A stretch of 64,000 nucleotides of DNA from Nitrospira sp. KM1 (GTDB taxonomy: Bacteria > Nitrospirota > Nitrospiria > Nitrospirales > Nitrospiraceae): positions 3,720,001 to 3,784,000 of the forward strand of contig NZ_AP022671.1 of NCBI RefSeq assembly GCF_011405515.1, written 5' to 3'. Every line of letters begins with the position of its first letter. The first letter of the stretch is position 1. The notes below the pieces were generated by a model. It was not told where the DNA came from. It was given only the letters and a program-made list of their open reading frames with translations, and searched no databases. A program made the translations under genes and the position numbers. Below are positions 1-64,000 of this stretch, one piece after another.

Positions 1-1735
1 AATCGTTGATCGTATGGACTCCCGGCGGCATGTCGGAGCTGCCGGTCGCGACGGCGTTGACCATCTTCACCAGATCCCTCGCCACGGCTCCGGGAGGATT
101 CAGCCCGTCGTTCGCCGCTTCCTGAGGCGACAGTTTGCGCAATCGCAAGCGCGGCATGTCCTCGCGAGTCCTCGGGGTGGGCAGGCAGGGAAGTGCCGAT
201 AGGCTGGTCGAGGCCGCATCGCGTGCGGTCAATGCGTCGAGACCGAACTTCTCCTCCAGCGTCTTCATCAGCGTGGTCGCATCCAGCGGCGTACTGAACA
301 CTGTGCCCTTGGGAATCCAGGGGGAAATCAGAATTGTGGGGATGCGCTGTCCCAGCCGGTTGAACGGGAAATTATCCTGATCGGCGTACCCGTCGCCAGG
401 CGGCACCGCCGTCGGGGGCGGCACGTGGTCATAGCAGGTTCCGCCTTCATCGAACGTGATGATGAACAGGGTATTGAGCCAGTTGCTCCCATTCGGTGAA
501 TTCGAATTGCGGATCGCCTGGTAGATGTCATTGACGAGGATCTCACCGCGCTTCACGGCCGGTGCGCCGTAGTCCGGATGGTAGCTGTTCGTCTCCAGAA
601 GAAAACGCGGCTGGATAAACGTATAGTCCGGCAGGGTGCCGTTCTCCACGTCGTCGTAGAACGAGGTCATGTCTTTGAAGTAGGGCGCGGCATCTGGAAA
701 GTCGCCCAATGTCGGATAGTGCAACAGCCGCGTCAGCGGCACGATATCGAAGCCGTCATAATAGATGGTCCAGGTATGGTTGGCGTCGGTCAGCGACTGA
801 AAGATCACAGGCGCCGTATTCTCGAACGGCCAGCGTATAGACGGCGTATTGATGACGAATCCCGATGACGAAGCGGCGTGGAAAAAGGCACGATTGGTAT
901 AGGTCTGGCTGGGCACGGCGCAATGCCAGTTGTCGCATACCCCATAGTTCTGAGCCAGTTGACTGATCGCCGGGACGATGCTCGGCGGGTACATCTGCAT
1001 GATGGTCGAATATTCCTCGTAGGTTCCGGCCTTTCCCATCGAAAGCAGACTCCAATAAAACGACGTGATGAACCCGGTCATCGGAGGCGGAAAGAACGCG
1101 CCCTGGTCGGGCACATTGTACGGCGTGGCATAGTCTGCCTCCGTCTTGGCAAACTGGTTGGTCAGCGGATTGAACGCGTTGTAGAGCGCCACGTTGACCG
1201 AGCCGTACTGCTCGGCCGGATCCACAACTGGGTTTAACAGGCCGGTCGCCTTGGACACGGGGATCGTCCCTTGGCCGGATCCCGGCGCATAGGGCGGGAT
1301 CGGATTGGACAAATTCTTCGTTGCGACGCCGTCGAAGGGCTGACCCTGCGGGCTCACGTCTTTCGGATACAGATAGCCCAATAAGTTATCCAGCGAGCGG
1401 TTTTCCAATTGCAGGACGACGACATGCTTGAAGGATTGCATCAAGTTGGCCGGCGCTGGCGGCGTGCCGCCGGTGAACACCGGATCCGGTCCGAAGAAGC
1501 GCGACGGGTTGGGGATCTCGGTGGGCGGAAGTTCACCGGGAGCGGTCAGGTCGGCCGGGTCTGGTTCACCTGGAAACAGAGTTGTCGAGGTCGATGAGGG
1601 TGTCGATGAGGCCGGTGGTGGGCTGGAGTCGTCCTTGCTGCAGGCCGCGAGCGCTGCGGCCATTGCCAGGCTGGCTTTCAGGAACGACCGGCGGCCCAAT
1701 GTATTGTCGGTATTGTCGTCGTCGGAGTTGTCCAT
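1..1735 (-). CDS. Tat-exported phosphoesterase lipoprotein (phospholipase C/AcpA-like), 3' end outside window
   Basis: The reading frame is open from an ATG at 1735 to the window edge, so about 578 residues are visible and the C-terminus is missing. It starts MDNSDDDNTDNTLGRRSFLK, with a twin-arginine motif, then a hydrophobic stretch ending LAAC, so a Tat-exported lipoprotein is likely. An acidic/Ser-Thr-Pro linker follows. The mature part has HVVVLQLENRSLDNLLGYL and, further on, DEGGTCYDHVPPP; both are hallmark motifs of the PF04185 phosphoesterase family (phospholipase C, acid phosphatase AcpA). The expected role is periplasmic or surface phosphoester hydrolysis, for example phosphate scavenging. 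The exact substrate cannot be read from sequence. Confidence 0.85.
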   Translation of the reverse strand, partial: MDNSDDDNTDNTLGRRSFLKASLAMAAALAACSKDDSSPPPASSTPSSTSTTLFPGEPDPADLTAPGELPPTEIPNPSRFFGPDPVFTGGTPPAPANLMQSFKHVVVLQLENRSLDNLLGYLYPKDVSPQGQPFDGVATKNLSNPIPPYAPGSGQGTIPVSKATGLLNPVVDPAEQYGSVNVALYNAFNPLTNQFAKTEADYATPYNVPDQGAFFPPPMTGFITSFYWSLLSMGKAGTYEEYSTIMQMYPPSIVPAISQLAQNYGVCDNWHCAVPSQTYTNRAFFHAASSSGFVINTPSIRWPFENTAPVIFQSLTDANHTWTIYYDGFDIVPLTRLLHYPTLGDFPDAAPYFKDMTSFYDDVENGTLPDYTFIQPRFLLETNSYHPDYGAPAVKRGEILVNDIYQAIRNSNSPNGSNWLNTLFIITFDEGGTCYDHVPPPTAVPPGDGYADQDNFPFNRLGQRIPTILISPWIPKGTVFSTPLDATTLMKTLEEKFGLDALTARDAASTSLSALPCLPTPRTREDMPRLRLRKLSPQEAANDGLNPPGAVARDLVKMVNAVATGSSDMPPGVHTIND

Positions 1736-1987
1736 GGATCGGCGCTCCCCTCTGTGTGGCTCTCGGGCGTGAGGTGTGACGCGTATCCCAGATTCGTATT
1801 GCCCCACAGCGCGCCTCCCGAAGGGCAAAAACGGCAGGCACAATAGCCACCATTCAGATTTGAAGTCAATGGCCGGGGCGGGGTTGCTGGCTAGGGGAAT
1901 GTTTGAGGATCAGGGAGAGTCGACGTATAGGGCAGTCAGTAAGAGGAAGGATTGTATTTGTCGTCTACACATTGCGGAGTGATGAAC

Positions 1988-2281
1988 ATGGGAAAGAAAC
2001 AATCAGGATCATCAACGCGCGGCAAGCGAGCCGTCGTGAGCGCGAAGCATATTCCGGACTCTAAGATCGATTTCTCAGATATGCCTGAACTGACGGACGC
2101 ACAGTTACGTCGCATGCGAAGAGTTGGAAGACCGACAAGTGGTCTGGCCAAACAATTGATTGCCATTCGGTTGTCGCCGCGTCTTTTAGAGCGGCTTCGA
2201 AAAATGGCGGCCAAGCAGGGGAAGCCATATCAGACACTCATACACGATTTGTTGGAACGAGCGGCCTCGCACGCCGCCTAG
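1988..2281 (+). CDS. BrnA/CopG-like ribbon-helix-helix antitoxin
   Basis: A basic 97-residue protein. The C-terminal part (IAIRLSPRLLERLRKMAAKQ followed by GKPYQTLIHDLLERA) is a ribbon-helix-helix DNA-binding fold of the BrnA/CopG antitoxin type. The middle holds the FSDMPELTDAQLRR segment common in BrnA-like proteins. GGAG at 1976-1979 sits at proper distance from the ATG at 1988; the ATG at 1982 lies too close to it. No BrnT-type toxin is found directly upstream or downstream, so it may be an orphan antitoxin or a stand-alone regulator. A REP-like repeat begins right after the stop codon. Confidence 0.7.
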   Translation: MGKKQSGSSTRGKRAVVSAKHIPDSKIDFSDMPELTDAQLRRMRRVGRPTSGLAKQLIAIRLSPRLLERLRKMAAKQGKPYQTLIHDLLERAASHAA

Positions 2282-2318
2282 AGGGACTGGCTCCGGCGCA
2301 GTCGGTGCCTGTCCCTGT
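2282..2318. repeat. REP-like repeat family B, copy 1
   Basis: The stretch GGGACTGGCTCCGGCGCAGT continues into CGGTGCCTGTCCC. It contains GACTG...CAGTC and an outer GGGAC...GTCCC pairing, so it can fold as a nested hairpin. Related copies lie at 6364-6403 and 8192-8222. It abuts the stop codon of the antitoxin gene. Confidence 0.6.
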
Positions 2319-2418
2319 CTTGCGTGCAGATTCGAAGTCAATGGCTGATGCGGATTCCTGACTAGGAAGAAATATGCGATTACCCAGCTTGTGCTGTGCT
2401 CTACCAGGAGGTCCAGGC

Positions 2419-2702
2419 ATGAAGGATACGTCGCGCGACATGGAGGAGCGGTACCAGACCTTGCTGATGCAGCGCACCGGCGAAGAGCGCCTCATCGCCT
2501 CATAATGGGATGCTCCATGCGAGACACCGCACGCGCGCTTGTGGAAGCATCTCTGCGTGAGCAAGATCCGCAGGTCACAATCGAAAACCTGCGAAAGGGC
2601 GTATTCCTTCGTTTTTACGGACACGAATTCGCCCCGGACACGTGTGCCAAGATTTTCGCCGCCATCGAACAAGCAGCCAATGCAGTCCCATCCGGCCGTT
2701 AA
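2419..2702 (+). pseudogene. Conserved hypothetical broken by an 8-bp tandem duplication
   Basis: The first part, from ATG 2419, reads MKDTSRDMEERYQTLLMQRT and GEERLI, then hits a stop at once. The second part, from ATG 2505, reads MGCSMRDTARALVEASLREQ to the stop at 2702 and includes LFLRFYGH-like residues (VFLRFYGHEF). The octamer CGCCTCAT occurs twice in tandem (2488-2495 and 2496-2503). Removing one copy restores a continuous frame ...EERLIMGCSMRD.... From memory, intact homologues carry this uninterrupted ERLxMGCSM junction and usually sit near toxin-antitoxin-like or nucleotidyltransferase genes. The function is unknown. The second half could still be translated from its own ATG. Confidence 0.7.
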
Positions 2703-2964
2703 AACGCACAACATCGTCCATTGTCTTCGGTGCCTTCCAGCATCCAAAAAGATACATTTACAGCCGAACTGCTCGTAAGATTACCGGCAATTGCCTGAAA
2801 GATTCTTTCCTTCTTTCTTTTTTGCTCAGACCCTCCTTCCGAATGATTGCATTCCGAACAATGGATGGGTGACCCTGTCCGCTCATTGCCGGCGCGCATC
2901 GGCTGATCTGGTTTCTCGTAGGGATGACCATGCGTCACGATGAGGTCTGAACCACTCTGACTCC

Positions 2965-3957
2965 ATGCCACGAAACGATCAGGTGACCAGACAGTGGTAT
3001 CTGCTCAGGCTCCTTGAATCGCCAGGGGGCGTCACGCTCGAAGACATCGTCAACCGCCTGCCGGCCGACTATCTGCGGCATCCACGAACCGTCCGGCGCG
3101 ATCTCGAAGCGCTCGAAGCGGCAGGCTTTCCTCTCGTGAACGAACGGGGCGACGGCCGGGTCCGCTGGCGGTTGATGGACGGGTTTCGCCAGGCTCCCTC
3201 GCTGTCGTTCTCACCGACCGAACTCATGGCGCTGGTCATCAGCCGCTCTCTGCTCAGGCCGCTGGCCGGCACGCAGATTCAAACGGCGCTGGAATCCGCA
3301 ATGGCCAAGGCCTCGCGTCTGCTGCCGGCCGCCTCGTTGGACTATGTTGACCATATACAGAATGTCTTTGCGGTTGGATTAGGGCCGCACAAGATGTACC
3401 GGCAGCATCGGGAGACCATCGATAAGCTCACCCGGGCGATCGAAAGTCATCGTACGGTTCAGGTCCGGTACTTCTCCGCCTCACGCGTGCGTATGACGCG
3501 GCGGGAGATCGATCCTTATCGGCTCTGGTACGCATCGGGTGGGCTGTATCTGGTTGGATACTGCCACCTGCGCAAAGAGCCGCGCATGTTTGCCGTCGAA
3601 CGCATGCGCGCGGTGGCGGCGACAGACCATCCCTATCAAATGCCGCTGGGGTTCGACCTCGATGCGTTCATTCAGGATTCACTGACCGTCATGCGGGGGC
3701 CTCGCATCACCGTGGAACTGCTGTTCGACCGTGCTACCGCGGTGTGGGTCAAGGACCGGACGTGGCATCCCAGCCAGACGACCAAACCGCTCAAAGACGG
3801 CCGGCTGCGGATGACGCTGACGGTGGCTGACACGCGCGAGCTATTGGGATGGATCTTGAGCTTCGGCAGCGGTGTCCGGGTGCTGCGTCCCCCCTCACTC
3901 GCCGATGCGGTATCGTCGGAGGCGAAAAAGATCGCTCATCTTGCCCGGAGCAATTAA
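2965..3957 (+). CDS. WYL-domain transcriptional regulator
   Basis: A 330-residue protein. Residues 1-65 form a winged helix (VTRQWYLLRLLESPGGVTLE, then RTVRRDLEALEAAGFP as recognition helix), as in DeoR/YafY-type regulators. A WYL domain follows, with REIDPYRLWYASGGLYLVGY and the FAVERMRAV segment around residues 175-215, and then a WCX-like C-terminal part (LTVADTRELLGWILSFGSGV). Such proteins sense ligands, often nucleotide-like, and commonly control genome-defence or DNA-repair genes. It stands alone between a relic and a vapBC pair. No strong ribosome-binding site is visible before the ATG. Confidence 0.9.
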   Translation: MPRNDQVTRQWYLLRLLESPGGVTLEDIVNRLPADYLRHPRTVRRDLEALEAAGFPLVNERGDGRVRWRLMDGFRQAPSLSFSPTELMALVISRSLLRPLAGTQIQTALESAMAKASRLLPAASLDYVDHIQNVFAVGLGPHKMYRQHRETIDKLTRAIESHRTVQVRYFSASRVRMTRREIDPYRLWYASGGLYLVGYCHLRKEPRMFAVERMRAVAATDHPYQMPLGFDLDAFIQDSLTVMRGPRITVELLFDRATAVWVKDRTWHPSQTTKPLKDGRLRMTLTVADTRELLGWILSFGSGVRVLRPPSLADAVSSEAKKIAHLARSN

Positions 3958-4182
3958 AACTCGCGGAGGCGGCGGAAATACTACCGTCACGCAAGAAGCG
4001 AAAAACATTCTGCAACGGAAACCACTGAGTGGTTACATCTGTCTGGTTGGCACTCGTCTGTCCTCGACTCTGCATACATACAACCATTCCGTTCACCGGC
4101 CGAGACGAACTTCGATCTTGCGAGAAATCGAAAGCCGTAGTACAGTCCTGTCATACAACAATATTAGTAGTGAAACCGCATC

Positions 4183-4446
4183 ATGCCGCTAACAGTACGA
4201 GTTGACGTCAAAACGGAACGGTTGATTCAACGACTCGCCAGGAAGCGGGGGAGGACGAAATCGGAAGTGATACGAGATGCGATCGGGGTGTTTGCGAAGC
4301 AAGTTGAGGCACAAGATGAGCGGGAGCGTCCCTATGAAAAAGCACGCGATTTGATCGGAAGCGTGCACGGGGGCCCTTCCGATTTATCCTCCCACACCGG
4401 GAAGACATTTCGCCTAATGCTCTCCAATAGCCACCGAACAGCCTGA
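4183..4446 (+). CDS. VapB-type ribbon-helix-helix antitoxin
   Basis: An 87-residue protein starting MPLTVRVDVKTERLIQRLAR, followed by KRGRTKSEVIRDAIGVF. This is a typical ribbon-helix-helix DNA-binding head, with a C-terminal tail that would bind and inhibit the toxin. The stop codon is 2 nt before the ATG of the PIN toxin, so the two form one operon. The domain order (DNA-binding first, toxin-binding tail second) and the spacing are those of a type II antitoxin. No palindromic operator was recognised in the 200 bp upstream. Confidence 0.85.
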   Translation: MPLTVRVDVKTERLIQRLARKRGRTKSEVIRDAIGVFAKQVEAQDERERPYEKARDLIGSVHGGPSDLSSHTGKTFRLMLSNSHRTA

Positions 4447-4448
4447 CG

Positions 4449-4856
4449 ATGGTCTTGATAGATGCAGGACCGCTCATTGCCTTGATTCACAAAGATGACA
4501 GGCATCACGAGCGCTGTGTTGAGGCCCTGCGATCGGTCAGTGAACCGTTAGGTACTGTGTGGCCGGCGTTCACCGAAGCAATGTATCTGTTGAGCTTTTC
4601 ATGGAGAGCACAGGAAGCGCTTTGGGAGATGCTCGAACGAGGTGTGATCGTGCTCCTTGCTCTTGAACTCCAAGAGGTCTCAAGGATGAGGGAGCTGATG
4701 AAAAAGTACAAAGATCTTCCGATGGATCTAGCCGACGCAGCTCTCGTGGCGGTGGCCGAACGCGAGCGGATTAGGCAGATCTTCACCCTTGACCGTCGAG
4801 ACTTCGAAGTCTATAGACCTGCTCGGCTTGGGCGATTCATCCTCCTTCCTCAGTAA
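4449..4856 (+). CDS. VapC-type PIN-domain toxin RNase
   Basis: A 135-residue, full-length PIN domain. The acidic active-site residues are visible in order: Asp in MVLIDAGPLI, Glu in AFTEAMYLL, Asp in DLPMDLADAALVAVAE and Asp in FTLDRRDFEVY. VapC enzymes are Mg2+-dependent endoribonucleases, usually acting on tRNA or rRNA. With the antitoxin gene 2 nt upstream this is an intact type II module, the only VapBC in the window that appears fully functional. The target RNA is not predictable. Confidence 0.9.
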   Translation: MVLIDAGPLIALIHKDDRHHERCVEALRSVSEPLGTVWPAFTEAMYLLSFSWRAQEALWEMLERGVIVLLALELQEVSRMRELMKKYKDLPMDLADAALVAVAERERIRQIFTLDRRDFEVYRPARLGRFILLPQ

Positions 4857-4932
4857 GTCGTCCCCAGCGATCTATTCCAGCGATTCGACCCTGCCGCTGA
4901 AAGAACACGGAGCGTTCGACTCTTTGAGACGA

Positions 4933-4949
4933 GTGACCTCCGATGTCAC
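4933..4949. promoter_or_regulatory. Palindromic regulatory element upstream of the VWA gene
   Basis: GTGACCTCCGATGTCAC is an inverted repeat (GTGAC/GTCAC, 7-nt spacer) located 51 nt before the VWA start codon. Almost the same 17-mer, with one base changed, recurs at 8293-8309 in front of a truncated copy of the NPFG-protein gene start. That conservation supports an operator or activator site; the binding protein is unknown. Confidence 0.5.
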
Positions 4950-5000
4950 AGTTCACCTCTATGATGGCCGCCGCTGAACCACAAACCTGGAGGTGATCGT

Positions 5001-5687
5001 ATGCATGACAACCGGAGTGGGAATACCGATTCCGTCCCGCAGCCATTGTACGTCACGCTGATTCTCGACGAAACCGGATCGATGCAATCCTGCAAGGGCG
5101 CGGCGATCGCCGGCTTCAACCAATATCTCGCGAAACTCCGGCAGGAGCCTGCCAACACCCGTGTCACCCTGACACTCTTCAACTCCGGCAAAACCGAGAT
5201 CCGGTATCAGGGCGCTGATCCGTCCGCCGTGTCCGATCTGGACGTCGAAACGTACCGGCCTTGCGATACGACCCCGCTCTACGATGCCATCGGCCGCACG
5301 CTCACCGCCGAGAGGCCGGCGGCTCCCGCCGAAACCAAGAAACTGTGCGTCATCCTGACGGATGGATTGGAAAACGCCTCGAAGGAATACCGGCACAAAC
5401 AGGTGTTCGACATGATCAAGGACTTCGAACAGCAGGGCTGGACGTTTCTCTACCTGGGCGCCGATCACGACGTGTGGGTAGCCGGTGAATCGCTCGGGAT
5501 CGCCGGCGATAATACCGTGTCGTTCTGTAGAAGACAGGTCGACGGCACATTCAACCGGCTGTCCGAACGGATTGCCGCGTTTCGGCGCGAACCGGCCGGG
5601 AAAAAGGAGCCGCTGCCGGCCGAAGAGCAGGCTCCGCCTGTTCCGAACCCGCCGCAGGGAGACGGCACCTCTTCAACCTTGAGCTGA
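5001..5687 (+). CDS. VWA-domain protein
   Basis: A 228-residue protein with no signal peptide, so probably cytoplasmic. The von Willebrand factor A fold starts at residue 15: YVTLILDETGSM carries the MIDAS motif (Asp23, Thr25, Ser27), with the MIDAS threonine in CDTTPLYDAIG and the aspartate in CVILTDGLENAS. The C-terminal 40 residues are Pro/Glu-rich and probably disordered. A near-perfect GGAGGTGATC ribosome-binding site precedes the ATG. The gene lies 18 nt upstream of the secreted NPFG-repeat protein gene and is probably co-transcribed with it. VWA proteins mediate metal-dependent protein contacts; the partner here is unknown. Confidence 0.88.
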   Translation: MHDNRSGNTDSVPQPLYVTLILDETGSMQSCKGAAIAGFNQYLAKLRQEPANTRVTLTLFNSGKTEIRYQGADPSAVSDLDVETYRPCDTTPLYDAIGRTLTAERPAAPAETKKLCVILTDGLENASKEYRHKQVFDMIKDFEQQGWTFLYLGADHDVWVAGESLGIAGDNTVSFCRRQVDGTFNRLSERIAAFRREPAGKKEPLPAEEQAPPVPNPPQGDGTSSTLS

Positions 5688-5705
5688 TGAAGATGGAGGA
5701 ACGCC

Positions 5706-6137
5706 ATGCCAACGATCGGTCTCTTGTTGCTCGCTCTGCTCGCCGCTCCGGACGTGTTACATGCGGAAGATCTCGGCTATCTCAGTGCCAACCCGTTTGG
5801 CATCGATTCAACGTCCAACCAGTTTGGCAAGGGCAGCCCGTTCGCGCCGGACGGCATCAACAATCCGTTCAGCCCGTACGGCAGTCCGTTCAGCAACCAG
5901 TCCGCGACCAGTCCGTTCGCCACCGACGCACCCAGACTGTACGATCAAGAGGGCAACTACCGGGGCAAGCTCAGCGCGAATCCCTTCGATCCGGATTCGA
6001 CCAGCAATCAGTTCGGCCGTTACGGCTCGCCCTATTCACCGGATTCCATGAACAACAAGTTCGGCGCAGGCAGTCCCTATCGATACGACTCGCCGAACAA
6101 TCCGTATGGGGCGGGATGGAAAATAGAGGGTAAGTGA
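5706..6137 (+). CDS. Secreted NPFG/SPY-repeat protein
   Basis: A 143-residue protein with a cleavable signal peptide (MPTIGLLLLALLAAPDVLHA). The mature part is a low-complexity array of short units: LSANPFGIDSTSNQFG, GSPFAPDGINNPFSPYGSPF, LSANPFDPDSTSNQFG, YGSPYSPDSMNNKFGAGSPY. The unit has the form (S/N)PF/Y-x-x-D-S-x-x-N-x-(F/Y)G. Similar short-repeat secreted proteins of unknown function are known in many Gram-negative bacteria. GGAGG precedes the start. It follows the VWA gene closely, and its last seven codons lie inside a 215-bp direct repeat. Confidence 0.8.
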   Translation: MPTIGLLLLALLAAPDVLHAEDLGYLSANPFGIDSTSNQFGKGSPFAPDGINNPFSPYGSPFSNQSATSPFATDAPRLYDQEGNYRGKLSANPFDPDSTSNQFGRYGSPYSPDSMNNKFGAGSPYRYDSPNNPYGAGWKIEGK

Positions 6138-6328
6138 TCGAAAGCGCCGTGCTCCGTCGCCTCTCGCAGCACCCCTTCCACGGCGGTCCGAGCGGAAGCC
6201 TTCTGGAATTCCCTCGGTCACGGTTGTCTCAACCGTGTTCCTCGGTCAGTTCCAGCTTTCCTTCTCAGGCCGCCGGGCGGGGCCCCACTGCTTTGGCGAA
6301 AGTCGCACAGGGCTTTCGATCACTTGCT
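6114..6328. repeat. 215-bp direct repeat, copy A
   Basis: This segment begins in the last seven codons of the NPFG-protein gene (GWKIEGK) and runs into non-coding DNA. It matches 7213-7427 at an offset of 1099 bp with two visible mismatches (a C/T near 6147 and a C/T near 6276). The two copies bracket a VapB gene and a VapC pseudogene. Confidence 0.95.
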
Positions 6329-6363
6329 GGCGGGTAGTGGAAGACTCCAGCTCGCAAAGCGGT

Positions 6364-6403
6364 AGGGGGACTGACTCCGATGCAGTCGGTGCCTGTCCCC
6401 CCT
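6364..6403. repeat. REP-like repeat family B, copy 2
   Basis: GGGGACTGACTCCGATGCAG continues into TCGGTGCCTGTCCCCC. It is closely similar to the copy at 2282-2318, with the same outer GGGAC/GTCCC and inner GACTG/CAGTC pairings. It lies between the first direct repeat and the VapC pseudogene. Confidence 0.6.
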
Positions 6404-6515
6404 TAAAGATCCAGATTTCCTATGTTGATTCCGGTGTGTTGAAGATCATTACACTCTATGAGCCCGACCCAGGGAAGATAAACTGCACGATATGGAGTCG
6501 TGTGCCGTCTTGAAA

Positions 6516-6902
6516 TCACCGTGCAGTCGGTTGGTAGAAACGAATACCCGGTATTTTTTTGAAGTGCATGTCGAGGCTATACACTAAATGCCTTTGCTCC
6601 AGAGCCAGCGCTGCAATGATGAGGTCGGACACGGCAATGTCACTCCTTTGCGGAGCAACTGAGCGGAAAGGTCGCCGGTCTGCTCCCAAATAGACCGGTT
6701 GATCTCCCGATACGGTAAAGCCGAAAGGGCTTCGGAAAGCACCGCCCGTTCAGAGGATGTCCGACATCCCTGCAGTAGCTCAGCCAAGACGACCCCAACG
6801 AGTACGACGTCATCGGCATCGATCAGTAGGTCCAGGGCGGCCTTTTCAGGTGAATCGGGGGTTAAAGAAGGGAATCCAGACGGAGGTATCAGCGATGACC
6901 AT
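6516..6902 (-). pseudogene. VapC-type PIN toxin with two frameshifts
   Basis: Three successive reading frames together give a normal PIN toxin. From ATG 6902 the N-terminus is MVIADTSVWIPFFN; after a shift at a run of Cs it continues PDSPEKAALDLLIDADD to LLRKGVTLP; after a second shift it reads LSDLIIAALALEQRHLVYSL and ends ...IPGIRFYQPTAR at 6516. The key acidic residues (Asp in IADTSVW, Glu in VLAELLQG, Asp in LSDLI) are spread over all three frames, so no active toxin can be made without frameshifting. It partly overlaps the intact antitoxin gene just upstream. Confidence 0.85.
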
Positions 6903-7128
6903 GTCGGCGGCGTTTGAGGGAGGTTTGATGACGGACTTCGACTTGCTCGAGTTGCTTCCAATCGAGATCGAGATGGATTTTCCCGCTCAGGTTTTTCAAC
7001 TGATCGAGTTTTTTTCTCCGAATCAGTTCGTGAGCGGCAAGATGGATGGCTTCAGTCTTGGTCTTGGCCGAAGTCGCTTTCATCAGCTGCTCGATCAAGT
7101 GCTGGTTGAGATCCAACGTGGTACGCAT
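6889..7128 (-). CDS. VapB-type antitoxin (MRTTLDL family)
   Basis: A 79-residue protein from ATG 7128: MRTTLDLNQHLIEQLMKATS, then AKTKTEAIHLAAHELIRRKK. This is the usual VapB ribbon-helix-helix head followed by a short toxin-binding tail. An alternative ATG at 7146 would add six residues. It overlaps the start of the VapC pseudogene by 14 bp, the normal arrangement of such operons. A perfect 17-bp palindrome at 7141-7157 lies across the start region, so autoregulation is expected. The antitoxin has kept its frame while its toxin has not. Confidence 0.85.
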   Translation of the reverse strand: MRTTLDLNQHLIEQLMKATSAKTKTEAIHLAAHELIRRKKLDQLKNLSGKIHLDLDWKQLEQVEVRHQTSLKRRRHGHR

Positions 7129-7140
7129 GCTACCAATGGT

Positions 7141-7157
7141 ATGCATAGTCTATGCAT
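7141..7157. promoter_or_regulatory. VapB operator palindrome
   Basis: ATGCATAGTCTATGCAT is a perfect inverted repeat of 8-bp arms around a single central base, located just upstream of the VapB start. Type II antitoxins of the ribbon-helix-helix class bind such sites to repress their own operon; that role is inferred here. Confidence 0.65.
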
Positions 7158-7212
7158 ATGTCAATTTCATCACCATTCAACACTACCAATCGCCGGCAAT
7201 CCATAGAGGACA

Positions 7213-7427
7213 GGATGGAAAATAGAGGGTAAGTGATCGAAAGCGTCGTGCTCCGTCGCCTCTCGCAGCACCCCTTCCACGGCGGTCCGAGCGGAAGCCT
7301 TCTGGAATTCCCTCGGTCACGGTTGTCTCAACCGTGTTCCTCGGTCAGTTCCAGCTTTCCTTCTCAGGTCGCCGGGCGGGGCCCCACTGCTTTGGCGAAA
7401 GTCGCACAGGGCTTTCGATCACTTGCT
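7213..7427. repeat. 215-bp direct repeat, copy B
   Basis: Second copy of 6114-6328. It repeats the last codons of the NPFG-protein gene without the gene itself, which shows that copy A is the resident sequence and copy B arose with the insertion or duplication that brought in the VapBC segment. Confidence 0.95.
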
Positions 7428-7600
7428 CATAAGCGGTGGAGGATTAACTGAGCGATGAAGAGCACCCCATGTCGCGGAATACGCTCAGCATCGGTGGATG
7501 CCTCGCTCCTCCGGTCGAACTCGCCAAGCGCGAAGGCATCAGGTGAATCGGGGGCGATTAAAGAAGGAACCAGACAGAGGGAGCAGCGATGACCCCATGG
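7428..7600 (-). pseudogene. Decayed N-terminal relic of a second VapC-type toxin
   Basis: The DNA at about 7541-7600 resembles the 5' end of the VapC pseudogene at 6850-6902 (AGGTGAATCGGGGGC..TTAAAGAAGG pattern). Read on the minus strand it gives VIAAPSVW and PDSPDAF pieces in different frames, against VIADTSVW and PDSPEKA in the neighbour. The rest does not continue as a PIN domain. It is a short relic only; the far part (7428-7540) has no recognised origin. Confidence 0.45.
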
Positions 7601-7737
7601 GCACTCCTCAGTCCTCAAAAACCTCAATAAATAAACCATTCCTGCACTTTCGAATTTGCTTTCGTTACAGTCAACACGATATGTCTGAGCTCAGGAAGTC
7701 GTTTGGGTAATGGATAGCGCGGATCAGGGCGTGCAGA

Positions 7738-8071
7738 ATGAATATTCGTTTCTATGTTGACCTCGAAACAGACTTGCCTCACGTCTATGGTCATCAAGTT
7801 GACGAACGGGAGGTAGAGAATGTATTGAGACACCCAGGAGAGGACCGTCCAGGGAGAGAAGGCGCGCGGGTAGCGATCGGACAGACGAGGGCGGGGCTGG
7901 GATGAAGCGAGAGTCCGCCGAGTTTTGGCTCACTATGAAGAGCAGTCCGACCAAGAAGCAGTGGCAGAAGATGAGGCCGCCATTGAAGACAAGACCCAAA
8001 CGGTCATGGAGATTCCCACCGATCTGGTTCCCGCCGTGCGAGCACTAATCGCGAAACGACGAGCAAGTTGA
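7738..8071 (+). pseudogene. Toxin-antitoxin pair fused by deletion (DUF4258-like toxin N-terminus + antitoxin C-terminus)
   Basis: From ATG 7738 the frame reads MNIRFYVDLETDLPHVYGHQ and ...GREGARVAIGQTRAG, the conserved start of small DUF4258-like toxins, then stops at once. In another frame, from about 7895, GWDEARVRRVLAHYEEQSD and ...VMEIPTDLVPAVRALIAK run to a stop at 8071, as in the C-terminus of the partner antitoxin. The toxin C-terminus and the antitoxin N-terminus are missing, and the junction lies in the G-rich stretch around 7890-7905. Both genes are therefore dead, although the antitoxin tail still has a long open frame. Confidence 0.7.
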
Positions 8072-8191
8072 TTCCCCAACCTATTAGTCATTGACTGCTG
8101 CTGCAACTAAAAGGCTGAGGACCGCTCAGGCCATACGTCAATAGCTCTTACTCTGGTATTCTCAGCACTCCGCACTGACTTGGATGGAGGG

Positions 8192-8222
8192 TAGGGGACT
8201 GGCTCCGGTGCCTGCCTCGCGC
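8192..8222. repeat. REP-like repeat family B, truncated copy 3
   Basis: GGGGACTGGCTCCGGTGCCT matches the left and right parts of the copies at 2282 and 6364, but the internal GCAGTC segment is deleted. It sits after the fused toxin-antitoxin relic. Confidence 0.45.
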
Positions 8223-8292
8223 CTTCATCATCCGAAAATCCCCCCAGCTCGCAACCCCTAACCCGATACATTCATCCAGAGCGTGTCCCACT

Positions 8293-8309
8293 GTGACCTC
8301 AGATGTCAC
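8293..8309. promoter_or_regulatory. Second copy of the GTGAC-N7-GTCAC palindrome
   Basis: GTGACCTCAGATGTCAC differs from the element at 4933-4949 by one base. Here the symmetry extends to ACTGTGAC/GTCACAGT. It lies 59 nt before the ATG of a truncated secreted-protein gene, nearly the same distance as in the VWA operon. Confidence 0.5.
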
Positions 8310-8368
8310 AGTGCTCTGCCACAATGCGCTACATGATCATGGAGTCCGGCATGTGGAAGGAGGCGGCC

Positions 8369-8455
8369 ATGTGGAAAAAAATAGTGATGCTCCTGGCAGT
8401 GCTCTCGATGAGCCCCGCCGTAGCCGTGGCGGAAGATCTCGGCAGTCTCGGGTGA
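8369..8455 (+). pseudogene. Truncated start of an NPFG-type secreted protein gene
   Basis: From ATG 8369, with AAGGAGG at good distance upstream, the frame encodes 28 residues: a signal peptide (MWKKIVMLLAVLSMSPAVAV) followed by AEDLGSLG and a stop. The intact protein at 5706 has the same transition, AEDLGYLSANPFG. This is therefore a remnant holding promoter, signal peptide and first mature residues only; the repeat region is absent. The short peptide could still be made. Confidence 0.55.
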
Positions 8456-8644
8456 AAACGGGCATTGCATCACTGATCGTTCAAAGACCATGAGCTCAAG
8501 ATGACAGACGTTCTTGCTTTAGAAGGATTGCTTTCTTTAGGGGGAATCGGTATGCGTTTCAGCTGCGCTCATGTGCGTTGCCCTATCGCAACGAGGCAAA
8601 ACGCCGGACGCTAAGCTGGGCTATTCCACAAGGGTAAAGAAACC

Positions 8645-11600
8645 ATGCACATGACTGACAAGACAGCAGTTTTTGCCGCAACGGATCTGTCGAACTTTCT
8701 GGCGTGCCGGCATCGTAGTGCATTGGACCTGGCTGCTGCCATGGGAAAGCTTAAGGCGCCCGCCGCATTGCTCGATATGGCACTCACGCTGCTGCGGGAG
8801 AAGGGCGCTGCACACGAGCGAGCCTACGTCGAACATCTGCGCGCGCAAGGACTCACCGTAGTCGAGATACCAGTTGATGCGGCACCTGACGAGCGCGTCT
8901 CGCAAACCGTCGTAGCGCTCAAATCTGGAGCGGACGTCATCTGCCAGGGAGCGTTTGCCGGCCAGGGCTGGATTGGCTATGCCGATGTCCTGCGCAAGGA
9001 GCCTTGTCCACCTGGAAGGCGATCGAGTCTCGGCGACTTCTACTATGAGCCCTATGATACGAAGTTGGCGCGTGAGACGAGAGGAGGGACGATCCTGCAG
9101 CTTGCACTCTATGCCGACCTGCTGGGCGAGATCCAAGGCGTCGCGCCCGAGCGTTTCTTCGTCGTCACCCCCGGGAAGGATTTTATCGTCCAGCCGTATC
9201 GTCTCGCGGACTATGCCGCGTATTTCCGCATGGTGCGCGCCCGGATGCTCAAGGTGTTGGGAAAAGGGCCCGATGTGCTCCTGACAGAGACCTACCCTGA
9301 TCCCGTGGAGCACTGTGATGTCTGTCGCTGGTGGGAGCGCTGCAACAAGCGACGCCGGGATGACGATCACCTTTCCTTCATCGCCGGCGTGGGCCTCTCT
9401 CAGCGCACCGAATTGGTATCGCGCGGCGTGACGACGCTGGCGGCCGCAGCCGTGATGCCCGTTCCCGTCACATTCAAGCCGTCCCGAGGCACAGCTGACA
9501 CGTACAACCGGATTGTCGAGCAGGCGCAGGTGCAGCTTGAGCAGAGGACAAAGAAGGAACCGATCTTCAAGGTGCTGCCGGTCGTCCCCGCCCAGGGGCT
9601 TTGCCGCCTGCCCGAACCATCCCCCGGCGATCTCTTTCTCGACCTGGAGGGAGCACGCTTTGTCCGTGAGGGCGGGCATGAGTATCTGTTTGGGCTGGGT
9701 CACGTCACCGCTACCGGAGACTTTGAGTATCGGCGCTGGTGGGCCATGGATACCATGGAGGAACAAGCGGCCTTTGAAGCATTGATCGATGCGATCCAGC
9801 ACGCACGGACAGTAGACCCCCATCTCCACATCTATCACTTTGCGCCGTACGAGCCGACGGCTCTCAAGCGTCTCGCAGGCCGTTATGCGATCAAACAGGA
9901 CGCGCTCGATGACCTGTTGCGGGGTGAATGCTTTGTCGATCTGTATGCGGCCGTTCGGCAGGCAGTACGCGCCGGTGTCGAGAGCTATTCGATCAAAGAG
10001 CTCGAGCAGTACTTCGGATACCAGCGAGTGATCGCCTTGCGGGACGCGGCAACGCACCGCATCGCGATCGAGATCGCGTTAGAAATTGGCGACCCGGACA
10101 CTATTTCAGAAGAAACGCGGCAGATCGTCGAAGAATATAACCGCGATGACGTCGTCTCCACATGGCGGTTGCGAGAGTGGTTGGAAGGTCTGCGGACGCG
10201 TCAGATCGAAGACGGGGTAGAGGTGCTGCGGCCAACGACCAAAGAGGCCGAAAAAAAGGACCCAGACGATCGCACCGCACGCGCAGAGGCCCTTCGCGCC
10301 GAATTGCTTGACGGCCTCTCACCGGAGGCAGCGACCGACCCCCACCATCCCGACCATCCCCGATGGCTGCTGGCTTTTCTGATCGACTGGCACCATCGGG
10401 AAGAAAAAGCAAACTGGTGGGAATACTTCCGACTAAAGGACCTTCCGGAAGAAGACTTGATCGACGAACCAAAAGCGCTTACCGGTCTTCAGCATGTCGT
10501 CGAGGTCGGACCCTTTCTGGGGAAGAAGGGGAAGCCGACCGGGAGTATCATCCACCGGTATCGGTTCCCGCTGCAGGAGGTGGAACTTACTGAAGGCGAT
10601 ACGCTGAAGCGGCTCGACGGTCAGGCCTTTGGCGAGGTACTGAAGCTCGACCGAACGGCGCTGACCATAGACGTGAAGCGCGGCCGTAACTCAGGCAAGG
10701 ACCATCCCCGGTCGGTGTTTTCGAATGATGTGTTCGGTATGGAACGGCAGCAAGAGTCCGTGATGCGGTTTGCGGCGAATCTGCATGCGGCGGGCTATCA
10801 GCAGCTCTCCGCCGGCGCAGACCTTCTTTACCGGCGTCCTCCGCGACTCCGCAAAGGCGAGTTCAATCCTCGCCTGAACGAATCCGCAGCGGACTTCGCA
10901 GTCCGAATCGTCACCGAGCTGGATCGAACAACGCTGGCCATTCAAGGGCCGCCCGGGGCTGGGAAGACGTATGCGGGCGCACGCATGATTCGTACAGCGG
11001 TAGGGGCCGGTATGCGGGTCGGCGTGACGGCGAACAGTCACAAAGTCATCCAGAATTTACTCGCCGAGATCGAGAAGCAAGGCCGAAACGAAGGGAAGGA
11101 ACTCCGGCTTGGCCACAAAGTGGACGACGAGGGGAACCTTGCTGATGGTGTGACGCCGTTTAAGGATAACGGATCAGCCATTGCCGCCATCACCAGTCGG
11201 GAGATCGAAGTGCTGGGCGGAACGGCCTGGCTCTGGGCGAGCGAGCATGCGACGCAGTCGGTAGACTTGCTGTTTGTCGATGAAGCCGGACAATTCTCGC
11301 TGGCGAACACGCTGGCAGTAGCATCAGCAGCGATGAGTGTCGTCGTGTTCGGCGATCCGCAGCAATTGGATCAGCCGCAGAAGGCGAGCCATCCGGAGGG
11401 TGTCGGGGTCTCGGCACTGGCTCACGTCCTCGGTGGGAGCGAGACGATGCCGACTGATCGAGGCATTTTCATGCCGGAAACCTGGCGCCTAGCGCCGGCG
11501 GTCTGCAGCTTCACCTCGGAGTTGTTCTACGCCGGCAAGTTAAAACCCCTTCCATCTCTGGCCGTTCAACGGCTTACCGGGACAGCGGTCTTCGATGGTG

Positions 11601-12082
11601 CGGGGCTTTGGTGGATCGCCGTGGCGCACGACGGCAATCGCAGCTCGTCCGATGAGGAAGTGAGGGCCGTCGCGGAACTGGTGGATCAACTGATAGGCGC
11701 GAGGTGGGTGGATCAGGATGGGAAGACGTGCCCTTTTATCGCGGCTGACTTAAGGGTCGTGGCGCCGTACAACGCCCAGGTGAACCGTCTCGCTGCTCGT
11801 CTCCAGCCACGGGGCGTTCCGGTCGGGACTGTGGACAAGTTCCAAGGGCAAACCTGTGCGGCAGTCATCTACTCGATGGCCACTTCGTCTCCCGAGGATG
11901 CGCCTCGCGGGATGGAATTTCTCTATTCTCTCAACCGGCTTAATGTGGCTACGTCGCGTGGACGCTGTGCCACGTTCATCGTCGCAAGCCCCGCACTTCT
12001 TGACCCTCAATGCTGGACACCAAGACAGATGCAGCTGGCGAACGGCCTGTGCCGGTTTGTAGAAATGGCGAGGCGGCCTTAG
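8645..12082 (+). CDS. TM0106-type RecB-like nuclease fused to RNase H-like exonuclease and SF1 helicase
   Basis: A 1145-residue multidomain protein. The N-terminal RecB/Cas4-like nuclease region has Cys21 (FLACRHR) and a cysteine triad at about 224-233 (CDVCRWWERC), the layout of an Fe-S-stabilised PD-(D/E)XK fold. About residues 333-510 form a YprB-type RNase H-like exonuclease (LFLDLEGARF, HIYHFAPYEPTALKRL, YNRDDVVSTWRLREWL). The C-terminal SF1 helicase has Walker A GPPGAGKTY at about 768, VDEAGQ at about 878, FGDPQQLDQPQ, and late motifs VGTVDKFQGQ and LNRLNVATSRG. This order is that of the TM0106 family. It probably unwinds and degrades DNA; a repair or defence role is inferred from family and island context. 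It appears monocistronic. Confidence 0.9.
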   Translation: MHMTDKTAVFAATDLSNFLACRHRSALDLAAAMGKLKAPAALLDMALTLLREKGAAHERAYVEHLRAQGLTVVEIPVDAAPDERVSQTVVALKSGADVICQGAFAGQGWIGYADVLRKEPCPPGRRSSLGDFYYEPYDTKLARETRGGTILQLALYADLLGEIQGVAPERFFVVTPGKDFIVQPYRLADYAAYFRMVRARMLKVLGKGPDVLLTETYPDPVEHCDVCRWWERCNKRRRDDDHLSFIAGVGLSQRTELVSRGVTTLAAAAVMPVPVTFKPSRGTADTYNRIVEQAQVQLEQRTKKEPIFKVLPVVPAQGLCRLPEPSPGDLFLDLEGARFVREGGHEYLFGLGHVTATGDFEYRRWWAMDTMEEQAAFEALIDAIQHARTVDPHLHIYHFAPYEPTALKRLAGRYAIKQDALDDLLRGECFVDLYAAVRQAVRAGVESYSIKELEQYFGYQRVIALRDAATHRIAIEIALEIGDPDTISEETRQIVEEYNRDDVVSTWRLREWLEGLRTRQIEDGVEVLRPTTKEAEKKDPDDRTARAEALRAELLDGLSPEAATDPHHPDHPRWLLAFLIDWHHREEKANWWEYFRLKDLPEEDLIDEPKALTGLQHVVEVGPFLGKKGKPTGSIIHRYRFPLQEVELTEGDTLKRLDGQAFGEVLKLDRTALTIDVKRGRNSGKDHPRSVFSNDVFGMERQQESVMRFAANLHAAGYQQLSAGADLLYRRPPRLRKGEFNPRLNESAADFAVRIVTELDRTTLAIQGPPGAGKTYAGARMIRTAVGAGMRVGVTANSHKVIQNLLAEIEKQGRNEGKELRLGHKVDDEGNLADGVTPFKDNGSAIAAITSREIEVLGGTAWLWASEHATQSVDLLFVDEAGQFSLANTLAVASAAMSVVVFGDPQQLDQPQKASHPEGVGVSALAHVLGGSETMPTDRGIFMPETWRLAPAVCSFTSELFYAGKLKPLPSLAVQRLTGTAVFDGAGLWWIAVAHDGNRSSSDEEVRAVAELVDQLIGARWVDQDGKTCPFIAADLRVVAPYNAQVNRLAARLQPRGVPVGTVDKFQGQTCAAVIYSMATSSPEDAPRGMEFLYSLNRLNVATSRGRCATFIVASPALLDPQCWTPRQMQLANGLCRFVEMARRP

Positions 12083-12084
12083 CG

Positions 12085-12135
12085 CGGAGAAAGGTGTCAG
12101 AGCGCGGAGAAAGGTGTCAGGAACCATTCCTGACT
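12085..12135. repeat. REP family A, left-end type, tandem head
   Basis: The unit GCGCGGAGAAAGGTGTCAG occurs twice in tandem and runs into GTCAGGAACCATTCCTGAC, an 8-bp perfect hairpin with a 3-nt loop. The same sequence is found at 18614-18676 and 19786-19826. Confidence 0.8.
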
Positions 12136-12140
12136 TGCCC

Positions 12141-12325
12141 CGGCCCAGATGGAGTGGGTGAACGCCGATGAGCACCACGAGCAGGTCGAAGCGCTTCGCC
12201 GCAGTCGTGAAGGGTCTACCGTTTTGAAGCGAGCCATGGACGAAGCAGATGGTGACGAGATGGAATCTCGGCATGACGCTGCGAGAGAGGGGACGGTCAC
12301 CGAAAGACTAAACAATGGTTCCTGA
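12141..12325 (+). pseudogene. 3' remnant of a RAYT transposase
   Basis: About 180 bp match the 3' end of the intact RAYT gene at 20505-20683 (TGGGTGAACGCCGATGAGCA and onward to the stop), with small indels that break the frame. It is framed by the REP unit at 12085-12135 and an inverted half-REP at 12319-12345. The whole looks like an internally deleted, MITE-like derivative of the RAYT element. Confidence 0.75.
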
Positions 12326-12345
12326 CACCTTTTTGTCTTCACCTT
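12319..12345. repeat. REP family A, inverted right-end type
   Basis: GGTTCCTGACACCTTTTTGT is the reverse complement of the left-end core (AAAGGTGTCAGGAACC). It is followed by a tandem ACCTTTTTGTCTTC duplication and then directly by the restriction-gene relic. Confidence 0.7.
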
Positions 12346-12353
12346 TTTGTCTT

Positions 12354-12683
12354 CACGACCGGGATTCGCAGAAGTGGTTCCGGCCTGCCTCAGGCCAATT
12401 TCAAATCACATATAAGCATGGCGCTTCGCACCATGACTACCAACCCGATTTTGTCGCTGAGACAACAGACTGTATCTACATGCTCGAACCCAAAGCCAAG
12501 AACGAGATGACGTCACCCGATGTGTTGGCGAAGAAAGAGGCCGCTGTCCTCTGGTGCAGCCGCGCCACCGCTCACGCTCTGAGCAACGGCGGCAAGCCAT
12601 GGAAGTATGTTCTCATACCCCACGACGTGATCGCGGAGAATATGACGCTGACAGGGCTGGTGAAGCAATATTCAATCACATGA
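12354..12683 (+). pseudogene. C-terminal fragment of a type III restriction enzyme Res subunit
   Basis: About 110 residues in one frame: DSQKWFRPASGQFQITYK, DYQPDFVAETTDCIYMLEPK, KNEMTSPDVLAKKEAAVLWC, and the ending GGKPWKYVLIPHDVIAENMT. This matches the C-terminal endonuclease end of Res-type subunits (the PDF...LEPK arrangement is the PD-(D/E)XK core). The helicase domain and the Mod partner are absent. The fragment starts right at the REP/RAYT remnant, so the element marks the breakpoint. It cannot act as a restriction enzyme on its own. Confidence 0.7.
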
Positions 12684-12863
12684 ATTAAATGGATTTAGAA
12701 TCAGAATGACTGTACCGGCAACGGATGGATTCAATCCCCCGCATATTGCTGTCTCGAGATCGTCGATGGACAGCGAAACTTTAAAGTATAGACGAAGTGG
12801 GAACATAAGAATGGCAGCTCCTTTCTATCTCGTCGGATCTGGTATAAGAAAAAGCACAATTAC

Positions 12864-13922
12864 ATGGCTCTAGATAATTTTCCTGTTCAGCGAGACCTGT
12901 TCACAGCTGTAGGTCATCTCGGAATGAGAAGACATGCAGAGGACAGTCTCACAAATGCATTTCAAGCGTGCTTTACATACTCTCCTGTGTTTCAGCAAGC
13001 AATACTGCAGAAGCTTTGGTTGGTGTGCGGTCTCGGAAGAATTCCGCCGATCAACATAAACTGGAAATGTGCAACACAGATTAGCGATCAAGACTCTCGT
13101 TATGACATCTACATCTCGCCAGAACTAGAGAATCAAAGTAAAGCGAAAATCCCTGTTTTTATAATTGAGAACAAGTTAGCCGCCCCCTTGATTGATCGAC
13201 AACTTAAGAAGTATTCGAAAAAGAAAAGGGATTGCGATCATTGTATTGTCGTTATCACGAGGGATCATCCAGAAGTCTCGCTAAAATGGTTAAGCATGAA
13301 TGCCATAGCCGCTTTGCGCTGGCAGGATTTGTATCTTGCACTCCAGCAGGCATCAGGTAAAGGAAACAAGGTAGACAAGTTTCTGATCGCTAACTTTCTA
13401 AAATATTTGTCGAGGGCAAATATGGCCTATGAGTCCGTATCGCTTACAGATATTCAGCATTTCGGCCGCTTGTTAAGTGCCATTTCAAAAGGCAGACGGG
13501 ACGGCATTGTCAATAGAGGGCGAAAGGCATTCTCCACAGGTGATGCAATTCTCCGGTTGTTGAAGGAGGTGCAGGTTATTGCTGAGGAACATTTATACAG
13601 TCCAACACGCTTTTATCTCTGGGGCCCTGGCTATGATAGGTATGAGGACCAAGGCATTTGGCATTGTCTTTATTTCTCCTTCTATAAGGGCAAACAATCT
13701 ATTAACTGCGGAATATCAATTTCCGATGATGCTAAAGAAGACGTCTACCTTGAGATCTATTATTGGGACGACAAAAACAACGCTTACCATAAACAACCAA
13801 ATTGTTGTCTGGACGTGAAACAGTTCATCATCGATGGCGCGCTTGATAAGGACAAAATTGCATCAAAATGCAGAAACTTGTTTCAACGGTGGGGTGTCGC
13901 AAAGCGGACTATGCATAGCTGA
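12864..13922 (+). CDS. PD-(D/E)XK nuclease-like protein (PDDEXK_4 type), horizontally acquired
   Basis: A 352-residue protein. Near residue 85 it reads SRYDIYISPELEN, then PVFIIENKLAAPLIDRQLKK. The Asp, the Glu-x-Lys and the following Gln are the active-site arrangement of the PD-(D/E)XK superfamily, closest in style to PF14281. A C-terminal domain of about 150 residues (WGPGYDRYEDQGIWHCLYFS...) is not recognised. The gene and its flanks (about 12.7-14.3 kb) are visibly AT-richer than the rest of the window, with many AAA/ATT codons, which points to transfer. No partner gene lies beside it. A defence role is only an inference from the island setting. Confidence 0.75.
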   Translation: MALDNFPVQRDLFTAVGHLGMRRHAEDSLTNAFQACFTYSPVFQQAILQKLWLVCGLGRIPPININWKCATQISDQDSRYDIYISPELENQSKAKIPVFIIENKLAAPLIDRQLKKYSKKKRDCDHCIVVITRDHPEVSLKWLSMNAIAALRWQDLYLALQQASGKGNKVDKFLIANFLKYLSRANMAYESVSLTDIQHFGRLLSAISKGRRDGIVNRGRKAFSTGDAILRLLKEVQVIAEEHLYSPTRFYLWGPGYDRYEDQGIWHCLYFSFYKGKQSINCGISISDDAKEDVYLEIYYWDDKNNAYHKQPNCCLDVKQFIIDGALDKDKIASKCRNLFQRWGVAKRTMHS

Positions 13923-13964
13923 CAGTGAAAATCATTTGAAACAATCATTTGTTTGTCTGGGCTC

Positions 13965-14060
13965 AGGTCTTGCGGTCAGCATTATCCTGAGTAGGCTTCT
14001 GCGCCATGGCCAGACTGCCTCGCATCGAATTCCCACGATCTTCTGCCGGGCATTGCCGTG
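13965..14060 (+). pseudogene. 5' relic of a Y1-type transposase element
   Basis: CTCAGGTCTTGCGGTCAGCA followed by ATGGCCAGACTGCCTCGCAT parallels the start of the element at 14346-14420 (TCAGGTCTTGCAATC... ATGGCCCGTCCACTACGGAT). Only the first dozen codons (MARLPRIEF) are recognisable; the rest is lost. Confidence 0.45.
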
Positions 14061-14394
14061 ACTCGTCACATGATAGACGGCCGCGCCGCCCGGTAATTCT
14101 AGAAATGGCACTTAGTTATCCGAGTAGATACACTGTTATATCTTTTCTGAAAAATACTGGTATTTCCTCTATAGGTCATACCTTTTTCCCGCCACCCCTC
14201 CTTTGGAATGATTGTTTTCGGATCTAAAGATCGGTAACTCTCTTTGCCAATTGCCTAAAGTTTAAAGTTGCCGGATAGGGTCATGAGAGGGCAGGGAGAC
14301 CTCTGAAGCAAGTCAAAAAACATCCAGAGGCTGGGAAGACCGCATTGGGGTCAGGTCTTGCAATCGTGCATTGTGAGCGGTACAGTCCCTCCCC

Positions 14395-15228
14395 ATGGCC
14401 CGTCCACTACGGATCGAATTTTCCGGTGCCGTCTACCATGTGACCGGTCGGGGAAATGACAGGCCATCGTCGCCAATGATCGTGACCGAACGCACTGGCT
14501 TGCGGTTCTCGCCCGCGTGATCGAGCGCTACAACTGGCTGTGTCATGGGTACTGTCTGATGGACGACCATTATCATCTCCTCCTCGAAACGCCTCAATCC
14601 AATTTGTCTCTCGGTATGCGTCATCTCAACGGACTCTACACACAGGGATACAACCGGCGGCCCCGGCGAGTCGGCCATCTGTTTCAGGGACGGTTCAAAG
14701 CCATTCTCGTGGAGAAGGGAAGCTCACCTGCTCGAGCTATGTCGCTATGTGGTCTTGAATCCCATCCGGGAAAAAGTGGTCCTGCATCCGCGACAGTACG
14801 GCTGGAGTAGTTATCGGGCGACGGCTGACGAGCTTACCCCTCCGGACTGGCTGACCACTGACTGGATACTGGGGCAGTTCGGCACGCGCCGAGGAGACGC
14901 CTGTAGTCGATATCGGGACTTTGTGAAAGCGGGGCGCGGAGGAGCCGCTCCGTGGGATCAGGTACAGGGCCAGATCTATCTCGGGTCGGAGGACTTCGTC
15001 GCCCGGCACCAACCGAATTGCGTAATTCGCGACATTCCCCGGCGGCAGACGCAGGCCTAACGGCCTACGCTCCGCGTGCTGCTTGATCGCAAAGGAAAGG
15101 TCAGGCAGCATATCCATACTGCATATCGGCAGTATGGTTATCGCTTGGCCGAGATCGCGGATTATCTCGGCGTTCATGCGGCGACAGTCAGCCGGCGGCT
15201 GAAAGACGCTGAACAGGCGAATGTATGA
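14395..15228 (+). pseudogene. Y1_Tnp (REP-associated/IS200-like) transposase with three lesions
   Basis: The gene starts MARPLRIEFSGAVYHVTGRG. A frameshift near 14460 moves it to RVIERYNWLCHGYCLMDDHY and HLLLETPQ (HUH-type His pair in DDHYHLLLE), then GHLFQGRFKAILVEK. A second shift near 14725 leads to ELCRYVVLNPIREKV. An in-frame stop at 15058-15060 separates the last 55 codons (RPTLRVLLDRKGKVRQ... EIADYLGVHAATVSRRLK), a helix-turn-helix tail. The intact form would be a roughly 280-residue single-strand transposase with a C-terminal DNA-binding domain. At least three independent inactivating changes show that it is long dead. Confidence 0.85.
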
Positions 15229-15466
15229 TTGAAAACCTGACCGAAGAGACTTTTCCCGCTCTTGGTCATGTGTTTTGCCTTTCGTGGCAAGGCTGACTGT
15301 TATTCAAACCGGAGAAGATCCCAAGACGGTACTTTCCCGCTGCGAGTGGGGACATGACGATTACAGTCTGAAGATCGAAATTTGCCGAAGGCGCCAGCCC
15401 CACCAGGGCAGCAGGATCTAGGGTTGGAAGGCACGTGACCAGATTCAGATCGGAGTAGGGCCGTCC

Positions 15467-15726
15467 ATGCCGACGATCAGTGTTTTCTATGGTATCGTGA
15501 TTCAAATGTTTTGGCGAGATCATAATCCACCGCATTTCCATGCGCTGTATGGCGAGCACGAGGCGGTTTTCGATGTGCGCGATTTACGCATCTTGCGAGG
15601 AACGCTGCCCCTCGTGCCATGGCGCTTGTCCTGGAATGGGCAACCGATCATCGAGACGAACTGATGGAGGACTGGAATTTATGCAGCCAACTCAAAACTC
15701 CAAAACCGATAGACCCTCTGACGTAG
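15467..15726 (+). pseudogene. DUF4160 protein with one frameshift
   Basis: From ATG 15467 the frame reads MPTISVFYGIVIQMFWRDHN, PPHFHALYGEHEAVFDVRD, typical of DUF4160 (the PPHFH motif). It slips after RGTLP near 15610 and stops at 15664. In the next frame MALVLEWATDHRDELMEDWN and a short tail run to 15726, which is the normal DUF4160 C-terminus. A single 1-nt loss or 2-nt gain in the C-rich stretch explains it. The family is commonly paired with DUF2442, as here, in toxin-antitoxin-like loci. Confidence 0.75.
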
Positions 15727-16016
15727 AACCGGCCATCCGGCATGTTGTGCCTTGGCGGGTTGTTTCCGTGAGCACCATGCCTGAGTTCTCGTTGCGGGTC
15801 GCGTTTGTCGATGGCGCCACGGGTGAGGTGGACATGCGAAACTTTCTGAGTGGTCCTCAGACGACTGGAACGGTGTTCGAGCCGCTACGAGACCCAAGTG
15901 TCTTTGCTCAGGTGGGTGTGGTGATGGGCACTGTCCAATGGGCGAATGGCGCGGATCTCGCTCCCGATGCCATGTATGACGCGATCAAAGCCCATGGCCG
16001 GTGGATTGTCGAGTGA
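15681..16016 (+). CDS. DUF2442 protein
   Basis: A 111-residue protein, with the DUF2442 core in VVSVSTMPEFSLRVAFVDGA, GEVDMRNFL and a C-terminal WANGADLAPDAMYDAI. The ATG at 15681 lies inside the end of the frameshifted DUF4160 gene, so the two were translated as an overlapping pair. DUF2442 proteins are small DNA- or partner-binding proteins often annotated as antitoxin-like, without a firm function. The remaining integrity of this gene fits the pattern in this island that the antitoxin side outlives its partner. Confidence 0.75.
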   Translation: MQPTQNSKTDRPSDVEPAIRHVVPWRVVSVSTMPEFSLRVAFVDGATGEVDMRNFLSGPQTTGTVFEPLRDPSVFAQVGVVMGTVQWANGADLAPDAMYDAIKAHGRWIVE

Positions 16017-16044
16017 AGGGACACCTTTTCACCTTTCAGGAGTC

Positions 16045-16281
16045 ATGACCATGATTAAAGAGCATGATCGAGTGGTGCTGGCTGCGACCGTGCCAACCGA
16101 AGGGCTTGTGGCGGATGATGTGGGTACGGTGGTGCACGTCTATGGAGATGGTCAGGCCTACGAGGTGGAGTTCACCACTCTGGAAGGGAAGACTGCTGCG
16201 GTCATCACGGTGGAAGCCGCCCACGTTCGCCCTGTGGGCAAACGCGAGATCACCCACGCCCGCGAACGTGCTTCGCGGTAG
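16045..16281 (+). CDS. DUF4926 protein
   Basis: A 78-residue protein (or 76 from the ATG at 16051): MIKEHDRVVLAATVPTEGLV, DVGTVVHVYGDGQAYEVEF and VITVEAAHVRPV. This is a small SH3-like beta barrel of the DUF4926 family. TTTCAGGAG precedes the start. It follows the DUF2442 gene by 28 nt and is probably in the same transcript. DUF4926 genes are frequently found beside toxin-like DUF genes. No enzymatic motif is visible. Confidence 0.75.
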   Translation: MTMIKEHDRVVLAATVPTEGLVADDVGTVVHVYGDGQAYEVEFTTLEGKTAAVITVEAAHVRPVGKREITHARERASR

Positions 16282-16296
16282 CCCAGCCGATTCACC

Positions 16297-16626
16297 GTGT
16301 CACTTCTGCTGCAAGAAAGCCTGCCGGACCTTGCGGACGAGTTAACCTCTCTTCTTGGGAAAATGAATGAACGGGACCTGATCGCCCAAATTCCGAAACT
16401 TCGGCTGGTTGATCGGTGCCGCTGCGGCGATGATTTCTGCGCCACGCTCTACACGGCGCCTAAACCCAATGGAGCTTATGGACCGAACCACCAAAGCCTC
16501 TCTCTGAGTCCTTCCTGCGGACAGTTGGTTCTTGACCTCGTTGACAGGAAAATTTCGTGCATTGAAATTCTCTTCCGAGAGGACATCAGAGGCAGAGTCT
16601 TGCAACTGTTTCCGCAGACATCATGA
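16297..16626 (+). CDS. Conserved hypothetical with CRCGDDFCATxYT motif
   Basis: A 109-residue protein from a GTG start 15 nt after the DUF4926 stop. The centre holds RLVDRCRCGDDFCATLYTAP with three cysteines in a C-x-C-x4-C pattern, a possible metal or redox site, followed by GAYGPNHQSLSL and a Val/Leu/Asp-rich C-terminal segment. I recall homologues with the same DRCRCGDDFCATFYT block but no assigned function. It belongs to the preceding DUF cluster by spacing and strand. The start is uncertain because no clear ribosome-binding site is seen. Confidence 0.6.
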   Translation: MSLLLQESLPDLADELTSLLGKMNERDLIAQIPKLRLVDRCRCGDDFCATLYTAPKPNGAYGPNHQSLSLSPSCGQLVLDLVDRKISCIEILFREDIRGRVLQLFPQTS

Positions 16627-16906
16627 ACCTCCAGCCATCGTCCACAAGCTCTGCTGATCCGCTGTATTCCGTCGTCGCTCCAATCCCTCCCGCCACGCCT
16701 GCCACTGAACTCTGTCCCTCAGTGTTTCGTGAATCAGTGCATCCCAAAATCCTCATGCCAATGTATTCTGCCCAGTTGCGCCGGGCGATGGCGACGTTGA
16801 ATTTGGTGCCCACGATTCACGCTGTGGCTACCGTAAGCGCAAGCGGCGCAGTATGACGTCCGATCAGGCGATGGAGCGAAAACCGGAGATATCCTGCTTC
16901 CTCGGG

Positions 16907-17581
16907 TCAGACAGATGCATGCCGAGCTGCACGCTTGAGGAGACGGCTGTGCCGCCCGATGGAGGAACCTAACATAGTCTTGCGAGCCATCGCTCCGATG
17001 CCCAAAAGCCCCGACAAGAACAATGGCAGACCGGCGGGAAGCGGAACTGCGGCGACCTGGTAATCCAACGAATACGTCGTGCTGCCCTCTGTTTCCTGCA
17101 GCCAGAAACTATAGACGCCAGGGCCTAGGAGGCTAGGACCCAAGACACCGGGACCTACCAGGCCACTGGTAATGAAGTCGAGCAAATTATTGCCAACCGA
17201 AACCCCTGGCGTACTGCCAATCAGAGCCCAGCTATCGACACCGGTGAACCCCAGGTTCTCGAAGCCGTTTCCAATCGCCAGGCCAAAAAATGATTGATCA
17301 TCGGTGGTTGTGTAACTCGAAAGCACGATGGCATTCAACACTTGGCCGGCGCCGATGGTAACAGAGAAGAAATCGCGATCCAGCGGCTGGTGAATGGTAG
17401 AACCCACAATCACGTTCCCTCCCACACTGAGGCCAACAGCAGTCGGGCTTAAGTGATTGTCGGATAGATCGCCGTGAAGCACTTCGTCATAGACTGTTGC
17501 CGCTTGAGCATTGAATGCGATCAAGCCGGAAAACACCACCCCGAAAACAGTACGAAACACCGTATTTACTCGTGCGCTCAT
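16907..17581 (-). CDS. Secreted PEP-CTERM-like (VPLPAG) protein
   Basis: A 224-residue protein from the ATG at 17581, chosen because GGAGGG lies 5-10 nt upstream. A signal peptide (TVFGVVFSGLIAFNAQAA) leads to a beta-rich, Gly/Ser/Asn-rich exported domain. Near the C-terminus VPLPAGLPLFLSGLLGIGAM followed by Arg/Lys is a VPLPA-type sorting signal: a short motif, one hydrophobic helix and a basic tail. Such proteins are recognised by exosortase systems and end up in the outer surface matrix. The basic tail after the helix is unusually long (about 25 residues). No exosortase gene is in the window. Confidence 0.75.
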   Translation of the reverse strand: MSARVNTVFRTVFGVVFSGLIAFNAQAATVYDEVLHGDLSDNHLSPTAVGLSVGGNVIVGSTIHQPLDRDFFSVTIGAGQVLNAIVLSSYTTTDDQSFFGLAIGNGFENLGFTGVDSWALIGSTPGVSVGNNLLDFITSGLVGPGVLGPSLLGPGVYSFWLQETEGSTTYSLDYQVAAVPLPAGLPLFLSGLLGIGAMARKTMLGSSIGRHSRLLKRAARHASV

Positions 17582-18222
17582 TAGTCCCTCCTTCAGGGAA
17601 TTCAATTTCAACAATACGATCCAGCTCAGCCGGTGCGATGTCGTCGAAAGGCGGTTGTGATCGGAAGGGGGTCATGGTCAGAAGTCCTATACAGCAAACT
17701 CCCGGTCGGAGAATATGTTCTGACACCGAATGAGGATGTTCATTTTCCTGATAGGCCGTGGACATACCGAAATGGGGGGCATATGGTGTTACTGCAGTTG
17801 TAAATACCGCGCGTGACAAATGGCGAAGTTGTTTACTGCGGTGATCGGGAGGACTTTACAGATTCACTGGAAGACGTAACGCGGCGAGAAGTCCCTGTAT
17901 CCGGAACCAAGTTGGAAGGAGTAATGCTGAGAGCAGGAACGTCAAATGTCCATAAGTCAAAGAATGAAAAAAGTGCAAAGGCAGTGCACGCTGCATCTCA
18001 TGAATGGCTGAATAGTAATCAAACCATCTGCAAATGAGGAGGGGATTAGCCTAATATTAGAAGGTGCTTACACATCGCACCGTGCACACAGTGCGATGGC
18101 GCACATGTCGCATGAAGTCGTGCTGGTATGCGTCCGCATGTTGTTAAGGATATGCGTTGACTGCCGCCTTGGCATCCAAGCTGCATTACCATGTGCTTGG
18201 TGGGCGAATGCGGAGGTGCCGT
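17582..18222. other. Intergenic region, 640 bp
   Basis: Between the divergent sorting-signal protein and the next gene I see no convincing coding region. Short open frames exist (for example from a GTG near 17813) but lack family features. The stretch holds a perfect 8-bp inverted repeat, CATCGCAC at 18073-18080 and GTGCGATG at 18091-18098, about 125 nt before the next start. Confidence 0.5.
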
Positions 18223-18579
18223 ATGCACGACCTGATCCTCGGTCGTTCTGCCACTGCAATCGTTCTCAGCGTATTGAGTCTCTCCTTATCTCCTTCGATC
18301 AGCGCGGCCCAGGCTCAATCGGAATCGTATCCGTCGACCACGGTGAAAGGCCAGGTGTCAGCGGTGGAGGGAGAATTTCACATCGCGAAGGATGCTCGTG
18401 GCGAGGACATTCTGAAGCTCGTCGATCGCTCTTATCTCGTCACCACGCCGGCGGGCCAAGAGATCGAGCTGAAGCTTACGCGCGAGACAAAGGTCCCCGC
18501 TCGAGCGAATCCCGGCGACCGAATCGAGGCCAAGATCTCGGACAAAGGCCAGACGCTGTCGGTTGTGCTGGTCAAGTAA
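18223..18579 (+). CDS. Small exported protein of unknown function
   Basis: A 118-residue protein from the ATG at 18223, where GGAGGTG precedes the start. Residues 1-30 are a signal peptide (ATAIVLSVLSLSLSPSISAA). The mature protein carries STTVKGQVSAVEGEFHIAK, then EDILKLVDRSYLVTTPAGQE, and a C-terminal GDRIEAKISDKGQTLSVVLV. This looks like a small OB- or beta-barrel-like periplasmic domain resembling DUF5666-type proteins, but the assignment is weak. It is monocistronic and followed by a REP sequence. Confidence 0.6.
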   Translation: MHDLILGRSATAIVLSVLSLSLSPSISAAQAQSESYPSTTVKGQVSAVEGEFHIAKDARGEDILKLVDRSYLVTTPAGQEIELKLTRETKVPARANPGDRIEAKISDKGQTLSVVLVK

Positions 18580-18613
18580 AGAGCGCGGTTGCCTTCAAGT
18601 GGTACTGCCGATT

Positions 18614-18676
18614 TCGAGCGTGGAGAAAGGTGTCAGTGCGTGGAGAAAGGTGTCAGGAACCATTTCCTGACTTGAT
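18614..18676. repeat. REP family A, left-end type
   Basis: GCGTGGAGAAAGGTGTCAG appears twice in tandem and runs into the hairpin GTCAGGAACCATTTCCTGAC and then CTTGATGGGTGAAA. The copy at 19786 shares both hairpin and flank, so the homology exceeds 50 bp. No transposase follows. Confidence 0.8.
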
Positions 18677-18960
18677 GGGTGAAAGATAAAAACAGGTACG
18701 TGGAAATCGGAATGTTGTGATCTTCATCAGGAAGCCGATGGGGCATGTTCTTCAAGCTTTGATGGAAGTCCTGAAACAAATCGAAGAGAGGCTTCAATCA
18801 GGCACGCTTAAGCACAGTCATCTAGGCGGGAACTCTACACTTGGTTCAATGTCTGAATAACAGAGGTCGAATGCAACGGCGTGCTCCTCTCTCGATATCT
18901 CATCTCTAGGCGAGCAATAAGCTATCATGCTCTCGAAGCGATCAACCAGACGAACACTTC

Positions 18961-19110
18961 GAGGCACAGTATGTGACGAACCGACAAGGAAAGAAGACCG
19001 TTGTCGTGCTCTCTCAAGCGGTATGCGCGCTTGATGGAAGATTTGCGTGATCTCGCGGTGGTAGATCTGAGAAGCCGCTGAATGCCGACGAGATGCGAAG
19101 GCGAACGTAC
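18961..19110 (+). pseudogene. Phd/YefM-type antitoxin relic
   Basis: One frame gives YVTNRQGKKTVVVLS. A shift of one base gives RYARLMEDLRDLAVV, and a third frame gives NADEMRRR. In intact Phd/YefM antitoxins these pieces follow each other (VTNRKGKKTAVVLP..RYEALLEDLHDLAVV). The N-terminus is not recognisable and there is no toxin next to it in the same orientation. Confidence 0.55.
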
Positions 19111-19233
19111 GCTCCCCGCCGCTCTACACAAGGTACATAACGATGACGCGTGTCCGCGAGCAAAACTAAAGCGGTCGGGGTTCTTTGTCTTGTCATCTAG
19201 GATGGCAAACGAAAAGGAGAGAGAGTATCACGT

Positions 19234-19494
19234 TCAGCGGTAGATTTCTCGGCGGTGACCCACCTTGACGAGAGTTACGATGCGAGCTTCGTCGTCGATG
19301 CCATAGATTATACGGTAGTCTCCTTGTCGAATACGGTACTGATCGTGCCCGGACAGTTTTTCGCAACCTTGAGGCCGTGGCGTGTCGGCAAGCCCTCGTA
19401 GGCGCTCTGTGATGCGCCGGAGGTCGGATTTGGGTATTGTTCGCAGCTCCCGTTCCGCCGACTTCTTGATCACAAGCTTATAAGAGTCCGTCAC
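19234..19494 (-). CDS. RelE/ParE-type toxin
   Basis: An 86-residue protein: MTDSYKLVIKKSAERELRTI, then LRGLADTPRPQGCEKLSGHD and QYRIRQGDYRIIYGIDDEAR. This is the complete RelE fold, with the typical basic C-terminal stretch (VKVGHRREIYR). RelE toxins cleave mRNA on the ribosome; ParE relatives poison gyrase. The Tyr/Arg pattern at the end (Arg-x2-Tyr) favours RelE-like RNase activity. The start overlaps the end of the antitoxin gene by 17 bp, so translation is coupled. Confidence 0.9.
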   Translation of the reverse strand: MTDSYKLVIKKSAERELRTIPKSDLRRITERLRGLADTPRPQGCEKLSGHDQYRIRQGDYRIIYGIDDEARIVTLVKVGHRREIYR

Positions 19495-19705
19495 GCTTGA
19501 GATCCTTTAGGACCTGTTCAAACGGACGGGTTGATTCCTTGCTGCGCTTGTCGAACGCGTCAAGATCGATTGCGTCTTCGCGGAGCGCCTCGATGACGGC
19601 GGCATTCACCAACTCCGAGACGGATCGGTCCGTCGTCGCGGACTTCACTTTCAGGGCTCGATACACCTTCGGTTGCAAGTACACCGTCATACGACTGTCC
19701 GCCAT
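19478..19705 (-). CDS. Ribbon-helix-helix antitoxin of the RelE pair
   Basis: A 75-residue protein: MADSRMTVYLQPKVYRALKV, then TDRSVSELVNAAVIEALRE as ribbon-helix-helix, followed by a toxin-binding tail (TRPFEQVLKDLKRDGLL). GGGGAGG precedes the ATG. It is the first gene of a two-gene operon with the RelE-type toxin, and the 32-bp palindrome 16 bp upstream is the expected operator. The module lies between two REP sequences that share sequence (18614 and 19786). Confidence 0.88.
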   Translation of the reverse strand: MADSRMTVYLQPKVYRALKVKSATTDRSVSELVNAAVIEALREDAIDLDAFDKRSKESTRPFEQVLKDLKRDGLL

Positions 19706-19720
19706 AATATTCCTCCCCGC

Positions 19721-19752
19721 GTTACAACGTTTTAGCGCTAAAACGTTGTAAC
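19721..19752. promoter_or_regulatory. Perfect 32-bp palindrome, antitoxin operator
   Basis: The left half GTTACAACGTTTTAGC is followed without spacer by its exact reverse complement. It ends 15 bp before the antitoxin start codon. Its length and perfection fit cooperative binding of ribbon-helix-helix dimers that repress the operon; it also contains AACGTT sub-palindromes in each half. Confidence 0.75.
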
Positions 19753-19785
19753 ACTATATCATACTGAATACGAGGAGACTCAATC

Positions 19786-19826
19786 GCGCGGAGAAAGGTG
19801 TCAGGAACCATTTCCTGACTTGATGG
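19786..19826. repeat. REP family A, left end of the RAYT element
   Basis: GCGCGGAGAAAGGTGTCAGG leads into the hairpin GTCAGGAACCATTTCCTGAC. It lies about 190 bp before the RAYT start codon and is inverted relative to the half-REP at the gene's end, so the pair brackets the transposase gene. Confidence 0.8.
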
Positions 19827-20011
19827 TGGAAAATAAAACAAGTCCGGCCTGAGCCCATCGATGGATTTCGGAGTTCGGTGGTCAGCATAATGCTGGCATT
19901 CTCAAGACGTTCTGCGGGTCATCCTCTTCATTTGCCTTGACCCCCACCCCACATTCGGCGTACAAGCGCACGCACATTTGGTGAGTTGGTGCTGCTCGAA
20001 GGAGAGGCAGT

Positions 20012-20683
20012 ATGGGACGGCCGTTACGGGCGGCTCCAGGAGACACCGTCTATCACGTGCTCAATCGAGCCAACGCCCGCATGACGTTATTCGAGGACGA
20101 CGGTGACTATCTCGCGTTTGAGCGCGTGCTGGCCCAAGCCTGTGACCGAGTGGGGATGCGGCTCTTGGCGTATTGTGTCATGCCGAATCACTGGCACCTG
20201 GTGGTGTGGCCGCGAGGGGATGGCGATCTTTCTCGGTTCATGAATTGGCTCACGCTGACGCACACCCAGCGCTGGCATCGGCATCGCAACAGTGTGGGGA
20301 ATGGTCATGTCTATCAAGGACGATTCAAATCATTTCCCATTGAAACGAGTGAATACCTGTTGACCGTATGTCGGTATGTGGAACGCAATCCGGTGCGCGC
20401 CGGGCTCGTCACGCGTGCAGAGCAGTGGCCGTGGAGCAGTGCAGCCTCCTCCAAGGGCGCCGCACTGCATCAGTGGCCGATACCTCGTCCCCAGGCTTGG
20501 GCGGAATGGGTGAACGCCGATGAGCACCACGAGCAGGTCGAAGCCCTTCGCCGCAGTGTCGTGAAGGGTCTACCGTTCGGAAGTGAGCTATGGACGAAGC
20601 AGATGGTGACGAGATGGAATCTCGGCATGACGTTGCGAGGACGGGGACGGCCATCGAAAGAACTAGGCAACAATGGTTCCTGA
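20012..20683 (+). CDS. RAYT: REP-associated tyrosine transposase
   Basis: A 223-residue Y1_Tnp protein. It starts MGRPLRAAPGDTVYHVLNRA, has the metal-binding His-x-His pair in YCVMPNHWHLVVWP, then GHVYQGRFKSFPI and VCRYVERNPVRAGLV, which holds the likely catalytic tyrosine. RAYTs act on single-stranded REP hairpins and are domesticated relatives of IS200/IS605 transposases. GGAGAGG precedes the ATG. The gene is flanked by REP sequences (19786 and, inverted, 20672), and its partial copies at 12.1 kb and REP copies at 18.6 kb show past activity. It appears intact. Confidence 0.92.
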   Translation: MGRPLRAAPGDTVYHVLNRANARMTLFEDDGDYLAFERVLAQACDRVGMRLLAYCVMPNHWHLVVWPRGDGDLSRFMNWLTLTHTQRWHRHRNSVGNGHVYQGRFKSFPIETSEYLLTVCRYVERNPVRAGLVTRAEQWPWSSAASSKGAALHQWPIPRPQAWAEWVNADEHHEQVEALRRSVVKGLPFGSELWTKQMVTRWNLGMTLRGRGRPSKELGNNGS

Positions 20684-20690
20684 CACCTTT
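20672..20690. repeat. REP family A, inverted right end of the RAYT element
   Basis: AATGGTTCCTGACACCTTT overlaps the last codons of the RAYT gene and is the reverse complement of the left-end core. It forms the right boundary of the element. Confidence 0.75.
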
Positions 20691-20693
20691 CTT

Positions 20694-20795
20694 AGCTCCG
20701 AGATCAAACGCGTGCAGGCGTTGCTCAACGATCGGCCGCGCAAAATTCTCAACTGGCACAGTCCTGCCCATGCTTTTCACCAACTGTTGCACTAG
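20694..20795 (+). pseudogene. 3' remnant of an IS30-family transposase
   Basis: About 33 codons in frame: SSEIKRVQALLNDRPRKILN, then WHSPAHAFHQLLH and a stop. This is the conserved C-terminus of IS30-type transposases (LNxRPRKxLxWxSP). The remnant lies between two short direct repeats, TGACACCTTTCTTAGC at 20681-20696 and TGACACCTTTTCTTAGC at 20812-20828. Confidence 0.75.
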
Positions 20796-20949
20796 GACCT
20801 TGAATGCACACTGACACCTTTTCTTAGCAGGAATCTTCTTTCCGTTGCGCTAACCTGTAGAATATTTTGTGGGGGGTTGGAAGCAGCAAGAACTCTCGAA
20901 TAAGGTCCATCCTAGAGATCAGCGGCCAATCGGTTGGGATGTCTGACGA

Positions 20950-21663
20950 TCAATGCGTGCGAGGCAGCATTTGGTGCAGTTCGTAGCTCATCACGCTCAG
21001 GAATGCTGCGAGGCCGAGATAGTAGGCTGCATAGCTGAACCGGGTGGCGAGAGGCGTGTCGTAATAGCGAGCATAGGCCGGATCTTGTTCGTTGCGCCGG
21101 AACGTCGAGAGAAGGTGCGGTGCGGCAAGGACGGCGATGAGCAGCAACATGGGGCTTTGCGTATTGATGAACAGCGCGAGGAGAATCGGGACACCCACCC
21201 ACCACAGCTTCGGCGAAATGATGGCAGTGATGCGGCCGCCATCCAGCGGGGACAAGGGAATCAGATTGAACAAGTTGATCATGAATCCCGAATACGCGAG
21301 GGCCAATAACAGCTGGCTGTCGAAGTATTGCGCCGCGTAGTAGCAGCCTCCCGCGGCAATAGTCCCGGCCACGGGCCCCGCAATGCCGACATAGGCCTCC
21401 GTTTCCACGTTCATCGGTTGATCCTTCAATTGAATCCATGCACCGACGAACGGAATGAAGGTGGGCGCGCCGACGTTGAGTCCCCGCTGCTTTGCAGCCA
21501 GGTAATGTCCCATCTCATGGCCGAAGATCAACAATACAAAGCCCACCGCGTACCACCACCCGAACACCAAGGCATAGGCCCCCATCGACAGCAGCATCGT
21601 GCCGGCTGTCACGGCGGCTTTCCCGAGTTTTCCCGCGGACAGTAAGAGCAGCAGTGTCTTCAT
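20950..21663 (-). CDS. M50-family (site-2 protease-like) membrane metallopeptidase
   Basis: A 237-residue membrane protein from ATG 21663. Zinc site: HEMGH in VLLIFGHEMGHYLAAKQRG, with the second metal-binding motif NLIPLSPLDGGR about 80 residues later. Around these lie five to six hydrophobic segments. No PDZ domain is present, so it is a minimal site-2-type protease. Its ATG overlaps the TGA of the upstream DUF2167 gene (ATGA), indicating translational coupling and a joint role. The substrate is unknown; cleavage of membrane-bound regulators or small membrane proteins is typical for the family. Confidence 0.88.
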   Translation of the reverse strand: MKTLLLLLSAGKLGKAAVTAGTMLLSMGAYALVFGWWYAVGFVLLIFGHEMGHYLAAKQRGLNVGAPTFIPFVGAWIQLKDQPMNVETEAYVGIAGPVAGTIAAGGCYYAAQYFDSQLLLALAYSGFMINLFNLIPLSPLDGGRITAIISPKLWWVGVPILLALFINTQSPMLLLIAVLAAPHLLSTFRRNEQDPAYARYYDTPLATRFSYAAYYLGLAAFLSVMSYELHQMLPRTH

Positions 21664-22526
21664 GGCGATGGCGGTGTGGCCGCCGGAACGGGCGCGGGTT
21701 TCTTCTTCAACCATTTTGCCAGAAGCCCGCCGACGACGAGGACGAGGAAAATGAGCAGTTTCTTTCCGGCAATGATCAGGGGGATCAGTAAGGCCCAGAG
21801 CTTGGCGAGGATGCCCGACTTGAAGGCCGCGCCCGCAATCAATGCCGCAAGGCCGACCGCCGCGACCTTGTCCGTCGCGCTGTTGAAATCGGCATAGCGC
21901 TTTCCTTCCGTGAAGTTCAGATTGGTAAGGAGCGTCTGCACATGCGGTTTCAACTGCGGCAGATCGCGCAGGTCACCAACCATGTTCATGCTCATGTATC
22001 CGTGCCGTCCCAAGGCCAGCGTGTTGTAATTGACCCCGGCACTCTGGCTGCCCTGGCTGGAAATCGCCCAGACCACCTTGTGCGCCTGCGCATCGTAGTG
22101 AGGTTTCTCCTCCCAGCCGATCAGGACGAGCGGCGGGATTCCTTGTGCCTCACGGCGCTTGTTGTCGTCTTCGGTTCCCTCCTTGATCGACGCGAAGAGC
22201 TCGTCCGCGTTCCAATTGGCCGCGTCGTCATCTTTGACATAGCCCGCATCGACATAGCGCACCACAACGAACCAGTCCTCATCCTTGGCGGGCGCGATCA
22301 GTCCCAATTCAGAACCGGAAGGAAAGTTTCCCATACTCTTGAGGACCGCTTGCGTTTCTTCAGGACCGAGGAATCGATACCCTTCCGGGAGCCGAAGCGT
22401 GGCCTGATCCGACAGCGTCACGTCCGTCGGCCCGGCTTGCCAGGAGAGCGGCGCGTCGGCTTGCTCCGCCATTGCCTGAGAGCAGGCGAAGATGAGTGCA
22501 ATGAGCAGGATCGATGTTGTTTTCAT
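21660..22526 (-). CDS. DUF2167 membrane-anchored exported protein
   Basis: A 288-residue protein from ATG 22526, with a signal peptide (MKTTSILLIALIFACSQAMA). The DUF2167 domain follows (LPEGYRFLGPEETQAVL, DWFVVVRYVDAGYVKDDDAA, LIGWEEKPHYD, NTLALGRHGYMSMN). Near the C-terminus are two hydrophobic helices (IPLIIAGKKLLIFLVLVVGG) and a basic, Pro-rich cytoplasmic tail. The function of DUF2167 is unknown. The direct ATGA overlap with the M50 protease gene suggests that the protein is a partner or a substrate of that protease. Confidence 0.85.
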   Translation of the reverse strand: MKTTSILLIALIFACSQAMAEQADAPLSWQAGPTDVTLSDQATLRLPEGYRFLGPEETQAVLKSMGNFPSGSELGLIAPAKDEDWFVVVRYVDAGYVKDDDAANWNADELFASIKEGTEDDNKRREAQGIPPLVLIGWEEKPHYDAQAHKVVWAISSQGSQSAGVNYNTLALGRHGYMSMNMVGDLRDLPQLKPHVQTLLTNLNFTEGKRYADFNSATDKVAAVGLAALIAGAAFKSGILAKLWALLIPLIIAGKKLLIFLVLVVGGLLAKWLKKKPAPVPAATPPSP

Positions 22527-22849
22527 GGTCAGTTCCTTGCTTGGAGAGTCAATCGCATAGATGCCTTCCACCTTGGATCGTGAGCAACCCTCATACCATT
22601 CGTTTCGCCTTGTTGGAAGTGTAGCGGACAAAGCGAATCCGTCAAAGGTCTGGCCGCGAAGGGCATCCTAAAGGGCATTCTACTGGATCGATAAAGATTC
22701 AGTCACTTGGAACAAATGCGTATTTGACAGTCAGATTTCCGTGATGTGATCCGGCAAGAGCCAGCCGTAATGGCCGATGTTGCGGATGAGCGTCTCTGAG
22801 CGTCTACCGCGTTGACAGACTCCATCTCGAGCCGTAAATTACACGCGCA

Positions 22850-23422
22850 ATGTCGAACAACAATCCCAAGGCCCTTGACGCATTTGCTCAACAGCTGCAT
22901 GTGAAGGCGACATGGGAGCAGGTTCCCTTGCCGCCTGCTGAGCTGGCCGTACTTCGGCAGATTGTCCGAGACATGAAGCTACGCCAACCCGCAGGGAAGC
23001 GAGCTGTCTCACAGCCGATACGCGGTCAATCAGGGGTCGTCGCAATATTCGACGGGCCATCCGGATCAGCCAGGACCATGGCAGCTGCGGCTCTGGCGCA
23101 TGATCTTGGAACGAATCTCTATCGTGTCGATCTTTCTGCCGCGGTGAACAAATACATCGGGGAGACGGAAAAGAATCTCGCTCAACTATTTGACCAGGCT
23201 GAACGCTCCCAGGCGATTCTCTTTTTCGATGAGGCCGATGCATTGTTTGGGAAGCGCAGCGAGGTGAAAGACACTCATGGCCGTTATGCCAGCCTCGATG
23301 TGGGGTACCTGCTGCAGCGCCTGGAGACCTTCAACGGACTGGCGATTCTTGCGAGTAATTCAAGGACCCAGCTCGATGAGACATTTCTCCGCCGCATTCG
23401 CTACTTCGTGAATATCCAGTAG
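22850..23422 (+). CDS. AAA-family ATPase-like protein with substituted Walker A
   Basis: A 190-residue single AAA domain. Walker B is canonical (ILFFDEADALFGKRSEV), as are sensor 1 (LAILASNSRTQLD) and the Arg-rich end (FLRRIRYFVNI). The Walker A position reads IFDGPSGSARTMAAAALA: the usual GxGKT is SART, so the nucleotide-contacting lysine is an arginine and a glycine is an alanine. The pore-loop region NKYIGETEKNLAQLFD is intact. It may bind ATP weakly or serve as a non-hydrolysing scaffold. No ribosome-binding site is visible and it stands alone. Confidence 0.8.
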   Translation: MSNNNPKALDAFAQQLHVKATWEQVPLPPAELAVLRQIVRDMKLRQPAGKRAVSQPIRGQSGVVAIFDGPSGSARTMAAAALAHDLGTNLYRVDLSAAVNKYIGETEKNLAQLFDQAERSQAILFFDEADALFGKRSEVKDTHGRYASLDVGYLLQRLETFNGLAILASNSRTQLDETFLRRIRYFVNIQ

Positions 23423-23506
23423 GCCCTGTTCGTTCACTTCAGGCCCTATTCCCTGTACGAGATTGCAAAATAGCCCCTGTCGGAGGGAAGGGATCGCGGG
23501 ATCTGG

Positions 23507-23983
23507 CTACTTGAAGTATTGTTCCAGAAGGTGCGACTCCATTTCACTCCGCTTCTGTTCGAGCTTTCGCCGATGAGTTTTCAATTCTTCCACGGTTTTC
23601 ACGAAAGTGGCCTGACGGGTGGACCATTCTGTACCAACTGTCGCTTTGTCCTGCGGCGCTGCCTTCACCCGTTGAATTGACGCGAGGGAATTCAGAAGAT
23701 GATCGCGTTGCACCACCCATTGCTGCAGATGCAGTTGCCACGCCACAATATCCAATCCAAGGAGCTCTTGCATTCGGGGATCCTTGACGGCCGGCATGTG
23801 CTCGAGGTGGTCAATATGTTCCTTGAGCTCATCGATGTTCCCGTTGAGCTCGATCACGCCACGGTGCAACATATCGACGACGGCATCCGGTTGCTGCCCC
23901 TTCCGTTCTTTCGCGACGGTTCCGGCACATCCGGCCGCCGCCAGTAAGGCCAAACCGATCATCACCAGGCGGTGCGTCTTCAT
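23507..23983 (-). CDS. Coiled-coil lipoprotein
   Basis: A 158-residue protein: signal peptide with lipobox LLAAAGCAG, so lipidated at the cysteine near residue 19. The rest is almost entirely charged and helical (ELNGNIDELKEHIDHLEHMP, then VKTVEELKTHRRKLEQKRSE), predicted as coiled coil. No known family is recognised. The expected location is the periplasmic face of the outer or inner membrane. It reads in the same direction as the lipoprotein gene at 24035-24529. Confidence 0.7.
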   Translation of the reverse strand: MKTHRLVMIGLALLAAAGCAGTVAKERKGQQPDAVVDMLHRGVIELNGNIDELKEHIDHLEHMPAVKDPRMQELLGLDIVAWQLHLQQWVVQRDHLLNSLASIQRVKAAPQDKATVGTEWSTRQATFVKTVEELKTHRRKLEQKRSEMESHLLEQYFK

Positions 23984-24034
23984 CGTTCCTTCCTCCGAAC
24001 TGAGCGGGCGCTCTTCATAGAATCCTCATATACG

Positions 24035-24529
24035 TCAGGAATAGCGGATCGCCGTCCCCTTCACTGTTGTGACATGAACAAGGTAGGACACTGGGACGGT
24101 GCGACGGTAGCCCCACCCGAGTCCCCATGGTGAATAGCGATACCCCCACGGTCCCCAATACCCGTAGGGGCCGGGACCATAATAGTGCGGGGCGTAGTAT
24201 CCCCAGGGGCTATAGGACGGCTCATAGGCCACGCGTTGTTCCGTGCGGGTGATCGGGGTTCCGAAGACGACCGCGTCGGCGCCCAGTTGCGCGGCCTTGT
24301 CGAGCAAATGTTCTTGCAGCTTGTCGAGGTCATCCGATGAAGAGGTCTCGCTGAGTTCTGCGATTTTCTGATACGGCACGTTCGGACGCTCGCTCAGGAT
24401 TGCAACGTCTTCCACTTCGCGAGGTGGAAATGTCTCCGAGGTCAGCCGCAGGACTTGCACATGGGAGCAGCCGGCAACGCTGAAAGCGAAGAGCAGGGCT
24501 ATCGCGGCGAGTAATGTTCCCTGTCTCAT
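24035..24529 (-). CDS. Gly/Tyr/Trp-rich lipoprotein
   Basis: A 164-residue protein with lipobox (FSVAGCSH). The N-terminal half, VEDVAILSERPNVPYQKIAE and LLDKAAQLGADAVVFGTP, resembles small outer-membrane or stress-response lipoproteins with a YbjQ/RcsF-like alpha-beta fold. The C-terminal part is a low-complexity aromatic run (SPWGYYAPHYYGPGPYGYWG, then GYRYSPWGLGWGY), likely surface-exposed or disordered. The function is not known. Confidence 0.65.
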   Translation of the reverse strand: MRQGTLLAAIALLFAFSVAGCSHVQVLRLTSETFPPREVEDVAILSERPNVPYQKIAELSETSSSDDLDKLQEHLLDKAAQLGADAVVFGTPITRTEQRVAYEPSYSPWGYYAPHYYGPGPYGYWGPWGYRYSPWGLGWGYRRTVPVSYLVHVTTVKGTAIRYS

Positions 24530-24656
24530 AGTTAGATCGTACCACCGGCGGAAAGCCTATGTTGGAGGGGCAAGAATAGGTGGGGGAACGAGGCTACAGA
24601 TTGGATGATTCATCGGTTAAAATGCAGAACAGTCAATTTACGAAGGAAGGTCTCCC

Positions 24657-25259
24657 ATGCCTGCTTCACGATGGTTCTCGATGGTGTTGCTGGTCCTTGC
24701 CGTGGCGGCATCCGGAAGCACGAGTCGCGCTGGGGAACACGCGAAGGCGGTATTTGCCGGGGGCTGCTTCTGGTCCATGGAGCTGGCCTTCGAAAAAGTC
24801 GAAGGCGTCGTGTCGGCCACGTCGGGTTTCTCGGGCGGGTCTCTACCGAATCCGACCTATGAGGAGGTGTCGGCCGGCAGGACCGGTCACGCTGAATCCG
24901 TGGAAGTCGTTTACGATCCGGTCAAGGTCAGTTATCAAACGCTCTTGGACCATTACTGGAAGAACGTGGATCCGTTCACGGCCAACGCGCAGTTCTGCGA
25001 CCACGGGCCGCAGTACCGCACGGTGATTTTCTACGGCACCGAGGAGGAGAAGCGGCAGGCGGAGGCGTCGAAGCGGTCGATCGAGCAGTCCAAACGGTTC
25101 AATAAGCCGATCGTGACTCAGATCGAACGGGCGGCACAGTTTTATCTGGCTGGAGACGAACACCAGGATTTCGCCGCGAGGAATCCCGGGCAGTACAAAC
25201 GGTACAAAGTCCTCTGCGGCCGCTCCGATCGGCTGGAAGAGTTGTGGGGAAAATCGTAA
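24657..25259 (+). CDS. msrA: Periplasmic peptide-methionine (S)-S-oxide reductase
   Basis: A 200-residue MsrA with an N-terminal signal peptide (SMVLLVLAVAASGSTSRA). The catalytic Cys37 lies in the signature AVFAGGCFWSMELAF; downstream come GHAESVEVVYDPVKVSYQTL and DHGPQYRTVIFYG, as in MsrA. It repairs methionine-S-sulfoxide in exported proteins. The export signal distinguishes it from the common cytoplasmic form. No MsrB is beside it, and the electron donor is not in the window. Confidence 0.93.
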   Translation: MPASRWFSMVLLVLAVAASGSTSRAGEHAKAVFAGGCFWSMELAFEKVEGVVSATSGFSGGSLPNPTYEEVSAGRTGHAESVEVVYDPVKVSYQTLLDHYWKNVDPFTANAQFCDHGPQYRTVIFYGTEEEKRQAEASKRSIEQSKRFNKPIVTQIERAAQFYLAGDEHQDFAARNPGQYKRYKVLCGRSDRLEELWGKS

Positions 25260-25272
25260 GAGGGACGCTGCG

Positions 25273-26214
25273 CTAGTTCTTCAGCAGCCTCCGGCATTCT
25301 CCCAAGATATAGACCGGTCGCGTGTGCTTGTCCTTTTTGTCAGGCACATGGCCGATGGCCGCTCCGGTCATGATCATGCCGGGAGGGCATTGCCAGTGGG
25401 TGACGCCGATCAGCCCGCCCAGCCCGAACGCATTCGGGACCTTGTCGCTGAAGTTGAAATCCTCCAGCTTGCGGCCTTTCTCTCCGGCCTCGAGAATCGC
25501 CGTCGCGCTCGCATGCTCGATGGCGATTTGCAGTAGGTTCTCACGGGGAAGTAGTTGGAGCTGGTTGTACATTTCGAGCATCCCGAACGAGAGATGCTTT
25601 GCGAGAACGGTAGTGGTGTAGGGCTTCCCTTCCTTTTCGAAATCAAAGAGAAACGCCATCTTCTCCAATTGCCCGCCGACTGTGCCATCCGGTCTAAGTT
25701 CACCACAGGAAAAGCGGAACGACTGCCACGTGCGGTTGTTCACTTCCTTGAGGAAGAACTCCTGAACGACCCCGTTGTCGAACGTGTCGAGGCAGGAAAT
25801 GAACTTGCTTTCGACCACTCTGTCCGTCGCTTCGTCCAGATCGTTGCAGGCAATCCAGTGAGATCCGATGAAGTAGACCTTCACTTTGTGCGGGACGCAG
25901 CCTGCCACGATAAAGGTGCGACCGTCGTTGGAGGTGTACTGCTTGTCCTTTGCGTCGAGCGGTGTCTTGTCGATGGAGAAGCCAGGTGTTTGGGTAATCG
26001 TCGCGGTGACATCCGATCCGGTCTTGGCCCAAAACCCGTTGGATAAGACGATGCCGCTGGCATGGTCGTATTTCTTGGACTCACCTGATTGGATGGTGTG
26101 GTCGAGCACCATGTCGGATTGACCCTGGGCCTTGGCTTCGGCTTGAACCTGTGCCGAAAGGGCGGTGAAGGCCAGCCAAGCTGCGAAGACCGCGTATATG
26201 ATGGTTGCATGCAT
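25273..26214 (-). CDS. Exported protein of unknown function
   Basis: A 313-residue protein with a signal peptide (IIYAVFAAWLAFTALSAQVQA). The mature part has about seven cysteines (VAGCVPHKV, HWIACNDLDE, FISCLDTFDN, FRFSCGELRP, HWQCPPGMIMTG, LGECRRLLKN), which suggests disulfide bonds in the periplasm, and a C-terminal GGLIGVTHWQCPPGMIMTGA segment of the kind seen in repeat or lectin-like surface proteins. No catalytic motif is recognised. It is followed 32 nt upstream by another exported-protein gene on the same strand and could be its operon partner. Confidence 0.65.
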   Translation of the reverse strand: MHATIIYAVFAAWLAFTALSAQVQAEAKAQGQSDMVLDHTIQSGESKKYDHASGIVLSNGFWAKTGSDVTATITQTPGFSIDKTPLDAKDKQYTSNDGRTFIVAGCVPHKVKVYFIGSHWIACNDLDEATDRVVESKFISCLDTFDNGVVQEFFLKEVNNRTWQSFRFSCGELRPDGTVGGQLEKMAFLFDFEKEGKPYTTTVLAKHLSFGMLEMYNQLQLLPRENLLQIAIEHASATAILEAGEKGRKLEDFNFSDKVPNAFGLGGLIGVTHWQCPPGMIMTGAAIGHVPDKKDKHTRPVYILGECRRLLKN

Positions 26215-26246
26215 GGTTCCTCTCCCGTCAAATCGGGATCAATTGG

Positions 26247-26999
26247 TCACGGCTGAGTTGCACGGTTGGCCATGCCGTTCGTGCGCTCCACCTCCGCAAG
26301 CTTGTGCTGCAGCGTCTCGATGGCTTTGTGCTGTTCGATCACATACAAGGTCAGCTCCTCGATCTTGAGCAACAGCTTGGACTGCATTTGGCCGAGGCTG
26401 ATGCCGTCCGTTTCCGCTTCGGCGGCGCTTGGGATGTGCGGTAGATGATGATGGGTGTGAATGAACTGTTCGACCTCCGGGAGGGGTTTGAGAGAGTATT
26501 CGCTGTGGAAGACATAGTCCGACCAATCTTTCACCAGCTTGATTCTGACCTCCTCGGCCAGGATCTTACCGCCCACGACCAGCATGTAGTCGCTCGGGAT
26601 GCGCTCGTTGATATTCACCACGCCGATGGCGGCCTTGCGATGCACGGCAAAATCCAGATCGGCGGGTAGGATGTGGAGCTTGCTTCTGGCCCCGCCGGCG
26701 TAGGCGTGCCGCGTGTCGACCTCAAACTTCGGGCTGGCGTCTCCCTTGTAGAGATTGTTGGCGCTAAACAAGCGGTCGTTGCGGTCGTCCGACGCCGCGA
26801 GCGGTCTGGTCACTTCCAAGAGCGCTTTGGGACCGCTGCCTGCCGGCACCTGGTCTCCGACCGTCACGTGGCCGGGTCGTGAAATGGTCCCGTTTTGATT
26901 GGCGGGGCCATCCCACTGTTGAGCCTGGCCGATGGCCGTCATGGCGAAACAGGAGACCGTGACAACAAACAGAAACGGGATTCGCTCGGTGATAGGCAT
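26247..26999 (-). CDS. Exported tail-fibre-like protein with C-terminal coiled coil
   Basis: A 250-residue protein from ATG 26999, with a signal peptide (LFVVTVSCFAMTAIGQAQ). After a variable head come DYMLVVGGKILAEEVRIKLV, WSDYVFHSEYSLKPLPEVEQ and HTHHHLPHIPSAAEAETDGI, then SLGQMQSKLLLKIEELTLYV and a coiled coil (IEQHKAIETLQHKLAEVER). This block is characteristic of tail-fibre/endosialidase-chaperone-like ends, common in surface proteins of Bacteroidota. It probably forms a trimeric stalk. It lies just upstream of the previous gene on the same strand. Confidence 0.75.
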   Translation of the reverse strand: MPITERIPFLFVVTVSCFAMTAIGQAQQWDGPANQNGTISRPGHVTVGDQVPAGSGPKALLEVTRPLAASDDRNDRLFSANNLYKGDASPKFEVDTRHAYAGGARSKLHILPADLDFAVHRKAAIGVVNINERIPSDYMLVVGGKILAEEVRIKLVKDWSDYVFHSEYSLKPLPEVEQFIHTHHHLPHIPSAAEAETDGISLGQMQSKLLLKIEELTLYVIEQHKAIETLQHKLAEVERTNGMANRATQP

Positions 27000-27208
27000 G
27001 TGTCCTCCATTTTCCACCCGTAGGGTGCTGTGGCGGGCAGACGTTGCGGCAAACAATCAAATTGGTTCGCGCGAGCACGATGGACGATGGCACAGAATAC
27101 GTTTCTCACAATGAGTGGGCAAGTCCAACCTGATGGTCGAGACACCAAGATTGCAAATGCGTTTGGGGTCGAACGTCCCTATAGCGAGTTGATGGTCACG
27201 CGATGTCG

Positions 27209-27237
27209 TTGACAGTGATCGTGAGGATGAGTAGCCT
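27209..27237 (+). promoter_or_regulatory. Candidate sigma70-type promoter
   Basis: TTGACA at 27209-27214 matches the -35 consensus and is followed after 17 nt by TAGCCT at 27232-27237, a weak -10. It lies about 60 nt before the start of the metzincin-like gene in a 300-bp region between divergent genes that holds no other evident gene. Confidence 0.3.
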
Positions 27238-27299
27238 GTGCTCGGTTCGTGATGTCGTCGCACCGAAATACGTGCTTTTTGCGGCCGTGGGGAGTTTCC

Positions 27300-28058
27300 A
27301 TGTCTAGAATCGTGCCGGTCCGCTTTCTTTCTCTGATGGTCGTTTTGCTGATGTCTTGTCTCCTTGTGTCCTGCGTGGCCCTCGAGTTCGACCGTATGTC
27401 CGGTACATCGTTCCCGCCGTCACACATGGTCAACGGCCAGTCGGTGACGTTAAGAACGATCTATGACGAAGCGGGGATCAAGCTGGATGTGCAGGAAGAC
27501 GAGACGAACATCCAGCCGCTGAACATTGCGCAGAACGACTGTATCAGCGATGCCGAGCTGGATACCTTGGAATCCAGCCATCGTCAGCTGTCAATCTTTC
27601 CGACGTCCATCTGCCCGTTCGACTTTTGCAACACGTACCATCTTTATGGCGTCGTGGTGAATCACTACGGCGAGGTATTGGATGCCTGCTTGCCGGAATT
27701 CGTCTTGGGCAAGATGTGGGACGGCCATACGCGTTCCGCCTTCGCCATCTTCTATCGCATGGCCACGATTCAATCCAATGGACCTGAATATCTACGGACA
27801 ACAGCGCATGAGATGGGCCATGCGTTCAATCTGCATCATAGCGATGGCGACGGCACGTCCATCATGACTCAAACCGACGACCTCGAAGGGACGGCTGTGT
27901 TTCGATTCTCGGATCAGAGTCGAGACCACCTGATGAACCATCCGGCCCGATGCAAGTTTCCAGGGGCTCTGGGCGGCGCGCCGTTCACGTGGGTGATCGA
28001 TGCCCATGCCGTCTGGCCGCATCCTTTGGAAGAGTTAACCGTCACGGACTGCGATTGA
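27300..28058 (+). CDS. Metzincin-like zinc metallopeptidase, exported lipoprotein
   Basis: A 252-residue protein from ATG 27300, preceded by GGGGAG. The N-terminus has a signal sequence with lipobox-like LLVSCVALEF. The zinc motif TTAHEMGHAFNLHHSDG fits HExxHxxxxxH of metzincins, with Asn where most have Gly; a Met-turn candidate is TSIMTQTDD. The rest (SICPFDFCNTYHLYGVVVNH) does not match a named family clearly. The stop overlaps the ATG of the next gene by one base (TGATG), so the two form an operon. Confidence 0.75.
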   Translation: MSRIVPVRFLSLMVVLLMSCLLVSCVALEFDRMSGTSFPPSHMVNGQSVTLRTIYDEAGIKLDVQEDETNIQPLNIAQNDCISDAELDTLESSHRQLSIFPTSICPFDFCNTYHLYGVVVNHYGEVLDACLPEFVLGKMWDGHTRSAFAIFYRMATIQSNGPEYLRTTAHEMGHAFNLHHSDGDGTSIMTQTDDLEGTAVFRFSDQSRDHLMNHPARCKFPGALGGAPFTWVIDAHAVWPHPLEELTVTDCD

Positions 28059-29038
28059 TGGCTGCCTCGATGAATCAATGTATCAGGGTGCGTCGTTGGT
28101 TCTGTGCCATGGCGCTGCTGCCGGCAATGCTGTTTGCCGGTCACGGACAGGCGCAGGAATCCACCGGCAGTGCCTCGCTGGAGCTTCGCTTGGAACTGCA
28201 GAAAACCGCGCTGGTATTGGGCGAGCCGGCGTATGCCACGATTCACATCAAGAATGTCGGTGCGAATCCGGCGGAGGTCAACAAAATCCTCGATCCGCAG
28301 ACGGGCGCCGTGCACATCGAGTTGTCAAGTGCCGGCACGCCGCGATTGTCATTCCTGCCCTTGTTTTATGCCGATACCGTGGACCCCAGGATGGCTCTTG
28401 AACCTGGCGAGGAAGTGGCGGCGGCCTTTCCTATCTTCTATGGCGCATTGGGATGGTCGCTCACCCGCCCGGACACCTATCATGTATCGGCCTGGTATGG
28501 GGGTAGCCGCAAATCATCCAATCAAATTTTACGATCGAACATGGTGGCTGTAACCGTGTCTGAGGAGGGCGGCATCGGCGCATCCTTGATGGATGATGGA
28601 CAGTCAAGCCAGGAAGCGGGAAAGTTTCTTCTCTGGCAACGGGGAGATCATCTGCAAGCTGGGCAAAGACTCTTGACCGACCTGATCGCCAAGCATCCCG
28701 ACTCGCCAGTGTCCGATTATGCGTTGTTGGCGTTCGGCCGCAATCTCAGCCGCGATTTTCGGAATTATGCCGCCGGCCAGGTTCGCCAGGCCGATTGCCG
28801 GTCTGCGCTGGAATATTTTCATCGAGTCAAAGCTGATCGCTTGCCGGTGTTCCTACAGATTCAGCTCCAGCTCGACGAAGCGCGCTGCCGCATCAAAATG
28901 GATGAACCATCGGAGGCCGGAAAGGCATTCGAGCAGGCTGAACGCCTGAGCGGGAATCGCCGTGAATATAGCCTATTGTTCGATCAAGCCGTGCGGCTGG
29001 AGCCGGGATTGAAACAATTTTCCACGGCCTATCCATGA
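28058..29038 (+). CDS. Exported protein with tetratricopeptide-like C-terminus
   Basis: A 326-residue protein from ATG 28058, directly coupled to the metallopeptidase gene. A signal peptide (WFCAMALLPAMLFAGHGQAQ) is followed by a beta-sandwich-like region (ASLELRLELQKTALVLGEPA, YATIHIKNVGANPAEVNKIL) that resembles a domain for protein-protein contact. The C-terminal half is helical (LLTDLIAKHPDSPVSDYALL, then RQADCRSALEYFHRVKADRL), like TPR repeats. It may guide or bind substrates of its partner protease. No catalytic residues are seen. Confidence 0.7.
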   Translation: MAASMNQCIRVRRWFCAMALLPAMLFAGHGQAQESTGSASLELRLELQKTALVLGEPAYATIHIKNVGANPAEVNKILDPQTGAVHIELSSAGTPRLSFLPLFYADTVDPRMALEPGEEVAAAFPIFYGALGWSLTRPDTYHVSAWYGGSRKSSNQILRSNMVAVTVSEEGGIGASLMDDGQSSQEAGKFLLWQRGDHLQAGQRLLTDLIAKHPDSPVSDYALLAFGRNLSRDFRNYAAGQVRQADCRSALEYFHRVKADRLPVFLQIQLQLDEARCRIKMDEPSEAGKAFEQAERLSGNRREYSLLFDQAVRLEPGLKQFSTAYP

Positions 29039-29098
29039 AACAAAGAGACACACATGTCGCAAGTCCTGTTGTGAACAGCCGGTTGGACAGATGCATAT

Positions 29099-29140
29099 CC
29101 GGCGAGAAGGGACAGTCGAAAGACTGTCCCTTCTCGCCGG
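29099..29140. terminator. Perfect 19-bp hairpin with GAAA loop
   Basis: CCGGCGAGAAGGGACAGTC, GAAA, and the exact reverse complement of the arm follow each other. It lies 60 nt after the stop of the exported protein gene and about 110 nt beyond the end of the convergent hemoglobin gene. No T-run follows on either strand, so it may be a strong RNA stabiliser or a mobile hairpin rather than a classical terminator. Confidence 0.6.
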
Positions 29141-29250
29141 CCCAGGGTTGATCACATCGGGGTTGATCTAGACCCTCCCCAAATCCTTTGCATTGCTCCT
29201 CCGAGTTTCCGCCAAGCGCCGAGATATGGCTCCGAGCTGGTCTTCATCGC

Positions 29251-29754
29251 TCAGTAACCGTGAGAACGATTCATTGTCATCGGAGAGGTCACGATGTCCT
29301 TCTTCATCGGGCCAAGCGCGCCGAGGAGTTCGTTCTTCTCCCGTTCGCCGACTTTGAACTTGTTGAGGGTCGCGACCAAGTCGCCGACGAGGGCGTCGAA
29401 CTCGTCGCCGGTGATCTGCATGCCGGCGTGGGTGCTCTTCATGTCGCGTCCTGCATAGGTGCAGGGTCCTCCGGAGGCCTGGCAGACCTGATCGACCAAC
29501 ATGGTCTTCAGCCGAGGAATGTTGGCATTGGCGAATTTCCCATTGATGCGATTATCCGCCGCCACGCGTCCGACGAAGTCGTCCACGACGGCGGTGATCG
29601 CCGGTTTGCCGCCCAGCCGCTCGTAGAGCGATTTGTCGGTCGTCATCTTTGTGTCGGCCGTCATCTTGCGGTCTGATGACTCCATGGTGCTGCACCCGCC
29701 GAGGGACAACAACAAGCCTCCGACGACGAAACAGTATGTAAGCTGACTGCTCAT
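29251..29754 (-). CDS. Lipoprotein truncated hemoglobin (group 1)
   Basis: A 167-residue protein with lipobox LSLGGCST, then a truncated hemoglobin domain: KSLYERLGGKPAITAVVDDF, NGKFANANIPRLKTMLVDQV, and the proximal heme His in DMKSTHAGMQITGDEF. Group 1 truncated hemoglobins bind O2 or NO. Two cysteines in VCQASGGPCTY are unusual. Lipid anchoring places it in the periplasm, in contrast to the usual cytoplasmic form. A role in NO or oxygen handling fits the NnrS gene elsewhere in the window but is only inferred. Confidence 0.9.
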   Translation of the reverse strand: MSSQLTYCFVVGGLLLSLGGCSTMESSDRKMTADTKMTTDKSLYERLGGKPAITAVVDDFVGRVAADNRINGKFANANIPRLKTMLVDQVCQASGGPCTYAGRDMKSTHAGMQITGDEFDALVGDLVATLNKFKVGEREKNELLGALGPMKKDIVTSPMTMNRSHGY

Positions 29755-30174
29755 AACCGTCCTCCATTATGTGGTGTGAGTTGAACCGATAAATATTTGC
29801 CCAGCATTTGCCAAAGTCTACGAGGGGAACTCGCGGGCTGGATCTATGGGGATATCGCAAATCCGAAGAGCGGATTTATTTATATGTTCATGAATCCGCA
29901 GCGTGGATTCTCTCGTATACGTATCCCCGGCAAAGAAGTTCTCAAATGACAGGCCAAGTAATGGGACAGGCTTCTTTTCCATGCAGGATGAAGATCGGAA
30001 TCTCATTGGCCTGTGATCATTGAGCAGTATGGGTTGAGGCGTGCAGGGATGACGGCCGCTATGAATAATATGCGGGCCGATGTATTCTTCACCGCCAGTG
30101 ACAATCCAGCGCAACCAAAGCAGGCAGCGCTCGCTGTTGAACATTTAATGACTCGAATGAGCGGGGGGAGGATC
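29755..30174. other. Intergenic region, 420 bp
   Basis: I see no supported gene here. A long in-frame extension upstream of the next gene exists from about 30013, but its start lacks a ribosome-binding site and its composition is non-coding-like. No clear hairpin or promoter was recognised. Confidence 0.4.
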
Positions 30175-30354
30175 ATGAAGAACGTTGAGATGACGGTCGA
30201 TGGAACGATGCTGACGATCCGTGTGGATCTCTCGAAGGAGTTTGGGCCTTCTGCCTCGGGAAAGACTATCATCATCGCTTCGACGGAGGGCAATGTGACG
30301 ATTCCGAATCGCGAGGAAAAGGTTGGCCTCAACGTGTACCGAAAGAAGAGCTGA
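30175..30354 (+). CDS. Conserved small protein, 59 residues
   Basis: From ATG 30175, with GGGGGGAGGATC upstream, the protein is MKNVEMTVDGTMLTIRVDLS, KEFGPSASGKTIIIASTEGN and VTIPNREEKVGLNVYRKKS. The central GPSxSGKTIIIASTEGN block is strongly conserved in small proteins of unknown function in several Gram-negative bacteria (from memory). It is probably a compact beta domain and cytoplasmic, since no signal is seen. It lies 42 nt before the SDR gene and may be co-transcribed with it. Confidence 0.75.
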   Translation: MKNVEMTVDGTMLTIRVDLSKEFGPSASGKTIIIASTEGNVTIPNREEKVGLNVYRKKS

Positions 30355-30396
30355 TCGCCGATCGCGTGACACGGATAAGGGAAGGTCTTGAGAAGA

Positions 30397-31146
30397 ATGG
30401 CGCAACGGCTTGAAGGCAAAGTCGCGGTGATATCAGGTGGAGGCCGAGGACTGGGATTGGCGACGGCCAGACTCTTTGCGCGCGAGGGCGCATCGGTCGT
30501 GATCGGCCAGCGTGATCGCGAGGAAGGGGAACGGGCAGTCGCACTCATTCAACAGGACGGCGGCCGGGCTTGTTTTGTCCATCTCGACGTCACGCAGGAA
30601 GACATGTGGCGACACATCGTGAGCACGGCCTCGCAGCGTTTTGGGCGACTCGACATTCTGGTGAACAACGCGGGGGCGATTCAGATGGAAGGCGTGGAGG
30701 ACTTGACCCAGGAGGTTTGGGACCGCACCATCGCGGTCAATCAGACAGGCACGTGGTTAGGGATGAAGACGGCCATACCCGCCATGCGGAAAGGGGGCGG
30801 AGGCTCCATTGTCAACGTGGCGTCAATTGCCGGGCTGATCGGCCATGGTCAAGTGTTTGCGTATCAAGCGAGCAAAGGGGCCGTGGTGATCATGACGAAG
30901 AGCGCGGCGATTCAATATGCTCGTGAAAAGATTCGGGTGAACACCGTCATCCCAGGCCCGGCTGATACCGTGATGTTCGGCAGCGTCGAGCCGGTGCTCG
31001 CGCAGCAGGTCAAGGAGCAAATCCCCTTAGGGCGTATCGGGAAGCCGGAAGAAGTCGCCTATGGCGTGCTGTATCTGGCGTCTGACGAAGCCGCCTACGT
31101 GACCGGGGCTGAGCTGGTCATCGACGGCGGCTTCACGGCGCAATAA
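30397..31146 (+). CDS. Short-chain dehydrogenase/reductase
   Basis: A 249-residue classical SDR from ATG 30397. The cofactor site GGGRGLG is in VAVISGGGRGLGLATARLFA, the NNAG motif is in ILVNNAGAIQMEG, the catalytic Ser is in IVNVASIAGLIG and the Tyr-x3-Lys in AYQASKGAVV. The DVTQED acidic segment and Gln/Arg near the cofactor site suggest NAD(P)H without clear preference. The C-terminus AELVIDGGFTAQ is typical of FabG-like members. The substrate cannot be read. Confidence 0.92.
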   Translation: MAQRLEGKVAVISGGGRGLGLATARLFAREGASVVIGQRDREEGERAVALIQQDGGRACFVHLDVTQEDMWRHIVSTASQRFGRLDILVNNAGAIQMEGVEDLTQEVWDRTIAVNQTGTWLGMKTAIPAMRKGGGGSIVNVASIAGLIGHGQVFAYQASKGAVVIMTKSAAIQYAREKIRVNTVIPGPADTVMFGSVEPVLAQQVKEQIPLGRIGKPEEVAYGVLYLASDEAAYVTGAELVIDGGFTAQ

Positions 31147-31160
31147 ATCGCGGGTAAAGA

Positions 31161-31826
31161 GTGCAGGCTGACCTCCAACAGACCCGTAGCATCCGTAGAG
31201 TCTTTCGACCACTGGTCGGAATCCTCATCGCGCTGTCATGGTCTGTTCTTGCCTCCGCCGCCTCGATTGAGGTAGCGGGCGGAAAGGATGTGACGTTCTG
31301 TGAAACGGTTGCGAAGCTGTTCGGCGAGCCGCCGGCGCCGCCGGCCGATCTGCTCAAGACCGTGGAATGGAAACCGGTTGAGTTGCACGGGCAGGGGCCG
31401 AAGACACGTCATTGCTCGAGTCTCGACCGCGCGGTCTTCGACTTCGACAATGACGGAAAGCTCGATCTGGTCGTCAAGACGACGTTCTGTATGAAGGGTG
31501 CGCCGAGTGACAGCTTCTACGTATTTCCTGCCGACAGCGAGGTCCTTGAGCAGACTTCATGGCAGGATATGACGCCGTTGATGGCAACGCCGGATAAGTT
31601 CGAACGCACCGGAGGCCGCTATCCGCTGAGTTCGCTTCCGATTGCCGCCGGGTTGGCTGAAAAGGAGCCGGCTCTCCGCGACGCGTTTATGGTTCACCCG
31701 TTCATACTGGACCAGAAGGCGTATATCGCATTGACCGACAGCCGCGGAACCTGGACAGTCATCGCGAAGTATCTCCGTGGAGAGCAGTTTGAAGATCAGT
31801 GCTATTTGAAAGGTGGAAAGAAGTAG
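31161..31826 (+). CDS. Exported protein with FG-GAP/VCBS-like Asp-rich motif
   Basis: A 221-residue protein from a GTG at 31161, 15 nt after the SDR stop, so possibly co-transcribed. A signal peptide (GILIALSWSVLASAAS) is followed by FDFDNDGKLDLVVKTTFCMK, a calcium-binding DxDNDGxxD loop as found in FG-GAP/VCBS repeats. Only one copy is visible. The rest (SFYVFPADSEVLEQ, MVHPFILDQKAYIALTDS) is consistent with part of a beta-propeller. Its role is unknown. Confidence 0.65.
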   Translation: MQADLQQTRSIRRVFRPLVGILIALSWSVLASAASIEVAGGKDVTFCETVAKLFGEPPAPPADLLKTVEWKPVELHGQGPKTRHCSSLDRAVFDFDNDGKLDLVVKTTFCMKGAPSDSFYVFPADSEVLEQTSWQDMTPLMATPDKFERTGGRYPLSSLPIAAGLAEKEPALRDAFMVHPFILDQKAYIALTDSRGTWTVIAKYLRGEQFEDQCYLKGGKK

Positions 31827-31905
31827 TTTGGACCCGGGCGGGTGGCCCTTGATTTGAATACATGTGCCCGTGACGGGCCGAACCGTTTCATGGAGGATAG
31901 CTGTC

Positions 31906-32091
31906 ATGGACGGCGAAGGTTCCACGCACTTCACTCATGAATCGAGAAGGTCAAACCGACTCGGGGACCTCCTGGCCAAAGAGAAGCTCCAGGCAGCCCG
32001 AAAGCTGACGCCGGAGCAACGGCTGCTGATGGCACTCGATCTCTCCAACGCTGCTCACTTCTTGCATCGCGCGTGTTCGAAGAAGCCCTAG
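31906..32091 (+). CDS. Small hypothetical protein linked to a nucleotidyltransferase relic
   Basis: A 61-residue protein from ATG 31906, preceded by GGAGG: MDGEGSTHFTHESRRSNRLG, DLLAKEKLQAARKLTPEQRL and LMALDLSNAAHFLHRACSKK. The PEQRLxxALxLS helix is typical of short proteins encoded in front of nucleotidyltransferases of the AbiEii/MNT kind. The downstream gene overlaps its 3' end, as in such pairs, but is truncated. It may be the surviving antitoxin-like half. Confidence 0.5.
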   Translation: MDGEGSTHFTHESRRSNRLGDLLAKEKLQAARKLTPEQRLLMALDLSNAAHFLHRACSKKP

Positions 32092-32243
32092 CAAAAGTCA
32101 TCGTTCGTCCCGATGCGGCTCGCTCCGAAGGGTCGCTGGATTCTTATGCGCTGATCGGTGGGTTCGCCGTCGCGGCTTGGGGCGTTCCGCGTGCGACTCA
32201 GGATATCGATTTAGCCGTTGGAATTTCGATTGAAGTGAAGTAG
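32073..32243 (+). pseudogene. Truncated nucleotidyltransferase (AbiEii/MNT-like)
   Basis: From GTG 32073, overlapping the previous gene by 19 bp, 56 residues are encoded: VFEEALAKVIVRPDAARSEG, LDSYALIGGFAVAAWGVPRA and TQDIDLAVGISIEVK before a stop. The GGFAVAxWGxPRxTxDIDL motif is the nucleotide-binding head of minimal nucleotidyltransferases, including the catalytic Asp-x-Asp. All downstream domains are missing, so it is a fragment. Confidence 0.65.
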
Positions 32244-32303
32244 CCGAGTGTCCCTATGCGGAGTTTGTCATTTGGCAGCGACGTGCGGTAGCGTACTTGT
32301 GTT

Positions 32304-32480
32304 GTGGAACACGCCTTCATCTGTCCATTTTGCGGCGCCGAGATTTCGATGGTCCTGGATCTTTCGGTGCACCATCACACCTACATCGAAGACTGTGAGG
32401 TCTGCTGCAATCCTCTCGAGATCAGTTATACGGTCGAGAACGATGTGCTCGTCGATTTCGATGCCAAGACCATGGAATAA
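32304..32480 (+). CDS. CPXCG-motif cysteine-rich protein
   Basis: A 58-residue protein from GTG 32304. The motif ICPFCGAEISMVLDLSVHHH (CPxCG) is followed by EDCEVCCNPLEISYTVEND. The two Cys-x2-Cys pairs form a zinc ribbon. The family (cysteine-rich CPXCG) is widespread in proteobacteria and relatives; its function is unknown. It is too small for a catalytic domain and probably a metal-dependent binding module. Confidence 0.75.
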   Translation: MEHAFICPFCGAEISMVLDLSVHHHTYIEDCEVCCNPLEISYTVENDVLVDFDAKTME

Positions 32481-32647
32481 GTTGTCGCGGCAGCGAACAG
32501 ATAGGCAACCTGCCGCTTTGTTCATCCAGACACGGGGCGCGCGGCATCGTGCTGCGTTCTTCGCTCACCAAACGATAGATAGCCTTCCAAACTATGTGTG
32601 GTTTGCGATAAGGTGAATGCTTCACCCATGGAGGAGGCAGCATTTCT

Positions 32648-33499
32648 ATGGCAATCGAAACTGGAACAGTCATAACGTTGTATCGGTATCCGGTCAAGTC
32701 GATGAGGGGAGAGGAATTGGCGGCGGCTGAACTGACGGCATATGGCGTGCTCGGTGATCGTGCGTATGCGTTGATCGACAGCGCCGATGGCAAGGCGGCC
32801 ACCGCGAAGAATCCCGGCAAATGGCCGTTGATGTTCGCGTTCCGCGCCGAGTTCTCTCAGCCTCCCAAGAATGGTACGGCCCTGCCGGCCGTCCGGATCA
32901 CCTTGCCGGACGGATCGACCGTCAGCACGGCGGCGAGTGACTGCGACCAGGTTCTGTCGCGTGTCTTGAAGCGGACCGTGACGGTGGCGAAGGCCGACCG
33001 TGGACGCGTGTCGGGCGTGCAGACTGCGTTGCCAGCCTGGAGTGGAAAGTCCGAGGAGTACAAGCTCGACATGGAAGGGATCGATCAACGCAACAGTGTG
33101 CAGGAGTTCACGTTACCGACCGGCACGTTTTTCGACGGTGCCATTGTTCATCTGGTGACCACTGCCACGCTGAACCGCCTTCATGAGCTCTATTCGACCG
33201 GCCGCTTCGAGGCCCCGCGCTTCCGTCCGAATGTGGTGGTGGATGCAGGAAAGGGGGAGAGGGGTTTCGTGGAGCAGGGTTGGATCGGTTGGACCGTGAC
33301 GATCGGCGATGTGAAGCTGAAGGTTACAGGCCCCTGTGCCCGCTGTGTCATGACGACACTCCCGCAAGGCGATCTTCCAAAGGATACGGGGATCTTGAAG
33401 ACCGCCGTCCAGCATAGCCAGGGCTATGTCGGTGTCTATGCTGCCGTGATCAGCGAAGGCACGATCAGGCGGGGAGATGCGGTGACAATCGGCGGATGA
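32648..33499 (+). CDS. MOSC-domain protein with N-terminal MOSC beta-barrel
   Basis: A 283-residue protein from ATG 32648, with GGAGGAGG upstream. The N-terminal MOSC_N part reads ITLYRYPVKSMRGEELAAAE and YGVLGDRAYALID; the C-terminal MOSC domain has PRFRPNVVVDAG and the key cysteine region VTGPCARCVMTTLPQG. Such proteins are molybdenum cofactor-dependent (mARC/YcbX-like) and transfer or reduce N-hydroxylated compounds. There is no ferredoxin domain, so the redox partner is separate. A second, YiiM-like MOSC gene lies at 57810. Confidence 0.9.
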   Translation: MAIETGTVITLYRYPVKSMRGEELAAAELTAYGVLGDRAYALIDSADGKAATAKNPGKWPLMFAFRAEFSQPPKNGTALPAVRITLPDGSTVSTAASDCDQVLSRVLKRTVTVAKADRGRVSGVQTALPAWSGKSEEYKLDMEGIDQRNSVQEFTLPTGTFFDGAIVHLVTTATLNRLHELYSTGRFEAPRFRPNVVVDAGKGERGFVEQGWIGWTVTIGDVKLKVTGPCARCVMTTLPQGDLPKDTGILKTAVQHSQGYVGVYAAVISEGTIRRGDAVTIGG

Positions 33500-33605
33500 G
33501 AACGCGCAGACCGTAGAAAGATGAAAATGAGGACACACGATGGCATCTGGCCGTGGGTCTGCGTTTCGAGACACATCCAGTTTTCATGAGTCTGATCGGG
33601 GCTTG

Positions 33606-34091
33606 CTAGGCGGCACGCTCGTTGTCCGACTCGTTCATGTTCCGGTTCGCGAGACAATGATTCAAGGTGGACTGAATGCTCAATAATTCATCCCGGCCGG
33701 TCGGGTTTGATTGGATACATCGGCCAAGCGGGATGCCTGCCGATTCGATCTCAAGGGAAAATTTCTCGATCTCGTCGTCGATCCAGAACCACTCGCGGCC
33801 GTTCAGCTTCTGGACGGCCTGCTGGACCCAGACGACTTTGTTCTCGTAGTTCGTCCAGTTGGCATGGTGAAAGGGCGGAGACTCTAAATTGTCTCCAAAC
33901 TTGTCGCAGCAGAGCACTCTCAAGAGCGAGTGGATCCTTTCCGATTCCCACGATGTCAACCAGATGAGTTCGAAGTGCTCGTGCGCCCACGCCAGCCAGG
34001 ATTTCACGCCGGGCCGGAGCTGGAATTCTCCCGCATAGTGCCCAAACAGCACTCCGTCGATGTCATGAAACAAGATGGGTACATTTGGCAT
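33606..34091 (-). CDS. HAD-superfamily protein (HAD_SAK_2-like)
   Basis: A 161-residue protein from ATG 34091, with GAGGAA upstream. The first HAD motif is ILFHDIDGVLFGHYA (Asp-x-Asp), motif 2 is the Thr/Ser in ELIWLTSWES, and a late acidic motif is EWFWIDDEIEKF. This matches the compact HAD domain seen alone or in Swiss-Army-knife RNA-repair proteins (HAD_SAK_2). A phosphatase of unknown substrate is the reasonable reading; no other RNA-repair domain is next to it. Confidence 0.75.
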   Translation of the reverse strand: MPNVPILFHDIDGVLFGHYAGEFQLRPGVKSWLAWAHEHFELIWLTSWESERIHSLLRVLCCDKFGDNLESPPFHHANWTNYENKVVWVQQAVQKLNGREWFWIDDEIEKFSLEIESAGIPLGRCIQSNPTGRDELLSIQSTLNHCLANRNMNESDNERAA

Positions 34092-34347
34092 ATAGTTCCT
34101 CTGAGAGCAATCTAGCAGAATGGTCTTGATAGCCAATCGAATTCGCCCTTTGCTCCCAATCAAGCCATTCTCGTCGGCATGGAACATTTCCAGGATGGCT
34201 GGTCCTTGTTCGAATGCTTTACGATACGCGAGCCTCACGTATGGAGAGCGTATCTTTTGATAGAAATGAAAGAATCCACGATTGCGGCAAGAGCCGTATC
34301 CGATAAATGCCGGGATGAGGTTCCAAAACGACGGGGAGGACGCACCC

Positions 34348-34785
34348 ATGATCATGCATCTGGACCATGTAACGGTAGTCGTGCGCGATGTGGCCAAGGC
34401 CAAGGAGTTTTTCGCCCTGTTGGGGTTTGCGGAAGAAAAGTCCGTCGTGATCTCAGGTGAAGTGTTTGCCCGCTACATGGGCGTGGACGGGATTGAAGCC
34501 GAGCATGTGACCTTGGTGGCGACGCGGTCGTCACCGCGCTTCGAAATCCAGCTGCTGAGGTATCGCCACCCTGAAACGATTCCCGAATCGGATGCCGCGA
34601 ACCTGGCAAGACTCGGCTATAACCACATCTGTTTTGCCGTGAACGATGTGGACGCCGAGGTGAAGCGCCTCACCATCCAGGGTGTCACGCTCCGCAACGA
34701 CGTGATGACCTTTCATTCCCGCAAATTGGTCTTTCTTTCAGGCCCCGAAGGCATCACAGTCGAGTTGGCCGAATGGCAAAGTTGA
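34348..34785 (+). CDS. VOC-family (glyoxalase-like) protein
   Basis: A 145-residue protein with two beta-alpha-beta-beta-beta modules: MHLDHVTVVVRDVAKAKEFF at the start and YNHICFAVNDVDAEVKRL in the second half. The metal-ligand positions His (MHLDHV) and Glu (TVELAEW) are present. GGGGAGG precedes the ATG at 34348. The family includes glyoxalases, dioxygenases and fosfomycin-resistance enzymes; the substrate is not predictable. It converges with zwf, leaving 8 nt between the stop codons. Confidence 0.85.
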   Translation: MIMHLDHVTVVVRDVAKAKEFFALLGFAEEKSVVISGEVFARYMGVDGIEAEHVTLVATRSSPRFEIQLLRYRHPETIPESDAANLARLGYNHICFAVNDVDAEVKRLTIQGVTLRNDVMTFHSRKLVFLSGPEGITVELAEWQS

Positions 34786-34793
34786 GTGGCGTC

Positions 34794-36254
34794 CTACCAG
34801 CCTAACTGCCAGCGATGTCCGTTTCGCTCTACGAGGGCATCAGCTTCCGGCGGTCCCCACATGCCGGCCGTATAAAAATGCACGTCCTGTTTTTCGGCGA
34901 TCACGCGGTCGTAGAGTCGCCATGCAGTTTCCGTGAAGTCAGCGCTGACAAACAATGTCTGATCGCCGATCATTACGTCTCGAAGCAATGTCTCGTACGA
35001 TTCCGGTAACGCGCCGAACGCTTCTTCATAATCGAAATGCAGGGCTCGGTCGCTGAACTGAAACGGCCGCCCCGGTCTTTTGACGGAAAAGCACAGGGAA
35101 AATCCTTCGCTCGGTTGCAGCGTGATGAGCAGCTGATTGGGCGACGGACCATCCGCACCGAGGGCCCGGAAGATCTGTGCCGGTGCCTCGCGGAAGGTCA
35201 CGGCGATCTGGGTCATTTTACGCGGCAGACGTTTTCCTGTGCGGAGGTAGAACGGCACTCCTTTCCATCGCCAATTGTGGATTTCCATCTTCAACGCTAC
35301 GAATGTTTCCGTCATGGAATCGTCGGGCACGCCGGGTTCTTCGCGATAGCCAGGAATGAGGAGGTTGCCGATCTGCCAGGCCGTATACTGGCCGAACACC
35401 ACGTCCTCCCGAGAGATCGGCGCCACGGACTGGAGCACCTTTCGCTTCTCGCTTCGAATCGCGCCGGCTTCGAACGAGGACGGCACCTCCATGGCCATGA
35501 CAGTCAGCAACTGCGTGAGATGATTCTGCACCATGTCACGCAATGCGCCGGATTGGTCGTAGTAGGCGCCGCGACGTTCGACGCCAATGTCCTCCGCCAC
35601 GGTAATCTGTACGTGGTCGACGGTATCTCGTCTCCACAGCGACTCGAAGATCGGATTGGCAAACCGGAACGCCAAGAGGTTCTGCACCGTTTCTTTGCCC
35701 AGATAATGGTCGATGCGATAGATCTGGGATTCATCAAGGTAGCGATGCAACCGATCGTTAAGCGCGTGCGCCGACTGGACGTCGTGGCCGAACGGCTTTT
35801 CGAAGACGATGCGAATCCAGCCGTCGCTCTTTAAGAGGGCGGCCTCCGCGAGGCGTTGGATTGTGGTCGGGACGGTATCCGGCGGCAGGGCTAAATAGAA
35901 TACGCGATTGTGCGGTGTGGCCCGGGCTCGTTCCAGTTCACTGATAAAGCCGGCCAAGGCCTCGTAATCCTGCGCGCTGCCGCTCCCGACGCTTTGATAG
36001 TACAGGCAGGCGTCGCACCAGGCACGGAGGTTGTTGTCATGGCGCCAGCCGGCCTTTTGCAGCCCCTCATAGGCCCAGAGACGAAAGGCGTCCGTTCCCA
36101 TCTCCTGGAGAGAGGCTCCCACAATCGAGAGATCCCGACATTCGAGCCCGCGGTTGCTCAATTGGTAAAGCGCCGGGAGCAGTTTTCGTCTCGTCAGGTC
36201 CCCCGTGGCTCCCAGGATAATAAATAAATGAGACTCAACGGTCTGTTCTGCCAT
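34794..36254 (-). CDS. zwf: Glucose-6-phosphate 1-dehydrogenase
   Basis: A 486-residue enzyme, normal length. The NADP-binding site is in FIILGATGDLTRRKLLPALY, the substrate-binding signature RIDHYLGKETVQNLL is complete with its Lys, and the Asp-His of the active site are in DTVDHVQITVAEDIGV. It oxidises glucose-6-phosphate to 6-phosphogluconolactone, opening the oxidative pentose phosphate pathway and supplying NADPH. No pgl or gnd lies next to it, so the operon is split. It converges with the VOC gene. Confidence 0.97.
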   Translation of the reverse strand: MAEQTVESHLFIILGATGDLTRRKLLPALYQLSNRGLECRDLSIVGASLQEMGTDAFRLWAYEGLQKAGWRHDNNLRAWCDACLYYQSVGSGSAQDYEALAGFISELERARATPHNRVFYLALPPDTVPTTIQRLAEAALLKSDGWIRIVFEKPFGHDVQSAHALNDRLHRYLDESQIYRIDHYLGKETVQNLLAFRFANPIFESLWRRDTVDHVQITVAEDIGVERRGAYYDQSGALRDMVQNHLTQLLTVMAMEVPSSFEAGAIRSEKRKVLQSVAPISREDVVFGQYTAWQIGNLLIPGYREEPGVPDDSMTETFVALKMEIHNWRWKGVPFYLRTGKRLPRKMTQIAVTFREAPAQIFRALGADGPSPNQLLITLQPSEGFSLCFSVKRPGRPFQFSDRALHFDYEEAFGALPESYETLLRDVMIGDQTLFVSADFTETAWRLYDRVIAEKQDVHFYTAGMWGPPEADALVERNGHRWQLGW

Positions 36255-36484
36255 TCTCCAGGGCCCTCATTTGGTAACAGCTTCTCTTGCCAGCTTAACA
36301 ATAGTTCCTGCCCGTGTGCAGGTGTTCTGAAGGGCCATCTGTTTCCTTCTCCCTGCAGTGCTTCATTGCCGACCCCTTCTTTTGAACGATTGCCCGACGG
36401 ACATGACATGCGCAAGTCTCCGAGGAATCCCGTCCGTGGTCCGTTCGTGATCGTCGGCCGGGGCGACCGCGTTGGAGAAAGAAC

Positions 36485-36742
36485 GTGAAGGAATTGTCCG
36501 GGCATTCCCTGACCCATTGCCTGCTCGCGTCCACAGGCGCACTTGCTCTCTTGTGCGGGTGTGAGTTCTTGGTCCCTGAAAAGCAGCGGGTGCCGATTGG
36601 GTATTCGAGAGATGGAAATGGACGCCCGTGCGCGACGTATGAGATCAAGAAAGACGCCGTGTATGAAACCCTCTGCGATTATGAAAGAGTGCAGCCTGAT
36701 GTCGTGAGGAATCCCTTATCCAAGCAACAGCCGACGAAATAA
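36485..36742 (+). CDS. Small lipoprotein
   Basis: An 85-residue protein from GTG 36485 (TTGGAG upstream). A hydrophobic head with lipobox ALALLCGCEFLV is followed by a short charged region with three further cysteines in all (RPCATYEIKKDAVYETLCDY), so a disulfide is possible. The function is unknown. It is divergent from zwf. Confidence 0.6.
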   Translation: MKELSGHSLTHCLLASTGALALLCGCEFLVPEKQRVPIGYSRDGNGRPCATYEIKKDAVYETLCDYERVQPDVVRNPLSKQQPTK

Positions 36743-36881
36743 TGCTCCGCCGTCCGATACATCTCAGATCCTCCAAAGGGTGAAACGACGGGACGGGAGA
36801 AGATTGTTCATCCCGCTTTACTCCGCTCGTCGATCGGCTTTATAAATATTCCCGCGCTCTTGACCATCCAAGGGGCCTCAC

Positions 36882-37277
36882 GTGCCGTATCGAATTGATT
36901 TCGATCCAACGCATCGGATCCTTCGCGTCAAATTCGAAGGACGGGCGACGGATGACGATCTCAAGACCGTATATCGGTATGGTCAGGAGAACGTCGGACG
37001 ATTTGATCCGCAAGCCGGCATCACGGATTTTTCAGGGGTAACGGCGGTGGCATTTTCGAGCCAGACGATGCGCGAGCTTGCCAGCTCTAAACCGATCATG
37101 CCGGATAAGAGCCGTCCGGTCGTGTTCGTGGCGCCGACTCTCGACTTGTTCGGCATGGCACGCATGTTTGAATTGCAAGGTGGGGATGCACGTCCCAACC
37201 TGCATGTCGTGCGAACGGAGGAAGAGGCCTATCAAATATTGAATGTCGATCAGCCTCGATTCGAGCCGGTTGAATAA
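36882..37277 (+). CDS. STAS/SpoIIAA-like domain protein
   Basis: A 131-residue protein from GTG 36882. MPYRIDFDPTHRILRVKFEG and RATDDDLKTVYRYGQENVGR resemble the SpoIIAA-like (STAS) fold, and GITDFSGVTAVAFSSQTMRE follows the position of the family's conserved loop. A further RPVVFVAPTLDLFGMARMFE segment closes the fold. Such domains act as binding partners in regulation or lipid-like ligand sensing. It is not linked to any kinase here. Confidence 0.65.
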   Translation: MPYRIDFDPTHRILRVKFEGRATDDDLKTVYRYGQENVGRFDPQAGITDFSGVTAVAFSSQTMRELASSKPIMPDKSRPVVFVAPTLDLFGMARMFELQGGDARPNLHVVRTEEEAYQILNVDQPRFEPVE

Positions 37278-37430
37278 TCGGTCTCACGCCGGATATTCGG
37301 CTCGTGCCGATATGACGGCATCAACAGTCTCCTCACGGTGTTCGCTTCCAATGCTGAATCCTCGTAACATTGGCGCACGGGGTGCTGTATTCTTCAGCAC
37401 TTAGGTGCACAATTCCCCATCGTCCTGCCA

Positions 37431-37446
37431 TTGGCATATTTCATGC
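37431..37446 (+). promoter_or_regulatory. Candidate sigma54-type promoter
   Basis: TTGGCATATTTCATGC has GG and GC separated by 10 bp, as required for sigma54 (consensus TGGCAC-N5-TTGC), with about three deviations. It lies about 75 nt before the SDR start. No activator binding site was recognised, so this is a weak call. Confidence 0.25.
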
Positions 37447-37521
37447 GCTCTATCGAGGGTCAAGCAGTCGAGGTCCCAAACACGATTCATCGGCGCGTAG
37501 ACATATGAAAGGAGAGCAATC

Positions 37522-38256
37522 ATGGCTTCACTCAAAGGAAAGGTCGCAGTCGTCACAGGTGCATCTCGTGGGATCGGGCGAGAGATTGCCCTGAAGCTTG
37601 GAAAGCAGGGGGCCAGCGTCGTGGTGAATTATACGAAAAGCGCGGAGGAGGCGAAGAAGATCGTGGCCAGCATCAACGAAGACGGCTCGAAAGCCATTGC
37701 AGTTCAAGCCGATCTAGGGAAAGTGGCCGACGTCCGGCGCCTGTTCCAAGAGACAGATAAGGCCTTCGGCCGTCTGGATATCCTCATCAACAATGCGGGC
37801 ATCTTCTGGACGAAACCGATTCTCGAAGCAACCGAGGAGGAGTATGACCAGATGTTTGCCGTCAATACGAAAGGGCAGTTCTTTGCCTTGCAAGAAGCGG
37901 CGAAACGGATGGCGGACGGCGGGAGGATCATCAACCTCTCCACCGGGGCCACAGAACTCTATTTCCCTGCGAGCAGCATCTATGGCGGCAGCAAGTCGGC
38001 GCTCGAATATTTTTCAAAGGTGGCGGCCAAGGAGTTGGGCGCACGCAAGATCACGGTGAACACGATCTCGCCAGGATTTACCGACACCGACATGCTGAGC
38101 GATCCACAGCTGAAAACCGTGGGCGTGCAATCTTCCCCCCTGGGCCGTCTGGGAACACCGAAGGACATCGCCGATGTGGTGGCCTTCATGGTCAGCGAGG
38201 AAGCAGGATGGATTACCGGAGACAAGATTCAGGTTGGCGGCGGCGTCGCGATGTGA
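37522..38256 (+). CDS. Short-chain dehydrogenase/reductase (FabG-like)
   Basis: A 244-residue classical SDR. Cofactor site in AVVTGASRGIGREIALKLGK, NNAG in ILINNAGIFWTKP, catalytic Ser in GGRIINLSTGATELY and Tyr-x3-Lys in SIYGGSKSALEYF. An Arg-rich RGIGRE plus NYTKSAEEAKK region favours NADPH. GAAAGGAGAG precedes the ATG. It resembles 3-oxoacyl-ACP reductases and glucose dehydrogenase-like SDRs; the true substrate is unknown. Confidence 0.92.
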   Translation: MASLKGKVAVVTGASRGIGREIALKLGKQGASVVVNYTKSAEEAKKIVASINEDGSKAIAVQADLGKVADVRRLFQETDKAFGRLDILINNAGIFWTKPILEATEEEYDQMFAVNTKGQFFALQEAAKRMADGGRIINLSTGATELYFPASSIYGGSKSALEYFSKVAAKELGARKITVNTISPGFTDTDMLSDPQLKTVGVQSSPLGRLGTPKDIADVVAFMVSEEAGWITGDKIQVGGGVAM

Positions 38257-38456
38257 GTACAGCATACAGAGAGAGGGCTGAGAGCGAACAGTTCGTTCGG
38301 TACGGCCAAAGGTCTCGACAATGGGAATACCACTCGAGCGTCAGGGATTTCAGGTAGGGAGCGGTGCTGTACAAGAGATAAATAAGTGGTAAGAAGGGAC
38401 CAGGAAGCGAGGTCATGGTGTAGGATGAAGGGGAGTATTGACCAGGAGGTGACTCC

Positions 38457-38759
38457 ATGAAAATGCTCACCATTATCTGCCGGGATAAGTTCGAAAGCGC
38501 GGTGGTTCAGATGTTGAACGATGTCGGGGTCAAAGGCTATACGGTCATGTCGGGACTGGGCGGCAAAGGCCAAACGGGGACTGTTTCAAAGTATAGCTGG
38601 ACGGAGACAAACGTCTCGTTCATGGTCGCGCTCGAAGATCAGCAAGTGGGCGCGGCGGTTAAAGGAATGAAGCAATTGTATATGAATCTCCTTGATGCCA
38701 ACCAGGGAGAAGAAGTTGCCCTCAAGGTATTTCTGCAGCCTTGCGAGGTAATCCTCTAG
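38457..38759 (+). CDS. PII-like protein
   Basis: A 100-residue protein: MKMLTIICRDKFESAVVQML, then DVGVKGYTVMSGLGGKGQTG and VSFMVALEDQQVGAAVKGMK. The ferredoxin-like fold and the position of the flexible loop (GLGGKGQTG) match the PII superfamily, but the uridylylated T-loop tyrosine motif of GlnB/GlnK is absent. AGGAGGTGACTCC precedes the ATG. PII-like proteins sense small nucleotides or metals and control transport or metabolism. A second, divergent member lies at 61914. Confidence 0.75.
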   Translation: MKMLTIICRDKFESAVVQMLNDVGVKGYTVMSGLGGKGQTGTVSKYSWTETNVSFMVALEDQQVGAAVKGMKQLYMNLLDANQGEEVALKVFLQPCEVIL

Positions 38760-38811
38760 CAGAAACGCATCGATTGCTTTCCCCCACCATCTACCGCGCC
38801 TGCATGGTCGT

Positions 38812-38991
38812 TCATGCAGCTTTGCGAATCACGGGCTTCATTGCAGAATGTCCCGCTGATTGCCGGTCCATCGCCTCAGGCTCCGCCCCGAGTATCAACC
38901 TCAACGAAACAGTGACGAATATGGCAAAGCCCACGATGATCGACATGATCATCATGACGATGAGTACGCTGCCGCCCATATCGCCGAACAT
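38812..38991 (-). CDS. Small single-span membrane protein
   Basis: From ATG 38991, with GGAGGTGATGT directly upstream, 59 residues are encoded: MFGDMGGSVLIVMMIMSIIV, GFAIFVTVSLRLILGAEPEA and a short polar tail (MDRQSAGHSAMKPVIRKAA). One long hydrophobic segment of about 27 residues forms a membrane span, with a cytoplasmic or periplasmic polar tail. The very good ribosome-binding site supports the call. It lies between, and opposite to, the PII-like and OPT genes. No family is recognised. Confidence 0.6.
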   Translation of the reverse strand: MFGDMGGSVLIVMMIMSIIVGFAIFVTVSLRLILGAEPEAMDRQSAGHSAMKPVIRKAA

Positions 38992-39136
38992 ACATCACCT
39001 CCGGATGTAGATTGTGGTGATCCATCCGCATTTCTTAATTTATTGTATCGCTGCGAAAATGCCTATTCTGCTGTTCTAATGATGCGCTCTTTCACATTGA
39101 TTTTACGTCCCATGTCCAGGGTAACCTACCGTCCGC

Positions 39137-41101
39137 ATGAGTGACGATCGCCCGCTCATTCCACCTTCCGTCACGCTTCCTGAAATCACCGTGAAAGCGG
39201 TCGTGTTGTCGATAGTCCTGGCGGCGGTCCTAGCCGCGGCCAATGCCTATCTGGGGCTGTTCGCCGGGATGACGGTCTCCGCGTCCATTCCAGCCGCGGT
39301 CGCTTCGATGGCCATTCTTCGGCTCTTTCGCCGGTCGAACATACTCGAAAACAATATCGTCCAGACTGCGGCGTCATCCGGCGAGGCTTTGGCCGCCGGC
39401 GTGATCTTCACGATTCCGGCACTGCTGTTGGTGGGCTATTGGTCGTCGTTCGATTACTGGCAGACGACCGTGATTGCGACGGTAGGCGGACTCCTCGGCG
39501 TGCTTTTTACCATCCCTTTGCGGCGGGCGCTGATTGTCACGGCTCGCTTGCGCTTCCCGGAAGGCGTCGCGACGGCGGAGGTTCTGAAAGTTGCGGCCGC
39601 TGACCGTAATGCCGGCAGTCGAGCCGAGGCGGCTGGGGATTTCCGGGCCTTGTTTTCTGCCGCGCTTATCGGTGGAGTGGTGAAGGTCGGGGAGAGTGGT
39701 TTGCGGGTATGGGCTGAATCGTTGGAAGGGGCCGCTCACGTGGGCCGGACCGTGCTCTATGGGGGAATCAACCTGTCGCCTGCCCTGCTCGCGGTTGGGT
39801 ATATCATCGGACTCCACACATCCGTGGTCGTGCTCATTGGCGGCGTCATCGGATGGCTGGTCCTGATGCCGGCCTATGGGGTGCTTAACGGTGTGCCTCC
39901 AGATCTGAACGGAGTGACGGCGGCCAGAACGATCTGGAGCGAGCACATCCGCTACGTCGGCATCGGCGCGATGCTGACCGGCGGCCTCTGGACGCTGACA
40001 AAAATGCGCGCGCCGGTATGGAAGAGTTTGCAGACCCTGCGTGACAGTTACCGCGCGGCGCGCGCCGTTCGTGCAGATACAGCCGTGGCGAGAACGGAAC
40101 AGGATGCATCCCTGCCATGGATCGTCGTTCCGTTCTTTCTGTCGATGATTCCGATGGCCTGGATCTATGCCGCGGTGGTGGGCAGCTTCGGGATCGGCAT
40201 TCTGATGACGATCGTCATGGCGCTCGCGGCCTTTCTCTTTTCCTCGGTCGCAGCCTATATGGCCGGCTTGGTCGGCAGCTCGAGCAATCCGGTATCCGGC
40301 GTCACGATCGCCACAATTATGCTGGCCGCCTTGTTGCTCGTCTTGTTCATGGGAGCCGGACATCCGGCCGGACCGGCCGCAGCGCTGGTGATCGGCGCGG
40401 TGGTCTGCTGCGCTGCGGCCATGGGGGGAGACAATTTACAAGATTTGAAAACCGGCTATCTTGTCGGCGCGACGCCGTGGAAGCAGCAAATCATGCAGGT
40501 GGTTGGCGTGCTGACCGGCGCCGTCGTGTTGGTGCCGGTGCTGTCGCTGCTTCACGCGAAGTATGGGATCGGCGAGCCGACGGTCAGCCACCCCCATGCG
40601 CTGAGCGCACCGCAAGCCACCCTCATGGCGAGCCTTACGCGGAGCGTGTTTGGTGCAGGGCTTCCCTGGCGCCTCGTCGGCTTGGGTGCGGTGATCGGCG
40701 TGGTGGTGATTCTGTTGGATCGACGCCAGGAAACGCGCGGCAGCGACTTTCGTTTGCCCGTCCTTGCCGTGGCACTGGGCATTTACCTTCCGTTCAAACT
40801 CTCTGCCACTGTCTTCCTGGGCGGTGCGATTGCTGCTTTGGCCAAGCGGGCGGCAGGCGGAGGAGAAGACTCGTCGCGTCGCGGACTGCTCTTTTCTGCG
40901 GGCCTAATTACCGGCGAAGCGTTAATGGGTATCCTGTTGGCCGTGCCGATCGCGCTGGCCGCGCTGTGGCCTGGTCTGAGCGCCGATCCGTTTACAATAT
41001 TCAGTCAGCCGCCGTTGGGCGGCTGGCCTGGCTTGCTTATAGTGGGAATAGTGGGATGCCTGCTCTATAGAATCGGATCAGGAGCAAGACGGGACATATG
41101 A
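39137..41101 (+). CDS. OPT-family oligopeptide transporter
   Basis: A 654-residue integral membrane protein. It starts with LPEITVKAVVLSIVLAAVLA, then AANAYLGLFAGMTVSASIPA, characteristic of OPT transporters, and contains NIVQTAASSGEALAAGVIFT, LRFPEGVATAEVLKVAA and SSSNPVSGVTIATIMLAALL further on. About 14-16 hydrophobic segments can be counted. OPT proteins import oligopeptides or metal-siderophore complexes with protons. The substrate is not deducible. It is monocistronic. Confidence 0.93.
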   Translation: MSDDRPLIPPSVTLPEITVKAVVLSIVLAAVLAAANAYLGLFAGMTVSASIPAAVASMAILRLFRRSNILENNIVQTAASSGEALAAGVIFTIPALLLVGYWSSFDYWQTTVIATVGGLLGVLFTIPLRRALIVTARLRFPEGVATAEVLKVAAADRNAGSRAEAAGDFRALFSAALIGGVVKVGESGLRVWAESLEGAAHVGRTVLYGGINLSPALLAVGYIIGLHTSVVVLIGGVIGWLVLMPAYGVLNGVPPDLNGVTAARTIWSEHIRYVGIGAMLTGGLWTLTKMRAPVWKSLQTLRDSYRAARAVRADTAVARTEQDASLPWIVVPFFLSMIPMAWIYAAVVGSFGIGILMTIVMALAAFLFSSVAAYMAGLVGSSSNPVSGVTIATIMLAALLLVLFMGAGHPAGPAAALVIGAVVCCAAAMGGDNLQDLKTGYLVGATPWKQQIMQVVGVLTGAVVLVPVLSLLHAKYGIGEPTVSHPHALSAPQATLMASLTRSVFGAGLPWRLVGLGAVIGVVVILLDRRQETRGSDFRLPVLAVALGIYLPFKLSATVFLGGAIAALAKRAAGGGEDSSRRGLLFSAGLITGEALMGILLAVPIALAALWPGLSADPFTIFSQPPLGGWPGLLIVGIVGCLLYRIGSGARRDI

Positions 41102-41286
41102 TATATAATGGTATCTCCTTGTCATAAATCCTATGCTGAGACTCGCATTATCGCCGTAATTCCAATTAGTTACCTGTCTCGACATCTCATCACATGGTGC
41201 TCTATAAGGGTAAACACCTGAATCGCATCAGGAAGACAATTCATTCGCTCCATAAACCGGCTTATACACAGATCTAGAGGGCAGGC

Positions 41287-41547
41287 ATGGCACGATCGAG
41301 GCGACCGGAACTGGAAAAAGACAATCCTTCTGCGCCGCAGACCTATATTGGTCGGCGGAAGAAGGCCAATGGTTCACATTCAAGCGGCCACACTGAGACC
41401 ATCAAGACACTTGAGACGTTGACCGAGGCGGCTGAGCATTTCGTCAACCGGGTTCCGCGGTTGAAAAAGAATGAAGCAGAGCGGCAGGCATTGCTCAACG
41501 CCATCACACAGGCGCAGCTGGTGCTGTCAGTGCGGCACGTGTCCTGA
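41287..41547 (+). CDS. Basic hypothetical protein, 86 residues
   Basis: The sequence MARSRRPELEKDNPSAPQTY and IGRRKKANGSHSSGHTETIK is followed by TLETLTEAAEHFVNRVPRLK and KNEAERQALLNAITQAQLVL. The N-terminal half is basic and probably disordered; the C-terminal half is helical. No family is recognised. GAGGGCAGGC precedes the ATG. Confidence 0.5.
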   Translation: MARSRRPELEKDNPSAPQTYIGRRKKANGSHSSGHTETIKTLETLTEAAEHFVNRVPRLKKNEAERQALLNAITQAQLVLSVRHVS

Positions 41548-41635
41548 TCTCGTTCGCGGAGTCATTCGTCGGATCTTCGGCGCATCACGGTTTATGCGTG
41601 AATTCGGGGTCGATCAACGGCCTCGATTCTGTATA

Positions 41636-42679
41636 ATGACGGCTATGCGACCGTTCACTCCTGCCATTTTTTCTCCATCGGCTTTGGAATTGTTCCTGGT
41701 TGCGATCTGCTTTCTCCCGGTTTCCTTCTCTGTATCGACCGCACAGGCCGATTCCGATCGGGGCGTCTGGCGCCAGGCTGCTCCCGCGCCGACCAAGCGG
41801 ACCGAGGTGTCTGCGGCGGCGGTGCACGGTAAAATCTATGTCGTGGGAGGGTTCGAGGAGCCGGGCTTGAGCAACGTGATGAACATGTCGATCACGCCGG
41901 TTGTTCAGGAGTACGATCCTGCCACGGACAAGTGGACGGACAAGGCTCCCATGCCGGCCGGGTTGCATCACGTGGGTATTGGCGCGGTGGACGGGAAGTT
42001 ATATGTCATCGGTGGATACAAGCAGTCGGGACTCAGTGTCTGGCAGCCGGTTGCCACGGTCTATGCCTATGATCCGGCGGCGGATTCTTGGACCGAGCGG
42101 ACGCCCATGCCGACTGCACGCGGAGCATTGGCTGTCGCCGTGCACGAAGGCAAGTTATACGCCATCGGCGGTTATGACCGGACCGTGAACAGTGCGGCGG
42201 TGGAGGTCTACGATCCGGCGCATGATTCCTGGACCTCCCGCGCAATGCTTCCCACGGCGCGAGACCATCTGGCAGCCTCGGCCGCAGGCGGAAAAATCTA
42301 TGCGGTCGGCGGGCGGATAAAGGGCGACTACCGAAAGAATCTCTCGGTGACCGAGGTCTATGATCCGGGTCGTGATCATTGGACTCGCGGGGCGGAGCTT
42401 CCCACCGCGCGAAGCGGTATCACTGCGGCTGAGACCGGTGGCCGAATCTATGTGTTCGGCGGCGAGGGCGGCGACGGCACGTTTCGCGAGAACGAGGCAT
42501 ATAACCCATCACAAGATACATGGCAGACGATGGCCGCGATGCCTGGTGGGCGCCACGGGTTGGGGTCCGCCGTCGTGGACGGGCGAATCTATGTCATCGA
42601 CGGCGGGCCGGTGCCCGGCGGCTCCTTCAGCAATGCCAACGAAGTGTTCAGTCCGCCGAGGTCAGGCGGCGGGCACTAA
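41636..42679 (+). CDS. Exported kelch-repeat protein
   Basis: A 347-residue protein from ATG 41636 (an alternative ATG is at 41645). A signal peptide (LFLVAICFLPVSFSVSTAQA) leads into about six kelch repeats: KIYVVGGFEEPG, KLYVIGGYKQSG, KLYAIGGYDRTV, KIYAVGGRIKGD, RIYVFGGEGGDG and RIYVIDGGPVPG, each with the YDPAxDxW element. This closes a beta-propeller in the periplasm. Kelch propellers bind proteins or, in sialate mutarotase-like relatives, sugars. The partner is unknown. Confidence 0.9.
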   Translation: MTAMRPFTPAIFSPSALELFLVAICFLPVSFSVSTAQADSDRGVWRQAAPAPTKRTEVSAAAVHGKIYVVGGFEEPGLSNVMNMSITPVVQEYDPATDKWTDKAPMPAGLHHVGIGAVDGKLYVIGGYKQSGLSVWQPVATVYAYDPAADSWTERTPMPTARGALAVAVHEGKLYAIGGYDRTVNSAAVEVYDPAHDSWTSRAMLPTARDHLAASAAGGKIYAVGGRIKGDYRKNLSVTEVYDPGRDHWTRGAELPTARSGITAAETGGRIYVFGGEGGDGTFRENEAYNPSQDTWQTMAAMPGGRHGLGSAVVDGRIYVIDGGPVPGGSFSNANEVFSPPRSGGGH

Positions 42680-42763
42680 TTGGACATCAGGCAAGTGGGA
42701 GAATTGCTTTAAAACACGGGGCGTAGATTTGAGGGGCGCTCACACTCAGAAAGGCGGGTCACG

Positions 42764-43123
42764 ATGTTCGGACGGCGCACGCAACAGGCTAAGCAGTATC
42801 TGAAGGACAAGGACCGGCTCAATCGTCTGCTGAGCGAGTCGCTGGCGATGGCGCGGGCGCGTGGCGGAATGCTCTGGCTGGATATTCAACTGCTGGTCCG
42901 GCTGATCAAGGCGTGGATGAGCGGTTCCTACAAGGGAGTATCCGTCCAAACCCTGGTGGCTATCGTGGCCGCGATGATCTATTTCATCAATCCGCTGGAT
43001 TTGATCCCCGACTTCATTCCCGGGCTTGGCTATGTCGATGATGCGGCACTGATCGCATGGCTGCTGAAGAGTCTGGCAGGAGATCTCCACCAGTTCAGGA
43101 ACTGGGAGGAAGGGCGTAGTTAG
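42764..43123 (+). CDS. YkvA-family (DUF1232) membrane protein
   Basis: A 119-residue protein: MFGRRTQQAKQYLKDKDRLN, LLSESLAMARARGGMLWLDI and the signature YFINPLDLIPDFIPGLGYVD, which is the DUF1232 motif, followed by DAALIAWLLKSLAGDL. One or two membrane helices. The function of YkvA proteins is not settled. It converges with the exported protein at 43127, with only 3 nt between their stops. Confidence 0.88.
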   Translation: MFGRRTQQAKQYLKDKDRLNRLLSESLAMARARGGMLWLDIQLLVRLIKAWMSGSYKGVSVQTLVAIVAAMIYFINPLDLIPDFIPGLGYVDDAALIAWLLKSLAGDLHQFRNWEEGRS

Positions 43124-43126
43124 ACA

Positions 43127-43471
43127 CTATCGGCTTCCTTTTGGATTGGGCTGGTAATACAGCTGGTCGAAGTACGTGGGCCCGCCCAACGTGAAGTTCG
43201 AATAGTTGCCCATCACATTCATGCGCTTTTCCCGCTCCGCGCGTTCTTTATCTTCCCGCTCGGCTTCGTGGACCAGGTAGTCCATCGTGGCCTCGGTACT
43301 CATTCTGACCCCGGAATAGCGGCCAAGCGGCTCCACGCCAGCCGCCTTTCCGGCGCCGCTCATGTCAATATGCGACGAATCCACCAGCTGTCCCTCTACC
43401 GGCAGGACGGCGCAGGCCAGGACAGACATGCCTAAGGCAATGCCCGTGAACATGCGGTTGGATGATTTCAT
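43127..43471 (-). CDS. Exported hypothetical protein
   Basis: A 114-residue protein from ATG 43471, with GGAGGGAGGCG upstream. A signal peptide (TGIALGMSVLACAVLPVEG) is followed by a charged coiled region (VHEAEREDKERAEREKRMNV) and a C-terminal NYSNFTLGGPTYFDQLYYQP. No known family. The cysteine in VLACAVLP could be a lipobox, but its context is weak. Confidence 0.6.
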   Translation of the reverse strand: MKSSNRMFTGIALGMSVLACAVLPVEGQLVDSSHIDMSGAGKAAGVEPLGRYSGVRMSTEATMDYLVHEAEREDKERAEREKRMNVMGNYSNFTLGGPTYFDQLYYQPNPKGSR

Positions 43472-43553
43472 GATACGCCTCCCTCTCATGGCCGGAGTAT
43501 AGCGTATTCCTACCAGCTGCGCACGAGTCGGCTCGTGATACAATCCCGCCCGC

Positions 43554-44807
43554 ATGAAACTCGCGACGTGTTCATCGTGGCTGCTCGGTGCGTGCTGCCT
43601 TTCAACCGGCATACCCGCCGCTGCCGAAGTACAGAACGTCACCGCGACGGGCGTACATCGAATGGAAAAGCATGATAGTCAGCAGGATTCGGCACGGCTC
43701 GCCTTAGTGGCGGCGAAGTCGCTGGTATTGACGCAGGCGGTCGAACGGCTGGAAACAACGGAGCCGGTGAAGCAGCTGGGTCTCAACCGTGACGAGCTTC
43801 TGGCCTACAGCATCGGCGTCCTGCAGATCTTCCAATATCCTGTCGAGACGGCGCAGGTCGATGGCGGCATGACCGTGTCGGCTCCGGTCAAAATTATTTT
43901 CGACCCAGCCGAGGTGGGCGGACAACTGGATACCTTGATGGAGAATCAGCGCGCCAAGACCGAGTTGATGCGCATCAAGGACACGATTGATGAACGCCAA
44001 AAAGAGCTTGGCATCGACGGGAAACGCCTGGCCGCCGCCACCGATAATGGAGAGGTGAAAATGATCCTCCAGCATCGCCGTGACATCCTGTCGGTCATCG
44101 ATACGGAGGAACAGTTCGCCCACACCTGGGCGCACCTGCTCGGCGCCCGCCATGCGGGAATCGATCCAGGCCAGGCTCAGAACCAGTCAGCACGCACGCC
44201 GGACAACGCTGAGGAGCATCGGAAGAAAGGTGTCTCACTGACACAACAAGGCCGCTACGACGAGGCGCTGGCAGAGTTCCAAGTGGCGCTCCGACTCATG
44301 CCGAATCTTGAAAAGACTCATTTGGGGATCGGGGCGGCGCTGCAGGGGAAAGGGGATTTCGACGGGGCCATTGCCGAATATCGGATGGTGCTCAAGCAAC
44401 ATCCCGATGACGCGGGAGCTCACAATAACCTGGGCAGTGCGCTTCAACTCAAAGGTGATATGAAGGGAGCCCTGAGCGAATACCGCACGGCCATCGAACT
44501 ACAACCCAATAATGCCGTGACGCATTTCAACCTCGGAACGGCGCTGGCGACCAACGGCGACGTCAAGGAAGCCATCGAGGAGTACCGGACGGCGATCAAA
44601 CTCAACCCGGATCTGCTGCAGCCGTATTTCGATCTCGCCATTCTTTTGAGGGACAACGGCAACACTCGTGAGGCGATCCAGGCATTCCGGGAATATCTCC
44701 GGCGGGCTCCCGAGATTCCTGCCAATAAGCCCTATATTGAACAGGCGCAGCGCTATTTGAACCAGATCAGAGAACGACAGCTCGACCGCAGCGGCAGGGG
44801 GCAATAA
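43554..44807 (+). CDS. Exported tetratricopeptide-repeat protein
   Basis: A 417-residue protein with a signal peptide (SSWLLGACCLSTGIPAAAE). Residues 30-200 are mainly helical (QLGLNRDELLAYSIGVLQIF; MENQRAKTELMRIKDTIDER). From about 225, TPR motifs repeat every 34 residues: KGVSLTQQGRYDEALAEFQV, GAALQGKGDFDGAIAEYRMV, GSALQLKGDMKGALSEYRTA, GTALATNGDVKEAIEEYRTA and AILLRDNGNTREAIQAFREY. It probably acts as a periplasmic adaptor. Divergent from the gene at 43127. Confidence 0.88.
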   Translation: MKLATCSSWLLGACCLSTGIPAAAEVQNVTATGVHRMEKHDSQQDSARLALVAAKSLVLTQAVERLETTEPVKQLGLNRDELLAYSIGVLQIFQYPVETAQVDGGMTVSAPVKIIFDPAEVGGQLDTLMENQRAKTELMRIKDTIDERQKELGIDGKRLAAATDNGEVKMILQHRRDILSVIDTEEQFAHTWAHLLGARHAGIDPGQAQNQSARTPDNAEEHRKKGVSLTQQGRYDEALAEFQVALRLMPNLEKTHLGIGAALQGKGDFDGAIAEYRMVLKQHPDDAGAHNNLGSALQLKGDMKGALSEYRTAIELQPNNAVTHFNLGTALATNGDVKEAIEEYRTAIKLNPDLLQPYFDLAILLRDNGNTREAIQAFREYLRRAPEIPANKPYIEQAQRYLNQIRERQLDRSGRGQ

Positions 44808-44809
44808 CA

Positions 44810-44831
44810 CGGAATCGGTTATGCGATTCCG
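44810..44831. terminator. Hairpin between convergent genes
   Basis: CGGAATCG, GTTATG, CGATTCCG form a perfect 8-bp stem with a 6-nt loop, 3 nt after the TPR gene stop and 8 nt before the end of the convergent gene. It can serve both genes; there is no long T-run. Confidence 0.6.
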
Positions 44832-44838
44832 GGATGCC

Positions 44839-45039
44839 TCATTGCGAGCGGAGTCTCGTCGTCAGGCCCAGACCGCTCTGACTGAGCTTCAGACGGCCTG
44901 CGCGCCCCAGGCGGTCGACTTCGTGAAAAACCTCGAACCAGGTCAATTCAGGCATGCTGAGGATGAGTTCGTCGAGAGCGCATCCTGGATGGGCGTTCAC
45001 CGCATCAAGGATCTTATCAGCAGCAATGTGGTGTTCCAT
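44839..45039 (-). CDS. Winged-helix-like small protein
   Basis: A 66-residue protein from ATG 45039 (AAGGAGGAATCAG upstream): MEHHIAADKILDAVNAHPGC, ALDELILSMPELTWFEVFHE and VDRLGRAGRLKLSQSGLGLT. The helix-turn-helix-wing layout (DELILSMPELTWFEVFHEVD, then a basic GRLKLSQSG strand) resembles a minimal winged helix. I recall similar small proteins in Nitrospira-type genomes. DNA binding is inferred from the fold only. Confidence 0.65.
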   Translation of the reverse strand: MEHHIAADKILDAVNAHPGCALDELILSMPELTWFEVFHEVDRLGRAGRLKLSQSGLGLTTRLRSQ

Positions 45040-45349
45040 CTGATTCCTCCTTGCTCTGACTGAGCGCCGAAGTTTCAATCTTCCGAATTGCAAATCGCAG
45101 TCCCTGGCCGATAGGAAGGGCTCCGCCGCTGAGTAATGGAAACTCAAACGGTTGGAATGCCATTTTTTGTCAGTGACATCTGCATGGGAACGTTCTCACA
45201 TTTGCGCTCAAGCGGCGTTGAGCGGAAACGCTCACGCGCATTCCTGCACACGGCCAGATTTGGTTCGACGGACGCGTAACCGCGCGACGACAGGAATTCT
45301 CGGAAATTGTAAGTTAGGAACACTGGGAGGGTTAACGACGTGCGTGTCT
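45040..45349. other. Intergenic region, 310 bp, with nested hairpins
   Basis: No supported gene. At 45206-45234 two mutually exclusive inverted repeats overlap: GCTCAA/TTGAGC and TGAGCG-GAAA-CGCTCA. They lie downstream of the cti gene on its strand and could act as a terminator pair. Confidence 0.4.
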
Positions 45350-47827
45350 CTAGCGGTTTTCAAGACGATTGTAATCGAGCGTGCCGGCTTCTATCGGGGC
45401 GATCGTATGGTACACGTCGTGGACGGCATCGCTGTGCCGCCAGAAGTCCGGGTTCGTACGGCGCACGGCGAAACGTTCGGCGAGTCTGCGGTAATCGTCT
45501 TCACCGGTCAGCCCGGCGACCATCGCGACGAATTCAGGGAGGCTCTGCCGATCTACACGATAAAAAGCGTTGGGATATGCTCCGATGAGACCCCGCGAGA
45601 CGGTCAGTCCGTCCTCATCGGGCAAGCGCCGGGACTGTACGTTGAAGAGTGAGGCGATGTTGCTGAATCCGTTGTCGTGAAGAAGCGAGTAGATCCGGTC
45701 GCGATGCACGTCTGTGCCCGACCCGATCGTGACGGTAAGCACCGCGGCTTCCGGCATCCATTGCAAGGCCTTTCCTTTGATCCGCGACAGCGCGAGGAGT
45801 TGGCTGCGAATGGCTGCGTCCGGCTCTGCTTGTACGTCGTACTCTCCGGTGAGAGATCCCGCGAGATGCCGGTGCAGCAGTTCGAACAGCTCATGCTTGG
45901 GCTGCTCAGTCTTGTATTCGACACCGCTTTCCCGATCGACGTTCATACGCCGTCCGAGGACGTATTCCTTCACGGACTTGTCGGCATCACGGTACCAGAA
46001 ATCCCGTTCGCGCTCGCGGTCTTTGCTCGGCAAGAGCAGCAGGAAGTTGGATTCGGCTTCCATCCGCAGGAAGTCCATATAGAGCCGGGTGTCGAGCTGG
46101 TGTCCGGAGAAGCCGTAGACGTCGAACCCGGCGACGAGCAGGTAATAGATCCGCTCGAACAAATCGTAGGACAGCAGCCAGGACGTTTTCGGATCGTCGC
46201 CGATCAACCCCTGTACGACCGAACCGCTATCGGCATGGCGGAATACGGTCAGGGCGGCGTTCTTATTGTTTCCACGGCCGTTCCAAATAAAAGACAGATT
46301 GTTTTCTTCGTTCCGCAGATTGAGGGACTCGATGAACGCCTGCTTGGCTTTCAGAAATTCGTCCTGCATGCGTGAATATTTCACCCAGGAGATGAGTCCG
46401 AATCGACTCGTTCCCTCTTCAGTCGGCAGGTAGAGGTGCCGGCTGTTCTTGGCCAAAAACTCTTCCTTGTTATCAAGCACGGTGCTGTCGGGATCGACAA
46501 AGAAGATCCAGAACCGGTCGTCGATGACGTCCAGCGCGACTTGCCCGCGACAGACAGGGCCTTTGATGAACTGCGTGACAAAAGCGGAGGCGTCGTCGAG
46601 CAGAAACTTGTAGCGCGTACGAACCGGCAGATCTCGGAAGGCGATGAACGGGTTGGAGGCGATCTTGGGGTCGTAACCGGGAAGCGCGGTGACGTCGTAC
46701 GCTGCGTCCAGGAACAATTCCTGATAACGCTGCTTGCGCGTTGCGCTCAGCCCATAGGGGATGTGTGTCTTCGCCAAGAGCGCGGCCTTCACCGGTTGGA
46801 GTCGATAGTAGACACGAGGTACGCCGGGATCATCATAGGGCCTGCGTGTGGCGACCAGCTCGATTGGTTGTCCGGGCGCTGATCTGGAACGAACGAGGCG
46901 AAACCACTGCCCGGTGAAATCGTCGAAATAGAGTTGGGTGAGATGAAGGTGCTCATAGATGTACCGGCTCATCAGCTGATGCTTGAGCGAATCGACGTTG
47001 AGAAACGCTTCCCATTCCTCTATCTGCGTAACGACTGCGGGTGGAATGGGCCGGGACTCCGTATAGGGGGCGCCCAATTCGATCCATCTGATGAGCGTCT
47101 GATACTCCTGCTCCGTGACGCCGGGGAGCCCGTACGGCATCCCCCATTGGGGATATTTCCCGGCAAAGCTGTCGAACTGCGCATCTGTCGGACATTGTTG
47201 TGAGCGGTCCAACGCCAAGTCGAAGCCGGCGGGAAGCATCGTCTGGGCCGGAAGTGGGTGACTGCGTTTGAGCGCCAGCATGCGCGCGAGCACTCCGGTG
47301 CGGCGCATGCTTTCCGTCGCGGTTACATCTTCCTGTAGGACGGGGAAAAAGCTTTTCTTCCGCCATTCGGATACGGAATGAGCGTCGTCGAAGAGACGGG
47401 TCGGCTCGGCTGTCAGGAGACGAAGGGCATCATAGACGACTTTCTTATTCGCGCCGCGCGCGACTCCTTCATAGGCGGTGAGGTTCAGTTGACAAGGGGA
47501 ATCATAGCACCCATGGCAAACGGCGCAACGCCGCTCGAAGATCGGTTGCACGTCCCGCCAGTAATCGATTGTGGCAATGCCGGCTGTACTTGGTGGCGGA
47601 ATTGACGATTGGTCCGCGCTCGGTTTCGGTTGGGAGCATCCCGACAGGATCAGCAGGATCAGGAAGAAAACGACCCATGTCCATTCACGCCGTCGGTGCA
47701 AGCGCGCTCCGGGAAGTGTAACGTCGGGGACCGATTCGCGGGCACCGCTGTGAAGCTGGCTTGCTCTGTTCATATTCCAGAGGAGGATGGTGCCAAGGTA
47801 TTTCCTCTCGGTGGCGTACTGTACCAC
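45350..47827 (-). CDS. cti: Fatty acid cis/trans isomerase, heme-type lipoprotein
   Basis: An 825-residue protein, within the family range. After a signal anchor with lipobox (LLILSGCSQ, Cys64) comes the heme-binding motif CAVCHG at residues 101-106, in ERRCAVCHGCYDSPCQLN. The remaining length matches Cti throughout (for example DYWRDVQPIFERR, FLRMEAESNFLLLLPSKDRE). Cti converts cis- to trans-unsaturated fatty acids in membrane phospholipids to rigidify membranes under solvent, heat or osmotic stress, acting in the periplasm. The start is uncertain: a later in-frame start near residue 19 or 43 is possible. Confidence 0.93.
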   Translation of the reverse strand: MVQYATERKYLGTILLWNMNRASQLHSGARESVPDVTLPGARLHRRREWTWVVFFLILLILSGCSQPKPSADQSSIPPPSTAGIATIDYWRDVQPIFERRCAVCHGCYDSPCQLNLTAYEGVARGANKKVVYDALRLLTAEPTRLFDDAHSVSEWRKKSFFPVLQEDVTATESMRRTGVLARMLALKRSHPLPAQTMLPAGFDLALDRSQQCPTDAQFDSFAGKYPQWGMPYGLPGVTEQEYQTLIRWIELGAPYTESRPIPPAVVTQIEEWEAFLNVDSLKHQLMSRYIYEHLHLTQLYFDDFTGQWFRLVRSRSAPGQPIELVATRRPYDDPGVPRVYYRLQPVKAALLAKTHIPYGLSATRKQRYQELFLDAAYDVTALPGYDPKIASNPFIAFRDLPVRTRYKFLLDDASAFVTQFIKGPVCRGQVALDVIDDRFWIFFVDPDSTVLDNKEEFLAKNSRHLYLPTEEGTSRFGLISWVKYSRMQDEFLKAKQAFIESLNLRNEENNLSFIWNGRGNNKNAALTVFRHADSGSVVQGLIGDDPKTSWLLSYDLFERIYYLLVAGFDVYGFSGHQLDTRLYMDFLRMEAESNFLLLLPSKDRERERDFWYRDADKSVKEYVLGRRMNVDRESGVEYKTEQPKHELFELLHRHLAGSLTGEYDVQAEPDAAIRSQLLALSRIKGKALQWMPEAAVLTVTIGSGTDVHRDRIYSLLHDNGFSNIASLFNVQSRRLPDEDGLTVSRGLIGAYPNAFYRVDRQSLPEFVAMVAGLTGEDDYRRLAERFAVRRTNPDFWRHSDAVHDVYHTIAPIEAGTLDYNRLENR

Positions 47828-47946
47828 GTTTGGACGGTTTCCATCCCGGCCCTGGGCTGCCTGTCAAAATTGCGACTTTGCTACCTCTATTATGTATGCC
47901 GATATAAGATTCTCCCTTCTGGCTCGTCACGTCGAAGGAGGAACGT

Positions 47947-48774
47947 ATGTCTCAGCCGATCTCGAACGTTCTGCATCAACCTCGTTATGCTTCTCCAGCG
48001 GTTCAGCCGCTGCGCCTGCCCGGACAATCGATCGATGAACAGATTTCCCGGCTTAAAGACGAAATACTCGACCTCCTCCTCATCCCATTATGCCTGGTCG
48101 TCCTCGCCGGATATGAGTGGATTCAATATTGGATGGGACGGCCGATCAGTCCGCTCATTCTGACGACTCTGGCACTGATGACGATCGTCTATGCGTGGAA
48201 ACAGGTTCTTCCTCTGAAAACATCGATCACGCATCTTCGAATCGGACGAGACGGCGAACGCATCGTCGGTCAGATGTTGGAAGAGCTTCGCAGAAAAGAC
48301 TATCGCGTGTTTCACGACGTACCGGGAAACGGTTTCAATATCGATCATGTCATTATTGGTCCGGCCGGCGTGTTTACGATCGAATCGAAAACACGAAACA
48401 AACCTCGAAACCACGCTCCCAAGATCCTTTTTGACGGTAACAGTGTCCGGGTCGCGAACGCGCCGCCGTCCAACGAACCCGTGACGCAGGCTCGATCGCA
48501 GGCGAAATGGTTGGCCGGCCTGCTCAATGACGGCCGGAAGCGCATTCCCTGGGTCCGGCCGATCGTGATGTTTCCGGACTGGTGGGTAGAACGAGTCGAG
48601 CCGTCAGCGGGTTATGATGTGTGGGTCATCAATCCCAAGGAAGTGTGGACGTTTCTCTACAATGAACGCCAGGTGCTGTCGGCAGAGGCGATCGATACCC
48701 TGGCCAGTGCTCTCGCGATGTATTGCCGATGCACTCCTGCAGACTCCGGGTGGGTGAAGGCGGAAGCGGTGTGA
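47947..48774 (+). CDS. NERD-domain nuclease-like membrane protein
   Basis: A 275-residue protein with two membrane helices (LLLIPLCLVVLAGYEWIQYW, SPLILTTLALMTIVYAW), then a NERD domain: IGRDGERIVGQMLEELRRKD, FHDVPGNGFNIDHVIIGPAG and VFTIESKTRNK. The Asp in NIDHVII and Glu-x-Lys in IESK are the nuclease core of this PD-(D/E)XK-related family. NERD proteins are thought to process DNA or RNA; the membrane attachment is common. It is followed by a hairpin shared with the convergent OmpA-like gene. Confidence 0.88.
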   Translation: MSQPISNVLHQPRYASPAVQPLRLPGQSIDEQISRLKDEILDLLLIPLCLVVLAGYEWIQYWMGRPISPLILTTLALMTIVYAWKQVLPLKTSITHLRIGRDGERIVGQMLEELRRKDYRVFHDVPGNGFNIDHVIIGPAGVFTIESKTRNKPRNHAPKILFDGNSVRVANAPPSNEPVTQARSQAKWLAGLLNDGRKRIPWVRPIVMFPDWWVERVEPSAGYDVWVINPKEVWTFLYNERQVLSAEAIDTLASALAMYCRCTPADSGWVKAEAV

Positions 48775-48786
48775 GACGGGCGGGTG

Positions 48787-48810
48787 GTCCGCGACTGTTC
48801 AGTCGCGGAC
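48787..48810. terminator. Bidirectional hairpin between convergent genes
   Basis: GTCCGCGACTG, TT, CAGTCGCGGAC form a perfect 11-bp arm pair. It lies 12 nt after the NERD gene stop and includes the stop codon of the OmpA-like gene (48799-48801). A T-rich tract follows only weakly. Confidence 0.65.
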
Positions 48811-49368
48811 GACAAAATGAACGCTTCGGTTTTTCTGCATGCAATCTTCGTCATGCTTGAAACACAGTGGGCGATCTTTTCCGTAGCTGGTGGTCTTGAA
48901 CCGCATCGTCAGTCCCAAATCCTTCAGATACGACTTCACGCTTTGCGCCCGCTTTTCTCCCAGCACCATATTATAAGCTGCCGTTCCGACTTCATCGCCG
49001 CGCCCTTCCAGTAACAGATAGTCCACTCCGTCCTGCTCGAGTCGTTTGGCGTTCGCCTCCAAGCCGGGCAATGCTTCATGCCGGAGGGTGGCTTGATCGA
49101 AATCGAACAGCACGTCGTTCAATGACCCGGCCGGAAGGCCGGTGGCGTTGCGGGCCGACAACTCCGCTCGCATCGAGTGGGGTTTGGTTTGTGAGGTAGT
49201 GGTTCCGAAGCCGGGAGGCGGAATGTGCTTGATCGCTTGCTCGTCGATCCGCTCTGTTCCCGCCATGTACTCGTCGCCCGAGGTCGATGCGGATTGGCCG
49301 GCGCAAGCCTGAATGAGCAAACAGGCGGCCAGGCCTCCCAACGATACGATGGTCCAATGTCTGCGCAT
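48799..49368 (-). CDS. OmpA/Pal-like outer-membrane lipoprotein
   Basis: A 189-residue protein from ATG 49368, with AAGGAGGGG upstream. Lipobox LLIQACAGQS. The OmpA C-terminal domain starts DVLFDFDQATLRHEALPGLE and continues LLLEGRGDEVGTAAYNMVLG and EKRAQSVKSYLKDLGL, with peptidoglycan-binding Asp and Arg positions. Two cysteines in LCFKHDEDCMQKN lie near the end, so a disulfide is possible. It probably tethers the outer membrane to peptidoglycan like Pal. Confidence 0.85.
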   Translation of the reverse strand: MRRHWTIVSLGGLAACLLIQACAGQSASTSGDEYMAGTERIDEQAIKHIPPPGFGTTTSQTKPHSMRAELSARNATGLPAGSLNDVLFDFDQATLRHEALPGLEANAKRLEQDGVDYLLLEGRGDEVGTAAYNMVLGEKRAQSVKSYLKDLGLTMRFKTTSYGKDRPLCFKHDEDCMQKNRSVHFVVRD

Positions 49369-49797
49369 AACCCCTCCTTGTCCTATGAGACTGTCCCGTC
49401 GAAGGAAGCAAACCGGATGCCATCCATACAGCCTGCATTTTATCGAAACATTGTCATCCTGGCTCCGCCGAGGTGGTTCATAACTCAAACATGTTCGACG
49501 GAGGGGAGGCCTTAAACCATTGAGTCTGTTGAAGTCCAGACCAGTGTATGCGGAGTTTGTACGGCGGTCACGCTTTTTGTCATTCCAGGTACTTGCCGGT
49601 CATTCCCGTTCATGATGGCGCATCGGTCTTTACGGAAGCATCCTGACGCCGGAGACAGAAGGAATCTGCCTTCACATTGAGTGACCAAGTCGTTGTGTCA
49701 AAACACAGTGGCGTGCCTCCTTTTCATCTGTAGTAAGATGCGAACGACGAAGAGACTCGGTCGGGAACCAACACTCATACGAAATGGCGGAGCAATC
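49369..49797. other. Intergenic region, 429 bp
   Basis: Between the divergent OmpA-like and FAD reductase genes. I see no supported coding region, repeat or clear promoter motif. Confidence 0.4.
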
Positions 49798-51039
49798 ATG
49801 AAAACTTTTCCCATGGTGATCTTGGGCGGCGGGGTGGCGGCCGGATACGCAGCGAAGGAATTCGTATCGCAGAACGGCGGGAAGGGACAACTTGCGATCG
49901 TCACGGCTGAACAGGTGCCTCCCTACGAGCGTCCACCGTTGTCCAAAGACTTTCTGGCCGGCGGGAAAAAACCTGACGACATCCTGATTTCCGATCCGTC
50001 GTTTTATCGAGAGCATGGCATCACGCTCTTTCGAGGTTTCTCCGTCAGCAAGGTTGATTTCGCCCGCCGCCGTCTTCACGGTCCCTCCGGCCGGATGATT
50101 GGGTTCGAGAAACTGCTGATCACCACGGGGTCGGCCGTACGCAGACTCAATGTCCCCGGCGCTGATTTGCCGTGGATCTTCTATCTCCGTCAACTGAAAG
50201 ATTCTCAGCACATTCACGCGCACATCAAGCGCGGGAAGCGGGCGGTCGTGATCGGATCCGGTTTTATCGGAATGGAAGTCGCCGCCGTCCTCACCAACGA
50301 AGGCATGAACACGACGATGGTGTTTCCCGGTGACCGCGTCTGGGAGCATGTCTTCACGCCTCCGGTGTCCGCGTTCTTTGAGAAACAATTTGCGGATCAC
50401 GGCATCATGCTCATGAAAGATGAAACAGTCGTAGGGTTCGAGGACAAACGGAACGGGAGGCTGGTCGTGCTGGGCTCCGGCGTGCGGATGCCTGTCGATC
50501 TTGTCGTCGCAGGAATCGGCGTGACCCCGGCATTAGGCCTCTTCCGCGGGTCGCCGTTGACACATGATCAAGACGGTATACGCGTGAACGAGTATCTCGA
50601 AACGAACGTGGACAGCGTGTGGGCTGCCGGCGATATCGCCAATTATCCCGATGCGATCTTTCGCCGCCGTCTGCGGATCGAGCACTGGGACAATGCCGTT
50701 GAACAGGGTCGGGTGGCGATGCGCAATATGATGGACAAGTTCCAGCCCTTCGTCCATGTGCCGTATTTCTTCTCGGATGAGTTCGACCTGTCCTACGAAT
50801 ACTGGGGGAATGCCGAGGGACACGACCACGTCGTCTATCGAGGGGTGATGAAGGACAAGCAGCTGAGCGTCTGGTGGTTGAAACAAGGGGTATTGTGCGC
50901 GACGCTGCTCATGAACCGACCGGACGAAGAGCGTAGGTATGCACCCCGGTGGATCCTGCGCCGAGCGAAACTTAATCCAGCCCAACTGAAGACAGCCAAG
51001 AGTTTACGGTCTTTGGATCGTACCTTTGGCCAAGAATAG
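49798..51039 (+). CDS. FAD-dependent NAD(P)H reductase (ferredoxin reductase/AIF-like)
   Basis: A 413-residue protein from ATG 49798 (GGCGGAG upstream). FAD-binding GGGVAAGYAAKEFV at the N-terminus, then YERPPLSKDFLAGGKK, a second dinucleotide-binding site VVIGSGFIGMEVAAVL, the FAD motif VDSVWAAGDIANYP, and a C-terminal dimerisation-like domain with VPYFFSDEFDLSYEYWGNAE. This matches rubredoxin/ferredoxin reductases and monodehydroascorbate reductase-like enzymes, which pass electrons from NAD(P)H to small carriers. The partner is not in the neighbourhood. Confidence 0.92.
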   Translation: MKTFPMVILGGGVAAGYAAKEFVSQNGGKGQLAIVTAEQVPPYERPPLSKDFLAGGKKPDDILISDPSFYREHGITLFRGFSVSKVDFARRRLHGPSGRMIGFEKLLITTGSAVRRLNVPGADLPWIFYLRQLKDSQHIHAHIKRGKRAVVIGSGFIGMEVAAVLTNEGMNTTMVFPGDRVWEHVFTPPVSAFFEKQFADHGIMLMKDETVVGFEDKRNGRLVVLGSGVRMPVDLVVAGIGVTPALGLFRGSPLTHDQDGIRVNEYLETNVDSVWAAGDIANYPDAIFRRRLRIEHWDNAVEQGRVAMRNMMDKFQPFVHVPYFFSDEFDLSYEYWGNAEGHDHVVYRGVMKDKQLSVWWLKQGVLCATLLMNRPDEERRYAPRWILRRAKLNPAQLKTAKSLRSLDRTFGQE

Positions 51040-51104
51040 TACGCAGTCCGGCCGTCTCGTTTGTCGTACGAGGGGCCGGACCGGTTCGCTGCCGCGCCGC
51101 CTGT

Positions 51105-51296
51105 CTACGCAGCCTGTCTCCGTTCCTCATGATACTGTACCGTCGCCGGTTTGGATCCAGTCTCGCCTGTGAGGGTCGAGAACAATGCCATGATTCCGGC
51201 TCCGATCGTAAGGACGGCCACAATGTATGACAGCGCTTCCAATATCGGCAGCTCAAAAAATTTGTTTGCAAATAAAAATTCCATCACGTGCTCCAT
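51105..51296 (-). CDS. Small membrane protein
   Basis: A 63-residue protein: MEHVMEFLFANKFFELPILE, ALSYIVAVLTIGAGIMALFS and a basic tail (TGETGSKPATVQYHEERRQA). AAGGAGGTTCAG lies before the ATG. One membrane span around residues 20-45. No family recognised; it may act as an accessory subunit. Confidence 0.6.
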   Translation of the reverse strand: MEHVMEFLFANKFFELPILEALSYIVAVLTIGAGIMALFSTLTGETGSKPATVQYHEERRQAA

Positions 51297-51605
51297 CTGA
51301 ACCTCCTTGTTTGGGGTTTTCGTGATGTGCGGAAAGCGGTGCGACAGAAAAAATGTCGCGCCCGCTTTACTTGGCAGTTGTGCAAACCGAGTGCCCTTTT
51401 TCAGAGCTCTAAGTGCGCTATTTTGCGTGTTGCATTGTTTACACGGAAGGAAAAGGCTGTCCCTCGCCGGAACAACATGTCTGATGCGGGTCCAACGTGC
51501 AGAGATCCGTGGCGATATGCCGGCAGCGCGGGGAAAATGGTTGGCGGTTTAAAGCGGAAGCAGAGAGATTTGGTTCATCTTTTCACGTAGGTCTGTGCAA
51601 CTTTC

Positions 51606-52616
51606 CTACGCGGACATCACCGGCCTTGACTGAACCGCGTCCAGCAGTTGATTTGCAGTGGATTGATGGGGCAGGTCGAACAATTGTCCGTCTAATACTG
51701 TGTGATGCGAGTCGACTTCATAACGCTCCCTCCTGACCTCGGCTCCGGTCTTTGTTCGGTAGACCAGTTCGTCCGTTTCGAGGTCGTATTCAGGAAGGTC
51801 CGTGCTTTCCCATCGCTGCTCGAAATAGTGGGCATACAGGGTGTACAGATTGTGATTCTGACGGTTATGCCGCAAGACATATTCGGGCATCGTTTGAATA
51901 TCCAGGTCTGCATGATAGTGCTGGAGCCACAGGTAATCCCCCAGGATGACCATCTTGATGAGGGGAGGATCGGTATAGAGCTTCAGCTTCACGGCTTTTC
52001 CCATCGCCCTGAGCCGTTTGAGCAAGGCGATGCTTTGCCGAACCTCTTCCCGGAATCGAGTCAGCGTCAACGCCGGATGGTCAATGGCCTGGATCCGTGC
52101 GGCCGCCTCCTGGCTATAGGGATCCACGAGAAGAATTTTTGCGCCCAGGCATTTGTCGAGTACCGATGACAGGTCTCCCACTTGATCCACAAGTGTGCTG
52201 TAGCCGCTGGAGCCGATGACCATGATGGTCCTTCCCGTGCCTTGCTGTTCTTTGAGCGTCTCGATCTGCTGCTGCGCCCCGCGGGCCCGCCGGGGAGAAA
52301 ATGACACGAGGCCGGCGCCGGCGGCTGCGCTGGCAAGGGCCCTGTCGCTCAGACTGCGACGGATGTAGTTCAGGCAGAGGATGAGCAGGATGGCGGTCGT
52401 CATCTCCAACGCGATCAGCGAAAGCTTGTCATGCTCGACTCGCGACCACAATGCCAGGAACTGTTTGGCGCCGGTCGGAAGCAGAAGCGCGATGCCTGCG
52501 CTCAGGATGATCACCAGGACATGATAGAGGGTTCCTGCTGCGTCGCGCAGGAATGCCCGGAGGGTTAACGAAACTTCTTGAATCAATGATGCACCTCTTG
52601 AAAGTGTAAGAAACAA
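51606..52616 (-). CDS. Membrane protein with PLD/TIR-like soluble domain, unknown function
   Basis: A 336-residue protein from a TTG at 52616 (start uncertain). Two N-terminal membrane helices (LYHVLVIILSAGIALLLPTG; ALEMTTAILLILCLNYIRR) lead into a soluble domain: GRTIMVIGSSGYSTLVDQVG, LGAKILLVDPYSQEAAARIQ, KAVKLKLYTDPPLIKMVILG and DYLWLQHYHADLDIQTMPEY. The alternating beta-alpha pattern and the later HY/YxxY block resemble the phospholipase D-like DUF families, but no HKD motif is present. Unassigned. Confidence 0.5.
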   Translation of the reverse strand: MFLTLSRGASLIQEVSLTLRAFLRDAAGTLYHVLVIILSAGIALLLPTGAKQFLALWSRVEHDKLSLIALEMTTAILLILCLNYIRRSLSDRALASAAAGAGLVSFSPRRARGAQQQIETLKEQQGTGRTIMVIGSSGYSTLVDQVGDLSSVLDKCLGAKILLVDPYSQEAAARIQAIDHPALTLTRFREEVRQSIALLKRLRAMGKAVKLKLYTDPPLIKMVILGDYLWLQHYHADLDIQTMPEYVLRHNRQNHNLYTLYAHYFEQRWESTDLPEYDLETDELVYRTKTGAEVRRERYEVDSHHTVLDGQLFDLPHQSTANQLLDAVQSRPVMSA

Positions 52617-52893
52617 TCCCCACGATTCGTGGCTGGTCTTGCGAGCGACGGTGGCAACGGGTGTGCTCAGAAGATGCAGGACGGTACTGGGGGTTACGCG
52701 ATCGCGTCGACTTTCCTACCTCGAAGGAGTTTGCCTATCGGGAGAAACGTCTTCACGATCTCGTGCACGCTATCACGTTCAGGTAGGGGACACAAGCAGG
52801 AAGAGAAATTGTGACGCCGTGACGTGTCCGGTCGCGTGCGCCCAATCTCAGTTTCATCAACCGAGTTGGGCACACCACTCGGTCGTTTGACTA

Positions 52894-53931
52894 CTATTGC
52901 ACTTGCTGAATAGCGGAGAGCAACCACTTTCCGTTCAGATGCCGCATGAATGTCCACGCTTCGGTTGTTTCTGTCGGATGATCCAGACTGCCTTCCACCA
53001 GATAGCCAGCCTGTCCGGGCTGTTTGGTTAACGACACGGTATAGTCACGAGCACTCCAATTCAGGCTGACGGTCGCGTACTGTACGGCGTCTTCTGTCCA
53101 CGACTCGAGTACCTCGGCTCGGAGCAGGGCGATATCTTCCATGTGGTTGGCGAGATCCTGGCTGGCCTGTTCAGCCAGTGCGGTGCTGAAATACGAGAGC
53201 ATTTCCGGAGTCACGCTTCGCCTGAGGCTTGCCAAATCCTGGCGCCCCCACGCGGTTTGAACATCCTCCAGCAATTGCTGGAACGTGGCCTTGTCGGCGG
53301 ACGTAATCTCATCTTCTTCAGCGGCAGCCACGGAAATACGTGATGAGCCGGCAGCCATCAGCGATCCGGTCACAGCTTCGCGACGATGGGGGCCGGTCAG
53401 GACAGGAATGGGCCGTCGATTTCTCAGGAAGAGATAATAGAGCACGCCTCCTCCCAGCAGCATCAGAAAGAGGATCCCGGTGAAATTCGATCCTCCCGCG
53501 GTCTGCGTGGACGCACCGCTCTGGTCCCCTGACTCATCAGTCTTCGCACTGGTCTCGGCTGCCCCGAAAATCATGTGCCCAATCCACGAACCGGCGATTC
53601 CCGCGGCAATTCCGGACAACAAGGGATGGCGTTGAAGGAACGAAGGCTGGGCTGCTGGAGCCGGTTGAGGCGCCTGCGGCTGAGCGGCGGATTGTGGAGG
53701 TCCAGTGGACGGCTTGGGCGTCGTTGACTGCTCGATCGGCTTCGCGCTGTTGCGATCATAGGTGCGAGAGCCGCGGCTGCCGAAGCTGCCCGCGTTGCCT
53801 CCACTCCGCGTTCCACCGCCCGAATATCCTCCTCCGCCTCCTCTGGCCTTCGCAAACGAGATGGTGGGCGCCACCGGCGCCAGGATAAGTGAAAACACAA
53901 TGCCGGCTGCAATCAGTTTCGTCGTATTCAA
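52894..53931 (-). CDS. Tim44-like exported/membrane protein
   Basis: A 345-residue protein with a signal peptide (LIAAGIVFSLILAPVAPTIS), a Gly/Ser/Thr/Pro/Gln-rich linker, a membrane helix (FTGILFLMLLGGGVLYYLFL) and a C-terminal Tim44-like (alpha+beta) domain: KATFQQLLEDVQTAWGRQDL, SYFSTALAEQASQDLANHME, AVQYATVSLNWSARDYTVSL, TTEAWTFMRHLNGKWLLSAI. Bacterial Tim44-like proteins are periplasm-facing or membrane-bound with unknown partners; lipid binding has been proposed. Confidence 0.85.
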   Translation of the reverse strand: MNTTKLIAAGIVFSLILAPVAPTISFAKARGGGGGYSGGGTRSGGNAGSFGSRGSRTYDRNSAKPIEQSTTPKPSTGPPQSAAQPQAPQPAPAAQPSFLQRHPLLSGIAAGIAGSWIGHMIFGAAETSAKTDESGDQSGASTQTAGGSNFTGILFLMLLGGGVLYYLFLRNRRPIPVLTGPHRREAVTGSLMAAGSSRISVAAAEEDEITSADKATFQQLLEDVQTAWGRQDLASLRRSVTPEMLSYFSTALAEQASQDLANHMEDIALLRAEVLESWTEDAVQYATVSLNWSARDYTVSLTKQPGQAGYLVEGSLDHPTETTEAWTFMRHLNGKWLLSAIQQVQ

Positions 53932-54114
53932 GCCACGACTCCTTTCTATATATGATCGTAGTAGAAGTCTTTTCCGGTCGATCGAGAGTCAATCGTCATC
54001 ATACCAGTAATGACGGGAGCAAAATCGAACATTTTTATCACATGATTATTCCAGATTATTCCAGCTCGCGGACAAGGACTGTCATGGCCGGTTGAGAAGG
54101 CCTATACTGTCCAT

Positions 54115-54342
54115 ATGCCGTTCCAATCCGAGACTTCGCTCAGCGATTCTTTGCGCAGCGCCTCGCGGAGAAACTTTTACGAGCAACACCAGCGTCTTGC
54201 AGTCCTCATGATCCTGATCGTGTTTCTCTCTCCCTTCATTGGGTTGTACGTGACCGGATTGTCCGGAACAGTACTGGGGATGTTGTTCTCGGTCGCTGCG
54301 TATTATCTGACGCCATATGCCTGGCACAAGCTGGTTGCGTAG
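54115..54342 (+). CDS. Small two-helix membrane protein
   Basis: A 75-residue protein: polar N-terminus (MPFQSETSLSDSLRSASRRN) and two hydrophobic helices (LAVLMILIVFLSPFIGLYVT, TVLGMLFSVAAYYLTPYAWH). No family recognised. It lies 98 nt before nnrS on the same strand and may be co-transcribed. Confidence 0.65.
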   Translation: MPFQSETSLSDSLRSASRRNFYEQHQRLAVLMILIVFLSPFIGLYVTGLSGTVLGMLFSVAAYYLTPYAWHKLVA

Positions 54343-54440
54343 GCGGGTGTCGAGGATGCCATTGCCTGTCTGTGGGGTAAAAGCGAAAGACGGGCGACCG
54401 GTTTCCTGCCGGACTTCTTGTCTCATGTGGAATTATCCGA

Positions 54441-55700
54441 ATGTCTCACCAAGAGACTGACATCAGGGTGAGCGGTATCCCTGCTCCTGCCAGTATTGGA
54501 ACGGATGGCGAGCCGATGGTCCCCCGTTACGATGGACCGGCAATTCTGTCGTACGGCTTTCGCCCGTTTTTTCTTTCTGCGGCGCTCTTTGCCGGCGTGG
54601 CGATCCCAATCTGGGTCGTGTTGTTTACGAGCGGAGTAACGCTCGAATTGTTGTATGGCTCGCGTGAATGGCATGTCCACGAAATGCTTTTCGGGTTTCT
54701 CCCGGCGGTCATTGCCGGCTTCCTGCTGACGGCTGTGCCCAACTGGACTGGCCGCGCGCCGCTTCGGGGAGTGCCGCTGTTGTTGCTGTGGCTGTTATGG
54801 CTGGCGGGGCGTATTTGCCTTGCACTCTCCGGTATGGCGCCCCTCGTGGCCGCCTGTATCGACTCGGCCTTTTTGATCGTGCTGGCCTCGCTGGTGTGGC
54901 GAGAACTCGCGGTTTCAGGAAGCTGGGGGCAAGCGCCGATCGGCATGCTGATCACCTTGTATGCCATCACCAATGTTCAATTTCATGTGGGTGCCATGCG
55001 CGGAGCACCTACCGAATTTTCCGAGCGCATCGCAGTGTCGCTCGTCATGCTGTTGCTGACGCTCATTGGGGGACGCATTACACCGAACTTTACGCGCGAG
55101 TTCATGATTCAAACCGAAGGCGCTCGGCTTCCCCCTGAATTTTCGTGGTTCGACGGGTTGGCGATCCTATTCGTACTTGTCGCCTCGTTCACCTGGATCA
55201 TGAGCCCTGACAGCGCGGTGAGCGGATGGCTATTCATCATGGCCGGAGTGACGAATCTTGCCCGACTTTGGCGATGGCGGGGTTGGATGGTTCGATCAGA
55301 GCCGTTGGTGATGATCCTGCATGCAGGATATGGGTGGCTGGTGCTCTCGCTGCTCGCGTTGGGGGCTGCGCTATTGGGTGCAGGTCTTTCGCAAGTCAAT
55401 GCGGTGCATGCGCTCACCGCGGGGGCCGTCGGGACCATGACGCTGGCGGTGATGACTCGGGCGAGTTTGGGCCATACGGGACGTCCCAAGCGGGCGGGCG
55501 GTCCGACAATCGTGATCTACGTTCTCGTGAGCATCGGCGCCCTGTTGCGCGTGCTTGCTCCAGATGGTGATGGTTCCGCGCCGTTCACGCACCTGATGTT
55601 GGCCCTCTCAGCATTCGCCTGGAGCGGCGCGTATGCGGTGTTTTCAGCGGTGTACGGACCATGGCTCGTCAAGCCTGGTGTGGATGAACTGAACGCGTGA
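54441..55700 (+). CDS. nnrS: NnrS-family protein
   Basis: A 419-residue integral membrane protein with about 12 hydrophobic segments. Family hallmarks: ILSYGFRPFFLSAALFAGVA, WHVHEMLFGFLPAVIAGFLL (with conserved His residues for heme/copper binding), AVPNWTGRAPLRG and LIGGRITPNFTREFM. NnrS proteins relieve nitrosative stress, counteracting damage from nitric oxide. In a nitrogen-cycling bacterium this would suit NO exposure. It is followed by a convergent lipoprotein gene. Confidence 0.93.
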   Translation: MSHQETDIRVSGIPAPASIGTDGEPMVPRYDGPAILSYGFRPFFLSAALFAGVAIPIWVVLFTSGVTLELLYGSREWHVHEMLFGFLPAVIAGFLLTAVPNWTGRAPLRGVPLLLLWLLWLAGRICLALSGMAPLVAACIDSAFLIVLASLVWRELAVSGSWGQAPIGMLITLYAITNVQFHVGAMRGAPTEFSERIAVSLVMLLLTLIGGRITPNFTREFMIQTEGARLPPEFSWFDGLAILFVLVASFTWIMSPDSAVSGWLFIMAGVTNLARLWRWRGWMVRSEPLVMILHAGYGWLVLSLLALGAALLGAGLSQVNAVHALTAGAVGTMTLAVMTRASLGHTGRPKRAGGPTIVIYVLVSIGALLRVLAPDGDGSAPFTHLMLALSAFAWSGAYAVFSAVYGPWLVKPGVDELNA

Positions 55701-55705
55701 GCTGT

Positions 55706-55729
55706 GGCATCGCTCAGCGAGACGATGCC
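55706..55729. terminator. Hairpin between nnrS and the convergent lipoprotein gene
   Basis: GGCATCG and CGATGCC form a 7-bp stem with an inner CTC/GAG pairing, directly after the nnrS stop. No long T-run. Confidence 0.5.
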
Positions 55730-55790
55730 GTCGGACGGCGCAGGCCATTGCATTGGCCTTTTTGATGGGTTGGTGTGTCGCGCAGTGTCT

Positions 55791-56717
55791 TCAACGGGGT
55801 GCCGGCGGGCCAGGCGCTTTATTTTTCTTCTGGCCGCGCAACGTTTCAACGTCCCTTTTGAGTTGGAGCAATTGACCCTCCTGGTCGCGTACTTGTCGCG
55901 TGAGCGATTCGATTTGAGACCGCAGCTGTCGAATTTGCTCACCAGGGTCGCTGGGACCAAGATTGCCGCCATCCTGTGACGATGCAGACAGTGGCAGAAG
56001 GTCCGCTTCGGGTGTCGCTGCATTTTCGGTTGCAGCCGGCATGAGATCCTTGACCAATTCCTGAATGTCCTGATTGTTGAGCATGACCTCGCTGGCGGGC
56101 TCGTCGCCATGTCCCGCCCAATTCTGCTTGTTCTCTATGACGACCTCGGGAGGATCGAACGTCAACCGGCCGCTGATTTGCCGGACGGGGCGCAAGGGAT
56201 TCTTGCGCACGAGCTCGATGTCGGCGGCAAATGGGTCGAGTCTCTCGCGTGAGTTGGCTAGTATGATGTGCAGCCGCCTATCTTTGACATAGAGTGCGCC
56301 GGAGGTCACGGCCAGTTTGGTGTCCGACGGTATGAGTAATGCGAAGGAGACACGTTCCGCCGGCGTGGCTTGAGTAAATGCCGTACGGAGCACCGGTGCC
56401 AATATCGAAACCTCGTCCTCTGAGAAAATCGGTTCAACATCGCGCCGCTGATGGAGAATCCCGGTCTCGCGTTCCAGTAGGAGGCGTGTCAGTATGGCGG
56501 TCATCTCCGGCTCGGTCCATTCAAAGGGATGGTTGTACGCCGACAATGCGGCAGACTCAGATGGCCGGCTGCGATCCAACTGGACGAACCAAGTTGATTC
56601 CATGCGAATCTGGCGCGTCGAAGACACCGGCGATTGCCCGGTGCATGCGGTGACAAGGAGCAGGCAGGCGCATAGGACGGCTTGATATGAACAATTGGTA
56701 GTCCTGATGACCATCAT
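55791..56717 (-). CDS. Lipoprotein with C-terminal coiled coil
   Basis: A 308-residue protein. Lipobox LLLVTACTGQS. The first 200 residues (STWFVQLDRSRPSESAALSA, VSFALLIPSDTKLAVTSGAL, LYVKDRRLHIILANSRERLD) do not match a known family. The C-terminus is a clear heptad coiled coil (IRQLRSQIESLTRQVRDQEG, QLLQLKRDVETLRGQKKNK). Probably anchored in the outer membrane with a stalk. Read alone, it does not indicate its function. Confidence 0.6.
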   Translation of the reverse strand: MMVIRTTNCSYQAVLCACLLLVTACTGQSPVSSTRQIRMESTWFVQLDRSRPSESAALSAYNHPFEWTEPEMTAILTRLLLERETGILHQRRDVEPIFSEDEVSILAPVLRTAFTQATPAERVSFALLIPSDTKLAVTSGALYVKDRRLHIILANSRERLDPFAADIELVRKNPLRPVRQISGRLTFDPPEVVIENKQNWAGHGDEPASEVMLNNQDIQELVKDLMPAATENAATPEADLLPLSASSQDGGNLGPSDPGEQIRQLRSQIESLTRQVRDQEGQLLQLKRDVETLRGQKKNKAPGPPAPR

Positions 56718-56816
56718 GGAGATTGGTTATATATACCTGGAGCCGGTCGGCCAGACAATGTCTGGAGTCGAAGATCTGTTGCAGCAGCACCTACCACTAC
56801 CGTGCCGGTCCTGTCC

Positions 56817-57797
56817 TCATTGTGGCGGTTCTGAGCCACCTTCCGGCTGAATAACATCAATCTCAGCCAGGACGCCATAATGATCTGACGGCCAGAGTGC
56901 GGCACCGTCAGGCAGATGGCCCGGATGGTTGAGCACGACTCGGCTAGAACGGACAGCGGCCGTCGTTCTTCCGCCCGGCAGAATGAAGATAAAGTCCACC
57001 CTTCTGGATGCTGTCGGCTGTTCGGAGTCGATCCGTTGCCAGACCGTCGGTCCCGGCTCATCGGGATTGGCCATGCGATAGGTGTCGATGAAGCCCGCCT
57101 CGTTTCGAAGCGCCGTCAAGACCACCGAGGTTTCCGGTGTATTGAAGTCACCCATGAGGAGCGAGAGGCCGCTGTCCCCCCGCTCGCGCACGATCTTGCC
57201 AACCTGCTCCATTTGACACTCGTCTCCACGCGCCGTATGCGTTGAAAAGATTTGTAGGGGGCCCCACTCGGTCGCAACTTTCGCTCGCAGCAGCATACGC
57301 GGTTCGATCCAACGCTGACAGCGCGTGAGATCAATCGCCTCTGATGCTGTGATGGGATACCGGCTCAGGATGGCCGGGCCCTCCCTAAAGCCCATGATGC
57401 CGACCACGGCTTGGTCCAGCGGCCACAGGCGGAAGACGTGCTCGGTTGCAGCCGCGAAGACAACGTGAAATCCCAGCGCGTGCGCCAGACGCTCCGGCAC
57501 ATTGCCGTGTCGCCGGCTGTCGGAAGCTTCTTGGACGGCGATGATGTCCGCGTCCAGTACCTTCAGTTCACGGATCACCATCTCCAACCGTTCTTCGAGG
57601 TTCGTCTCTCCCTTGAAAAATCCCGAGGCGGCTCCATCGTGCAGAAGATTGTATGTCACGACGCGAAGAGGGCGGACAGGCTGCTCGGCATCGACCGGTG
57701 TTCGGGCCAGTATGGTGCTTAGGATGATCGACAGGATACTAAGGAGACACGGCACGATACGATCTCGCATCGTGCCATGGATGTGGGTGCTCGTCAT
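56817..57797 (-). CDS. Exported endonuclease/exonuclease/phosphatase-family protein
   Basis: A 326-residue protein with a signal peptide (CLLSILSIILSTILARTPVD). EEP-fold motifs are in order: LRVVTYNLLHDGAAS (Asn), IIAVQEASDSRRHGNVP (Glu), THTARGDECQ (His), LLMGDFNTPETS (Asp-x-Asn) and SDHYGVLAE (Asp-His). These are the catalytic set of DNase I-like metal-dependent phosphodiesterases. Substrates range from DNA to sphingolipids. Export suggests periplasmic nucleic-acid or lipid turnover. Confidence 0.9.
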   Translation of the reverse strand: MTSTHIHGTMRDRIVPCLLSILSIILSTILARTPVDAEQPVRPLRVVTYNLLHDGAASGFFKGETNLEERLEMVIRELKVLDADIIAVQEASDSRRHGNVPERLAHALGFHVVFAAATEHVFRLWPLDQAVVGIMGFREGPAILSRYPITASEAIDLTRCQRWIEPRMLLRAKVATEWGPLQIFSTHTARGDECQMEQVGKIVRERGDSGLSLLMGDFNTPETSVVLTALRNEAGFIDTYRMANPDEPGPTVWQRIDSEQPTASRRVDFIFILPGGRTTAAVRSSRVVLNHPGHLPDGAALWPSDHYGVLAEIDVIQPEGGSEPPQ

Positions 57798-57809
57798 GAG
57801 TGCTGTCAG

Positions 57810-58364
57810 TCATGGCCCGTCTTGAAAATAGCGGCGATACCCTTCCGCAACCGACACGCCGGCTTCATCGCGGGAGATCAGTTCCCACACGTCGCCGGCG
57901 CCAACCGTGCCTTCCTGCAAGACGGCCAGGTAGAAGCCGCATCGCCGGCTCGCGTGAAAGCGCTTGGGCATGTCAGGACGGTCGAACCGAATTCCTAATT
58001 TGTAGCACGGCACGCGCGGCTGCGTCACTTCGACTACGGCATGGCCGATTCGAAATCGGTCTCCGATCCGCACCGACCGCTCGTCGAGTCCCTCAGTCGT
58101 GAGATTCTCACCGAACATTCCATACGTCATCGGCCGGTCAGGAAATTCTTGTCGCCAGAACGCATAGTGTTCGGACGGATAGACATAGATCGCCTTGTCC
58201 CGCCCGCCATGCACCGTCCGGTCGGCCTGCTCATCGCCCTCGAGGTTGAACCGGCGCGCCATGATGCGTCCGGATACCGGCATTTTGTAGATGCCTGTGG
58301 ACGCAGTCTTTCCATGCCAACGCACTGTCCGCGGTCGTCCCACTTGGACGGAGATGATTTTCAT
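57810..58364 (-). CDS. YiiM-like MOSC-domain protein
   Basis: A 184-residue protein from ATG 58364: MKIISVQVGRPRTVRWHGKT, NLEGDEQADRTVHGGRDKAI, then FGENLTTEGLDERSVRIGDR and VEVTQPRVPCYKLGIRF with the MOSC cysteine. YiiM-type proteins reduce N-hydroxylated substrates with the molybdenum cofactor. It lies 12 nt from the EEP gene, on the same strand, and may be co-transcribed with it. Confidence 0.9.
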   Translation of the reverse strand: MKIISVQVGRPRTVRWHGKTASTGIYKMPVSGRIMARRFNLEGDEQADRTVHGGRDKAIYVYPSEHYAFWRQEFPDRPMTYGMFGENLTTEGLDERSVRIGDRFRIGHAVVEVTQPRVPCYKLGIRFDRPDMPKRFHASRRCGFYLAVLQEGTVGAGDVWELISRDEAGVSVAEGYRRYFQDGP

Positions 58365-58420
58365 GACGCGGTCTTGCGACAACGTCTGTGTTTGCATCTG
58401 GGTTGCTTCGCACGCCGGTG

Positions 58421-59311
58421 TCATGCCGGCACCCTACCGGGCCCGAATGCAGCCAAGAAATCGATGATCTTGACGCCGATCTCCGCGCTGTGCGTTTCAA
58501 GAGCAAAATGCCCGGTGTCGAGGAGTTCGACCTTGGCATTTGGATTGTCGCGCGTGAAGGCCATTGCACCCGCTGGAAGGAAAAACGGATCGTGCTTGCC
58601 CCACAAAGCCAGCGTGGGTGGCCGATGAGTGCGGAAGTATGTCTGAAACTCAGGATACATCTTGACGTTGCTCGCGTAGTCGAGAAAGAGATCGAGTTGA
58701 ATGTCTTCGTTGCCCGGCCGGGTCAATAAGGCGACATCGAGCGTGTAGGATTCCGGTGCCACCCGGGATTCGTCCGTCCCATGCGTGTACTGCCACATGG
58801 TGGATTCCCGTGACAGGAAGGCCGTGAGCGCCTTCCTGTTTTCAATGGATGGATTCGTCCAGTACCGTTGAATGGGATTCCATCCGTCGCTGAGACCTTC
58901 TTCATACGCGTTGCCATTTTGAGACACGATTGCGGTGATGCGTTCCGGGTGGCGCAAGGCCAATCTCAAGCCAACCGGCGCACCATAATCGAAAATGTAC
59001 ATGGCAAAGCGGGTAAGACCCAGTGCTTCTGTAAACCGTTCGATGACGTCAGCCAAACGGTTGAAGGTATAGCCGAACGTTTCCCGGTTCGGCGCGTCGG
59101 AGAAGCCGAAACCTGGCAGGTCTGGTGCGATCACATGCATATGCCGCGAAAGGAGGGGAATGAGATTGCGGAACATGTGCGACGACGTGGGAAACCCATG
59201 CAGAAGCAACAGGGTCGGTGCCGCCGGATCGCCTGATTCCCGATAGAAGATCTTGAGCCCGTCGATATCCTGAGTGTGGTAATGCGGTTCAGTATTTTGG
59301 TTAGGCGCCAT
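58421..59311 (-). CDS. Alpha/beta hydrolase (epoxide hydrolase/haloalkane dehalogenase-like)
   Basis: A 296-residue protein from ATG 59311, with CAAGGAGGACCC upstream. Oxyanion motif LLLLHGFPTSSHMFR; nucleophile elbow YIFDYGAPVGLRLALRHP with Asp in the nucleophile position; acid residue in LWGKHDPFFLPAGA; His in LDTGHFALETH. Nucleophilic Asp indicates epoxide hydrolase or dehalogenase chemistry rather than esterase. It is divergent from a CGNR regulator gene, with a palindrome between them, so control by that regulator is likely. Confidence 0.9.
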   Translation of the reverse strand: MAPNQNTEPHYHTQDIDGLKIFYRESGDPAAPTLLLLHGFPTSSHMFRNLIPLLSRHMHVIAPDLPGFGFSDAPNRETFGYTFNRLADVIERFTEALGLTRFAMYIFDYGAPVGLRLALRHPERITAIVSQNGNAYEEGLSDGWNPIQRYWTNPSIENRKALTAFLSRESTMWQYTHGTDESRVAPESYTLDVALLTRPGNEDIQLDLFLDYASNVKMYPEFQTYFRTHRPPTLALWGKHDPFFLPAGAMAFTRDNPNAKVELLDTGHFALETHSAEIGVKIIDFLAAFGPGRVPA

Positions 59312-59340
59312 GGGTCCTCCTTGTATTGCCGGCTGCAAAG

Positions 59341-59375
59341 GTATAACCATCAAATATTCATATTGACGGTTATAC
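59341..59375. promoter_or_regulatory. Operator-like inverted repeat between divergent genes
   Basis: GTATAACCATCAA and TTGACGGTTATAC are 13-bp arms matching in 12 positions, separated by 9 A/T-rich bases. It lies 29 nt before the hydrolase start and 71 nt before the CGNR regulator start. It is the best candidate site for that regulator. Confidence 0.6.
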
Positions 59376-59446
59376 GCGTTTAAGGCTAACCTGTCAAGAG
59401 TGCTTTCGAAGGTGAGGTCATCGTTTGAAGATGAAAGTGTATCCCC

Positions 59447-60061
59447 ATGATTGAAACGTCGTCGCGAGTCCCATTTCTATTCGTCGGCAACCATCGTTGC
59501 CTGGACTTCATCAACACGGCCATTGTGTTGAATGGACTGCCTCTCGACTTGTTGGGCAGTTTTGACGACCTCGTGGCCTGGCTTGTCCAATCGGAGGCCA
59601 TACCCGCAGAGGTTGCCAAGAACGTGGAGCGGCGATGGCACGGTCCTGCGAAGGCACGCGCCCTCGATCAGGCTAGAGTATTTCGTGAGATGTTACGAGC
59701 GATGGTCGAGCGGATTGCCGGAGGCAAAAGTATTCCCCACACCGTGATTGAGGCTGTAAACGAAGCCTTGCGGTATCGGGCGGGTTACCAGCAGGTGCGG
59801 CGCCATGGCGACTCATTTGCCTTGGAACGTCACGCGGAAGTCAATGACGCAGATCAATTGCATGCCATGCTTGCCGAGTCGGCGGCTGACCTACTGTGCG
59901 AGCAGGATCTCACACTTGTGAAGAAGTGCCAGAATCCCGCTTGCGTGCTGTTCTTTTACGATACGACTAAAAACCATGCGCGTCACTGGTGCAGCATGAA
60001 TCTCTGTGGAAACCGCAGCAAGGTTGCCGCACACTATCGCCGTCAGAAGCGGTATTCGTGA
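59447..60061 (+). CDS. CGNR zinc-finger transcriptional regulator (ABATE domain)
   Basis: A 204-residue protein: VPFLFVGNHRCLDFINTAIV at the N-terminus (stress-sensing ABATE domain) and a C-terminal zinc finger VKKCQNPACVLFFYDTTKNH, ARHWCSMNLCGNRSKVAAHY with CGNR. Four cysteines bind zinc. Members regulate adjacent hydrolase or dioxygenase genes in response to small molecules. It reads divergently from the alpha/beta hydrolase, sharing the intergenic operator. Confidence 0.9.
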   Translation: MIETSSRVPFLFVGNHRCLDFINTAIVLNGLPLDLLGSFDDLVAWLVQSEAIPAEVAKNVERRWHGPAKARALDQARVFREMLRAMVERIAGGKSIPHTVIEAVNEALRYRAGYQQVRRHGDSFALERHAEVNDADQLHAMLAESAADLLCEQDLTLVKKCQNPACVLFFYDTTKNHARHWCSMNLCGNRSKVAAHYRRQKRYS

Positions 60062-60458
60062 CGACTACGGCGTTCTACCCCACTCTTCTTTAAACCCTCG
60101 TTTGTGCAGGACCCTGGTCTGAGGTTCGTGCCCAGGACGTAGTCCCATTCCGATACCGATGGTCCCTGTCACGTTGACCCCATTGCCCGTTCGCATCGAC
60201 CCCGGTGTCTTCTTAGGTGCGCGTTGCCTTCTAAACGCCGGCTCGGTCAGTCATGTGTAAGGCTGGGTCGGCCGAAAACAGGAAAGTCTCTGCATTGATG
60301 CGTGGCGAGATGTGAACCAACGAGAGCGCCTCGTGACCCGGATAGGCGCAGACGTGATCAGCTCTGCGACGGTTCAGCACCGGCCGGGACATTCGCAGTC
60401 AATCTGTCCCGGCGATTGCGCTTAAGGAAGGTAATCGGCACTCACGAACAAGACCGGA
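60062..60458. other. Intergenic region, about 400 bp, with hairpin
   Basis: No gene supported. An inverted repeat CCGGGACA (60384-60391) / TGTCCCGG (60405-60412) with a 13-nt loop lies downstream of the minus-strand gene at 60459. It may be a terminator for that gene. Confidence 0.45.
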
Positions 60459-60848
60459 TCAAATACTTGGCGGATCCTCCTTGTCTTCACCGGTGAGCAT
60501 ATTGACCTCCTTCGATTCCATGTCCTGCATTTCGGTCAGAATAGCGAGCAAGGCCTGACGGCGCTGGTGCAAGGCCGTCTTCGGGAGATCCTTTGCCATG
60601 GCTTCTTGTGCCGATTCGGGAAGATTCACCATGGCTTCAGCCTCGGCGACAGTGGCGTACTTGTAGGCCTCGACGTACTTATGAGTTTGGCCATACAAAC
60701 GGCTGAGCAAGGCTTCGGTTTCGTCGTCGAACGCGACCATGGCCGGCTGGACAGGGACGCGGTGATTCAAGGCTTCGAGCTTGCCGATCTGTGCTTTCAA
60801 CTCATCGCTCCGCATGCGCGGTGAAAAAGAAGCGTTCGTATTGGGCAT
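60459..60848 (-). CDS. Hypothetical protein, 129 residues
   Basis: MPNTNASFSPRMRSDELKAQ begins a mostly helical, soluble protein; SRLYGQTHKYVEAYKYATVA and EAEAMVNLPESAQEAMAKDL follow, and QRRQALLAILTEMQDMESKE closes. No signal peptide and no recognised domain. The heptad-like charged pattern may indicate a helical bundle. Confidence 0.6.
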   Translation of the reverse strand: MPNTNASFSPRMRSDELKAQIGKLEALNHRVPVQPAMVAFDDETEALLSRLYGQTHKYVEAYKYATVAEAEAMVNLPESAQEAMAKDLPKTALHQRRQALLAILTEMQDMESKEVNMLTGEDKEDPPSI

Positions 60849-60950
60849 GGATGACTCCCTTTTGAAGATGGTTCAGCTCGTCATACTGTCCTCGGTATAT
60901 TCAACACAGCGCACGGTGTTACCACTTGCAGAGCGGGCTCGGTGCGCGCC

Positions 60951-61277
60951 TTACTTCTTCGAGAGCAGTTGGTTGCAAGTCTGCGACACCTCCGCTTTGT
61001 GCTGCTCCAGACATTGGATGATGCGGCCACCGCCGGGTTTGACGTCATGACAGAATTTTTTGACGTCCGGCCCGCAGGCCTCCCTCATCTTGTGCATATG
61101 CTCAGGCGACATTTGACCTTGCGTCGGCGTGTTTGGAGCCGGAGTGGGCGGAGGTTCTCCCGAGGCGCCGGCCGGCATGTTGCTCGGATCCGCCGCGTGA
61201 GCCGGCGCGGTCTCGAGATATCCGATGACCGCCGTAACCATCAATACCAGCACACACAGGCCCTTGGCTTGTCGCAT
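60951..61277 (-). CDS. Exported cysteine-rich (GLG1-type) repeat protein
   Basis: A 108-residue protein from ATG 61277 (AAGGAGGATATCG upstream). A signal peptide (GLCVLVLMVTAVIGYLETAP) and a Pro-rich linker precede MREACGPDVKKFCHDVKPGG, GRIIQCLEQHKAEVSQTCNQ with four cysteines, which is one cysteine-rich repeat of the GLG1 kind. It is probably a periplasmic binding module. Disulfides are expected. Confidence 0.8.
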   Translation of the reverse strand: MRQAKGLCVLVLMVTAVIGYLETAPAHAADPSNMPAGASGEPPPTPAPNTPTQGQMSPEHMHKMREACGPDVKKFCHDVKPGGGRIIQCLEQHKAEVSQTCNQLLSKK

Positions 61278-61459
61278 CGATATCCTCCTTCGTGAGTTGA
61301 CCCAACGGACGTGGACAGCCTCGCATGAGCGCCAGCATACCTTAGCGGCCATGGTTGCGCAAAAGCCGGTCGAGGGGTTTTGTGTTACAGAGAGGCTGAG
61401 AGTATGATGATGAAGCAACGTGGAGCGCCAATCTCGTTATCTCATCCTAAACTGGAGGA

Positions 61460-61867
61460 ATGAAGACGATGAATCTGTGGAAATCCTGCCTGATGACGGC
61501 TATCGGGTCACTACTGCTGGCGGGGTCGCTCATGGCGGCCGAGCCGACCGATGTGGAGAGATTCGTCAAAGCACGCATTGAAATAGGCGAAATGATGACA
61601 AATTACTTCAAGGGCGGATCGGGAGAAGCACAGATGCCGTCTCCGGATCGCATGAAGGAAATGCGGGACGATATCAATGCCAAGGTTGCCAAGGTTTTAG
61701 AACCCTACGGTTTGACCGTCGAGGAGTATCGGGCACGGGGCAAGGAAGTATTTGCCGATGAAGCGGCTGTGAAAGGTTTCCTGGAGGCGCATCCTGATTT
61801 GAAGCAGCGGTATGAAGCGCTGCCGTTGGACCGTATGGGTCGCGGCGGCTCTGGCCGAGGCTATTGA
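61460..61867 (+). CDS. Exported helical protein (DUF4168-like)
   Basis: A 135-residue protein with a signal peptide (CLMTAIGSLLLAGSLMAA). The mature part, ERFVKARIEIGEMMTNYFKG and KVLEPYGLTVEEYRARGKEV, is helical and resembles DUF4168-like periplasmic proteins, although similarity is loose. A Gly/Arg-rich tail (RMGRGGSGRGY) ends it. GGAGG precedes the start at 61460; an ATG at 61469 is an alternative. Confidence 0.6.
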   Translation: MKTMNLWKSCLMTAIGSLLLAGSLMAAEPTDVERFVKARIEIGEMMTNYFKGGSGEAQMPSPDRMKEMRDDINAKVAKVLEPYGLTVEEYRARGKEVFADEAAVKGFLEAHPDLKQRYEALPLDRMGRGGSGRGY

Positions 61868-61913
61868 GCATCATCGTGATGAAGACTCGAGTTCCACTCG
61901 TGGAGACTGAACC

Positions 61914-62216
61914 GTGCAGATGGTCCTGATGGTGTTTCGCACATCGCTCGAAACGGAAGTGCTGCCTTTGATCGAACACGAACAACTCCCGTACACCAGG
62001 CTTGACGGTGCCCAGGGCAAGGGGTTGACCGGCCATGTTCCCGGTTCGAGCATGTGGGGCGGTGCGAATACGGTGGTGCTGCTGGCCGTATCGGACGACA
62101 GGCTGGCCAGCTTTCGTGAGCGTATTCTCAAGTACAATGAAGACTGCAAGTCACGCCCCAAGCCGGTTACCGTGCCGTTTCACGTCTTTATCCTCCCCTG
62201 CATCCAGTGGTTTTGA
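61914..62216 (+). CDS. PII-like protein
   Basis: A 100-residue protein from GTG 61914 (alternative ATG 61920): MVLMVFRTSLETEVLPLIEH, GLTGHVPGSSMWGGANTVVL and LAVSDDRLASFRERILKYNE. It has the ferredoxin-like PII/CutA fold pattern but not the GlnB T-loop signature. It lies 47 nt after the helical exported protein and may be co-transcribed. A hairpin with a 10-bp stem follows it. Confidence 0.7.
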   Translation: MQMVLMVFRTSLETEVLPLIEHEQLPYTRLDGAQGKGLTGHVPGSSMWGGANTVVLLAVSDDRLASFRERILKYNEDCKSRPKPVTVPFHVFILPCIQWF

Positions 62217-62249
62217 CGAACCTCGTTTACTTCTACGCAAAAGTCTGAC

Positions 62250-62282
62250 GCGTCCCCGGCGGATTGCTCCTTCCGGGGACGC
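62250..62282. terminator. Hairpin after the PII-like gene
   Basis: GCGTCCCCGG and CCGGGGACGC form a perfect 10-bp stem with a 13-nt loop, 34 nt after the stop of the PII-like gene. The following bases are not T-rich, so a factor-independent terminator is uncertain. Confidence 0.5.
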
Positions 62283-62385
62283 CATCTATACTTCATGCGC
62301 TCGCTTTTCGGTGTGGGCGCCGAATCGACATTCACCGCCACAGAGTTCAGTGATCGCATCATCTGTTTGATGAGGAGGTATCACG

Positions 62386-63189
62386 ATGCCCGCCATGGAA
62401 TTCATCAAAGACTATGCCATCAGCTATGGTTTTCAGGTTATCGGTGCACTGGTCGTGCTTGTGGTGGGGATCGTCGTCGCCAGATGGGTGGGCAAATTGA
62501 CGCAGCAATGGCTCGAACGCCAGGATCTGGAGCCGCCGGTTCGCATGCTGCTCGTCAAAGTCATACAGATTGTCGTCGTGGCCTTCGCCGGACTGGCGGC
62601 CTTGGGCCAACTGGGAGTGCAGATTGCGCCGCTCTTGGCCGGCGTCGGTGTGGCCGGCCTGGGCGTCGGCCTTGCATTGCAGGGAGTCCTGAGCAATGTG
62701 GTCGCGGGACTCTCGATCATTTTTACGAAACCCTATCGTGTGGGAGAACACATTTCGATCCTCGGCGTTCACGGAGATGTGCAGACCATCAGCATCTTTT
62801 CGACGGTGCTCCTGCATCCCGATCGATCGCGCGTGGTCATTCCGAACCGGAAGATCGTGGGCGAGATTCTTCATAACTTTGGTACGATCCGGCAGTTACA
62901 TCTTCAAGTGGGCGTGGCCTACTCGACGAACCTCACGCAGGCTCTGACGTTGGTGCGCGAGATTCTGACCCGGCATCCCTCGGTGCTCAAGGACCCGATG
63001 CCGGTGATCGGGGTCTCGCAACTCGGAGATTCGACCGTCACGATTGCCATCGAACCATGGACGTCGATCTCCAATTATGGTGCGGCACAGGGAGAACTGA
63101 ATCAGGCCGTCATCGAGCGGTTTCGCGAAGCGCACATCGACATGCCTTTCCCGCAACGGGAGGTTCGGCTACTGTCCATTCCTGAATAA
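62386..63189 (+). CDS. MscS-family mechanosensitive channel
   Basis: A 267-residue protein, the length of a small MscS. Three membrane helices: YGFQVIGALVVLVVGIVVAR, LVKVIQIVVVAFAGLAALG and the pore helix LLAGVGVAGLGVGLALQGVL with its alternating Ala/Gly pattern, followed by SNVVAGLSIIFTKPYRVGEH and the beta domain (DRSRVVIPNRKIVGEILHNF). It releases solutes on hypoosmotic shock. GAGGAGGTATC precedes the ATG. Monocistronic. Confidence 0.95.
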   Translation: MPAMEFIKDYAISYGFQVIGALVVLVVGIVVARWVGKLTQQWLERQDLEPPVRMLLVKVIQIVVVAFAGLAALGQLGVQIAPLLAGVGVAGLGVGLALQGVLSNVVAGLSIIFTKPYRVGEHISILGVHGDVQTISIFSTVLLHPDRSRVVIPNRKIVGEILHNFGTIRQLHLQVGVAYSTNLTQALTLVREILTRHPSVLKDPMPVIGVSQLGDSTVTIAIEPWTSISNYGAAQGELNQAVIERFREAHIDMPFPQREVRLLSIPE

Positions 63190-63280
63190 AGAATTCCGAG
63201 TCTCGCCTCCATGGCTCGCATAGCGGGCCACGGCCGTTTCCGCGTAGCGCATGCTCAGAGTGCCCTGTTACTCTGGGCGT

Positions 63281-64000
63281 ATGGCTACCCAACAAGGTTT
63301 TTCAACTGGAATCGCCGCCTGGCGGCGCCTGCTCAAGAACAAGAACGTGGCATGGTTGTGGGTCGGCCAAGCCGTTTCGCAGATCGGGGACGGTCTCTCG
63401 AAGGTCGCCTTGCTGTGGTTCGTCTATGATCTGACGGGTTCGGCGCTGAAGATGACGATGATCGGCATTCTTCAGACCGTGCCTCCGCTCCTGTTCGGGC
63501 CATTCGTCGGAGTGCTGTTGGACCGGGTGCCCAAGCGTCTCGCGATGATCGTGATCGATTCTGTGCGGGCCGTCTTCTTATTCGTGATCCCGAGTTTATA
63601 TTGGATGGGAATGCTGACGCTGCCAGGATTGTACGTACTGGTGTTCGTCACGGCGATGTTTTCGACGGCGTTCGGTCCGGCGCTGAAGGCGATGGAGCCG
63701 TTGCTGGTTGAATCAGACCAGTTGACGCAAATTAACGCGCTCGATCAGAGCACGATGACGGTGGGGCAACTGCTAGGCCCGGCGATCAGCGGCATGCTCA
63801 TTGCCATTATCGGTGCGCAGAACGTCCTGTTCGTCAATGCGGGCACTTTCCTCATCTCGGCGCTTTGCAAGATTCCACTGAAAATTGAGGAGCGTTTACG
63901 GCGGACTAAGCGAACGTCACCCATGCACGACGCCTGGATCGATTTGAAGGAAGGCATAGGGTTCGTATTTGGCAGGAAACGGCTGATGGTCTTGCTGATG
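63281..64000 (+). CDS. MFS transporter, 3' end outside window
   Basis: The frame is open to the window edge, giving 240 residues. It starts MATQQGFSTGIAAWRRLLKN; helices include VAWLWVGQAVSQIGDGLSKV and MIGILQTVPPLLFGPFVGVL, with LLDRVPKRLAMI as the MFS signature loop after helix 2 (Asp-Arg pattern). GQLLGPAISGMLIAIIGAQN follows. The pattern resembles EntS/MFS_3-type exporters. The substrate is unknown and no strong ribosome-binding site is visible. Confidence 0.85.
   Translation, partial: MATQQGFSTGIAAWRRLLKNKNVAWLWVGQAVSQIGDGLSKVALLWFVYDLTGSALKMTMIGILQTVPPLLFGPFVGVLLDRVPKRLAMIVIDSVRAVFLFVIPSLYWMGMLTLPGLYVLVFVTAMFSTAFGPALKAMEPLLVESDQLTQINALDQSTMTVGQLLGPAISGMLIAIIGAQNVLFVNAGTFLISALCKIPLKIEERLRRTKRTSPMHDAWIDLKEGIGFVFGRKRLMVLLM

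Follow-up and report, generated by a model that had tools for sequence, protein, structure and literature searches.

The closest described systems are the restriction-modification units, for which insertion with a long target duplication of variable length has been proposed (Nobusato et al. 2000 Gene 259:99; Furuta et al. 2010 NAR 38:2428; see also PMC3874152, PMC3031569 and PMC2654758). Concerning toxin-antitoxin (TA) modules, a 2009 review describes the fixation of acquired TAs as not understood (PMC2654758), and no report of such an insertion for TA modules was found in the open-access papers searched. A first-pass annotation had presented the locus described here as a possible undescribed route of TA spread. 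The word "undescribed" is too strong, because insertion with long target duplication is already published for restriction-modification addiction units. The type II TA cargo would be the new part, the same kind of insertion being already described for restriction-modification units.

The locus is contained in the window, i.e. the whole stretch of 64,000 nucleotides analysed from the genome of Nitrospira sp. KM1. It displays three features of the restriction-modification type of insertion: repeats in the order of 100 bp, an addiction module as cargo, and neither transposase nor terminal inverted repeats. Its structure is probably explained by insertion of vapBC, with a long target duplication (~245 bp), into the 3' end of a secreted-protein gene and the adjoining hairpin element. 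The features are listed in Table 1.

Table 1. Features of the vapBC locus and of the second bracketed TA module in the window.
Feature	Position	Strand	Basis or remark
Host gene (secreted protein, NPF/NPY repeats), duplicated at its 3' end as the target	5706..6137	+	ORF, orthologues
Direct repeat copy A: last 53 bp of host gene and hairpin element	6084..6328	+	alignment, blastn
Hairpin element A, terminal inverted repeat AAGTGATCGAAAGC, dispersed Nitrospiraceae family	6131..6326	+	folding, homologues
Inserted segment, 855 bp	6329..7183	.	GC 0.52 vs 0.57 in flanks; no terminal inverted repeats
Short REP-like hairpin GGGGGACTGACTCC..GGTGCCTGTCCC, second site at 2279-2315	6363..6399	+	blastn
vapC pseudogene, reading frame broken near 6860 and 6632	6528..6905	-	ORFs, homologue comparison
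vapB antitoxin, homologous start MRTTLD a few codons in	6889..7146	-	ORF, Pfam
Operator-like palindrome TATGCATAGTCTATGCATA	7140..7158	.	sequence read directly
Direct repeat copy B: displaced, decayed gene tail and hairpin element	7184..7427	+	alignment, blastn
Hairpin element B	7230..7425	+	homologue search, covariance model
Degenerate 3' arm, another copy of the hairpin element family	7476..7534	+	
Second vapC 5' fragment, 56 bp, just outside copy B	7539..7594	-	84% to 6846-6900
Relic of a second secreted gene (N-terminal head) with operator-like palindrome	8290..8455	+	
Left copy of second TA bracket, 54 bp, 92.6%, contains RAYT-type REP	18638..18691	+	blastn
ParE toxin and ribbon-helix-helix antitoxin inside second bracket	19234..19705	-	
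Right copy of second TA bracket	19786..19838	+	blastn

Structure of the vapBC locus

The near-identical direct repeats of 215 bp claimed in the first-pass annotation are borne out by alignment: copies A (6114-6328) and B (7213-7427) differ by 2 mismatches in 215 bp, with a start-to-start spacing of 1099. A blastn self-comparison widened the match to 245 bp (6084-6328 / 7184-7427; 95.5%, E 3e-108), the homology being weaker at the outer edge that starts at 6084/7184, and the gene-tail part of the match is longer and more diverged than previously annotated. The repeat is composed of 53 bp from the 3' end of the secreted-protein gene, followed by a hairpin element of ~195 nt. The coordinates confirm that copy A starts in the last codons of this gene (stop codon at 6135-6137) and that copy B contains these codons without the gene body. 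Orthologues of the host gene were detected in the genomes G003, G005, G006 and G007. The repeat runs at least 17 identical and 53 homologous bp into the host gene, beyond the limit of the element, and its limits do not coincide with the element ends, as those of a composite element would. Since the host-gene tail lies outside the element family, as judged from those aligned copies that include their flanks, A and B are attributed to a duplication and not to two independent insertions of the element.

The two copies are 99% identical over the element and about 75% over the gene tail. One clean duplication alone, without later gene conversion or unequal decay, does not predict these values; the uneven divergence may have arisen by gene conversion, or because the displaced tail decayed. 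A diversity-generating retroelement was considered because 4 of the 5 tail differences are G to A. It is rejected on account of one differing site at which both copies lack adenine, and no sign of a reverse transcriptase was met in passing in the vicinity. Repeats as similar as these, at a distance of 1.1 kb, are open to misassembly, but an assembly artefact is very improbable: the genome is a single contig of 4,509,223 bp, the copies can be told apart by 2 positions and by their flanks on either side, and the pattern recurs in many independent assemblies.

The only genes of the insert (6329-7183) are vapB and a broken vapC, with no transposase or integrase. The terminal inverted repeats of the insert score under the shuffled 95% level, and no recognised integrase is found among the ORFs at 4000-10000. 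The antitoxin belongs to the family PF09957 in Pfam (E 5.7e-10; 39.4 bits for a cut-off of 23.4). VapC matches an intact PIN-domain homologue, its own PIN-domain toxin being not intact: by comparison with the intact homologue of 127 aa in the genome G029, residues 16-91 and 92-126 are encoded in frames that differ from each other and from that of the N-terminus, and thus two frameshifts have occurred relative to this homologue. The annotated vapB gene with its operator palindrome and the loss of the toxin by two frameshifts in vapC are both confirmed.

Several relics are located beyond copy B. The one at 8290-8455 is joined to the sequence upstream of a helicase gene. Between element B and this gene (window 7738-8071) there are also relics resembling a small toxin/antitoxin pair, which look like additions to the TA-rich character of the site. 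The vapC 5' fragment (84%), the head of a second secreted gene at 8290-8455 and the decayed gene-tail part of copy B could all be remains of a local tandem duplication, in which an old copy of the unit secreted gene, element and vapBC would have decayed to the tail, element B and the vapC fragment. Such an origin is nonetheless unlikely: the parts have diverged unequally, with identities of 99% for the element, 84% for the vapC fragment and about 75% for the gene tail; the head relic encodes a different signal peptide, and it lies after the tail instead of before it; and the unrelated gene-edge brackets at many other TA loci (see below) would be left unexplained. Given the vapC fragment and the second secreted-gene head, a tandem duplication may have contributed to the locus.

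In the insertion that we favour, the vapBC addiction module would have entered the 3' end of the secreted gene and the adjoining hairpin element, duplicating ~245 bp of target; one target copy would keep the host gene whole, the other being a displaced, non-functional tail. As long as the toxin worked, recombination between the copies would delete the module and expose the cell to the toxin, and the structure would thereby be kept. The later breakage of vapC by two frameshifts would leave the locus free for deletion. One possible route would be the capture of DNA at a break with distant staggered nicks, then filled in; in another, a circle with a homologous gene end would integrate by a single crossover. 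We infer both the route of insertion and the retention by addiction, the latter from the biology of TA modules.

The genome G005, from the same genus, displays the order VWA gene, secreted gene, small ORF and helicase start, with no vapBC and no element. The same-genus relatives are ~70-75% identical in DNA, and G005 is too diverged to display an exact one-copy site; no close strain with a one-copy site at the exact window locus was found. Homologues of vapBC in G029, G018 and G007 are localized near a WYL-regulator gene, which lies upstream in the window, indicating a variable and TA-rich neighbourhood.

The hairpin element and the second bracket of the window

The 195-nt hairpin folds much better than shuffled sequences (z -4.5 as DNA, -5.7 as RNA), and compensatory changes are observed in 30 of the 45 consensus pairs in the aligned homologues. 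With a covariance model, the hairpin was found in 43 of 60 Nitrospiraceae genomes, at 1-26 copies each, while blastn detected none in 24 genomes from the other families of the order. Searched against Rfam, positions 1-20000 of the window gave no hit with E values as high as 1; the hairpin thus corresponds to no catalogued RNA, and no transposase was identified for it. Conserved motifs in the loop are CTTCTGGAATTCCC ... GGTCAGTTCCAGCTTTCC, and a genome has few copies. The members of the family are often located just past the stop codons of genes, and the family is apparently uncatalogued.

Hairpin elements occur within 1.5 kb of 7 of 90 TA loci and of 0 of 60 control loci. The loci with an element near a TA include L175, L178, L132, L145 and L310. 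The loci L183 and L184, from two genera, share a common vapBC-element unit at ~70% identity.

The tiles of the window contain two brackets in all, A/B and 18638/19786, and both enclose a TA. At the second one, a Y1_Tnp (RAYT) gene (20012-20683) adjoins the ParE/RHH module, which is bracketed by two RAYT-type REP repeats. Five such REP sites lie in the window, and the 1.2 Mb examined elsewhere in the genome contains none. These REPs around the ParE module, the proximity of hairpin elements to TA loci counted above, and the locus L388 from Elusimicrobia, where a palindromic repeat brackets VapBC exactly, could point to a composite movement, i.e. two transposase-dependent copies of a palindromic element that bracket a TA and move it as a unit. 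Against this, the duplicated DNA takes in host-gene sequence outside the element, none of the 12 loci of the window's VapC family carries the element, the element is missing from most brackets, and no transposase was identified for it. A composite movement is consequently quite improbable, and the element is rejected as TA vehicle for the window's VapC family. The first-pass annotation had suggested a search for other loci where the 215 bp flank cargo, and these 12 loci indicate that it is not a TA-specific repeat. The hairpin element is part of the target in the window, not the vehicle.

Direct-repeat brackets at other toxin-antitoxin loci

The left and right 1.5-kb flanks of each locus were compared on the same strand, a match with E<1e-10 being considered as strong. 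The surveyed loci are the best-scoring hits and not a random sample, and a few TA neighbourhoods are possibly present in two sets. Among the Nitrospiraceae genomes, 19 of the 89 sampled TA loci are bracketed, versus 1 of 59 loci of non-TA genes (Fisher p 2.6e-4). At this threshold, the proportion reaches 11/29 for ParE loci (p 1e-5 for ParE alone by the same test) and 8/60 for PhdYefM and VapB loci taken together; the controls gave 1/30 for GNAT loci, 0/29 for response-regulator loci and 1/300 for cross-pairs. In 18 of 19 inserts, terminal inverted repeats do not exceed the 95% level of shuffled sequences. The GC content of the inserts is below that of the flanks in 17 of 19 and equal in one, with the reservation that TA or intergenic DNA may be GC-poor anyway. 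The duplication measures 42-388 bp at the loci beyond the window. The loci L179, L308, L131 and L126 were set aside upon inspection as paralogues, in part in tandem, or dispersed repeats, and do not figure among the gene-edge cases below.

An independent stretch of 1.2 Mb of the KM1 genome contains 23 repeat pairs, mostly paralogous genes, and no TA was found in those inspected. The few high-identity, non-paralogue brackets without TA in this stretch indicate that the footprint is not exclusive to TA. The region G000:C1:656767-659447 has direct repeats of 98 bp (93%) around a helicase-like gene and two small genes, and is possibly a non-TA case of the same footprint.

In many brackets, the repeated sequence is one end of a housekeeping gene (truA, trpS, purQ, purL, aat), and a displaced piece of that gene is found on the far side of the TA. 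The genome G020 displays the order truA, element, Phd/ParE-type TA, 38-bp truA tail and element, where a block of 388 bp is duplicated at 84%. In G009, truA is followed by a TA homologous to that of G020 and then by a truA tail; the repeat is a perfect 42 bp, and the element is absent. The element is thus not needed, and the constant parts are the TA and the duplicated gene edge. Most brackets have no hairpin element. Further gene edges include those of trpS (L162), of a gene of 365 aa (L146) and of purQ in two genera (L292, L316), and 5' gene ends are represented by purL (L313) and aat (L296). The purL gene of L313 (1791-3260, genome G064) contains an apparent intein, with matches to LAGLIDADG_3 and to an intein splicing domain, and directly adjoins the TA insertion that duplicated its 5' end. 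At L173, a gene edge brackets a vapBC of the window's own family; elsewhere this VapC family has other brackets (L173/L356, L362).

The first-pass annotation had taken an empty single-copy site in close relatives as a sign of insertion. None was found for the window locus, where G005 only lacks the cassette and the element, but such sites exist for the locus L146. In the genome G032, a YoeB/ParE-type toxin and its antitoxin are enclosed at this locus by a duplication of 106 bp (98%); in G072 and G090, the flanks of G032 overlap on one repeat copy without TA, and the coordinates of G097 agree. In G014, the TA occupies the corresponding position, and no second repeat copy can be recognised. As judged from these sequences, an insertion in G032 or a precise excision in the relatives would both fit.

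The gene-edge brackets also bear on the model of the first-pass annotation, according to which a circle or plasmid carrying the TA and a homologous gene end would be integrated by a single RecA crossover (Campbell-type integration). This event would yield exactly the structure observed. The truA site is used in two genera with related TAs, and the purQ 3' end in two genera; the identity at truA in G009 falls abruptly from the perfect 42 bp to diverged codons, and the inserts have a lower GC content. However, donors with a TA beside the same gene end are required, and no donor or circular form was found. In purQ of L292 and truA of G009, the displaced copy has the native-looking C-terminus and the copy attached to the gene ends in new codons; at L292, the attached C-terminus resembles new sequence and not a diverged purQ tail. 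We regard Campbell-type integration as rather doubtful. Of the earlier proposal, the insertion with duplication of the flank is supported by G005 and by the other TA loci. Recombination of a circular or repeat-flanked cassette at homologous DNA is just one of the possible routes, and the data agree as well with another route to a long target duplication.

The scan of 84,980 species genomes with a VapC alignment recovered 80 loci. Outside Nitrospira, 7 of 64 loci are bracketed at E<1e-5, versus 0 of 300 cross-pairs, and they are distributed in several phyla, including Elusimicrobia (130 bp, 95%), Chloroflexi, Deltaproteobacteria and the cultured Marinomonas arctica (62 bp). The footprint at many unrelated TA pairs suggests a transposase-free settling in chromosomes by duplication of 40-390 bp of the site. 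We tentatively extend this proposal to type II TA across bacteria, which may commonly colonise chromosomes without transposase by duplicating 40-390 bp; owing to the duplication, such insertions could be harmless at the ends of essential genes, and they could be persistent as long as RecA excision is lethal, i.e. until the toxin mutates.

Comparison with known systems

These observations bear on the spread of small chromosomal TA modules in the absence of a mobile element. The displaced gene end beyond the module represents a footprint for finding and dating recent TA insertions and for reconstructing their target, and it offers a direct test of addiction, i.e. the frequency of excision between the repeats with a live or a dead toxin. 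TA and restriction-modification units would also be linked, as addiction modules, by one common mode of insertion.

The module itself resembles its VapBC homologues (PF09957 for VapB, PF01850 PIN for VapC) by gene order, operator palindrome and VapC sequence, and differs from them by the two frameshifts that break its toxin. As in the islands of tRNA genes, where integrative elements restore gene 3' ends, a full gene, a cargo and a displaced gene 3' end are found; however, the TA loci have no integrase, use both 3' and 5' gene ends, and their repeat length depends on the locus. The likeness to MITE, REP and RAYT repeats consists of a long hairpin of a dispersed family in the target, with a RAYT gene and REPs elsewhere in the window, whereas for the family of ~195 nt neither an Rfam match nor a transposase was found, and most TA brackets lack it. 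Integron cassettes with attC hairpins also carry TA cargo beside a hairpin; contrary to them, no integrase is seen beside the locus, the repeat has a host-gene tail and most brackets lack a hairpin. With the restriction-modification units, the locus shares a two-gene addiction module, the lack of transposase, a variable target duplication (order of 100 bp) and an insertion inferred from genome comparison. It differs from them by its cargo, which here is type II TA (VapBC, or ParE/RelE with Phd/YefM or other antitoxins), and by duplications that, in a sample composed mainly of Nitrospiraceae, often lie over the edge of a housekeeping gene.
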